Assembly (NCBI GenBank): GCA_030149525.1
Contig: JASBRJ010000210.1
Location: 1 to 40,041, forward strand
Source: a bacterium
GTDB taxonomy: Bacteria > Vulcanimicrobiota > Xenobia > Xenobiales > JADMJV01
Reading direction: 5' to 3'
Length of the DNA: 40,041 bases
The translations under genes were made by a program, and so were the position numbers. Positions within the stretch are counted from its first letter, which is position 1. Each line of letters begins with the position of its first letter. The notes under the pieces were generated by a model. The model did not search any database and was not told where the DNA came from. It saw only the letters and a program-made list of their open reading frames with translations. Shown here one piece after another: positions 1 to 40,041 of the stretch.

Positions 1-56
1 AATGGTGCGGCGGACCGGAGGTTTGGAAGTCTACGGACCTGGGGTTTCGGGTCGAC

Positions 57-698
57 TTAGGGCGAGACTCCACACACTCCCGCTTGAAGACGGCGCCGAC
101 CGCGGAATAGCAAGGGCCCAACCACAGGCTCCTGGCAACGCAGTTTTTCCGCCAGGCCGGCAAACGATCTGACTCCCATGAGGTAAAGCAAAGTGACCGC
201 TCGCTCCGCCTTGGGTAACTCTCTCAAAGCGGAGACGATTCGTTGCCGGGTGACAAGGCCAAGAGCATCTTTGGGGAAATCGCTCACGTACCCCCGATCC
301 TCGGACGAAAGATCGATTCTGTGATCAAAACATTCGGCATAGGATGAGGGTGAGTTTTCAGCAGTCTCATCTTGGAAGAATTGGAGAAAATCAGACAGAC
401 ATAGGCGCTCTTCACTGTTTACGGGAGGCTCGTATTTGGTCGGATAGAGCTCTGCCGAGGCCAATACCAAAAACTCTCGCTCGCGGTGATAGACGTCGGA
501 GCAGACAGGGCAGTTCCCCAAAGAGATCTTGAACTCAACCCTTTTTGCCAGGTCAAAACGCTGTGTGATGAAGGCGTTCATCGTCGAGCTGGAGAGTTCA
601 CATTGAGGGCAGAGCGGCCAGACAAATTTCGACATTTCTTGCGCGAGACTTTCTTGGAGCCTGGGTATTATTTTGAATGGACTATCAATCCTCAACAC
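57..698 (-). CDS. zinc-ribbon / sigma-70 region 4-like protein
   Basis: A 213-residue protein of no family I can name. The N-terminal part has two CxxC pairs (Cys30/Cys33 and Cys63/Cys66), the layout of a zinc ribbon. Residues about 150-205 read like sigma-factor region 4: an RxxxxxALxxLPxxERxxxxLxxL pattern, then a predicted helix-turn-helix and a basic RGRRRLQ stretch. I see no region 2, so it is not a complete sigma factor. A regulatory or anti-sigma-like role is inference. The start is uncertain: GTG at 698 gives the full frame, but an ATG at 635 (Met22, just before the first CxxC) is also possible. It is divergent from the DUF2805 gene at 744. Confidence 0.6.
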   Translation of the reverse strand: MLRIDSPFKIIPRLQESLAQEMSKFVWPLCPQCELSSSTMNAFITQRFDLAKRVEFKISLGNCPVCSDVYHREREFLVLASAELYPTKYEPPVNSEERLCLSDFLQFFQDETAENSPSSYAECFDHRIDLSSEDRGYVSDFPKDALGLVTRQRIVSALRELPKAERAVTLLYLMGVRSFAGLAEKLRCQEPVVGPLLFRGRRRLQAGVCGVSP

Positions 699-743
699 CG
701 AACTTCTCGATTATATCCCACCAGGCGCGGGTAAAACTTTCTT

Positions 744-1001
744 ATGGAACGAGACTTACAGCCCGGCCAAGCCGATCGAATTGTAGAAATGGCGTGGGAA
801 GACAGAACTCCATTCGAAGCTATCGAGGCGCAATTCGGGCTGACGGAAAGCGACGTCATCGCTCTCATGAGAAGCAAGCTGAAAGGCTCTTCTTTTCGCC
901 TGTGGAGAAAAAGAGTTAACGGCCGCAGGACCAAGCACCAAAAGATCGCAGGCGTGGATCTCACAAGACATGTTTGCCCCACTCAAGGTAAGTTGAGGTA
1001 A
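744..1001 (+). CDS. DUF2805 / TIGR03643 family small protein
   Basis: An 85-residue basic protein. Its core (RIVEMAWEDRTPFEAIEAQF, then a GLTESDVIALMR helix, then SSFRLWRKRV and GR.TKH) is the highly conserved pattern of the TIGR03643/DUF2805 family, short proteins of unknown function in diverse bacteria. The predicted helix-turn-helix-like centre and basic tail would suit nucleic-acid binding, but that is inference. The last about 20 residues run past the usual end of the family core. It is transcribed away from the zinc-ribbon gene at 57-698 and towards the minus-strand lipoprotein gene. Confidence 0.8.
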   Translation: MERDLQPGQADRIVEMAWEDRTPFEAIEAQFGLTESDVIALMRSKLKGSSFRLWRKRVNGRRTKHQKIAGVDLTRHVCPTQGKLR

Positions 1002-1038
1002 CAAGGCTTATCCTCTGGAGTTTCGGATGTCTTTCTCG

Positions 1039-1332
1039 TCACTCATCGTCGGGGAGTTCTTTTTCCACCAACATCTCGTCATTGTACGAGGCCGACATGA
1101 CTTTTCCGCCGTCGAAAGACACATGTGAGCTCTCACCATAGTTCCAGATTTCGATGCTAGGAAACTGGGGGTGTTTCATCTTCTTGTCCGGTTCACCCAC
1201 AAGTTCGACCACCTTGGTCGCAGGGGCATCAAGCTCAATCTTTTTGAAATTCTCTTCGGTTGCTTTCGAGCCCATTCCACTGCATCCGACCAGAACTGAA
1301 AATAGGAAAATGGCAAATAAGAATCTTGTCAT
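1039..1332 (-). CDS. small lipoprotein, BamE/SmpA-like fold possible
   Basis: A 97-residue protein starting at the ATG at 1332. A longer frame extends upstream to 1494, but only this start places a signal peptide at the N-terminus: a short charged end, a hydrophobic run FLFAIFLFSVL, and a lipobox LVGC with the lipidated Cys17. The mature part has VVELVGEPDKK followed by IEIWNYG, the pattern of small outer-membrane lipoproteins of the SmpA/BamE type. I make that link on pattern only. It lies 92 bp downstream of the hypothetical gene 1425-1952 on the same strand and may be co-transcribed with it. Confidence 0.65.
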   Translation of the reverse strand: MTRFLFAIFLFSVLVGCSGMGSKATEENFKKIELDAPATKVVELVGEPDKKMKHPQFPSIEIWNYGESSHVSFDGGKVMSASYNDEMLVEKELPDDE

Positions 1333-1424
1333 ATCCGTAGTTTCTTCGTATCGAAATCTCCACCTTTCAATATTGAAGAGAGGGGAAGGGCTATTGATGA
1401 GTCTTTGGAGAAACAAAGTGCTTG

Positions 1425-1952
1425 TCAGCTTGGGCGCTTCAATTTGCTCAGAATATCCATCAGCATCGCTTTCTTCTCGGGCGAGCCCTTCCAATCGCTA
1501 GGATTGAGGCGTTGTTCAGGAACGAGATGGAAGCCGTCTGACGAACTTTTCTCGAGCAGCCACTCCTGGGTGGTGGAAGTGTCGGTGGCGGGGTTATAGA
1601 CGGTGCGGGTGACGCCCGTGCCGTCGGCCACAACAAACTCCATTTGCCCCTCCCCAAGGGTCAGCTGTTCGAAGGTTTCAGAGCCCACACGGGCTACACT
1701 TTTTTCATCGTACTCGAAATCCCAGCCGTTCATACCCTGGGGGGCGTTGGAGACAAAGTTCGCTTTGCCCAACTCACGATGGATATCGGTGGGTCCGTTG
1801 TCGACTTCCGGCAATTTTTGAAAAAGATCTTCGTAAATTTCGATGCTGCCTGTTTTCCCAGTTTGCGTTCGGCCATTTACAGGCGGTGCTTGACCGAGCT
1901 TGACCTGTTGGGCCGCCATTCGGGCGATAGATGCTTTGATCGGCATAGACAT
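1425..1952 (-). CDS. hypothetical protein, 175 aa
   Basis: I do not recognise this protein. It has no signal peptide or membrane segment. It is soluble and polar, with a Gly/Thr-rich middle (ADGTGVTRTVYNPATDTST) that looks like beta-strand segments, and a lysine-rich C-terminal helix. The ATG at 1952 is preceded by a GGAGG about 11 bases upstream, which supports the start. It follows the 367-residue gene at 2073-3176 on the same strand after about 120 bp, so a loose operon with that gene and the lipoprotein is plausible. Confidence 0.55.
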   Translation of the reverse strand: MSMPIKASIARMAAQQVKLGQAPPVNGRTQTGKTGSIEIYEDLFQKLPEVDNGPTDIHRELGKANFVSNAPQGMNGWDFEYDEKSVARVGSETFEQLTLGEGQMEFVVADGTGVTRTVYNPATDTSTTQEWLLEKSSSDGFHLVPEQRLNPSDWKGSPEKKAMLMDILSKLKRPS

Positions 1953-2072
1953 AATGGGTGAATCCTCCAGGGCCTTAGGTTAACATCGCACTGTTAAAGG
2001 AATGTCAATTTCTGGAGACTCAGTTATCGACGTCTTCCCACCGACAAGATTCGAGGAACGCGCTCTAAGTTT

Positions 2073-3176
2073 CTAGGCGATCTCCCAATCCTCATCGGGT
2101 TCCTCATTGTGCAGGGAGTCGTCGGCAACCAGGATGCTCTCGTCCAGGTCGTTCAAGGCCACGATCAGACCCTCTTCGTTTTGAGTTGTCATAACCGAAT
2201 AGAAGTCGTCCACTCTGGAGGCGATGTCGTCCTGGAAGAAGTCTTTGACCGCCTCCCAAGCCTTACTCAGCGGTTTGCCGAGGCCGGCCACCGCCTCCAC
2301 TCCTTTGCGAGCGGCAGGCTCCGCCCGATCAATGACCGGGTCCACGACCTTTTGGACGGTTTTGCTCATGGTGTAGGCTGAGTACACAAAGTTAGCCGTG
2401 CCGAAAATGGCCATGCCGGGGATACCCGCAACGCCGGTGAGCAGCATGGTGAGACCGGCAGCCGAGGCTATGTCCACCAGGCCCTTTAATTCCTTGCGAT
2501 TGTTATTCTCTTTGAGACCGTTGACCAGACTATGAACCCCCTGGCCGGCCTGCAACGCCCCGGCCACCGGTGCCAGAGCGATTCCCGCAGTCTTTAGCAC
2601 CGGCGAATAGCGTTTCAGTGAACGTGCGAGAAGTCCGGCCGAACTCACGGTGCGGCGCAGACCCAGAAACTGGCGCTTCTTGTTCTTCTCTTTCATACCC
2701 CAACCGATGGTGTAGAGGCCGCGAAAAGTATTGAAGGCCGCGTAACCTGGTAGAACGACCATCCTAGCCGCGAGCATTCCGGCGGAAGCCAACCCGGTCA
2801 GAGCCGCCGAGCCCAGGTCCTTGACTCCGTCGATCCCGGTGCTGACCTTCTTGGTTTTGCCTGAAAGGTATAACTTGTGCAAACCGTCGCCGACCTTCAA
2901 GCCCGCTGCAGCGAAACCCACGTACATTCCGGCGGCTCCCATGGAAGAGGCGATGCCGTCGCCTAAAAGCGAATTCAATTGCTTACTTCCGATTCGGAGG
3001 TTCAGAGCTACGCTGGCTGCATTGTCGCCCTGCCGGACGACCTTCTTGAAACCGTCGTAAGTTGTGTCCCAAAGATTCTTGGGCTTCTTGGCCGGAGTCT
3101 TCCCCTTGGCCGTTTGAGGCTTCTTAGAAGCAGACGCAGTCAGGGCCCGTTTTGATGAGCGAGAGTGAATTTGCAA
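2073..3176 (-). CDS. hypothetical Gly/Ala-rich helical protein, 367 aa
   Basis: I do not recognise this protein. Residues 1-35 are basic and rich in Lys, Ala and Pro, unlike a signal peptide. Residues about 55-260 are a run of Gly/Ala-rich amphipathic or hydrophobic helices (for example SSMGAAGMYVGFAAAGL, ALTGLASAGMLAARMVVL and MLLTGVAGIPGMAIFG) joined by short basic loops, which could insert in membranes or form a helical bundle. The last 60 residues are strongly acidic. The start is a TTG at 3176 with a GGTGGAG Shine-Dalgarno five bases upstream; there is no upstream ATG. The basic-head, acidic-tail layout resembles secreted effector or pore-like proteins, but no function is supported. Confidence 0.55.
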   Translation of the reverse strand: MQIHSRSSKRALTASASKKPQTAKGKTPAKKPKNLWDTTYDGFKKVVRQGDNAASVALNLRIGSKQLNSLLGDGIASSMGAAGMYVGFAAAGLKVGDGLHKLYLSGKTKKVSTGIDGVKDLGSAALTGLASAGMLAARMVVLPGYAAFNTFRGLYTIGWGMKEKNKKRQFLGLRRTVSSAGLLARSLKRYSPVLKTAGIALAPVAGALQAGQGVHSLVNGLKENNNRKELKGLVDIASAAGLTMLLTGVAGIPGMAIFGTANFVYSAYTMSKTVQKVVDPVIDRAEPAARKGVEAVAGLGKPLSKAWEAVKDFFQDDIASRVDDFYSVMTTQNEEGLIVALNDLDESILVADDSLHNEEPDEDWEIA

Positions 3177-3373
3177 GTTGGCTCCACCGTGAGACTGTTT
3201 AGGGACCCACGGAATGATAGTAGTGTCATCAAAACGTTATCAAAGGAGCGTCAAAAAAATGTCATATGGGAAAGTTAAATGGGGGAAGGATGGTCGTCGT
3301 CGACGCCTGCGACCACCACATCTTAGCTTTGCAGACCCAAGGTTTACAAAGCTAAAGCGTCGTACTCAGATCT

Positions 3374-4348
3374 GTGCACCTCGGGGAACTCATACCGATC
3401 ATCCTGCTTGCCCTCATCGTTGGAGGCCTGCTCGTAGGTCTGATCCCCTTCGCAGACCGCGACAAGTTACTCAAGGCGTTTATCGACAAACAACAGCTGG
3501 AACTGGAAGATGTTCGATTCGGGGAGCAAAAGCTCTGGGCGAAGCTGATGGGTCACAAGATGCAGCTAGCGATAAATGAGAATGTCCACATCAATTCGGG
3601 AAGCGGAGGTACGAGCCGACGAATCGTTCATGAGATTGAAGTTTCTCTCACTTTGCCCGGCTGCCCCAAAGGCCTATCGCTCTCTCGCGACACGCTAGGG
3701 TACACCCTTTTGGATCCGGACGGGCGGAGTGAACTGACCTTTGACGACCCTGATTTTGATAACGCCTTTTGGGTCAGCGCGGGAAATGAGGCTAAAGCCC
3801 GAGATTTTCTTTCACCGGAGATGAGAACCTGGCTGGCTCAATTTTTCGGAAGGCGAAAGGTCTCTCTAGAAGACGGAGTGTTGAAGCTGGTGAAGTCGTG
3901 TCACGTGAGATTTGGCGTTGGCACTCTGGTCAGTGTCGTACAGCCTTTCACGGATTTTCTCCGTGCTCTTAACGGGGCGTCTAGACCCAAGCTCAGACCA
4001 GGTTACATTTTGAAAGCTCAGTTGAGGACCTGGGCAGTGCCCACTGCCCTCTTGGGTTGGATGGCCTGGGCTTGTGGCTCACTATCACCGATTCACGAGA
4101 ACCTCAATGAGGCGGTCTTAGGTCTCAGTCTGTTGTTCGGACTCTGGTTTCTAGTGCCGCTTCCCGGTGCCAAAACGGTCTTCAAGGTGTGGTGGCCCAC
4201 GGTCGGTCTCATAGCGTTCGGCAACTTCCTCACGGCTGTTTGGCATTGGCCTATCGAATGGTATCAAAAGTTGGGAAGCTCGGCCGCGGGACTCCTACTT
4301 GGCCTACTCGTCTGGGCCGGCTGGAAAGATATGAGACGTCGAAAATAG
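3374..4348 (+). CDS. membrane protein of unknown function, 324 aa
   Basis: One hydrophobic segment lies right at the N-terminus (LIPIILLALIVGGLLVGLIP). About 190 polar residues follow, then three or four hydrophobic segments in the last 110 residues, ending in a basic KDMRRRK tail. The soluble part contains FDDPDFDNAFWVSAGNEAKA followed by LSPEMRTWL. That resembles the pattern in DUF3137-type membrane proteins, where a region with a bound or displaced value is followed by a release of membrane helices; this link is weak. The start is a GTG at 3374. An in-frame TAA at 3353 leaves almost no alternative, and no good Shine-Dalgarno is visible. It is the last chromosomal gene before the island's left repeat. 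A 6-bp hairpin (4348-4366) overlaps its stop. Confidence 0.6.
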   Translation: MHLGELIPIILLALIVGGLLVGLIPFADRDKLLKAFIDKQQLELEDVRFGEQKLWAKLMGHKMQLAINENVHINSGSGGTSRRIVHEIEVSLTLPGCPKGLSLSRDTLGYTLLDPDGRSELTFDDPDFDNAFWVSAGNEAKARDFLSPEMRTWLAQFFGRRKVSLEDGVLKLVKSCHVRFGVGTLVSVVQPFTDFLRALNGASRPKLRPGYILKAQLRTWAVPTALLGWMAWACGSLSPIHENLNEAVLGLSLLFGLWFLVPLPGAKTVFKVWWPTVGLIAFGNFLTAVWHWPIEWYQKLGSSAAGLLLGLLVWAGWKDMRRRK

Positions 4349-4407
4349 TATCAGGCGTCGTGATACAAGTTGTCGCGGGAACATCGAGACTCGCTTGAAA
4401 ATGAGCT

Positions 4408-4426
4408 GTTGATTCGCCATCCGCGA
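4408..4426 (+). repeat. left 19-bp direct repeat (attL candidate)
   Basis: GTTGATTCGCCATCCGCGA is identical to 30951-30969, about 26.5 kb away. It lies 60 bp after the stop of the membrane-protein gene. I see no tRNA gene here, so if this is an attachment site it is intergenic. It could instead be one copy of a dispersed genomic repeat. Confidence 0.5.
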
Positions 4427-4459
4427 CAGGGTTCTTGGGTGTGCGAGGGGAGTATGGTG

Positions 4460-4510
4460 GGGCGAGAGAAAGCCCGGTTTTATGGGGTTTCTGAGACTGG
4501 GGGAGATCTG
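4460..4510 (-). repeat. imperfect inverted copy of the right-end repeat
   Basis: Read on the minus strand, this stretch resembles the repeat at 30891-30942 (and 28874-28925). Shared blocks, in order on the plus strand here, are GGGCGAG, GCCCG, TGGGGTTTC and GGGAG, with small gaps between. By eye roughly two thirds of positions match. Together with the flanking direct repeat it gives the island inverted inner ends. Confidence 0.4.
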
Positions 4511-4544
4511 GGTTCGAGTGGGGCGAGGGGCTTTCGTGCAGGGG

Positions 4545-4564
4545 TGGCACACAAATTGGCACAC
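4545..4564 (+). promoter_or_regulatory. tandem TGGCACAC sites (integrase arm-site candidate)
   Basis: TGGCACAC occurs twice in direct orientation with a 4-base AAAT spacer. Tandem short direct repeats just inside an element end are typical of arm-type binding sites of tyrosine recombinases. A single related TGGCACAC also occurs near 29139, close to the other end. The function is inference. Confidence 0.3.
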
Positions 4565-4589
4565 TGCTGGGAGCCTTAAAAAAGACAGA

Positions 4590-5369
4590 TTACGGCAGTC
4601 CGAGCTTCGCCTTGAATTCGTCGCTCCACTGGGATTGCTCTTGAGCCAACTGTTCATAGAACGGTGTCTCTTTCAGGTTCCTCCAGTAGCCCATTATGAT
4701 CCCATCGGGAGCCAACCAGGTCTTTGCAATTGATGCCCCCGGCCCACTAGTGTTCGCACGTTCGGCCACTTCGAACTGCCAAAACTGGTTGTCGACGAAG
4801 ATTGTGACGATCTGCGTTCCATTCGAACTTTCAGTGTGAGTCAAGGGGCTTCCCCAAAGCTCGCCGCGAGGAATTGCGGGGTCCTCCGATATGAAACAGG
4901 GATAGGCCTCCACGGCCGGCGCGTTCTCAGTCAAAAGAATGTTACGAAGTCGTTCCTCGTGCTCTTGGCCAACTGACACCCCCGAGAAAGGCTTGATCGT
5001 CGCAACCGAAATCCGCCATAGAAGGGAGAGCTGAAACAATTTCATCGTCTCATATTCAAGACCTCTGTACTCGAAGCCGTAGGGTCTCTCTAAACCAGCC
5101 ATCCCCAGATTAACTCGGTCTGGAGCGACGAAGTAATTCTTCGATGCGTATCCCTCCAACCGGGACAGCTTAGTTTCGCACTTCTGACAAAGCAGCCGTT
5201 CTCTGTAGCCTTTCTGTTCCAAACGACTGCTCGGCGATTCGGAGCCGTCCATGTGAATCGCCTTAAAGCGGTGCTTTTCGTCATAGAGCGACTCATATAG
5301 GAACTCCGGCAGAACATGGCTGTTCCGCAGCTCTTCTTGGCTTTGACAGAGACGGCATTCGGCATTCAC
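4590..5369 (-). CDS. HNH-like zinc-binding protein, 259 aa
   Basis: The N-terminal 65 residues carry the pattern of degenerate HNH nuclease domains: Cys5-x2-Cys8, then Ser17-His18 in a NSHVLPEFLY block, then Cys61-x2-Cys64 in LLCQKCE, with a conserved KLSRLE helix after it. Four cysteines would hold zinc and the SHVLP histidine would sit at the HNH position. The final catalytic His/Asn is not obvious, so cleavage activity is uncertain. The rest (about 100-259) is an unrecognised alpha/beta region. The start is GTG at 5369. It is the first gene inside the island and is divergent from BREX, sharing the 5370-5550 promoter region. A nuclease or regulatory role beside BREX is inference. Confidence 0.6.
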   Translation of the reverse strand: MNAECRLCQSQEELRNSHVLPEFLYESLYDEKHRFKAIHMDGSESPSSRLEQKGYRERLLCQKCETKLSRLEGYASKNYFVAPDRVNLGMAGLERPYGFEYRGLEYETMKLFQLSLLWRISVATIKPFSGVSVGQEHEERLRNILLTENAPAVEAYPCFISEDPAIPRGELWGSPLTHTESSNGTQIVTIFVDNQFWQFEVAERANTSGPGASIAKTWLAPDGIIMGYWRNLKETPFYEQLAQEQSQWSDEFKAKLGLP

Positions 5370-5480
5370 GTCTCAAGTATACCAATGCTCGCCTCGATGT
5401 CCATAAGTGCCATAGGACACAATGTCGCCACCTCCCAGGATATTGAGTTTCTTTCTTCTCTCAGAAATTAGAGGTCGCAC

Positions 5481-5495
5481 TGACAGAATTTGTCA
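5481..5495. promoter_or_regulatory. TGACA-N5-TGTCA palindrome upstream of BREX
   Basis: TGACAGAATTTGTCA is a perfect 5-bp inverted repeat with a 5-base spacer. It lies 56 bp before the ATG at 5551, between the divergent HNH-like gene and the BREX operon. It is a candidate operator for either promoter. No BrxR-type regulator gene is visible next to BREX here. Confidence 0.35.
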
Positions 5496-5550
5496 TAGCG
5501 GACTGATATCGAGATATGAGCTTGTACAAACCAAGGACTCATGCATCAAA

Positions 5551-6141
5551 ATGTCGCACAATCCCCCCACAATGAGCCAAACCCAAACAGCCATAGATCT
5601 CGTCCGCCTGATGAAACTCCGCCTGGTCGTTGCGCGATTCGGCGAGATGGACGGTGCCAAGTGGTGGAACACAAATGGCGTATTGGGCCGTAAGGGAAAG
5701 CTCCTGATGAGTCGAGGTTTCCCTAAGACCCATCGATTCGCACAGGCTCGTGTTGTTTTCGCGGTCGCGAAAGCCCGAAGTGCAGAGCTTTTCAACGTTC
5801 CAGGCTGTGCCACCTTATGGCACCCTCCGGCGTCGTTGGAAGACGAATTCGATTCTCGATGGCAGGATTGGCTCGACGAAAGCGACCAATGGGAGAGCTT
5901 TTTTGACCAACTCCATCAACTACCGTCAAGCGATCTGGTCGCCACGCTGGAACATTTCGAACTCATCTCCGAAGAGCAGAAGGAGACAGTCACAAAGCTT
6001 CGCCGCGGTGCGCAGGGTCGTGCAGTTCTCCTCTCCGGAATAGACGAGGTCAGCGACGATGCTTTCACAATCCTGGCTGCAGCATTCTCGCGCGGCGAGG
6101 TCGGCAATCCCACCATTCCTTACGTGAGACTGGCAAGCTAA
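5551..6141 (+). CDS. brxE: BREX protein BrxE
   Basis: The first gene of the BREX operon, 196 residues. The N-terminal core (LRLVVARFGEMDGAKWWNT, then GVLGRKG, then a RGFPKTHRFAQARVVFAVA block) matches what I know of BrxE, a protein of unknown biochemistry described as a component of type 6 BREX. A small Cys-containing segment (VPGCATLWHPP) follows, then an acidic helical C-terminal half. The frame opens upstream to 5422, but family-like sequence begins only near residue 51 of that frame. I chose ATG 5551 because AAGGA lies upstream; ATG 5572 is equally possible. Its stop overlaps the brxA start (TAATG). Its presence with brxL rather than brxD/brxHI is unusual. Confidence 0.75.
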   Translation: MSHNPPTMSQTQTAIDLVRLMKLRLVVARFGEMDGAKWWNTNGVLGRKGKLLMSRGFPKTHRFAQARVVFAVAKARSAELFNVPGCATLWHPPASLEDEFDSRWQDWLDESDQWESFFDQLHQLPSSDLVATLEHFELISEEQKETVTKLRRGAQGRAVLLSGIDEVSDDAFTILAAAFSRGEVGNPTIPYVRLAS

Positions 6142-6923
6142 TGGCAAAACGGAAACGAGCCAATGTGGTCTCTTCCTTCACTATCATCAAAGGGGCGATG
6201 ATCGAGGACACTTACGCCGTATTTCAGGACTGGAACTTCGAGCTCTCTCGCGAAGAGAACCTACGAATCGTCCGCGACTCAAATACGATCGGAGCAACCA
6301 GTGCGGGATGGCTGCGAGATGTCTACAAGGTCCTCCACCGCCGCTTCGACCCGAACGGAGTAGATCGACCGCTTGTCGATTTGGCGAAGGGGCGGTGCAG
6401 CTATGATATGTGGAAGCCGATTCTGCTCTGGCACATGACACGCGATGAGTTCCTGGTCCGGGATTTCCTCATCGAATGGCTCTTTCCACAATACGAAGAG
6501 GGCACTCTGCGAGTAAGAACCGAGGAATTGACCCCTTACCTCCGGGCTCTCCACCAGAGGAAGCTTGTTCAGGAACCCTGGAGCCAAAGTACAATCGATA
6601 GAGTGGCCTCGGGCCTGCTTCGCATGACTACCGACTTCGGCTTGATGAGCGGAAAGTTACACCGAGAATTCGAGTCCTATCATCTCCCCGAGGAAAGCTT
6701 TCTGTACTTGCTCCATGCGATGACAGCTCAGCAGCCGAACGCAAGAGAGGTCATTCACTCGAAGGACTGGCGAATGTACTTGATGCATCCTGACGACGTA
6801 GAACGAGAACTCTTTCGGCTACATCAATTTCGCAAACTTCACTACGAGGCAGCTGGCAGTATCTCACAGCTCACTTTACCTTGCGAATCTGCGGCCGCCT
6901 ACGTCAAGGAGCTCGCTGCATGA
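6141..6923 (+). CDS. brxA: BREX protein BrxA (DUF1819)
   Basis: A 260-residue basic protein of the DUF1819/BrxA family, the small DNA-binding component of BREX. Visible family features are an N-terminal FTIIKGAMIEDTYAVF segment, a central WKPILLWHMTRDEFLVRDFL block, a helical TPYLRALHQRKLVQEPWSQS stretch, and a C-terminal LPEESFLYLLHAM helix. The length suits the family. The start codon overlaps the brxE stop by one base and the stop overlaps the brxB start (ATGA), so translation is coupled along the operon. Confidence 0.88.
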   Translation: MAKRKRANVVSSFTIIKGAMIEDTYAVFQDWNFELSREENLRIVRDSNTIGATSAGWLRDVYKVLHRRFDPNGVDRPLVDLAKGRCSYDMWKPILLWHMTRDEFLVRDFLIEWLFPQYEEGTLRVRTEELTPYLRALHQRKLVQEPWSQSTIDRVASGLLRMTTDFGLMSGKLHREFESYHLPEESFLYLLHAMTAQQPNAREVIHSKDWRMYLMHPDDVERELFRLHQFRKLHYEAAGSISQLTLPCESAAAYVKELAA

Positions 6924-7498
6924 GCGATTGGAAGAAGCGACTCCAGAACGATCTTGAGCCCATCCTGCGCTCCGACGATCCACGACCACAAATAAGTGCC
7001 TACCACGACATGCCTTACGCGATCTTTCGTTACCCTCCCAAGGAAGAGTTCAGCGTTAGGCAGGAAGTTGCGCTCCTCACAACCCGTCTGGAACAGAGTG
7101 GAAAACGGGTCACCCAGATATCGCTGGCCGAATGCCTAGCAGACGCCCTCACCCGTGCGGGACTCACACCCCAAAGAGTTGAGAAGGCCGAGAAGATGGC
7201 TGGTGTCGAGAAAATGGTCGACACAATCCACGCCGTGCTTGCAAAACGGCAACCGCTCGATGACTTGGTCGCTGAACGCTTGCCCCCCGGGTCAGACCCA
7301 TTTCGAGACATCGTTTTCATCACGCGTGCCGCCTCGTTGTTTCCCTTCTATCGGACTTCGTCTCTGTTAGAGCAACTGAAGGGCAAGGTCCACGTGCCAA
7401 GTGTGCTGTTTTATCCTGGCAATCTCGACGGGGCAGCAGGCCTGCAATTTATGGGGGTACTCGATGCCGAGCACAATTACAGACCAAAGATCTTTTGA
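6920..7498 (+). CDS. brxB: BREX protein BrxB (DUF1788)
   Basis: A 192-residue protein of the DUF1788/BrxB family. The start is ATG 6920, which overlaps the brxA stop; the frame is open slightly further upstream, but this start fits the operon overlaps. Family-like features are an early DMPYAIFRYPPKEEF segment with an arginine and proline-rich turn, a central predicted helix pair, DIVFITRAASLFPFYRTSSL, and a C-terminal VPSVLFYPGNLDG before a final NYRPKIF. BrxB is needed for BREX defence in systems that were tested and is thought to bridge other Brx proteins. It is followed closely by brxC. Confidence 0.85.
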   Translation: MSDWKKRLQNDLEPILRSDDPRPQISAYHDMPYAIFRYPPKEEFSVRQEVALLTTRLEQSGKRVTQISLAECLADALTRAGLTPQRVEKAEKMAGVEKMVDTIHAVLAKRQPLDDLVAERLPPGSDPFRDIVFITRAASLFPFYRTSSLLEQLKGKVHVPSVLFYPGNLDGAAGLQFMGVLDAEHNYRPKIF

Positions 7499-7512
7499 AA
7501 GGTAGTCCAAAC

Positions 7513-10500
7513 ATGGCTGAGGGATTCATCAAAGAGCTTTTTTATGGCGATATCTATCGCCCAATCGAAGAAGTAATCAAGGTCGACCAGACCGACGAAC
7601 AAGTCATCAGCGATGAGATCGACGAGTACGTTGTCACCGACGCTATCAAGCATCATTACGCAAGGATCCTGCGGCGTTACTGGGAGACTCCGAACAAGCC
7701 CCACGAGGGGATCGCGGTCTGGGTCTCGGGTTTCTTTGGTTCCGGTAAGTCGAGTTTCGCTAAGATGTTGGGTCTGGCACTAGAGAACCGCTCCATCCTC
7801 GGTGGAAGCGCCGCCGAAGTATTCGGCCAACGTACCGGAGACAATGAACTGAAGGTCCTGCTTAGTCAGATCAGTGAGCACATCCCGACGGACTCAGTGA
7901 TTTTCGACGTCTCTACGGACCGCGGTATCAAGAGCGGTAATCAAACACTCACCGAGATCATGTATAGATTGTTTCTCAAGAGCCTCGGGTACGCTGACGA
8001 CTTAGACCTTGCAGAGCTTGAGATAGCTCTTGAGCAGAAAAATGAACTTGAGCGATTCAAACAGATCTACCTAGAGCTTTTCGATCAAGCCTGGGATGAG
8101 AACAAGGATCTCATCGCGCTTGCAATCGGTGAGGCGAGCCAGGTTATGAATCGACTATTCCCGGAGCGATACCCTTCAGGTGATAGTTGGCAACAGGGTT
8201 TCCAAGATCGGGCCGACATAACCCCCGGGAAACTGGCAGAACGCTGCGAGCAATTGATGGAACGACGGCGCCCAAATCGCAACCTTGTTTTCGTCATTGA
8301 CGAAGTTGGTCAGTTCGTCGCCCGTGACGTCCAGAAAATGCTTGACCTCCAAGCGGTGGTCCAGAGCCTCGGGCGGGTTGGTCGCGGAAAAATTTGGATT
8401 GTCGTCACATCCCAGGAGAAGTTAACCGAGCTCGTCGGCGGCCTAGACAATAAAAGGGTCGAACTCGCCCGCCTCATGGATCGCTTCCCTTTACAGGTCC
8501 ACCTCGAACCCTCTGACATCTCAGAAGTCACCAGTAAGCGCGTTCTTTCGAAGAGCGCCAAAGCGGGCGAGCAACTACGTGCCCTCTATACCGCGCAAAG
8601 TGGGCGACTGACTGCCCACACTACTCTTTCGGCCGATATTCAACTGCCTAATCTCAGCGCTGAAAGGTTCACGGATCTATATCCCTTACTACCCTACCAT
8701 ATCGATTTCATAATCCAAGTCGTTTCAGGCCTGCGGACACAAAGTGGGGCCAGCAAGCATGTCGGTGGCGCTAACCGTACGATCATCAAATTGGCGCAGC
8801 AGCTACTCATCCATGACGCCGTGGGATTGGCAGAGAAGCCAATTGGGGCCCTTGCCCGCGTTGACCAGATTTATGACCTGATCGCCGGAAACATAGCGAG
8901 CGACATTCGCAGTAAGATCAGCGCCATCACGAAGGAGGTCAAGCATCCAATGGCTCCAGGTGTCGCCAAGGCTATCTGCCTTCTTCAGTACGTTAAGAGC
9001 ATCCATCGAACCGCCGAGAACATAGCAGCTGCTCTGCATCCAGCGGTGGATGCAGATTCTCTCCTTCCTGACGTTAAGGAGGCTTTGCGGCAACTCGTCG
9101 ACGCACAAAAAGTGCGCTTGACGGACGGACAGTATCGAATCCCAACGCCGGCCGAGGACGACTGGGAGACAACAAGGCGCAAGTTCGAGCCTAAGTTGGG
9201 CGAGATCAACCGAATCCACGCCGAGATGGTAACGTCGCTATGGGAACCAAAACCAACCTACACTTTTTGCGAGGTCAAGGCTTTTAAAGGTGGTCTCTTG
9301 GTTGACGGCAGAGTCATTGTAGACGCCGATATTCCGTTCCACATCATTTTGGCCGGGGAGGACACATACTCTCAGCAAGAGGGGGAAGCGCGAAGTCGAA
9401 GCCAATCGGAATCGAAAGGGGTTTTCTGGGTAGTAGCTATTAGCGATGGGATTATGCGTGAGACCGTGGAGGTCTTCCGTTCCAAGGAAATACTTTCTCG
9501 CAAACAGCGAAACGCCAAAACCAAGGTGGAAACGTCTCTTGTCTCTGAGGAGAAAATTCGGCTCCGAGGCCACGAAGGCGAGCTACGGCGGCTGGTCAAG
9601 GAAGCCATGCTCGCCGGCGCCATCTATTTCCGTGGCAACGATAGGAGCCCTGACGAGACGATCACCAGCGTTGGGCAGGCCGCAACTCGCGTCCTTGGGC
9701 AGGTACTTCCAGACGTCTACAATCGGTTCCACGAAGGGGCAGCTCGCGTATCTTCAAAGGATTTGGCAGCTTTGATGACCGACGAGAATCTACGCGGGCT
9801 TCCCCCCGTTTTTCTGCAACTTGAACTAATCCGGGATCAGAACGGCCATCCTGTGATAAATACGGAACTTGGACCACTCAAAGAGATCATGGGTCGGATC
9901 GATACAAGGACAAGCTACGGTGAAACAGCAAATGGGCGTTACCTCGCCGATGAATTTGCGAAAGAACCGTTCGGTTGGGACCTGGACGTCGTCCGGCTCT
10001 TTGTGGTCACCCTCCTTCGCGCTGGACTGATAAAGGCTACTAGTAAAGGAGCCGTGATTGAGTCAGCACTGAGTGTCGACGCCCGAAATGCCTTTACGGC
10101 TAACAATCTCTTCAAGGCATGCTCCTTCCAGAAGAACGTTTCAGGGACTGAGATCGGCGACTGGATAGAAGCTGACGAAGCCTTTCAATGCGTGTTTGGT
10201 AAGCAGCTTCCAGAAATGCAGGCGAGTTCTGTCGCCAATGCTATTCGTAGTGAAGTTGGCTCGGTCATCCCGGAATTACATGGTATCCTGAACTGTGTGC
10301 TAAGCCACCAACTTCCAGGCGAAAGTATCTTGGGTGAAGTTCTGGACCTGGTCCATTCTATCCGCGCCGGTAGCGACGACGACGCCATCCTCAATTTTAA
10401 CGGAAGTCACAAGGCTTTAAGAGACGGGATAAAATACGCTGCCGATCTCGCAAAGGCGCTCACGGAGCCGAGTCTGTTCGACCTTAGGCGTGCGCGTAAA

Positions 10501-11052
10501 GCCCTCGGTGCAACCTGGCCGACTCTCCAGTCAGAGCCGGACCTGCCGGCTGAACTTGAGGAAAAGGCACAAGAGCTCTCTCACCTTATGGCAAGCTCAA
10601 ATTTCTATCGTGAACTCGCTTCTATTGAACAATACACTTCAGCTATTGAAAAGGAGTACAATCAGCGATTTCAGGCCGCAGCCTCTGAGCGATCACAAAC
10701 CTATCAGCAGGCAATCGTTGAACTCCAAAGCCAGAACGCCTGGAGCGAGCTGAATGATGAGCAGAAAGCTATTATTGTTGGCCCACTCGAATGCCGAGCG
10801 ACGCCTGTAGTACCATCAAATACCACAATCCCTCTGTTGCGCTCGGAGCAAAGCGCATGCCCCCACCATTTCAAAAGCGCCGTGCAAGCGATGCACGAAC
10901 TCATTGACGGGGAGAAGTTGGTGACCTTAAAGATTTCGGACTTCTTCAGTGATCGGGTGGAAACTCCTGAGCAACTGGAGGCTTCCCTCGAACGTCTAAA
11001 ACAGGAGTGCCTGAAGCTCATTGGCTCGAACAAGAAGGTCCTGGTTCAATAA
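7513..11052 (+). CDS. brxC: BREX ATPase BrxC/PglY
   Basis: A large P-loop protein of 1179 residues, the usual size for BrxC. The Walker A motif GFFGSGKSS has Lys79. The Walker B is LVFVIDEVGQF with Asp263-Glu264. An AAA-like sensor segment IWIVVTSQEKL follows, and a long helical DUF6079-like region fills the remainder, ending in a coiled-coil-rich tail (about 1000-1179). I chose ATG 7513, which has AAAGG ten bases upstream, over an in-frame TTG at 7495 that would overlap brxB. BrxC is required for both host methylation and phage exclusion and probably supplies ATP-driven remodelling. Next comes pglX after 2 bp. Confidence 0.92.
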   Translation: MAEGFIKELFYGDIYRPIEEVIKVDQTDEQVISDEIDEYVVTDAIKHHYARILRRYWETPNKPHEGIAVWVSGFFGSGKSSFAKMLGLALENRSILGGSAAEVFGQRTGDNELKVLLSQISEHIPTDSVIFDVSTDRGIKSGNQTLTEIMYRLFLKSLGYADDLDLAELEIALEQKNELERFKQIYLELFDQAWDENKDLIALAIGEASQVMNRLFPERYPSGDSWQQGFQDRADITPGKLAERCEQLMERRRPNRNLVFVIDEVGQFVARDVQKMLDLQAVVQSLGRVGRGKIWIVVTSQEKLTELVGGLDNKRVELARLMDRFPLQVHLEPSDISEVTSKRVLSKSAKAGEQLRALYTAQSGRLTAHTTLSADIQLPNLSAERFTDLYPLLPYHIDFIIQVVSGLRTQSGASKHVGGANRTIIKLAQQLLIHDAVGLAEKPIGALARVDQIYDLIAGNIASDIRSKISAITKEVKHPMAPGVAKAICLLQYVKSIHRTAENIAAALHPAVDADSLLPDVKEALRQLVDAQKVRLTDGQYRIPTPAEDDWETTRRKFEPKLGEINRIHAEMVTSLWEPKPTYTFCEVKAFKGGLLVDGRVIVDADIPFHIILAGEDTYSQQEGEARSRSQSESKGVFWVVAISDGIMRETVEVFRSKEILSRKQRNAKTKVETSLVSEEKIRLRGHEGELRRLVKEAMLAGAIYFRGNDRSPDETITSVGQAATRVLGQVLPDVYNRFHEGAARVSSKDLAALMTDENLRGLPPVFLQLELIRDQNGHPVINTELGPLKEIMGRIDTRTSYGETANGRYLADEFAKEPFGWDLDVVRLFVVTLLRAGLIKATSKGAVIESALSVDARNAFTANNLFKACSFQKNVSGTEIGDWIEADEAFQCVFGKQLPEMQASSVANAIRSEVGSVIPELHGILNCVLSHQLPGESILGEVLDLVHSIRAGSDDDAILNFNGSHKALRDGIKYAADLAKALTEPSLFDLRRARKALGATWPTLQSEPDLPAELEEKAQELSHLMASSNFYRELASIEQYTSAIEKEYNQRFQAAASERSQTYQQAIVELQSQNAWSELNDEQKAIIVGPLECRATPVVPSNTTIPLLRSEQSACPHHFKSAVQAMHELIDGEKLVTLKISDFFSDRVETPEQLEASLERLKQECLKLIGSNKKVLVQ

Positions 11053-11054
11053 TT

Positions 11055-14000
11055 ATGGACAAGGCGACAAGAAACAACATCCAAAGAACCACTCAGCAAG
11101 CTAGGCGCTTGCTTGAGGATGAGTTCCGCGAGCAACTTGAGGGGACATTTGACATCCTGCTCGACGGCACGATAGCGGCTGAAGCTGGCCCCCATCTTTC
11201 AGAAGCTCAACGGGTTACTCGAGAAAAGCTTATAGCGGTTGTTGGGTACAAAATCGATGCCGGATTCAAACCTGGCGATGCCGTGGCATCCTACCTCCGA
11301 GAGGTGGCTTTTACCACTCTGAATCGCTTTGCTGCCCTCAAGATGCTCGAGGCCCGCGAACTGGTACAAGAGTGTGTTTCCAAAGGGGAACAATCGAGTG
11401 GCTACAGGGAGTTCATAGCACTAGCACCAGGCCTAGTTTCGCTTGACGACAACGGCTTCCGGCTCTACATAGAAACCATCTTTGACGAAGTCGGACAAGA
11501 GGTCCGTGTCCTCTTTGACCGCAAAGACGTTGCTTGCATTCTTTGGCCACGCCGCCAGGCACTGCTGGCATTGCTCGAGCTCTTAAACGATCCTCTGCTG
11601 GCACCCATCTGGGCGGAAGACGAAACTATCGGCTGGATTTACCAGTATTTCAACGCAGACGATGAACGGACGCGGTTGAGAGCTGAAAGCCCATCCCCGC
11701 GAAACACACAGGAACTTGCCGTCAGAAACCAGTTTTTCACCCCACGGTATGTAGTGCAATTTCTGACAGACAACACATTAGGACGCACCTGGTATGAGAT
11801 GATGCAAGGCGAGACAAAGCTCAGTACCCTTAGTTTCCTAATCCGCCGTCCAAACGAGGTCTTTCTTGGGGAGCAAGAACAGGGGTGCGAGTCTAGCGTT
11901 GCGGAACTCGGTACAAGAGAGTTGCTGAACCAACGACTCAACGTTTCATTTCGAGCCAAGAAAGACCCTCGCGACATACGCATCCTTGACCCGGCTTGCG
12001 GCTCTGGGCACTTTCTTCTATACGCTTTTCAACTCTTATTTACGATTTATGAGGAAGCCTGGGCTGATAAGGATGCGGCGCCATCCCTAGACAGTTCTCA
12101 CACGCTCCGGCAGGACTATCCCGACTTGGCATCCTTTCGCCACGAAATACCCGGACTAATTCTCAGCCAGAATCTTTACGGTGTGGATATTGACCCTAGA
12201 GCTGCGCAGATCGCTGCTTTAGCGCTTTGGATGCGAGCGCAACGAGGCTATCGTGAACTAGGGGTGTCGCGTGAGGCAAGACCGCAAATTGTAAAAACCA
12301 ACATTGTCGTAGCTGAACCCATCCCTGGTGATGCGGCGTTAGTCGAGGAATTCGCCGTAACGTTGGACCCGCCGGTCCTCGGGGAACTATTCAAAAAGAT
12401 TATTGCAGAGATGAGAAATGCAGGAGAGCTAGGGTCGCTACTTAGTATCGAGGAGTCTCTCGCTCGTGCTGTTGAGGACGCCGAGATCGCTGATCGTCAG
12501 GGCCGCCTTTTCGCCAAAGGGGTTAATGACCCTCAATTCTGGGACACCGCAGAAAAGAACATACTTGCGACCTTAAGAGAATTCGTTGAATCATCCGTCG
12601 GGGCAGCCCGAACCCGACGGCGGCTCTTCTCAGAGGATGCCGCGCAAGGCGTGGCTTTGATTGAACTTCTGCGTGAGCGTTTCGATGTAGTGCTGATGAA
12701 CCCACCCTTTGGTGAGGCCACCAAACGAACCGCCGATGTTATTGATCGGACCTGTCCTAATTGGGGAAAAAATCTCGCGTGTGCCTTCGTTAGCCGAGCC
12801 CGGCAGCTAACCATTGCGAGGGGGATGAATGGAACCATCATAGACAACTCGACGGCGATCCGTAGTTCCTACGAAGAATTCCGGAGAACAGAATACCTCT
12901 CAGAAGATGCTTCGATAACCTCTCTCCTTACACTGGGTTGGGGCGTCTTGGACGCTTATGTAGAGGTAGCGGCGATAGTTCGTGTGATCGGCAACTGCGA
13001 CGATTCTCTTGTTATCGGAGCGAATTTCGAAGGAGTGGATGTTACTGAACACTCAAGGCACCTCAAGCGACTGGCACAGTTTCAAGATCTTGATGCAATG
13101 CGGGCTTTCAATCGAGATAAAATCCACAAGTTGCCAAACTCAGTATTGGATCTTGATTGGCCCCCATTCTTGGTGGAGCTTTTTGCGGCGCATTCGAGCT
13201 TGGAGAAAGAAGGACTGTCGTCATATCAGGGTCACGCACTTGAGGCGGCACGACACTATCGACTGTTTTGGGAACTTCCACCGAGTTCTCCAATCTCACA
13301 CGATGGTGAATGGGCGTTCGCCTTCAAAGGCGGTGATTATTCTCCCGGATATCTATCTGATTCTTATGTGGCGCTCGTCGGACCGAAGTACAGCCTAGTG
13401 CCTGCGAAGTCGTCTAACGTGCTAAGAAATCGAGACTTCCATTTCCAAGCAGGGGTCGGTTACGGCAAGCGAGGCCTCTACGTCGACGCCCAGCCTTTAA
13501 GAGCTTCATCTTTCTTTACTCACGAGGGGATGGCATTCGTATCGGACTCAGAATCTGAACGGCTATTCCTCCTCGCTCTAATAAACTCAGACTTTTTCAA
13601 CTTCGGTATCAATAAATATTGCGGTCAACACAAGCAGAGCGGATATGTGAACCTTTTTCCTGTCTGCAATTATGAAAAAAGAAACGATACCCAGCTTGGC
13701 CAGACGATGCGTGAATTCCTGAAGCTCAAACTCAAATGGAGCAGCACTGACGAGACTGATTACCTCTTCACTGCGCCGGCATTCGTTGCGTTCAGCCAAC
13801 AAACTGAGTTACCAGAGAGGCTTTCCGAAGTCGAGAGACTTCACGACAGTGACCTAACCAGATTGGAACAGCTTTGGGACGATATGAACGCAGGGATCTA
13901 CCGAGCATATTCAATTCATTGCGATGACCAAGCCACCATCACTTCGTATTGTACCGACCGCCCTAAATTGGAAATGCGTAACTGGCCGTCGACAGGGAAA

Positions 14001-15065
14001 TCCCCGGTCGCTCTTCGTAGTACAATCTTGAAGGAAACTCTGTCATATCTTCTCGGCCTTGCATTTCGGCGTTTTCATCCGCGAGATATAACAGCAGTGA
14101 ATTGCCGTGACGCCCTCCAGGATCCATTTGCTCCACTGCCCAGCAATAGACCTTGCATTGCACCTCTTCCTTCAGAAGCCCGAATAATCGTTGATGACCC
14201 AGGACACCCGAATGATATGGCGACGGAATTAAAAGGCCACGTCAACGCGGTTCTTTCTGAAGACAGCGATGCATTCGAGGCGCTATTCTGCGCTGAAGTA
14301 GGTTGCGATTCCATTCGATCTCATTTTGCCAATCCTTCCGGTTTCTTTGATTTTCATTTGCAACAGCATTCTCGAGGAACTCGGAAAGCACCGATTTATT
14401 GGTGGCTCTCGACGCCCTCGCGGGGCTATAGCGTTTGGCTTTCTTACCACTCTCTCACGCGGGATACAATTTTTTCTTTAGTCAACGATTACGTTGCTCC
14501 GAAACTCCGGCACGAAGAGGCCAAATACACGAATTTAGCCGGAGAGGCCGCCACAGACCCCTCAAAGAAGCAACGAATTGGCTTAGAGAAGCAAGAGGGT
14601 TTCCTTGAGGAGTTACGTGCCTTCAGCGCAGAGCTCTCGCGAGTTGCGCCGCTATGGCGGCCTGCGCTCGACGACGGCGTCAATATCAACTTCGCGCTCC
14701 TTCATCGTGTCGTGACGCACCCCACTTGGCAAAAAGAGTGCAAGAAGAACTGGGACAAATTATTGGCTGGAGACTATGACTGGTCCCATCTGGCGATGCA
14801 CCTTTGGCCTGAACGCGTTGTATCCAAATGCGCCACGGATCACAGCCTCGCTCTAGCGCACGGCCTCGAAGACATATTTTGGACTCAAGATAGTAAAGGG
14901 AAGTCGCATCGCCAAGAAGTCGAGCTTGCCGTTATCGACCAAATTATTAAGGAGCGAACATCGTTGTCGGTCAAAGCGGCGTTGCGTGACCTAGTGTCAG
15001 CTCCAACTCTGTCCAGTGGACCCGGAGCTAAGAGCAACAGGTCTAAGAAAAAGTCAAAACGATGA
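11055..15065 (+). CDS. pglX: BREX adenine-specific DNA methyltransferase PglX
   Basis: A 1336-residue class I methyltransferase, slightly longer than typical type 1 PglX (about 1200). The SAM-binding motif is ILDPACGSGHFLLYAF with Asp312. The catalytic motif is VVLMNPPFG, NPPF at 549-552, marking an N6-adenine methylase of the gamma type. A helical N-terminal region (1-300) precedes the fold. The C-terminal 700 residues hold the specificity and recognition part with aromatic-rich segments such as FKGGDYSPGYLSDSYVALVG. PglX methylates one strand of the BREX site and so marks self DNA. The start is ATG 11055, three bases after the brxC stop. The stop overlaps pglZ (ATGA). Confidence 0.93.
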   Translation: MDKATRNNIQRTTQQARRLLEDEFREQLEGTFDILLDGTIAAEAGPHLSEAQRVTREKLIAVVGYKIDAGFKPGDAVASYLREVAFTTLNRFAALKMLEARELVQECVSKGEQSSGYREFIALAPGLVSLDDNGFRLYIETIFDEVGQEVRVLFDRKDVACILWPRRQALLALLELLNDPLLAPIWAEDETIGWIYQYFNADDERTRLRAESPSPRNTQELAVRNQFFTPRYVVQFLTDNTLGRTWYEMMQGETKLSTLSFLIRRPNEVFLGEQEQGCESSVAELGTRELLNQRLNVSFRAKKDPRDIRILDPACGSGHFLLYAFQLLFTIYEEAWADKDAAPSLDSSHTLRQDYPDLASFRHEIPGLILSQNLYGVDIDPRAAQIAALALWMRAQRGYRELGVSREARPQIVKTNIVVAEPIPGDAALVEEFAVTLDPPVLGELFKKIIAEMRNAGELGSLLSIEESLARAVEDAEIADRQGRLFAKGVNDPQFWDTAEKNILATLREFVESSVGAARTRRRLFSEDAAQGVALIELLRERFDVVLMNPPFGEATKRTADVIDRTCPNWGKNLACAFVSRARQLTIARGMNGTIIDNSTAIRSSYEEFRRTEYLSEDASITSLLTLGWGVLDAYVEVAAIVRVIGNCDDSLVIGANFEGVDVTEHSRHLKRLAQFQDLDAMRAFNRDKIHKLPNSVLDLDWPPFLVELFAAHSSLEKEGLSSYQGHALEAARHYRLFWELPPSSPISHDGEWAFAFKGGDYSPGYLSDSYVALVGPKYSLVPAKSSNVLRNRDFHFQAGVGYGKRGLYVDAQPLRASSFFTHEGMAFVSDSESERLFLLALINSDFFNFGINKYCGQHKQSGYVNLFPVCNYEKRNDTQLGQTMREFLKLKLKWSSTDETDYLFTAPAFVAFSQQTELPERLSEVERLHDSDLTRLEQLWDDMNAGIYRAYSIHCDDQATITSYCTDRPKLEMRNWPSTGKSPVALRSTILKETLSYLLGLAFRRFHPRDITAVNCRDALQDPFAPLPSNRPCIAPLPSEARIIVDDPGHPNDMATELKGHVNAVLSEDSDAFEALFCAEVGCDSIRSHFANPSGFFDFHLQQHSRGTRKAPIYWWLSTPSRGYSVWLSYHSLTRDTIFSLVNDYVAPKLRHEEAKYTNLAGEAATDPSKKQRIGLEKQEGFLEELRAFSAELSRVAPLWRPALDDGVNINFALLHRVVTHPTWQKECKKNWDKLLAGDYDWSHLAMHLWPERVVSKCATDHSLALAHGLEDIFWTQDSKGKSHRQEVELAVIDQIIKERTSLSVKAALRDLVSAPTLSSGPGAKSNRSKKKSKR

Positions 15066-17611
15066 GCCACCCTTTTCACGCCTACGTAGCCACTCAGCTC
15101 TCAGCGCTGCTGTCCAAACGCCGAATCGTGGTTTTCTACGACCCCCGTGAGGAGTTCTTGCCGTTTTTCGACGAGCTGGAGTCAATTGAGTCCCCCCAGG
15201 CGAACCTTTCTCGTTTGATGTTACGTGACGACCCCATCTTTTTTGCTCGCTACACAGGCTCATTCTTCGCCCTCAAGGCAGCTGCCGAGCCTATTATGAG
15301 CAAGAATTCTCCAGAGCCTCTGATTCTTTACATTCCAGGGGAGCAGCGTGATCGGCGAACCTCAGTCCTCATGGAATTTGAAGAGGCAGGCGACTGTTAT
15401 GAGCCCCAACTAAAGAGACTGGCTCTCAATCTCCTGCGCAAACGCTTCACGGACGGCGACATTGACGAGATACTTGCCCCCGAGAACCTCAGCTACAACG
15501 ATATCGTCAGTGTTCTCAAGCAACGAAAGGGGGCGGACGCCTCCCTCCTCAGAGTCGTACTGGGCGACGGCTCGAGCGAAGAACTCTTGGCGAAATGGCT
15601 CTCCGATCAAGGCTATGATACGTCGCTTGATAGCAAAGGTGCCTCCGTGGAATTGTTCAAGCTGGTCAAAGCTCGTCTGGGCCTTGAACTTGTGCCAGAG
15701 ACATCTCTAGTAAAGGCCCGGCACCAAGTAGCCAGGTTTATTCTCATCAACGAATTCCGCCATGACCTGACCTGCGATTCGCCCGACTCGCTAGTGGTCA
15801 TCCCTACGCCCCCCGGCAAAGACGAACAGAAGCGAATTCTTAGTCTCGCAGATATTCTTCGCTCCCGATACCGGGATGCATATTCAGCCATGGCGGACAC
15901 CTGCGAAGCCGAAATGAGCCTTGGGGAACTCGACGTTCCGCCAAAGTGCCTCGGGCGAATCGATACCTTTCGTTTCGAAGAGCGCCTCCTTCTTGACTAC
16001 GCCACCAACCTGGTTATGCAGGAGAAATACGACGAAGCACTCGCTTTAGCACTTGCTCGAGGGAAGAGCTTCTGGGTTGACCGAGATTTTCACCGGCTTG
16101 TCCAATGGGAGATGCTACGCTATCTAGCCGAACTCGGAACTCAAATCCTTCGGATCAGACCTTGCCTCAAAAAGATGGGCGGCAAGGCAGATGATTGGAT
16201 TCAGGCATACGCTGCTACGGATGGCTGGCATGAAGTTGACCGGGCACAACGGACTCTTGAGCACTGGGTCGCAAACATGGACGACGAACCCACCGGGGAA
16301 CTGAATCAGGCCCTGGGCCTCCTTCGCCGAGCCCACGAGAATCTACTCAAGCAGATGGCCCAGGGCTTTACCGACGCCCTGGTAAACAGCAACTGGTCCG
16401 TTCCCGGTGTTTTGCATCAGACGAAGATCTTTCCCACGTGCGTCGAGAAGGCGGGTGGCCGCGTGGCCTATTTCTTAGTCGATGCCATGCGATATGAACT
16501 GGGTGCGGAACTCGCCGAGCTTCTCTCGGAAACGGAGGATCTAAAGCTAGTCCCTGCCGTGACCGTCCTCCCATCAATCACCCCACTCGGAATGGCTGCA
16601 TTGCTCCCCGATGCCTCATCAAGTTATTCCGTAGTCGAACATAAGGGCAAGTTGGCGGCCCGCATCGATGGTAAAGTAATGGCGCAACTCAAAGACCGGC
16701 AGAACTTCCTGTCTGCCCGCCGGCCCGAGTCAAAAGACCTTAACCTCGGCGACGTTCTGCAACGTAGTACTGGAGCACTCAAAAAGAGCCTCGGTGACAC
16801 GCCTCTTTTAGTCGTCCGTTCGCAATCGATCGATGCCCTCGGCGAAATGGATGGCGGCTTGTTGGCCCGTCAGATTATGGGAACAATCGTAGGCAATGTT
16901 GCCCGCGCTGTACGCAAGCTTGGCCGCGTTGGCTTCGAGTACTTCGTCATTGCAGCCGACCATGGCCACCAGTTCTCACTTCGTAAAGATAGCGACATGA
17001 CTATGGAAAAGCCCGGCGGGACGAAGGTAGATCAACACCGACGCTGCTGGGCAGGTCAAGGGGGCCAGACTCCAGCCGCATGTGTACGAGTGAAAGGTTC
17101 GGAACTCGGATACGATACCGACCTCGATTTCGTTTTCCCCAAAGGCTTAGCGATTTTTAAAACCGGAGGGGACCCGGCCTTTCACCACGGTGGAGTTAGC
17201 CTACAGGAGATGGTCATCCCCGTTCTCACCCTCAGAGTGCCTTCCGCCACCAAACTCGCGCCCGCAGGATCCACAACCTTACTTCTGGATGGGTATCCTG
17301 AGACGTTAACTAACCGAACATTTGGAATGAAGGTCCAATTGCAAAACCTCTCTCTCCTTGCGGAAAACGTCGTCACCACGCGCCTTGTACTTCTGTCTGA
17401 AGGCGAGGAGGTCGGCGGCACAGGCATGGCAATTGACGCTGAATTTGAGAGGGCTACGGGCAGACTTACTTTGAGTCCGAACAAGTCCGCCGATGTGGCA
17501 ATGCTCCTGACTAGGGACAATGTCAAAACAGTCCGTATCGTGGCATTAGACGCGGATACTGACGCAGTGCTTGCCCAATCTGAAGAAATACCTGTAAAAC
17601 TGGGGTGCTAA
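15062..17611 (+). CDS. pglZ: BREX alkaline-phosphatase-like protein PglZ
   Basis: An 849-residue PglZ-domain protein. Two metal-binding parts of the alkaline-phosphatase fold are visible: FLVDAMRYELGAELAELL with Asp474 and VIAADHGHQFS with Asp633-His634-x-His636; a further conserved histidine pair is in DPAFHHGGVSLQEMVIPVL. PglZ is essential in BREX systems and probably a metal-dependent phosphodiesterase or nuclease; its exact substrate is not settled. The N-terminal region (about 1-300) is helical and the last about 120 residues are beta-rich. Its start overlaps the pglX stop. The brxL start codon follows its stop with no gap. Confidence 0.93.
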   Translation: MSHPFHAYVATQLSALLSKRRIVVFYDPREEFLPFFDELESIESPQANLSRLMLRDDPIFFARYTGSFFALKAAAEPIMSKNSPEPLILYIPGEQRDRRTSVLMEFEEAGDCYEPQLKRLALNLLRKRFTDGDIDEILAPENLSYNDIVSVLKQRKGADASLLRVVLGDGSSEELLAKWLSDQGYDTSLDSKGASVELFKLVKARLGLELVPETSLVKARHQVARFILINEFRHDLTCDSPDSLVVIPTPPGKDEQKRILSLADILRSRYRDAYSAMADTCEAEMSLGELDVPPKCLGRIDTFRFEERLLLDYATNLVMQEKYDEALALALARGKSFWVDRDFHRLVQWEMLRYLAELGTQILRIRPCLKKMGGKADDWIQAYAATDGWHEVDRAQRTLEHWVANMDDEPTGELNQALGLLRRAHENLLKQMAQGFTDALVNSNWSVPGVLHQTKIFPTCVEKAGGRVAYFLVDAMRYELGAELAELLSETEDLKLVPAVTVLPSITPLGMAALLPDASSSYSVVEHKGKLAARIDGKVMAQLKDRQNFLSARRPESKDLNLGDVLQRSTGALKKSLGDTPLLVVRSQSIDALGEMDGGLLARQIMGTIVGNVARAVRKLGRVGFEYFVIAADHGHQFSLRKDSDMTMEKPGGTKVDQHRRCWAGQGGQTPAACVRVKGSELGYDTDLDFVFPKGLAIFKTGGDPAFHHGGVSLQEMVIPVLTLRVPSATKLAPAGSTTLLLDGYPETLTNRTFGMKVQLQNLSLLAENVVTTRLVLLSEGEEVGGTGMAIDAEFERATGRLTLSPNKSADVAMLLTRDNVKTVRIVALDADTDAVLAQSEEIPVKLGC

Positions 17612-19642
17612 ATGAGTAAAAATATTGCTGAACGTGATGAACTGGATGCGAAAGCGAACCGCGTCTTCGCTGGTAAAGTTGTCCGCAAAGATCTGGTCCG
17701 CAAAGTAAAAGTTGGGGCCAATGTGCCAGTCTTCGTTCTAGAGTATCTGCTCGGTAAGTATTGCGCCTCGTCCGACGAGATGGCCATTCAAATGGGGCTA
17801 CAAGTTGTCAACGATACCCTCGCTGACAACTACATCCGCCCAGACGAGTCCACCAAGGCTCAGAGCCTGGTAAAGGAACGCCAGGCGCATACTTTCATCG
17901 ACAAAATCAAGGTTCGAATCGTTGATTCGCGCTACTGGGCCGATGTAACGAACTTCGGCCACAAGAACGTCCACATCCCTGATCACTACGTCAGGGACTT
18001 TGACCGTCTCCTCACCGGCGGGATCTGGGCCCAAATCGATATGAGTTGGGACGACACAGACGAAAGAGCACCCTTCTACATCTCCAAACTCACCCCAATT
18101 CAACTCGCCACATTTAGCCTGGCCGAATACCGTACCGGCCGCGCGCAGTTCACAACCGATGAATGGATGGACTTCATCCTTCGCGGTATGGGATACGAAC
18201 CAGCCGAGATGGACCGCCGACTGAAGCTAAACTTTCTTACCCGACTCGTGCCACTCTGCGAACGTAACTACAACCTGATTGAGCTAGGACCACGCGGTAC
18301 CGGAAAAAGCTATGCGGTCCAAGAGCTTTCACCATATACGGCGCTACTGACCGGCCCGACAACCGTCGCCAACCTATTTGGGCACATGAGTGGCCGACAC
18401 AAGGGCATGCTTCAAATTTGGGATGTCGTCGGATTCGATGAGGTCGCTGACCTGCAGAAGATGCCAAAAGAGGTCATCACAACTCTAAAAACCTATTGTG
18501 AGTCAGGCCAGTTTCAGCGAGGCCAGGAAGCCATGGCTGGATATGCCAGCGTGGCTATGTTTGGAAACACTCAACAGCCTATAGATGTCATGGTCCAGAC
18601 CGGGCACCTTTTCGCGCCATTACCCGACACCATCCGAGATGACATGGCTTTCATCGACCGATTGCACTTCTATCTTCCCGGATGGGAGATTCCGAAAATG
18701 CGAAACGAACACTTTACAGATCATTACGGCTTTGTCGTCGACTACCTCGCAGAGGCCCTTCGTGAGCTTCGAAAACACAATTTCACTGAGATCATCGATC
18801 ATCACTTTTCGCTCGGGTCTCACCTGAACGCGCGAGACCGAAAAGCCGTCAGAAGAACCGTTTCTGGACTGATCAAGATCCTCCATCCTCATGGCGAGGT
18901 GTCCAGGGAAGACCTCGAAGAGCTACTAAGCCATGCCATCGAGGGTCGCAGACGAGTCAAAGAACAACTTAAAAAGATGGGTTCTTTCGAGTACTATCAC
19001 ACCTCATTCAGCTATGTTGATACGGAAAACGGAGAGGAGCACTTCGTTGGAGTACCGGAACAAGGTGGCCGTGACCTGATAGCTGCCGACCCTCTCCCTC
19101 CAGGGACCGTGTATAGTGCCTCCGTTAGCGGGGATGGTACCGTTGGGCTTTATCGAATCGAAGTGAGCGTCTCATCTGGGACCGGCAAGCTCAAACCGGC
19201 TGGGGGGGTAAGTGGCATGATGAAAGAGTCCATCAAGAGATCTTTCAGCTATTTGCTCTCAAATAAGAGCACCTTTGGAATCGCCCGAGAAATTGACACA
19301 GCGGATATCCACGTTGAGGTTATCGACCTACTGGGCAACAAAGTCGAGGCTGAGCTCGGTGTCGGTTTCTTTGTCGCTACATATTCCGTCCTCCGCAAAT
19401 CGCCAATTCACCCGGCTCTTATAGTCCTGGGAGACATGAGCATTCAAGGCAATATCAAACCTGTGCGATCACTGGTGGAACCCCTCCAGATTGCCATGGA
19501 CAACGGAGCCAAAAAGGTACTCATTCCGATCGAGAACAAGCGGAGCTTCTTCGACGTGTCCGCTGAGGTGCTAGAGAACGTCGACCCCGTATTCTACGGT
19601 GACGTGCGGCAGGCTGCATTCAAAGCACTGGGCCTCAACTGA
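17612..19642 (+). CDS. brxL: BREX Lon-like AAA+ protein BrxL
   Basis: A 676-residue AAA+ protein, the last gene of the operon and the hallmark of type 1 BREX. Walker A is LGPRGTGKSYAV with Lys232. Walker B is DVVGFDEVAD with Asp276-Glu277. A pore-facing HMSGRHKG segment and an FGNTQQ sensor segment fit the family. The C-terminal domain (about 500-676) resembles Lon protease. The motif around the Lon catalytic serine reads EAELGVG (581-585, no Ser) and the catalytic lysine position is in SLVEPLQ (Val622), so protease activity is not expected. BrxL is thought to assemble as a ring on DNA and block phage replication. It ends 150 bp from the convergent Mrr-like gene. Confidence 0.92.
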   Translation: MSKNIAERDELDAKANRVFAGKVVRKDLVRKVKVGANVPVFVLEYLLGKYCASSDEMAIQMGLQVVNDTLADNYIRPDESTKAQSLVKERQAHTFIDKIKVRIVDSRYWADVTNFGHKNVHIPDHYVRDFDRLLTGGIWAQIDMSWDDTDERAPFYISKLTPIQLATFSLAEYRTGRAQFTTDEWMDFILRGMGYEPAEMDRRLKLNFLTRLVPLCERNYNLIELGPRGTGKSYAVQELSPYTALLTGPTTVANLFGHMSGRHKGMLQIWDVVGFDEVADLQKMPKEVITTLKTYCESGQFQRGQEAMAGYASVAMFGNTQQPIDVMVQTGHLFAPLPDTIRDDMAFIDRLHFYLPGWEIPKMRNEHFTDHYGFVVDYLAEALRELRKHNFTEIIDHHFSLGSHLNARDRKAVRRTVSGLIKILHPHGEVSREDLEELLSHAIEGRRRVKEQLKKMGSFEYYHTSFSYVDTENGEEHFVGVPEQGGRDLIAADPLPPGTVYSASVSGDGTVGLYRIEVSVSSGTGKLKPAGGVSGMMKESIKRSFSYLLSNKSTFGIAREIDTADIHVEVIDLLGNKVEAELGVGFFVATYSVLRKSPIHPALIVLGDMSIQGNIKPVRSLVEPLQIAMDNGAKKVLIPIENKRSFFDVSAEVLENVDPVFYGDVRQAAFKALGLN

Positions 19643-19669
19643 GGACTCGAATGTGTATACGTGGTCCTC
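19641..19669. terminator. hairpin after brxL
   Basis: GAGGAC at 19641-19646 pairs with GTCCTC at 19664-19669 across a 17-base loop, overlapping the brxL stop codon. There is no T-run, so this is at best a weak or factor-dependent stop. The rest of the 150-bp gap to the convergent gene shows nothing clear. Confidence 0.25.
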
Positions 19670-19792
19670 GCTGGAAGCTGGAATACCGAAACAAATCTGG
19701 CATGCCACCGAATTTGACTTCTGATGAGAAACTCATCTCAAACAGATCCAGCCTAGCAGGGGAGTTCTTCCAAGGCGGTGCTTACAGGCCTA

Positions 19793-21091
19793 TCAACTGC
19801 CTATTCCACTTATCTTAACTATTCCATGAGGCCATGCGGAATCTCGACCAGACGGACCCCCAGTAAGCTTCCCCGCTACTCTGGTCCCATAGACCTCATA
19901 ACCGAGATTCTCTAGCTCCTTGATGTACTTCGTCCAAGTTCTTCTACATTCCAGATGATCGGTCGGCGACACGTCCTGATATATATCGAGCCACTCCTGG
20001 AACGAGGTCTGTAGATGTACGGCAACCTCCTCCGCCTGGTCATCAATATCTTCAGGCAGAAGAAACTCGAAGCTGAGAACCCCGACGAAAGCCTTGTTCC
20101 ACAAGGCTCGACCATTTCGGCATTTCTCTGCAGCGTGCAGCCCTAGCGGCAACTTGGTTCGAATCGGTTCTTCCGATTTCGAGGAGGGCTGACGGGAGCG
20201 CTTTAGAGACTCGAATCTCTGGATAACTTCAAAGCGTAACTGTTCAAGCACGTGTAGCGCTTCTCTGTCAAAACAAACCATGGAGAACTGGTCGCCTTGA
20301 GGCTGACTCGTCTTTACTTTCCCTGATGTCTCCAGAGTCGTGTATGCGTATCGTAGCTCCACCAGGCCATCTATAATCTCGCCTAACGCAGCCCTTTTGG
20401 CAGGGTCTTTGAGCTCAGATCGAGGTGAAATGCGACGTATGATCGTTCCGTCTCGCAGGCGCCATACACCTGTACTAAGTGCCTCTATCGTGTCCGTGAT
20501 CGCTTTCTTGAAGTCAGGGAAACTGACTTCGGCGTAGAGAGGTGTGGTAAAAGCCGGACGCTCAAAGCATGCTGACATCTGCTCCAAGATTTCCGTATCG
20601 CTTTTCGGCCGAGACCACGCTTCAATCTCATCCTCCACCTCAGGAAACGTTACGCCCTCTACAAATCGCTTGATCAAAAGAGGCTGGTCTCTCCTTAAGC
20701 GTTCTTCAAACTCAGCACCGCTCCAAACCTCAGTTTCAGAAATCCCCTTAGAATCAACATACTTCTTGATTTTGGAACGCATGTCGGCTGAGATCTTGCC
20801 TCCCGAGATCAGAATGAAACGCTCAGGAGTCGTGCCACTCTTCAGGATCTTGTCAAGGTCGGAGGTAACCTTCTTAAATCTCAGGCTCTTGTGATTGGCG
20901 CACTGCACGACCAGAAGCTCGCCACTCTCTCGAGTCCCGACGATATCACGTCCCCCATCACTTCCACTTTGACCGATCCACTCGAGGCTTGTCCAAGCCT
21001 CCGTATTGAGAAGATACGCGTAGCAGAGCCGCTCGAACTCGACGCCGCTGCGGTCTTCAAAATGAATAGGCATCACGCTCTTTTGTATCAT
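19793..21091 (-). CDS. Mrr-like restriction-endonuclease-domain protein, 432 aa
   Basis: Residues about 10-110 have the fold pattern of Mrr-type PD-(D/E)xK nucleases: VEFERLCYAYLL, then GSDGGRDIVG with Asp49, then LLVVQCANHKSL with Gln63. Lys at the canonical QxK place is replaced (Ala65), with Lys68 three residues on, so the active site is atypical. The remaining 320 residues are helical and unrecognised. I chose ATG 21091 because a GGAGG lies seven bases upstream; a longer open frame to 21178 overlaps the upstream gene. It lies 22 bp after the SEC-C protein gene, so the two form an operon. It is convergent with brxL. Confidence 0.65.
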   Translation of the reverse strand: MIQKSVMPIHFEDRSGVEFERLCYAYLLNTEAWTSLEWIGQSGSDGGRDIVGTRESGELLVVQCANHKSLRFKKVTSDLDKILKSGTTPERFILISGGKISADMRSKIKKYVDSKGISETEVWSGAEFEERLRRDQPLLIKRFVEGVTFPEVEDEIEAWSRPKSDTEILEQMSACFERPAFTTPLYAEVSFPDFKKAITDTIEALSTGVWRLRDGTIIRRISPRSELKDPAKRAALGEIIDGLVELRYAYTTLETSGKVKTSQPQGDQFSMVCFDREALHVLEQLRFEVIQRFESLKRSRQPSSKSEEPIRTKLPLGLHAAEKCRNGRALWNKAFVGVLSFEFLLPEDIDDQAEEVAVHLQTSFQEWLDIYQDVSPTDHLECRRTWTKYIKELENLGYEVYGTRVAGKLTGGPSGRDSAWPHGIVKISGIGS

Positions 21092-21113
21092 TCCAAATCC
21101 TCCAGCAGCAATT

Positions 21114-23474
21114 TTAGCACCGACAACATTTTTTGAACTTCTTACCGCTACCGCAAGGGCAGGGCGCATTTCGGCCAATCTTCTTTTGTTTGCGCAGTCT
21201 TGCCGACTTCAAGCGGTTCACCCTCTTATGAGTGCCGAGGAGTTTTTCAAAGGAATCCTCTCCTTTATCTTCATCCAAGGACACATCTGGGACCTGCATC
21301 TGGGCGTCTAGGTATTCCTGTGCCACTGTCAGACCCAAGCTCTCGACAAGCTTCATTGCATTTAATCTGAAGTGAGGCACCCGCACCTTGCATTCTGGGA
21401 AGATGAAATTCGAGTAATAGTGCTCCATTGCTCGCCAGTAATGGCCGTGGACAGTGTCTTCCTCGAGGTACTTTCTGAGATCTAAGCCTGTACATCGATC
21501 ACCTCTCCACCCAAAGTACTTGTCGCCACATATTTCAATGGTGCCAACCTCAACGAAAGAAAGTAGCTCGGCGGCCCCCCTAACAGGGTGCCCATCCAAA
21601 CGAAGACCGACGAACATTCGGTTGGAGACGACTATCCCTGTAGTGAGGGGGATGGCCACAGGTATGTCTGCCCCTAACTTACTCCCTAAATAGGAGCGAA
21701 ATTTCCCACTATCCACCTGCCTCAGATTACTAAGTTGTTGAGACGCTTTTCGAATCGCGTCCAGGCTTGTCATTGCTTCCTGTTCATCAACGGGCAACAG
21801 TGAGTTCTTGCACTCAAAAGCGAAGAGATGGTCGTCCATCAACACAAGAACATCGATTTCCCCTGACAAGGACGAAGCATATTCAACGCTATGCCAAGCT
21901 TCAAAGCCGAAAGACTTAAAGGCTGTCGCGATCCCTGGGGCTAGTGGGTCCGTCGTGCCATCTGCATGGATTCTATCATTCACGACCTTGAAAGAATTCC
22001 GCAAAAAGTTGCTGTTTCCAAATATATTTGTAGGTATTAAGAACTCTTGACCGTCCCCACACTCTATCAGAGGCCGATAGTGAAGGTCCTTATGATTGGA
22101 ACTACTTGCGGAAAAAAACTCCATCGCAAGTGGAGCCTTCGCCCCCCCCAAGAGTTGCTTAAAGAATCTATCCAGATTCCGCCGGGTCCAGGCTGGCAAA
22201 AGAGAATTCAGTACAACCTGAGGCCTTGAGATCACCAATGGCTCAAGAATCTCCAGCATTGTGAATCGAAGAATCTGTAAGGCCCTAGATACCTTCATTA
22301 CATCTTGTAGTCGGAGAGTTCTTGACTGTTCCATTGGGAACGCCAAGATATCATCTTCCGAAGCCATGAGGTCACGTGAGGCTTGCATTAAATTGAGGAT
22401 TTCCTCTTGGAAGTGTCCCCCTTCTGGACTCCCCGTGAAGCCATCAACAATTAAAGAAGGTAATGGAAAACCTATAACAATCCTTGGGATAGGCTCTTCA
22501 TGAAATTTAATCGCTCCGATCTTATATAAGATCTCTTTCAGTTTGCAACAGTAGGTAGTTATCGAAAGAGCTTGGTCATCAAGCCATCTTGCTACGTTAA
22601 CTTGTTTTTGCTGCAATGTTAGTATGTGGCCGAGTTCGTAGGCTCGCAAAAACTCTTTAGAGGGCGAAGTAAGCGTGTAAGTATTTGTCGTCTGCTCGTG
22701 AGTCAGAGTATACCCGTACCTATCCACCAATAGCTCCCATCGACGGTAGGCCACCAAGTGCGCTGCAGCTATTAAGATTGCGAAATAAGTTCCATCGGAG
22801 TGAGCCCCTTGATTTATCGGTGGATTGGAGCTGAGTTCCCCGAACGTATCGACGTAGATAGCTAGAATCGTCGAAAACGCATCTGCAAAGTCGATCGCGC
22901 TAAAGAAAGTCGGTGATGTCGAATCACCATCATTGGAAGATTCCCAGTGTCCAGCAGTCTGCCGCATAGAAAACATCTCAACCGTCGCAAGCAGAGTCTT
23001 GAGACCTGACTCTTTCTCCGCTTCCAGAAACCGGATGACCTCAGAGTTGGCCCGGCAAGCGGATTTTGCAATAGTGTGCATATGCGCCACACTCCGCAAG
23101 TAATCAAGGGTCTTCTGATCAAGGGCTTCCCCCATAGTCAGCGCCTCCGTTGCAGCGTGTGTCGCAGGGTTCCAGTTATAGTGAAAGCGCGACAGTCGCA
23201 GCAAGCCCTTCTGTTGAACCCTTTCGATAAACGTTTGGCCACCAACGCTCAGACCGAGTGAGAATAGGTTGGCGACGTCAAGCGACTGGCCCGCCTGCAT
23301 CGCCTGCTTGCACTTCTGGAAAAGCTTCTTTACGTCTTCGGGGGATAAAAGTAACCCCTGGGAACTTATCTCAAATAGTTCTTTTGAGCGGACCCAAGAG
23401 CCATGAGGCATTTTCCTTATCAGATCCTGAAGCACTCTATCCTCTTCGGAGGCCTTTCTTGACCGGCCTCTCAC
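21114..23474 (-). CDS. large nuclease-like protein with C-terminal SEC-C motif, 786 aa
   Basis: The last 21 residues (IGRNAPCPCGSGKKFKKCC) are a complete SEC-C zinc motif, as found at the end of SecA and many other proteins. Around residues 535-560 the sequence SSLSGEIDVLVLMDDHLFAF followed by ECKN matches the PD-(D/E)xK layout, with Asp541, Glu554 and Lys556 as possible catalytic residues. The rest is helical and unrecognised. Several SEC-C plus nuclease-like proteins are known in defence loci, but I cannot name a family. The start is a GTG at 23474 with no clear Shine-Dalgarno; Met22 (23411) is an alternative. A TATACT lies 14 bases upstream of the GTG. It is the promoter-proximal gene of the pair. 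Confidence 0.6.
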   Translation of the reverse strand: MRGRSRKASEEDRVLQDLIRKMPHGSWVRSKELFEISSQGLLLSPEDVKKLFQKCKQAMQAGQSLDVANLFSLGLSVGGQTFIERVQQKGLLRLSRFHYNWNPATHAATEALTMGEALDQKTLDYLRSVAHMHTIAKSACRANSEVIRFLEAEKESGLKTLLATVEMFSMRQTAGHWESSNDGDSTSPTFFSAIDFADAFSTILAIYVDTFGELSSNPPINQGAHSDGTYFAILIAAAHLVAYRRWELLVDRYGYTLTHEQTTNTYTLTSPSKEFLRAYELGHILTLQQKQVNVARWLDDQALSITTYCCKLKEILYKIGAIKFHEEPIPRIVIGFPLPSLIVDGFTGSPEGGHFQEEILNLMQASRDLMASEDDILAFPMEQSRTLRLQDVMKVSRALQILRFTMLEILEPLVISRPQVVLNSLLPAWTRRNLDRFFKQLLGGAKAPLAMEFFSASSSNHKDLHYRPLIECGDGQEFLIPTNIFGNSNFLRNSFKVVNDRIHADGTTDPLAPGIATAFKSFGFEAWHSVEYASSLSGEIDVLVLMDDHLFAFECKNSLLPVDEQEAMTSLDAIRKASQQLSNLRQVDSGKFRSYLGSKLGADIPVAIPLTTGIVVSNRMFVGLRLDGHPVRGAAELLSFVEVGTIEICGDKYFGWRGDRCTGLDLRKYLEEDTVHGHYWRAMEHYYSNFIFPECKVRVPHFRLNAMKLVESLGLTVAQEYLDAQMQVPDVSLDEDKGEDSFEKLLGTHKRVNRLKSARLRKQKKIGRNAPCPCGSGKKFKKCCRC

Positions 23475-23608
23475 TTAAAGAAGAGAGTATAAAAAAACCA
23501 TCGGCAGCCTTCCTGGCCTTGAGCCAGCCGGTCGACCGTTCTGTCCACTCTTCTTTCTGATACACACTCGTCGACGCTCTCACCTAAGAGGTCAGAAGGA
23601 GAAATCCC

Positions 23609-23656
23609 ATGGCGGCCCTATCGGGCCTCAAAGAGGGGTCCGGCTGGGAGGCTTGA
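23609..23656 (+). CDS. 15-codon peptide (possible leader)
   Basis: ATG 23609 follows AAGGAG by seven bases, an unusually good ribosome site for a region without genes. The frame reads MAALSGLKEGSGWEA and stops at 23654. It could be a leader peptide at the head of the transcript that the terminator at 24240 would end, or chance. No similar sequence is known to me. Confidence 0.2.
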   Translation: MAALSGLKEGSGWEA

Positions 23657-24034
23657 GAAACTCGGTTGCCTCTGGCCAAGGTTAGTGCAGCCCCGGACGG
23701 AGACGCCGGAAAAGAAACTACGTTGAAAATGCGGCGGCAAGACCATTGGGATCCCGGCCGAATCTAAGCGCCCTCACACCAGTTAGTTCTGACCCGGCGG
23801 CCTCGACTGAGCCAGCCGGTTCAACCCCCGGTATAGCGGCAGGGGCACGTCCAGCTAGAAGCCTGGAGCCTCGATCCAAGGCCAGTCGAACGATTCAGTT
23901 CAAGTTGGTGGCCGGTCACAAGGGACCGGCTGCTTCGCACGCTCGGCTTGAAGCCCTGGAGCCTCAACTGGGGGGTTGGTGCCAGCGAGTTCTGCCGGCC
24001 CGTTAGCGCGGCCGTCGAGCCCCCACGGGAGAGA

Positions 24035-24151
24035 TGTGGACAATGCCGCGCCGTGGAAGGGCAGATACCTGGGAGTGGGGATTATGTTGGATAAATTCCG
24101 AACTTACCTGGGTGGGGACTCGAAAGATCGGTGGTCGAGAATTTATCCACA
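24035..24151. promoter_or_regulatory. DnaA-box-like cluster with inverted repeat
   Basis: TTATCCACA, a perfect DnaA box, lies at 24143-24151. Related sites on the other strand lie at 24086-24094 (reverse complement TTATCCAAC) and 24035-24043 (TTGTCCACA). The box and its neighbour are embedded in a perfect 10-bp inverted repeat, GGATAAATTC at 24089-24098 and GAATTTATCC at 24139-24148. This may be a replication-control or regulator site. The palindrome itself could bind another protein. Confidence 0.35.
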
Positions 24152-24192
24152 TTGACCACACTGCGACGGTTATGGCCAGGGTTGGAGGATGG

Positions 24193-24240
24193 AAAGACCA
24201 CTGGGAGGTCCTTCCCACTGCTCAGCTGGTCTTTTTTTAT
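24193..24240 (+). terminator. intrinsic terminator, plus strand
   Basis: AAAGACCA (24193-24200) pairs perfectly with TGGTCTTT (24227-24234), with a second small stem TGGGA/TCCCA (24202-24217) inside, followed directly by a run of seven T (24232-24238). No protein gene lies upstream on this strand for more than 3 kb, so it implies an unannotated transcript. Confidence 0.6.
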
Positions 24241-24346
24241 AGATTTGTTTTTAGAGAGAGGGACGGGCCTTTCGGCCCGGTGGGGTGGCCAGACGTTGGT
24301 GGAGCTGAAGAAAGGATTCAGGTCCTCGATACCTGGGCGGGAGGGG

Positions 24347-24370
24347 AGCCAGGCCGGTGGCCTGGCTTTT
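24347..24370. terminator. hairpin terminator after the zinc/RHH gene
   Basis: AGCCAGGCC (24347-24355) and GGCCTGGCT (24359-24367) form a perfect 9-bp stem with a 3-base loop, followed on the plus strand by TTTT. It lies just beyond the 3' end of the minus-strand gene 24377-24694 and may act in either direction. Confidence 0.5.
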
Positions 24371-24376
24371 AAACGT

Positions 24377-24694
24377 TTAGTCGGGCGCGATTTGCTCCCA
24401 AGTATCTTGAAACTCTTCACTTTGAACCAGCTCATATAGTCGCTCGGTCAGTTTGCGAAGAAAGCCGGCCCCGCCGTTCTCTTTGATCCAGTCCATCACT
24501 TCGGGTTCCAGCCTGACGGTCATCTGGGGTGCACCTCGGTGGGACTTGCCTCTTTCCTTCGGATAAATCCGGGGTCGTCCGACAGTGCCGGTTTCTTGCT
24601 CCCCTTCGCGCCTCATCCGCTGGTAGTGCATGGAGCAAAGGCCGCGGGCGACAGCCTTCCGATCACAGCACTCTTCTGAACAGGTATCTGGCAC
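24377..24694 (-). CDS. zinc-finger / ribbon-helix-helix-like regulator, 105 aa
   Basis: The N-terminus carries CSEECC, then ARGLCSMHYQRMRR. This Cys/His cluster is seen in small phage and plasmid proteins (usually Cx3-4C...RGLCxxHYxR). A basic linker follows, then MTVRLEPEVMDWIKENG and a helical LRKLTERLYELV, the pattern of a ribbon-helix-helix DNA-binding domain. It is probably a small regulator of the recombination module. The start is GTG 24694. A TTGACA-N17-TAAAGT promoter ends so near that the message would be almost leaderless. It is divergent from the SWIM gene, with the two promoters back to back. Confidence 0.6.
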   Translation of the reverse strand: MPDTCSEECCDRKAVARGLCSMHYQRMRREGEQETGTVGRPRIYPKERGKSHRGAPQMTVRLEPEVMDWIKENGGAGFLRKLTERLYELVQSEEFQDTWEQIAPD

Positions 24695-24700
24695 CCGATC

Positions 24701-24729
24701 ACTTTAGGTGGTCAGGATTTTTTTGTCAA
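24701..24729 (-). promoter_or_regulatory. sigma-70 promoter for the zinc/RHH gene
   Basis: On the minus strand the -35 TTGACA (24724-24729) and -10 TAAAGT (24701-24706) are separated by exactly 17 bases. Transcription should start at or next to the GTG at 24694, so the mRNA is leaderless or nearly so. Confidence 0.5.
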
Positions 24730-24747
24730 ACAATAGCATCCCACTTA

Positions 24748-24776
24748 TTGACATTTTCATTTTTATCGCTTACGCT
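24748..24776 (+). promoter_or_regulatory. sigma-70 promoter for the SWIM/excisionase genes
   Basis: A perfect -35 TTGACA (24748-24753), a 17-base spacer and a -10 of TACGCT (24771-24776). It is back to back with the minus-strand promoter; the two -35 boxes are only 18 bp apart, so one bound regulator could control both. Confidence 0.45.
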
Positions 24777-24813
24777 TAATTTGTGAATCACACATATTGA
24801 TTGGAGGTTTGAA

Positions 24814-25104
24814 ATGTGTCAGAGGAACTACGAATCAACTACTGAGAAGGCACTGCGCCTTATCGAAAACCGCCGGGTCATTTTGACCGGTTTTGGAACG
24901 GCGCTGGTCATCGGCGACAACGACACCCATCAGGTAGAGAAGACTGGCCTCCATTGGTCTTGTGACTGCAAATGGGCGAAATTCCGAGGAGCCTAGAAGG
25001 ACTGTTCCCACATCATCGCCGTCAAACGGGCCCGCAAAGAGCGCCAGAGCCAGGTAGCGGTCGCACGCTTGGCCGACCTACTGATGGAGGCGAAAGTTGG
25101 ATAA
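24814..25104 (+). pseudogene. SWIM zinc-finger protein interrupted by in-frame TAG
   Basis: ATG 24814 has GGAGG seven bases upstream. The frame reads 60 codons, meets TAG at 24994-24996, and continues open for 35 more codons to TAA at 25102. Joined across the stop, the product contains Cys50-x-Cys52, then Cys64-x-His66 in a KDCSHIIAV block: the CxC...CxH signature of a SWIM zinc finger. The stop falls between the two halves, so the domain is broken. Reverting one base (CAG to TAG) would restore a 96-residue protein. Either a recent nonsense mutation or amber readthrough explains it. Its 3' end overlaps the excisionase remnant. Confidence 0.65.
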
Positions 25105-25303
25105 GGAACTGCAGTTTTACACAGTCAGAGAGATCGCGGAAATCCTCCGGTTGAGTGACTGAAGCGTATACGAGTCTATTCGCCAGGGGTTGCTTCCGAG
25201 TGGGCGCATCGGGCGCAAGGTCCGGGTTGAATCTCAGGCTTTCCACGACTGGGTAGCCGGGGGCGGTACGAGTTACGACAATCTGGAGCAGCAAGCAAGC
25301 TGA
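25097..25303 (+). pseudogene. excisionase-like HTH protein interrupted by in-frame TGA
   Basis: A TTG at 25097 overlaps the end of the SWIM frame. The product is FYTVREIAEILRLSD, stop (TGA at 25160-25162), SVYESIRQGLLPSGRIGRKV, then RVESQAFHDWVAG to TGA at 25301. This is a MerR/excisionase-type helix-turn-helix with wing: the turn LSxxSVYE is split by the stop exactly at the recognition helix. A single CGA to TGA change would explain it. It lies 78 bp before the integrase, the usual place for xis. As it stands no full protein is made unless the stop is read through. Confidence 0.65.
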
Positions 25304-25318
25304 GCGCAAGTAAGACCT

Positions 25319-25364
25319 GGCGGTGGGTCCCCCACCGCCTTACCGGCCCCGCTTCACGGGGCCG
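25319..25364 (+). terminator. two strong hairpins between xis remnant and integrase
   Basis: GGCGGTGGG (25319-25327) pairs with CCCACCGCC (25331-25339). CGGCCCCG (25344-25351) pairs with CGGGGCCG (25357-25364), followed by TTTCTT. Both stems are perfect. They end 9 bases before the integrase Shine-Dalgarno, so they would stop or attenuate transcripts from upstream and keep integrase expression low. Confidence 0.5.
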
Positions 25365-25381
25365 TTTCTTCAGGAGGAACC

Positions 25382-26515
25382 ATGGCTGGACAACTTATCA
25401 ACCGCGGTGAGCGGAAATGGCTGGTGCGGATCTATCTCGGCCGAGACGTTGTGACCGGGAAACGGAAGTATCATAACAAGACTGTTTACGGGACCAAGAG
25501 GGACGCCCAGAAGTACCTGAACGGCGTCCTGCGTGAAATCGATCTGGGCCGCTTTGTCGAACCCCAGAAGATGCCGCTCAACGCTTTCCTGGACAAATGG
25601 CTGAAGGATGCTGTGAAACCCAGGGTCAGAGACGTAACCTATCACAACTATTCGGAACTGATGAGCAACTATGTCAGGGAAGGGCTGGGAACAAAGCTCA
25701 TCTCCAAGGTGACGACGCTTGAGATTCAGGCTCTCTACTCCGCTTTGCTGGAAAGAGGCCTGGCCGTGGTCACCGTTCAGAAGGTTCATACCGTACTCGG
25801 TTCGGCTTACAAGCAGGCCGTGAAGTGGAGTTTTATCGCAATCAATCCGATGGATGGGGTTGAGGTGCCGAGGGACAGGGGCAAGACGCGAGAGGAGAAG
25901 ATCAAGATTATCCCGCTTGATCGGGTTTCTGAGTTTTTGGAAGCGGCCTACTGCACGCCCCGGGGTGTCGTTTTCGCCCTGGCTCTCGGCACCGGGATGC
26001 GGCCGGGAGAGTATCTGGCCCTGAAATGGGAGGATGTGGACTTCGAGAAGAAGTTGGTTCGGATTCAGCGGACCATCTACCGACACCGGAAAGGGGGTGG
26101 TTGGTCATTCCAGGCACCCAAGACCAAAGGGAGTGTTCGGTCTATCTCCTTGCCTGACGAGCTGCTCGAAGACCTTGAACGACATAGAGCGGAACAAATC
26201 CGGCTCTTTGGTGAACCCCAGGAGTTGATCTTCACCAGCAGAAACGGAGAGCCGCTCTTCAGCGCCAACCTTCGTCGGCGGCACTTCAAACCGCTGATCC
26301 GGGAACTGGGGATGGACGAGAGTTTGACGCTCTATTCGATCAGGCATTGCCATGCAACTCTTTTGCTCTCCGCCGGGGTCCATCCTAAGCTTGTAGCTGA
26401 GCGGCTTGGGCATCGATCCGTGAAAATGACCCTGGATGTCTATTCGCACGTAGTCCCCTCGATGCAAAGCGAGGTGGCCGGGCATGTTAGCAACCTGCTT
26501 TTTCGGCGCGACTGA
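25382..26515 (+). CDS. tyrosine recombinase / integrase
   Basis: A 377-residue site-specific recombinase of the phage-integrase family. The N-terminal arm-binding region and SAM-like core-binding domain (about 60-160) precede the catalytic domain. Catalytic residues are Arg207 (LGTGMRPGEYLAL), Arg321 (YSIRHCHATLLL), His344 (AERLGHRS) and Tyr354 (TLDVYSHV). The first histidine of the HxxR box is Tyr318, a common variant. The start ATG 25382 has AGGAGG four bases upstream. The gene is intact, unlike the two small genes before it. It is a candidate enzyme for the island's 19-bp repeats, though it is not at either end. Confidence 0.92.
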   Translation: MAGQLINRGERKWLVRIYLGRDVVTGKRKYHNKTVYGTKRDAQKYLNGVLREIDLGRFVEPQKMPLNAFLDKWLKDAVKPRVRDVTYHNYSELMSNYVREGLGTKLISKVTTLEIQALYSALLERGLAVVTVQKVHTVLGSAYKQAVKWSFIAINPMDGVEVPRDRGKTREEKIKIIPLDRVSEFLEAAYCTPRGVVFALALGTGMRPGEYLALKWEDVDFEKKLVRIQRTIYRHRKGGGWSFQAPKTKGSVRSISLPDELLEDLERHRAEQIRLFGEPQELIFTSRNGEPLFSANLRRRHFKPLIRELGMDESLTLYSIRHCHATLLLSAGVHPKLVAERLGHRSVKMTLDVYSHVVPSMQSEVAGHVSNLLFRRD

Positions 26516-26980
26516 CTTCCAGCCGAGGAGCCAGGCTTCGGCCGGGCCGGCGGCCATCTGGCCGGCTCTCCCTCTCCCCTAAAAACCGTATTAAAAAAAG
26601 ACTTGCTGACCCTGTTCCGGCCTCCACTCAATGGCCTGGAGCAGGGTTTTCTCCGTCATCGTCGTCGTGGGGTGGACTTCGTAGCGGCTGCGCCTTGCAA
26701 AGGGGTCAAGTCTGCTCGGGCACCCTGCTTTCCGGTTTGCACCCCAGGTTTCTTCGGCGGAGTTGTCCCCTTTGTCCACCGCTCTCCCCGGGAGCAGGAG
26801 GCCAAGCAACGAAGCGTTGGTTTGCAGCGTTGCTCCCGATCCGATGAACGAAGGCCCGCGATGCCTGGAACCCGAACAAACCTGGATGGAAAGGTGAGGA
26901 GAGCAGTGTCAAGGCGGATTATAGACCGCCTGTCCGCCACCAACGAGGGTGGCCGCAATCCCACATAGAACAAAACCCTG
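26516..26980. other. 465-bp gene-free stretch with hairpins
   Basis: There is no convincing gene here. After the integrase terminator I see three hairpins: GGGAGCA (26790-26796) with TGCTCCC (26831-26837), having CAACG-AAG-CGTTG inside; AGGCGG (26912-26917) with CCGCCT (26926-26931); GCCACC (26936-26941) with GGTGGC (26948-26953). The last two lie just before the DUF4365 start and could act in its leader. A right end for the integrase module might lie here, but I found no matching repeat. Confidence 0.35.
26528..26568 (+). terminator. GC-rich palindromic hairpin after the integrase
   Basis: A nested palindrome starts 13 bases after the integrase stop: GGAGCC outer arm matching GGCTC, and GGCC-ATCT-GGCC at the tip. 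A weak pyrimidine run follows rather than a pure T-run. It is likely an intrinsic terminator for the integrase. Confidence 0.4.
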
Positions 26981-27469
26981 ATGTCGGATCTTACAGAAAG
27001 AATGGAACAGATGAGTCTGGCCTATATCCAGGCGTGTGCCGCCGGTGTTGGACTCATCGCTTCACGTCCAGCAGCTGACATTGATAGTGTTGACTTAACG
27101 ATTTCTACCAGAAACGAGCCGGATTTCCCTATTCGCCCGAAGCTGGACATTCAAGTAAAATCGACCTCTTCTATCGATGACGTCGAAGATGTTATCAAGT
27201 ACGACCTGAAGCTCAAGAATTATAACGAGCTTCGCGAGGATACGATGGTTCCGAGAATCCTCGTCCTCGTTCTTCTTCCTAAAGACGTAATCGACTGGTG
27301 TACTCATTCAGCCCAAGAGCTGGTACTTCGCCGTTGTGGCTACTGGATGAGTTTGCAAGGTCAACCGGCTACGAGCAATACCACTTCCGTGCGATTGGAG
27401 ATTCCAAGCAAGAACCTCTTTGGACCCTCCGAACTTCGCGAAATATTGAAAGAGTCACAAAATTCATGA
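26981..27469 (+). CDS. DUF4365 domain protein
   Basis: A 162-residue protein. The layout ERMEQMSLAYIQACAA, then IDSVDLTI, then RPKLDIQVKSTS, then a hydrophobic strand ILVLVLLP and a C-terminal W/Y-containing strand, matches DUF4365. This family has a PD-(D/E)xK-like core; here Asp38, Asp56 and Gln58-Val-Lys60 are candidate active-site positions. DUF4365 proteins are often encoded in defence islands. The start ATG 26981 lacks a Shine-Dalgarno; Met8 or Met11 could be used. It shares an ATGA overlap with the following gene, so the two make a coupled unit. Confidence 0.7.
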   Translation: MSDLTERMEQMSLAYIQACAAGVGLIASRPAADIDSVDLTISTRNEPDFPIRPKLDIQVKSTSSIDDVEDVIKYDLKLKNYNELREDTMVPRILVLVLLPKDVIDWCTHSAQELVLRRCGYWMSLQGQPATSNTTSVRLEIPSKNLFGPSELREILKESQNS

Positions 27470-28617
27470 AAACAGATATCCGTGACGATAACTTGTTGAG
27501 AACCCTGGACCCGAGGACCCTGGCTGGCTACCTAAAGAATAGGGGTTGGACGATGGCTGGGAAGTTCAAATCCGACGTCCCCGTTTTCGCCAAGGACGCT
27601 CTTCAGGTTCTGGTCCCGATGACGAAGACATACGCTGACTACGGGCTGAGGGTTGGGGAGCTTCTGGCTGCGCTGTCGGAGGATGAAAAACGCAGCAAGG
27701 TTGAGGTCTTCGAGGACTTGATGTTCACCTCGGCGGACAAGATCCGGTTTCGCCTGAAGAGCCCCCTGGCTAGGCGAGGAGTGCTACCGATAAATTTGGG
27801 CGTAACTTTCGTAGAGCGGGCTCGCGATGTTATCCAGGCTGCGGCCTGTTCTGCGGTGGAAAAGAAGCCCTACTACCATGGACGCCGTGTTCAAAAGGTG
27901 GAGGACTACATGGCCAGGGTCTACCTGGGCCAGACGGAGAGAGGAAGCTTTGTTCTCAATGCGGGCTCCCCCGTATCTGCACCGGTCGACCAGCTAGTAG
28001 ACGAAGAGCCCTTTGAGCGAATGGTCACAAAGACCCTTCTGAAGAGTGTGTCGGCAGCAAAGGAAGCTGCAGCAAACGCCACTCTCGGCCTTTCCGACTC
28101 CCCCTTCTACGACGCGCATACTGTAGGTGTGAGTGCCAATCTTTGCAGCGCCCTTTCTGAAATATTTCTGGGCGATGAGGACAGCGTTCTTGAAATTGCA
28201 CTTCACTGGAGTCCGCTACGCCCTTCTCCTAAGACCGTTGAATCCTCCATCCATCTTGAGTCGAACTTATCGACCATTTTCTATGAAGCATCCAAAGCCT
28301 TGAAGAAACGGGCGCCAAGAGATGACTTTGAACTCCGAGGTTCAGTAATCAAGCTTCATCGTGAGGAAGCCAAAGACGACGGACAGATCGTGGTCTACGG
28401 CCTGGTCGACGAAGAGTATCGTGGAGTCAAAGTCGCACTTTCCGGTTCAGTTTACGATGAAGCCGCCCGAGCACACGCGGAAAAGCTCCCGGTCTTTGTC
28501 GAAGGGGAATTGTGTCGGGTCGGTCGAGGATACCAGCTCAAGCATCCGCGAAATTTTGGAGTGGTAGAGTATATCGATGAAGAGATCCTATTCGATTTTG
28601 ATGTCGATTCTGAATAG
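27466..28617 (+). CDS. unrecognised 383-aa partner of the DUF4365 protein
   Basis: I do not recognise this protein. It is soluble and has no signal peptide or membrane segment. The N-terminal third is helical (LRTLDPRTLAGYLKNRGWTM). The centre has FRLKSPLARRGVLPINLG. Residues about 290-383 look like a beta-barrel or OB-type domain: FELRGSVIKLHREEAKDDGQ, then IVVYGLVDEEYRGVKVALSG and ELCRVGRGYQL, a pattern that recurs in nucleic-acid or ligand-binding folds. The start ATG 27466 overlaps the DUF4365 stop; the frame is open to 27298 but that stretch lies over DUF4365. The ATG of the next small gene follows its stop with no gap. Confidence 0.65.
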   Translation: MKTDIRDDNLLRTLDPRTLAGYLKNRGWTMAGKFKSDVPVFAKDALQVLVPMTKTYADYGLRVGELLAALSEDEKRSKVEVFEDLMFTSADKIRFRLKSPLARRGVLPINLGVTFVERARDVIQAAACSAVEKKPYYHGRRVQKVEDYMARVYLGQTERGSFVLNAGSPVSAPVDQLVDEEPFERMVTKTLLKSVSAAKEAAANATLGLSDSPFYDAHTVGVSANLCSALSEIFLGDEDSVLEIALHWSPLRPSPKTVESSIHLESNLSTIFYEASKALKKRAPRDDFELRGSVIKLHREEAKDDGQIVVYGLVDEEYRGVKVALSGSVYDEAARAHAEKLPVFVEGELCRVGRGYQLKHPRNFGVVEYIDEEILFDFDVDSE

Positions 28618-28837
28618 ATGCCAGAAAACAAAGATAGCAAGTCCACGTACTCTATCCATCTCCCCGACGGCCGCATTAGCCCGGACAAGGCAATACCTTC
28701 GGTAGCGTTTCACTTGCAAACTCGTTTGCAAGCTGATGGACGAAATGTCCGACGAAGAGTTTCTCAGACTGGCCACACAGCCGGTCGTTCTCAAGGGCCC
28801 TGGCGGCCAACCATTGGAGAAGCCGAGCCAGGACTAA
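28618..28837 (+). pseudogene. small third gene with frameshift
   Basis: The ATG at 28618 is immediately next to the stop of the 383-aa gene (TAGATG), a sign of coupling. Frame 1 reads MPENKDSKSTYSIHLPDG and on to about VAFHLQTRLQA, then becomes Arg-rich nonsense. In another frame from ATG 28736 the sequence reads MDEMSDEEFLRLATQPVVLK and on to EKPSQD and a TAA at 28835, which looks like real coding. Joining the two gives a plausible 70-residue acidic protein. The break lies near a tandem TTGCAAAC/TTGCAAGC repeat at about 28713-28733, a good place for a slip. Function unknown. Confidence 0.4.
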
Positions 28838-29183
28838 TTCTGTTCCAGAAACCTCTGGCACGCTATAGGCGCACTATCGCTCCCCAAAAAATCAAGAAAC
28901 CCCACAACCACGGGCCTCCTCGCTCTATGACCCGCTTCTTCGCCAGAAAACGGGCAAGTTGGGAGTGGAGGTAGGTACAGCGTGCTGAGTGCCGTTGAGA
29001 TGGGATCGGAAGCCGTTTCCCCTAGCTAAAGACACTTCGAAGTTGAAACCATATAGGATTGGGCGTTCGATACGCGTGGCAGGCGAGTTTGGTGCCGAGG
29101 AGATGGGTCCAGACTTCGTAACACCGCAAGCGGCTTGTGGCACACTGGCGATTCTAATCGAGTCATCCTACAATTCTCTCGCC
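28838..29183. other. gene-free gap between the DUF4365 cassette and AbiE
   Basis: It holds repeat copy A (28858-28925) and then about 260 bp in which I see no gene or terminator. The frame that runs into the AbiEi gene from 28989 has no family-like residues before Met at 29220. Confidence 0.4.
28858..28925 (+). repeat. repeat copy A
   Basis: Starts GCACGCTATAGG (28858-28869), then CACTATCGCTCCC, and a long block with AAACCCCACAACCACGGGCC and TCCTCGC. The same blocks occur in the same order at 30808-30942, on the other side of the AbiE genes. Copy A lacks about 67 bp present in copy B between the first two blocks. Confidence 0.65.
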
Positions 29184-29219
29184 TTGTCACATTTAGAAAT
29201 TTGCTATAAAATTCTAAAT
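29184..29219 (+). promoter_or_regulatory. AbiE promoter with perfect operator palindrome
   Basis: ATTTAGAA (29191-29198) and TTCTAAAT (29212-29219) form a perfect 8-bp inverted repeat. The -10 lies between the arms (TATAAA 29205-29210, or TAAAAT 29207-29212), and -35 TTGTCA is at 29184-29189. The ATG follows the right arm directly, so the transcript would be leaderless. AbiEi antitoxins are known to repress their own promoter by binding inverted repeats, which fits. Confidence 0.6.
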
Positions 29220-29816
29220 ATGACACAGGCTGAAAAAATCGAAGAATGGGTCAAGAAGCAACGAAGAGGGACACCCTTCTCCTCGCGTTCGCTTTTGAAG
29301 TTTGCCAGTCGTGGAATGGTGGACCAGACTCTGAGCACGTTCTCGAAGGAAGGGAAGCTCAAGAGGCTTCTTCCCGGCCTCTATGTCAAGCCGATGATGC
29401 ACCCTATCCTAGGCGAGATGACGGTACCCGAAAAGGAGCTTATTGAGGCTTACTGTCGCCACTCTAACGAGATCATTCGACCCTCCGGGGCGGAAGCGGT
29501 CAACCGGTTGGGTCTGTCGACCCAGGTACCCGTTTGCTCGACCTACCTTACAAGTGGACGGTCCCGAAAGTTGAAGGTAGGTAGCCACTCTGTTAGCTTA
29601 CGTCAAACGCATCCTAAGTTCTTGAGACTTGGGGGCCAGGCCGGTGATGTTGTGCGTGCATTCCAATACCTCGGACGCGATGGAGTGACGAAAGAGCACC
29701 TGCTCCAGATTTCCAGAATCCTCGACGACGGAGCTAAAAGAGCATTGCTCGAATATCTACCTTGTTTGCCGGCCTGGATGGGCTCAAAGATCAAGATTCT
29801 GGCGGAGTTGTCCTGA
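29220..29816 (+). CDS. abiEi: AbiEi-family antitoxin
   Basis: A 198-residue protein with a winged-helix N-terminus (GTPFSSRSLLKFASRGMVDQ, then TLSTFSKEGKLKRLLPGLYV) and the AbiEi/DUF6088 C-terminal part (SGAEAVNRLGLSTQVPVCST, then YLTSGRSRKLKVG). AbiEi antitoxins are transcriptional repressors of their own operon and counter the partner without binding it directly (type IV). ATG 29220 lies at the edge of the operator; an upstream extension to 28989 is not supported. It is followed by the toxin gene, whose start overlaps this stop codon. Confidence 0.82.
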   Translation: MTQAEKIEEWVKKQRRGTPFSSRSLLKFASRGMVDQTLSTFSKEGKLKRLLPGLYVKPMMHPILGEMTVPEKELIEAYCRHSNEIIRPSGAEAVNRLGLSTQVPVCSTYLTSGRSRKLKVGSHSVSLRQTHPKFLRLGGQAGDVVRAFQYLGRDGVTKEHLLQISRILDDGAKRALLEYLPCLPAWMGSKIKILAELS

Positions 29817-30802
29817 AGTTTCTCGAACTCGATACGCCGGGTCGTCGCGAAGTCTTTGAAAGAGCCGCGCGCGAACTGGGTAGATCACCATTGGTTCTAG
29901 AGAAGGACCTCTGGGTGTGCTGGTGCTTGGAGAGGGTCTTCGAGTCCGATTTAAAGCACAGGGTCGTTTTCAAGGGTGGCACTTCGCTGTCCAAGGTCTA
30001 TAGGGTCATAGACCGATTTTCGGAAGATATCGACCTTACAGTCAGCAAACTGGATCTCGGGTTCTCTGAATCGGACCACGACCTCAGCAAGACGAAACTG
30101 AAGCAAAAGCTCGAAGAGGTCAGCTACACTTTGTCGCAGCTTCTTGAGAAAGACTATCTGCCACTTTTTCTCTGTGAGCCTGAGGTGTCTGCTCGCATCT
30201 CAGAAAAAGACCGCAACACGATTCTGGTTCACTATCCATCAGTCTACCTCTCTAAAAATGCACAGTATATCGAGCCACTGATTAGGTTGGAATTTGGAGC
30301 CAGGAATCCCACCGAACCGTCGGAGCATCATAGCATCGCGTTCGATGCCCAGGACATCTTTCCACAGCTAGCCTTTCCGTCAGCCAGCGTATCGGTCTTA
30401 TCCGCCCGAAGAACCTTTTGGGAGAAAGCGACCTTGTTGCATATGCTGTATTACTGTGCTCACGAGAAGCTGTCCGGCGGAAGAGCCGAGCGCCAAGCCA
30501 GACATTATTATGACTTGGTAATGCTTGCTGGCCATGACCAGGGGAAAGGTGCGATCGAGGAAGATTCCCATCTTCTTGAGGTGGTGAGCAGAGACAAAGC
30601 GATGCTTTTTCCTGCTGCTTGGGCCCGTTACAACGAAGCGAAACGTGGCTCCCTAAGACTGGTGCCAAATCCGCCTCTATCGAGACTCCTAGCAGATGAT
30701 TTTCAGAAGATGATCCGGTCTGGAATGTTCGGGACCGCACCTCCATCTTGGGGCGAGATACTGGAAAGGCTGAAGGGTCTGGAATCTCGGATAAACTCAT
30801 AG
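29813..30802 (+). CDS. abiEii: AbiEii-family nucleotidyltransferase toxin
   Basis: A 329-residue protein with the nucleotidyltransferase core FKGGTSLSKVYRVIDRFSED followed by IDLTV: GGTS at 55-58, Asp72 and Asp74 as metal ligands. EKDLWVCWCLERVF precedes it and a conserved ARHYYDLVML helix follows. AbiEii-type toxins transfer nucleotides to RNA or another target and stop growth during phage infection. The start is odd. The frame has no ATG or GTG near the expected N-terminus: CTG 29813 overlaps the antitoxin stop (CTGA) and has GGAG five bases upstream, while TTG 29762 overlaps the antitoxin by 55 bp. Confidence 0.85.
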   Translation: MKFLELDTPGRREVFERAARELGRSPLVLEKDLWVCWCLERVFESDLKHRVVFKGGTSLSKVYRVIDRFSEDIDLTVSKLDLGFSESDHDLSKTKLKQKLEEVSYTLSQLLEKDYLPLFLCEPEVSARISEKDRNTILVHYPSVYLSKNAQYIEPLIRLEFGARNPTEPSEHHSIAFDAQDIFPQLAFPSASVSVLSARRTFWEKATLLHMLYYCAHEKLSGGRAERQARHYYDLVMLAGHDQGKGAIEEDSHLLEVVSRDKAMLFPAAWARYNEAKRGSLRLVPNPPLSRLLADDFQKMIRSGMFGTAPPSWGEILERLKGLESRINS

Positions 30803-30807
30803 GCCTC

Positions 30808-30942
30808 GCACGCTATAGGCATCGCGCAAGGCTCTGCCGTTACCGGAGGTATCCCGCTCGCAAGGCTTTAGCCGTTACGAAGTCGGGACACTATCGCTCC
30901 CATAGAAATCAGGAAACCCCACAACCACGGGCCTCCTCGCCC
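30808..30942 (+). repeat. repeat copy B with tandem subunits
   Basis: Matches copy A at both ends. The extra middle has two imperfect tandem units, each with CGCAAGGCT and GCCGTTAC, about 35 bp apart (30824 and 30859). The final 52 bp (30891-30942) also resemble 4460-4510 in inverted orientation. It starts 6 bp after the AbiEii stop. Confidence 0.6.
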
Positions 30943-30950
30943 TACGACTC

Positions 30951-30969
30951 GTTGATTCGCCATCCGCGA
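30951..30969 (+). repeat. right 19-bp direct repeat (attR candidate)
   Basis: Identical to 4408-4426. Here it sits inside a small palindrome (GACTCG before and CGAGTC over its right end, 30946-30972). It lies 18 bp beyond the terminator of the tal operon, so insertion here would not harm that operon. Confidence 0.5.
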
Positions 30970-30986
30970 GTCAACCCAACCAAAGC

Positions 30987-31019
30987 AAAAGACCCACCAG
31001 GATCCCATCCCGGCAGGCC
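30987..31019 (-). terminator. terminator of the tal operon
   Basis: On the minus strand: GGCC-TG-CCGGGAT, a two-base loop, then ATCCTGG-TG-GGTC, followed by TTTT. The stem has two G-U pairs and one internal mismatch pair. It starts 24 bp after the transaldolase stop and ends the aldehyde dehydrogenase-GH63-pgi-tal operon. Confidence 0.65.
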
Positions 31020-31042
31020 TTCTGTGAAACCGCTAAAGCGAC

Positions 31043-32022
31043 TTAAGCGCTAACAGTCTCAAGCTGCTTTTTGAGCAACTGCTCCAGGTTGACCAGGGCA
31101 TCGCTGAAGCCTTTGATGCCTTCGGCCAGTTTTTCGGTGGCCATGCGATCTTCTTGGTGCATTTTGTTGAAGGTTTCGAGGTCCATTTCGATTTTTTCGA
31201 TGTCCATGCTTTTGGCTTTTTCGGCATCGAGTTTGCGAGGGAGGTCGCCTTCGGTTTCTTTGAGTTCGGCCAGAAGATCGGGGGAGATGGTGAGGAGGTC
31301 GCAGCCGGCTAACTCTTTGATCTCACCGGAGTTTCGGAAGCTTGCGCCCATGACTTCGGTTTTGTAGCCGAACTTTTTGAAGTAGTTGTAGATTTCGGTG
31401 ACGGAGAGGACGCCTGGGTCTTCATGAGAGGGGTAGCTGTCGCGGCCGGTCTCTTTTTTGTACCAGTCGAGAATTCGGCCCACAAAGGGAGAGATGAGGG
31501 TCACCTTGGCTTCGGCACACGCGATGGCCTGGTGCAGTCCGAAGAGCAAGGTGAGGTTGCAGTGAATGCCCTCTTTCTCCAGTTGCTCTGCGGCGCGGAT
31601 GCCTTCCCAGGTGGAGGCGATCTTGATCAGAACGCGGTCGCGGGAGATACCGACCTTCTCATAAAAGCCGATGAGTTCGCGAGCTTTTGCGATGGTGGCT
31701 TCGGTGTCGTAGGAGAGGCGAGCGTCCACTTCGGTGGAAACCCGACCGTCGATCAGCTTGAGAATGCGGCGGCCGAATTCTACTGCCAATCGGTCGATGG
31801 CGCGGGCCACAACCTTGTCCACATCGTCTCCCACTTCTTCCTTAGAGGTTTTGAGGGCAGCCTCAACCACCTCGGCGTACTCAGGCATCTGAGACGCTTT
31901 GGTGATGAGGGAAGGGTTGGTGGTGGCGTCCTGGGGGCGAAATTTCTCGATGGAATTGATATCGCCGGTGTCGGCCACGATCACCGTCATGCTAGCCAGT
32001 TGATCGTAAAAATTCTTACTCA

Positions 32023-32023
<1 letters not shown>
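31043..32023 (-). CDS. tal: transaldolase
   Basis: Class I transaldolase of 326 residues, close to the 316 of E. coli TalB, moving a dihydroxyacetone unit between sedoheptulose-7-phosphate and glyceraldehyde-3-phosphate in the pentose phosphate pathway. Key features are [12 protein letters not shown], then [13 protein letters not shown], and [13 protein letters not shown] in which Lys134 forms the Schiff base. An acidic/Lys-rich C-terminal extension of about 10 residues ends the protein. Cytoplasmic. The start codon overlaps the pgi stop by one base (TAATG), so it is co-translated with pgi. Confidence 0.95.
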
Positions 32024-33717
<1,694 letters not shown>

Positions 33718-36700
33718 TTACACCTTCAACACACTGTTGAATCCGCCCACATGATCAGGCTCTTTCAGAGGGTTGGCGGGGTCGTCCACCCATTGATTTC
33801 GATTGAGGATGAACTTGTAGTAGTGGGTTCCCGACCGGGGACGCTTGATGTCGAGTTTCCAGATGCCCGGCTCCACATTCTCCATTTCAAGTTTTTCTTT
33901 CCAACGGTCCCAACTGCCCGCTATTTCAACTACACCGGCCGAGTGGTCGTGGTAGAGGAAAGTGACTCGACCGTTCTCAAGATGCGGAGTGGACACCACA
34001 TGAGTTTCATGTTGATGAAAGTGATCCACGGCGTAGGCGAGCGCCAGGCCCGGACGCACGACTCCATGTCCCTGTCGCGCCTCGTCGGCGTCTTTGACCG
34101 TTTGGGCCGTTTTGATGAGAGCCTCCCGAATACTATGGGGAGCGATACCCGGACAGGCTTCCATGATGCAGGCGCAGGCACTTGCCACGATGGGGGCGGC
34201 GAAGCTAGTACCGTCCGCATGTTTGTAGTGGGGGCTGACGAGCTTGAGGTCACGGATACGTTCCTGGTTGGCCTCCGGATCCTGAAAGAGGTCTTGAGCT
34301 TCTTCTTCTACCTGACTCCCCGGCATGATGCAGGAAACCACCCACAGGCTGGGAGCCACGATCTCGGGCTTGTGGACCCCGCCGCCGCCTGAGCCGAAAT
34401 TGCTGTGCCAGAGCTTGATCTGTTTGCGGTCGAAGGTGTTCTTATCGTCGATTCCGCCCACGGTGAGAGCAGATGGTGAGGTGGCGGGCGGGTTGAGTCG
34501 ACGAACCCCTTCGTTTCCGGCAGCGGCGGTAACAACCACGCCCTGCTGGACCAGTCTGTTGATGGAGTTGTCGATGGGGTTCTCGGCAAACTCCCGTACG
34601 GGGTCGGCAGACACGGAGAGATTGACGACCTTGATGCCGAACTCTTCATGATTTTTTTCCACCCAATCGAGAGCCCGTTGAATGGCGGCGTCGGTGATAT
34701 GACCCTTGCTGTTGATGGTTCGGATGAGGACGACTTCGGAGTCTGAGGCGAGCCCTCGATAGAAACCTTCCGAGAGGTGCCCGTTTCCGGCAGCACATGT
34801 GGAGGTCATCATGCCATGCCATTGAGAGGCTTTTCTTTTGTCCCAGCCCGGCCAGCGGGGGGTCTCATCGGCCTCAAACCGATAGGTCTTGGTGGAGCTT
34901 TTGGTGGTGTCGACCAGCGCTTTGATACGATTCTGGGGCTCCACCAGATCCGGGTGAGGATAGAAGTCGGAGTCGATGAAGGCGATGGTGATACCTTTGC
35001 CGCTAAACCTGGGGTCGGCGTGGAGGCGAAGCGGCGTGGGGATGGCACCGAAGGCTGTCTCAGCATTGAGAGGCCAATGGGGCTGTACCGAACGGGTCAG
35101 ACAGGTAGTGCCTTTCTCCAACAGTATCTTCAAGAGCTCTTGCTGAACACAGCTGGAAGAGGCGTTGTCGCTACGGTCTTTCCAGAAGCGGTTGAGACGG
35201 AGCATCTTGTGCCAGGCCGAGCGGTCTTCGGTAAGACGGGCGGCTTTGCCGGGGCAATCCTGCAGAAGCTTGGCCACCAGTCCCGTCCAGCCGGTTTGAT
35301 GAGAGGCACCCAGGCCCGCACCGTTGTCGCCGTGGAAGTACTCGTAGAAGAGAATGTGTTTATTCCAGTGCTCTTCCCGGAAGATATCCGTCCCGCCATA
35401 AACGGGTCGGCGCCCGGAGTTGTCTTCCAAGAATAGTTCGCACAGGCGGCGGGAGAGTTCCGAGGCCACCTGGTCGAGATTGAGAAGGCGACCGGAACCG
35501 GTGGGGAATTCCACCTTGAAGTCATCACCGTAAAAGTGGTGAAATTTTTGCAGCGATTCAATGAGAAGATAATTGATGGGGAACCAGACCGGACCCCGCC
35601 AGTTGGAGTTTCCTCCGAACATGCGGGAAGACGATTCGGCGGGTTCGTAGTGGATGCTGAACTTGCGCTGTCCTAACTGTACCGAGAAAGGTTGAGACTC
35701 GTGATAGCGGGAGAGAGAGCGTATGCCGTAGTCGGACAAAAACTCGGCCTCGTCCAACAGATATTCCAAGAGCCTCCGCAATTTGTCGTCGGAGAGAAAG
35801 GCCAGTAGGCGTCTCTTCTTGCCGTCTTGGGTGCGCATAACCTCGGTGTGATTGGAAATGTGGGGACGGTGATGGAGAAACCAGTCGACCCGCCGGGCAA
35901 AGGTGGGATGATTTTCAAAAACCTCCTCATCCAAAGTCTCCACCACGGTGAGACTCAGAAGTCCCACCATGGAACGAACTTTCAGAGGTATGGTGGTACC
36001 GCCTTGAAGATAGAGTCGATCGTAATAGAAACCGTCTCTTTCGTTCCAAAGGGAAACATCGTCTTCGTCGTTGACCGCTTCGGCGATGCGAAGAAAATGT
36101 TCGAACAGCTTGGAGGCGGAGTGCTCGTAAACGGGGTTCTCTTTGGCAAGCTCCAGAGCCATCTTGAGCAGAGTGAGACAAAAAGAGGCCACCCAAGCGG
36201 TTCCGTCGGCCTGATCGATCCGCCCTCCCTCGGGCAGGCTTGCACTCCGGTCGAAGACACTGATGTTGTCGAGGCCGAGGAATCCGCCCTGAAAGATGTT
36301 GCGACCGGTTTCATCCTTGCGGTTGACCCACCAGGTGAAATTGAGAAGAAGCTTATGAAAGAGGCCCTCCAGGAAGGCCCGGTCTTTCTTGCCGGTAAGC
36401 TCTTCTTCCATCTGATAGACCCGCCAAACACCCCAGGCGGGAGTAGGAGGATTGACGTCGTTGAAGTTCCACTCGTAGGCGGGAAGCTGACCGTTGGGGT
36501 GCATGTACCACTCCCGGGTGACAAGCTCCAGTTGGCGTTTGGCAAATTGAAGATCCACCATGGCAAGCGGCAGACAGTGAAAGGCGAGATCCCAGGTGGC
36601 ATACCAGGGGTACTCCCACTTGTCTGGCATGGAGATGATGTCGAAGTTGGCCAGGTGATTCCACTGGGCGTTGCGGTCGTGGCGACGTTGGAGGCGTTCG

Positions 36701-37860
36701 CCGTCGGCGCTGAGCCACTGTTCTACGTCGTAATAGTAGAGTTGTTTGGTCCACAGCATTCCCGCAAGAGCTTGGCGCTGGACCAACTGTTCGTCCTCGT
36801 TGAGTTTGGAGTTGACGACGGTTTTGTAGAACTCGTCGGCTTCGGTTTTTCTCGTTTGGAACGTCTTCTTGAAGTTCCTGAAAGGGCTCTTCACGGACCG
36901 ATCGACCAATCGACAGCGGACTTCCTGACTCTGGCCAGGCTCTATCTCCAAGCGAAAGACAGCGCAGGCCTTGGTTCCCCTGTTCTCCGGGTTCACCGCG
37001 TTCTCGTCTTCCTCGACAAGATAGCGATGAAAGGCGTCTTTGCCGAAGCGGCCCGGCTCAGTGGTTTCGTTTTCCGTGAAGAGTATTTCCGGGCCGTTCT
37101 CCACATACAGTTTATAGTCGCCAAGGGCCGGGTGAGAGACGGAAATGGCGCCCTCTTCAGTGAGGGTCATCTCCGGTTTATAAGGCACGTCGGACATGGG
37201 TCCGCTGGGATATCCCCAACTCCAGGTATTGCGGCACCAGAGGGTAGGGATAAGATGTAGCCCGGCCGTTTCTGGACCGCGATTATGAACGGTGTAGGTG
37301 ATCAGGATGTCGTTCTGGGCCGCTTTCGCAAACTCGATGAAAACGTCGAAGTAGCGATTCTCATCGAAGACGCCGGTATCCAGAAGTTCGTACTCAAAAT
37401 CTCTTTTCGTCAGCCGGGCGTTTTCGGTCAACAAGTCCTGGTAAGGAAACTCGCTCTGAGGATACTTGTAGAGCATCTTCATATAGCTGTGAGTGGGCGT
37501 GCTGTCGAGGTAGAAGTAGTATTCCTTAACGTCTTCCCCATGATTTCCCTGAGGCCCGGTGAGCCCGAAAAGACGTTCTTTGAGAATGGGATCTTTGCCG
37601 TTCCAGAGGGCCAGGGCAAGGCAGAGGTACTGATTACGGTCACAGATTCCGGCTAAACCGTCTTCATTCCATCGGTAGGCGGTGGAGCGGGCGTCTTTGT
37701 GGGAGAGGTAGTGCCAGGCGTCGCCGTTTGCGCTGTAGTCTTCCCGCACGGTTCCCCAGGCTCGTTCGGCAAGGTATGGGCCCCAATGTTTCCAATTGCT
37801 CTTCTGCTCCCGGTAGTCTTCCAGTCGCTTGTGCTCGGCGGTCGGTGTGGACTTTTTCAT
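33718..37860 (-). CDS. GH63-type glucosidase / subtilase S8 / CBM48 fusion protein, 1380 aa
   Basis: One unbroken frame codes for three domains. Residues about 20-885 match bacterial GH63-family glucosidase-like proteins (ERAWGTVREDYSANGDAW; RWNEDGLAGICDRNQYL; YKYPQSEFPY). Residues about 945-1260 are a subtilisin-type peptidase with all catalytic residues in order: Asp963 (IAFIDSD), His1015 (QWHGMMTS), oxyanion Asn1116 (AAAGNEG) and Ser1219 (DGTSFAAP). Residues about 1287-1380 are a CBM48/AMPK-type glycogen-binding module (VVEIAGSWDRWKEKL; YYKFILNRNQWVDDP). There is no signal peptide, so it is cytoplasmic. Typical GH63 bacterial proteins end near 880-900 residues, so the protease part is an addition. 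It overlaps the aldehyde dehydrogenase gene by four bases (ATGA). Confidence 0.85.
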   Translation of the reverse strand: MKKSTPTAEHKRLEDYREQKSNWKHWGPYLAERAWGTVREDYSANGDAWHYLSHKDARSTAYRWNEDGLAGICDRNQYLCLALALWNGKDPILKERLFGLTGPQGNHGEDVKEYYFYLDSTPTHSYMKMLYKYPQSEFPYQDLLTENARLTKRDFEYELLDTGVFDENRYFDVFIEFAKAAQNDILITYTVHNRGPETAGLHLIPTLWCRNTWSWGYPSGPMSDVPYKPEMTLTEEGAISVSHPALGDYKLYVENGPEILFTENETTEPGRFGKDAFHRYLVEEDENAVNPENRGTKACAVFRLEIEPGQSQEVRCRLVDRSVKSPFRNFKKTFQTRKTEADEFYKTVVNSKLNEDEQLVQRQALAGMLWTKQLYYYDVEQWLSADGERLQRRHDRNAQWNHLANFDIISMPDKWEYPWYATWDLAFHCLPLAMVDLQFAKRQLELVTREWYMHPNGQLPAYEWNFNDVNPPTPAWGVWRVYQMEEELTGKKDRAFLEGLFHKLLLNFTWWVNRKDETGRNIFQGGFLGLDNISVFDRSASLPEGGRIDQADGTAWVASFCLTLLKMALELAKENPVYEHSASKLFEHFLRIAEAVNDEDDVSLWNERDGFYYDRLYLQGGTTIPLKVRSMVGLLSLTVVETLDEEVFENHPTFARRVDWFLHHRPHISNHTEVMRTQDGKKRRLLAFLSDDKLRRLLEYLLDEAEFLSDYGIRSLSRYHESQPFSVQLGQRKFSIHYEPAESSSRMFGGNSNWRGPVWFPINYLLIESLQKFHHFYGDDFKVEFPTGSGRLLNLDQVASELSRRLCELFLEDNSGRRPVYGGTDIFREEHWNKHILFYEYFHGDNGAGLGASHQTGWTGLVAKLLQDCPGKAARLTEDRSAWHKMLRLNRFWKDRSDNASSSCVQQELLKILLEKGTTCLTRSVQPHWPLNAETAFGAIPTPLRLHADPRFSGKGITIAFIDSDFYPHPDLVEPQNRIKALVDTTKSSTKTYRFEADETPRWPGWDKRKASQWHGMMTSTCAAGNGHLSEGFYRGLASDSEVVLIRTINSKGHITDAAIQRALDWVEKNHEEFGIKVVNLSVSADPVREFAENPIDNSINRLVQQGVVVTAAAGNEGVRRLNPPATSPSALTVGGIDDKNTFDRKQIKLWHSNFGSGGGGVHKPEIVAPSLWVVSCIMPGSQVEEEAQDLFQDPEANQERIRDLKLVSPHYKHADGTSFAAPIVASACACIMEACPGIAPHSIREALIKTAQTVKDADEARQGHGVVRPGLALAYAVDHFHQHETHVVSTPHLENGRVTFLYHDHSAGVVEIAGSWDRWKEKLEMENVEPGIWKLDIKRPRSGTHYYKFILNRNQWVDDPANPLKEPDHVGGFNSVLKV

Positions 37861-39278
37861 GCTCTCACTTTCCGCCAGATCTTTATGAGCTGCTCGGTGA
37901 ATTTTGTCAGACGCCCGGTTAGGTGGGGATAGATGGTCGGATTGTCCAGGTAGAACGGTTTCTTGAGCACGCTCTTTCGATGGCTTAGGGCTTCGAAGCC
38001 GGCCTTGCCGTGATAGGCTCCAATTCCGCTTTCACCAACACCGCCGAAGGGGAGATCGGGGGAGAGATTGTGGAGGAGGCAGTGGTTCAGGACGACGCCG
38101 CCGCTGGAGGTATGGTTGAGAACAAACTCCTGCGTTTTCGGGTTCTCGGAGAAGAGATAGAGGACCAGAGGTTTGGGTCTGTCGTTGACATAGTTCACGG
38201 CTTCCGAAATGGAATCCACCTCGAGAATGGGCAAAATCGGGCCGAAGATCTCTTCCTTCAAGAGCGGCGAGGTTTCAGGGGGGTCGGCGATCAGGGTGGG
38301 GGCGATATAGCGTTTGGCCTTGTCTCCTTTGCCGCCGCATAAAACCTTCCCCGAGTTGTCCAGAAGCCCCATAATTCGGTCGAAGTGCCGGCTGTTGACA
38401 ATGCGGCCGTATTCACTATGGGTTTCGGGATGGCCGCTCCAGAACTTCTCCACCGCCTTAAGCAGCTGAGTTTTCAGCGGCTCGGCCACAGATTTCTCAA
38501 CCAGAAGATAGTCGGGAGCGACACAAGTTTGTCCACAGTTGAAGAACTTGCCCCAGATCAATCGTTTCGCGGTGAGGGCGAGATCGGCGCTCTCATCCAC
38601 AAGACAAGGGCTCTTGCCGCCGAGCTCAAGCGTGACCGGAGTAAGGTTCTTAGCTGCCGCTTCCATCACAATTCTCGCTACCTGAGGGTTGCCGGTGTAA
38701 AAGATGTGATCGAACGGGAGTTTGAGGATTTGGGTGGTTTCCTCGGCCCCGCCCTGAAGGACGGTGAAGGCGTTGGGATCGAGATACTTGGGGAGTTCCG
38801 TGGCCAGAAGGCGGCTGGTGGCCTGGGAGACTTCAGAAGGTTTGAGGACGGCCGCGTTTCCCGCAGCGATTGCGGCTACTAAGGGAACCAGGGTCAGCTG
38901 AACCGGGTAGTTCCAGGCACCGATAATCAGAACCAGGCCGAGCGGCTCTTTGAGAATATAGCTGCGGCCCGGCTGATGAAGGAGGGGAGTGCGGACTTTC
39001 TCAGGTGCGGCCCAACGGTTCAGATGCTTGAGAGCAAAGTGAGCCTCCCACTCCACCGAGACCACCTCGGATGTCATCCCTTCAAAAGAGGACTTGCCCA
39101 GATCGATTTCAAGAGCCTCAAGAATCTGAGAATGCTTCTCCCGGCAGAAGCGGAGTATGCCTCGGAGCTGCTTTTTCCGCCAATCTAGGGAAAGGGTTTT
39201 ACCTGTCTTGAAGCCGGCTCTGGTGGCTTCCACCAGATCTTTGATCTGCTCGGCGGTTGGAAATTCTAATGTGGCCAT
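37857..39278 (-). CDS. class 3-type aldehyde dehydrogenase
   Basis: A 473-residue NAD(P)+-dependent aldehyde dehydrogenase oxidising fatty or aromatic aldehydes to acids. Signatures are IIGAWNYPVQLTLVPL, FYTGNPQVARIV, TLELGGKSPCLV with catalytic Glu218, and FFNCGQTCVAPDYLL with catalytic Cys252. The C-terminal 40 residues carry a positively charged, partly hydrophobic end as in the class 3/fatty aldehyde group (PFYLDNPTIYPHL). It heads the minus-strand operon. The 134-bp gap upstream (39279-39412) separates it from the divergent GAF gene; I see no strong promoter there. Its substrate cannot be told from the neighbours. Confidence 0.93.
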   Translation of the reverse strand: MATLEFPTAEQIKDLVEATRAGFKTGKTLSLDWRKKQLRGILRFCREKHSQILEALEIDLGKSSFEGMTSEVVSVEWEAHFALKHLNRWAAPEKVRTPLLHQPGRSYILKEPLGLVLIIGAWNYPVQLTLVPLVAAIAAGNAAVLKPSEVSQATSRLLATELPKYLDPNAFTVLQGGAEETTQILKLPFDHIFYTGNPQVARIVMEAAAKNLTPVTLELGGKSPCLVDESADLALTAKRLIWGKFFNCGQTCVAPDYLLVEKSVAEPLKTQLLKAVEKFWSGHPETHSEYGRIVNSRHFDRIMGLLDNSGKVLCGGKGDKAKRYIAPTLIADPPETSPLLKEEIFGPILPILEVDSISEAVNYVNDRPKPLVLYLFSENPKTQEFVLNHTSSGGVVLNHCLLHNLSPDLPFGGVGESGIGAYHGKAGFEALSHRKSVLKKPFYLDNPTIYPHLTGRLTKFTEQLIKIWRKVRA

Positions 39279-39412
39279 GAGGTGGATTTAGGTCTCGGAG
39301 AGGTTCGACCTTCAAGGTTGACTGAGCGGAGGGGGGGTTGCGAGTTTGGAAGATCAGGCTCCCCAACGCATAGAGACCAGGAACCCGTGGTTTCGGGACT
39401 AATGGCCCACTA

Positions 39413-40041
39413 TTGAGTCAGTTACTCCACACATTCTTGGAACAAGTCCAGGAGATTGAACCACTTTTGGATTCCGGCCAGAACTCCGATGAAGCTCTGC
39501 TGAGAGTGCTTGAAATCTTTAACGACTTGAGCCCGACTTTTCAAGCCTCGTTGCGGGCCGATGTGGGGATTCCTCTGACCAGGAGAGGGCGCGTCTTCGG
39601 ATACCTTCATTTGGAAGGCGAGGTGCCGCCGCTTCTGGCCAGTGTTGTGAAGCGAGAAGTCACCTACCTGTTGGAGAGAACTGACCGCCAACGCCGCAAA
39701 GAAAGCGAACTCAGGCGTTTGAACAAGGCGGGAAATGCCGTGAATTCGCCTCTGGATCTGCAGTCGACTCTGGAGGTTATTCTCCACACGGCACTGGAAG
39801 TGACCGACGCCCGATACGGAATTTTCCGTTTGCTCGATCCGTCAAGAGAACAACTGGTCACAGCGGCCGTGGCTGGTGAGGACCTGGATAGACCCATGGT
39901 CAAAGGTCTCCCTGTCGACGGCCGTCATATCACCGGACGGGTTGCCAGCCAACGCACCTCACTTCGTATCGACGACCTTCGCAAGCCTCCCTGGTGCGAG
40001 TTCTATGTGCCTCTCGACCTTGAGCTTGAGATGCGCTCGGA
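39413..40041 (+). CDS. GAF-domain sensor protein, 3' part missing
   Basis: A frame with no stop runs from TTG 39413 (after an in-frame TAG at 39371) off the right edge. No ATG lies in the first part, so the start is uncertain. The first 85 residues end in VGIPLTRRGRVFGYLHLEG, the closing strand of a GAF-like domain. A basic coiled linker (ERTDRQRRKESELRRLNKA) leads to a second GAF domain (LQSTLEVILHTALEVTDARY, then GIFRLLDP, then VDGRHITGRVASQRTSLRID). This is the usual sensory half of histidine kinases, phosphatases or cyclase proteins. The output domain lies beyond the window. Confidence 0.75.
   Translation, partial: MSQLLHTFLEQVQEIEPLLDSGQNSDEALLRVLEIFNDLSPTFQASLRADVGIPLTRRGRVFGYLHLEGEVPPLLASVVKREVTYLLERTDRQRRKESELRRLNKAGNAVNSPLDLQSTLEVILHTALEVTDARYGIFRLLDPSREQLVTAAVAGEDLDRPMVKGLPVDGRHITGRVASQRTSLRIDDLRKPPWCEFYVPLDLELEMRS

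Follow-up and report, generated by a model that had tools for sequence, protein, structure and literature searches.

A BREX operon that begins with brxE and ends with brxL, and its probable place in the branch of types 1/5/6 that carries brxE

Among the closest described relatives of the operon reported here are two kinds of BREX system: canonical type 1, as represented in E. coli, Salmonella, Acinetobacter and Mesobacillus plasmids (loci L138-L143 and L145), which has no brxE, and type 6, as represented in Aulosira (L144), Azospirillum (L146) and Pseudanabaena (L147), which combines the order brxE-brxA-brxB-brxC-pglX-pglZ and a long BrxA with brxD-brxHI. Types 5 and 6 have since been folded into type 1, and BrxE is stated, in a repetition of the founding study, to be exclusive to type 6 (PMC12839542). 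We analysed a 40,041-nucleotide stretch of bacterial DNA (the window) from a host genome assembled in 398 contigs (8.27 Mb), basing the type definitions on the same paper, on NCBIfam models and on annotated controls. Seven frames, all open, lie on its + strand between 5551/5572 and 19642:

5572..6141, + strand: brxE, 189 aa, alternative start at 5551 (NF033447, 147.7 bits, cut-off 40)
6141..6923, + strand: brxA, 260 aa, long form (PDLC02454, 306 bits; PF08849)
6920..7498, + strand: brxB (PDLC02459, 190 bits; PF08747)
7513..11052, + strand: brxC, AAA+ ATPase with Walker motifs (NF033441, 846 bits, cut-off 400)
11055..15065, + strand: pglX (brxX), adenine methyltransferase with NPPF (NF033452 BREX-1 PglX, 543 bits, cut-off 500)
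15062..17611, + strand: pglZ, alkaline-phosphatase fold (PF08665, 67 bits)
17612..19642, + strand: brxL, AAA+ plus Lon-like domain (TIGR02653, 978 bits, cut-off 628)

The seven-gene order, the names and the intactness proposed in a first-pass annotation are borne out by profiles, open frames and motifs. PADLOC profiles score 306 bits for BrxA, 190 for BrxB, 1622 for BrxC, 1156 for PglX, 868 for PglZ and 935 for BrxL; Walker A/B motifs are found in BrxC (GFFGSGKS) and BrxL (GPRGTGKS, DVVGFDEV), NPPF in PglX, and the metal-site motifs DAMRYE, DHG and HHGG are all present in PglZ. Alignment with the related locus L059 makes 5572 the likelier start of brxE, with 5551 possible and 5422 a mechanical start of its open reading frame. 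At five of the six junctions the genes overlap or are separated by no more than 2 nt (TAATG at brxE/brxA, ATGA at brxA/brxB and pglX/pglZ, 0 nt at pglZ/brxL, 2 nt at brxC/pglX). The exception is the 14-nt gap between brxB and brxC, so that the translational coupling proposed for the operon holds at most junctions and not strictly at all of them.

Upstream, a gene of 259 aa with cysteine pairs near its start (CRLC, CQKC) is divergent from brxE (4590-5369, - strand), and its product matches no family in profile searches. Downstream, two - strand genes converge with brxL (19793-23474): the first protein, of 461 aa, weakly matches the N terminus of an Aga-type restriction endonuclease, and the second, of 786 aa, has a weak NERD match and a SEC-C match. 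Both are possible auxiliary nucleases, as judged by these sequence matches. Further on are a phage-type integrase (PF00589; 25382-26515, + strand) and a DUF6088/AbiEi-like gene (28989-29816), and with these nearby the operon may be located in a mobile or defence island.

The operon encodes BrxC, PglX and PglZ alongside BrxA and BrxB, the core that defines types 1, 5 and 6. Like canonical type 1, it runs brxA-brxB-brxC-pglX-pglZ-brxL with brxL at the operon end, its PglX passes the BREX-1 cut-off, and its BrxL scores 637 bits against the solved BrxL 8EMC. Unlike canonical type 1, it contains brxE, its BrxA is about 60 residues longer, its PglZ is under the type-1 cut-offs, and its BrxC, PglZ and PglX fall outside the canonical clade. 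With type 6 it shares the gene order from brxE to pglZ and the long BrxA, but brxL stands where type 6 has brxD-brxHI, and its BrxE (NF033448, 45.5 bits against 80), PglX (NF033455, 356 against 900) and PglZ (NF033443, 253 against 400) are all under type-6 cut-offs. True type-6 controls exceed them, with 169 bits for the BrxE of L045 and 240 for that of L144, whose PglX and PglZ score 2237 and 1059 with the BREX-6 models. The PglZ of the window is in fact under every curated PglZ cut-off (also TIGR02687, type 1A, 119 against 270, and NF033450, 72 against 400), as are those of the eight sister loci tested. The first gene, which had been taken as a type-6 marker, therefore belongs to the BrxE family but fails the type-6 equivalog, and the reported combination, in which a BrxE-family protein is joined to BrxL while BrxD-BrxHI is missing, stands: no BrxHI-like gene lies within the window, no window frame matches BrxD, and both are absent from the operon. 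On another contig the host genome has its only BrxD-like ATPase above the cut-off (L150, G000:C215:7348-8658; NF033438, 451 bits against 350), which is stand-alone, with no BREX gene and no BrxHI helicase in its neighbourhood. Type-6 BrxE genes (NF033448) are found in several genomes of the window's family and order (L006, L045, L047, L048, L049 and L050), so both kinds of BrxE circulate there.

We identified other brxE...brxL operons by scanning genome contigs with a two-sequence PglX alignment, which left 80 loci; a single-protein BrxC query of the same contigs gave no matches. Among the scanned loci, the window and its relatives, 61 have brxA, brxB, brxC, pglX and pglZ together, and 52 of these 61, the window counted, have both brxE and brxL, a proportion that is no prevalence figure because the loci were selected by PglX likeness. 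Many of the remaining loci are truncated at contig ends. A tblastn search with the window BrxE returned no plasmid or phage relative, and a more typical BrxE (that of L133) found three plasmids. Plasmid records add four operons (NC_019941.1, NZ_CP094538.1, NZ_CP053905.1, which is fragmented, and NZ_CP100458.1), one of them hosted by the archaeon Halomarina. The total is thereby brought to 56, and in 56/56 the order E-A-B-C-X-Z-L is kept on one strand. The plasmid operons share the genes and order of the window but are distant in sequence, some with extra genes between pglX and pglZ, and NCBI labels them gene by gene as BrxE family protein, BrxA or DUF1819, BrxB, brxC, methyltransferase, PglZ domain and brxL, the methyltransferase being annotated as BREX-1 PglX in two of the four. 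A DUF262/GmrSD-like gene lies between pglX and pglZ in L078, L082, L093 and L126, and also in Acinetobacter canonical type 1.

Hosts, by record title, include Pseudomonadota, Bacteroidota, Chloroflexota, Verrucomicrobiota, Spirochaetales, Bacillota, Cyanobacteriota, Aminicenantes and KSB1, and in the window's own taxonomic order one genome (G010) has a contig pair resembling a brxE...brxL operon split by assembly. The architecture is thus not novel: it recurs across many phyla and in one archaeon, and is already annotated gene by gene. The first-pass annotation had held that it fits neither type 1 nor type 6, and that many known type 1 systems already carrying brxE at this place would speak against this; the 56 operons of the same order, several of them annotated by NCBI, do so. 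All 51 of 51 members of our BrxE alignment match NF033447, and for the BrxE family in NCBI's definition the statement that only type 6 has BrxE fails. The layout is uncommon in evenly drawn genomes (centre genome excluded): in Pseudomonadota BrxL is present in 16/397 and BrxE above the cut-off in 0/397, while in Flexilinea's phylum BrxL is above the cut-off in 25/300 and BrxE is present in two, in one of which (G533) brxE and brxL share a strand and lie 12-13 kb apart. The brxE...brxL layout is therefore a widespread yet minority form.

We built trees of BrxC, PglZ and PglX (FastTree, from MAFFT alignments after trimming, with type 1 and type 6 references). In all three, the canonical type-1 operons without brxE, a small set of 7-8 loci, form one clade with support 1.0, and the brxE-bearing loci, type 6 included, are all placed opposite it. 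The window fails to group with the canonical operons. Type 6 forms its own clade with support 1.0 in each tree, without the window, and is placed either next to the brxE/brxL loci or among them, at a position that varies by tree and has partly weak support. Near neighbours of the window in the trees are L059, L054 (Chromatiaceae), L085 (Microvirga), L091 (Planctomycetales), L083 (Competibacteraceae) and L109, whose operons show no substantial difference from it, although contig ends truncate those of L083 and L109; the first five have the BrxE sequences closest to that of the window (44-54% identical). The trees proposed in the first-pass annotation thus separate the window from canonical type 1 and also place it outside type 6. 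The idea of a distinct subtype remains partly tenable through this separation and the longer BrxA, but not as a new layout.

The length of BrxA follows the same division, with a core of 239-264 residues in the 56 brxE/brxL loci and 183-199 in 7 loci without brxE, an association whose strength owes something to the selection of loci by their similarity in PglX. A three-part BrxA has been described in a subset of type 1 (PMC12839542). One locus, L052, is an exception, with a long BrxA and no detectable brxE, and the length of BrxA, like the presence of BrxE, may do no more than mark descent. We further find that BrxE distances correlate with those of BrxC (rho 0.90, reached by 0/500 permutations), PglZ (0.89), BrxB (0.89), BrxA (0.88) and BrxL (0.87), kinship being uncorrected in these values. 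This divergence in step with the core genes indicates a resident part and not a passenger, and the trees together with the co-divergence with BrxC, PglZ and BrxL argue that BrxE is resident in one BREX lineage. As read from its sequences, the brxE-bearing lineage would end in either of two last modules, BrxL or BrxD-BrxHI.

We consider it probable that the window encodes a BREX operon of type-1 chemistry, belonging to the branch of types 1/5/6 that carries brxE, with BrxE serving as an adaptor with the long BrxA. The AlphaFold model of BrxE is mostly helical (pLDDT 94.4), and a fold search against solved structures found no match, neither a nuclease nor another known fold. Our best guess is that BrxE acts in the sensing/modification complex as a small adaptor without enzymatic activity, and not as an effector, a reading suggested by its co-divergence with the core, its co-occurrence with the long BrxA and its tight coupling to brxA, the two genes overlapping by 1-4 bases in many loci. 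PglX with BrxA, BrxB, BrxC and PglZ would methylate an asymmetric host site, and the same complex, with BrxE acting alongside the long BrxA, would recognise unmethylated phage DNA; BrxL, as an AAA+ motor that binds DNA, and PglZ, as a nuclease, would then halt phage replication.

A wider reading, which we hold tentatively and as somewhat short of favoured, is that the brxE/brxL operons are a deep undescribed lineage marked by BrxE and long BrxA, of which type 6 is a branch that swapped BrxL for BrxD-BrxHI. If true, BrxE would be no type-6 hallmark, but an obligatory subunit of the brxE-bearing half of the type 1/5/6 group. The window itself is one more example, and the residual interest lies in the whole brxE-bearing lineage. 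Its operons show that BrxE cannot simply be equated with type 6, and raise the question of what a small, brxA-adjacent protein with no solved structural relative does in a system that canonically lacks it.

BrxE might instead be a dispensable accessory or anti-counter-defence protein travelling with the operon, given that the canonical type 1 systems of E. coli, Salmonella and Acinetobacter function without it (PMC12839542). This seems unlikely, since brxE keeps a constant place in every brxE/brxL operon found and diverges with the core genes, unlike the DUF262/GmrSD-like genes, which come and go. Many canonical type-1 operons have the transcription repressor BrxR, a WYL-domain protein, ahead of brxA, and the position of brxE is that of the WYL/regulator protein in L139, L140 and L145, as it would be if BrxE were a regulator in place of BrxR; we reject such a replacement as improbable, because some twelve of the brxE-bearing loci have a WYL gene directly in front of brxE, so that one does not stand in for the other, and because BrxE matches no Pfam family, whether HTH or of another kind, and belongs to a mildly acidic family (median pI 6.2). 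Least probable, and mostly refuted, is a recent chimera, formed when a true type-6 system shed brxD-brxHI and acquired the brxL of a type-1 operon: PglZ does score highest with the type-6 model and genuine type-6 BrxE genes occur in the window's order, but three proteins miss the type-6 cut-offs, the fully supported type-6 clade excludes the window in three trees, and BrxL distances track those of BrxC and PglZ across brxE/brxL loci (rho 0.93), hence no recent graft.

PglX behaves differently from the other genes: its distances track theirs poorly in brxE/brxL loci (rho about 0.6), and those of BrxE against PglX give a rho of 0.59, far below the remaining genes. In many of these loci pglX is also broken into several frames (for example L085, L112, L126 and L133), and we read the poor tracking and the split frames as specificity gene exchange or phase variation.
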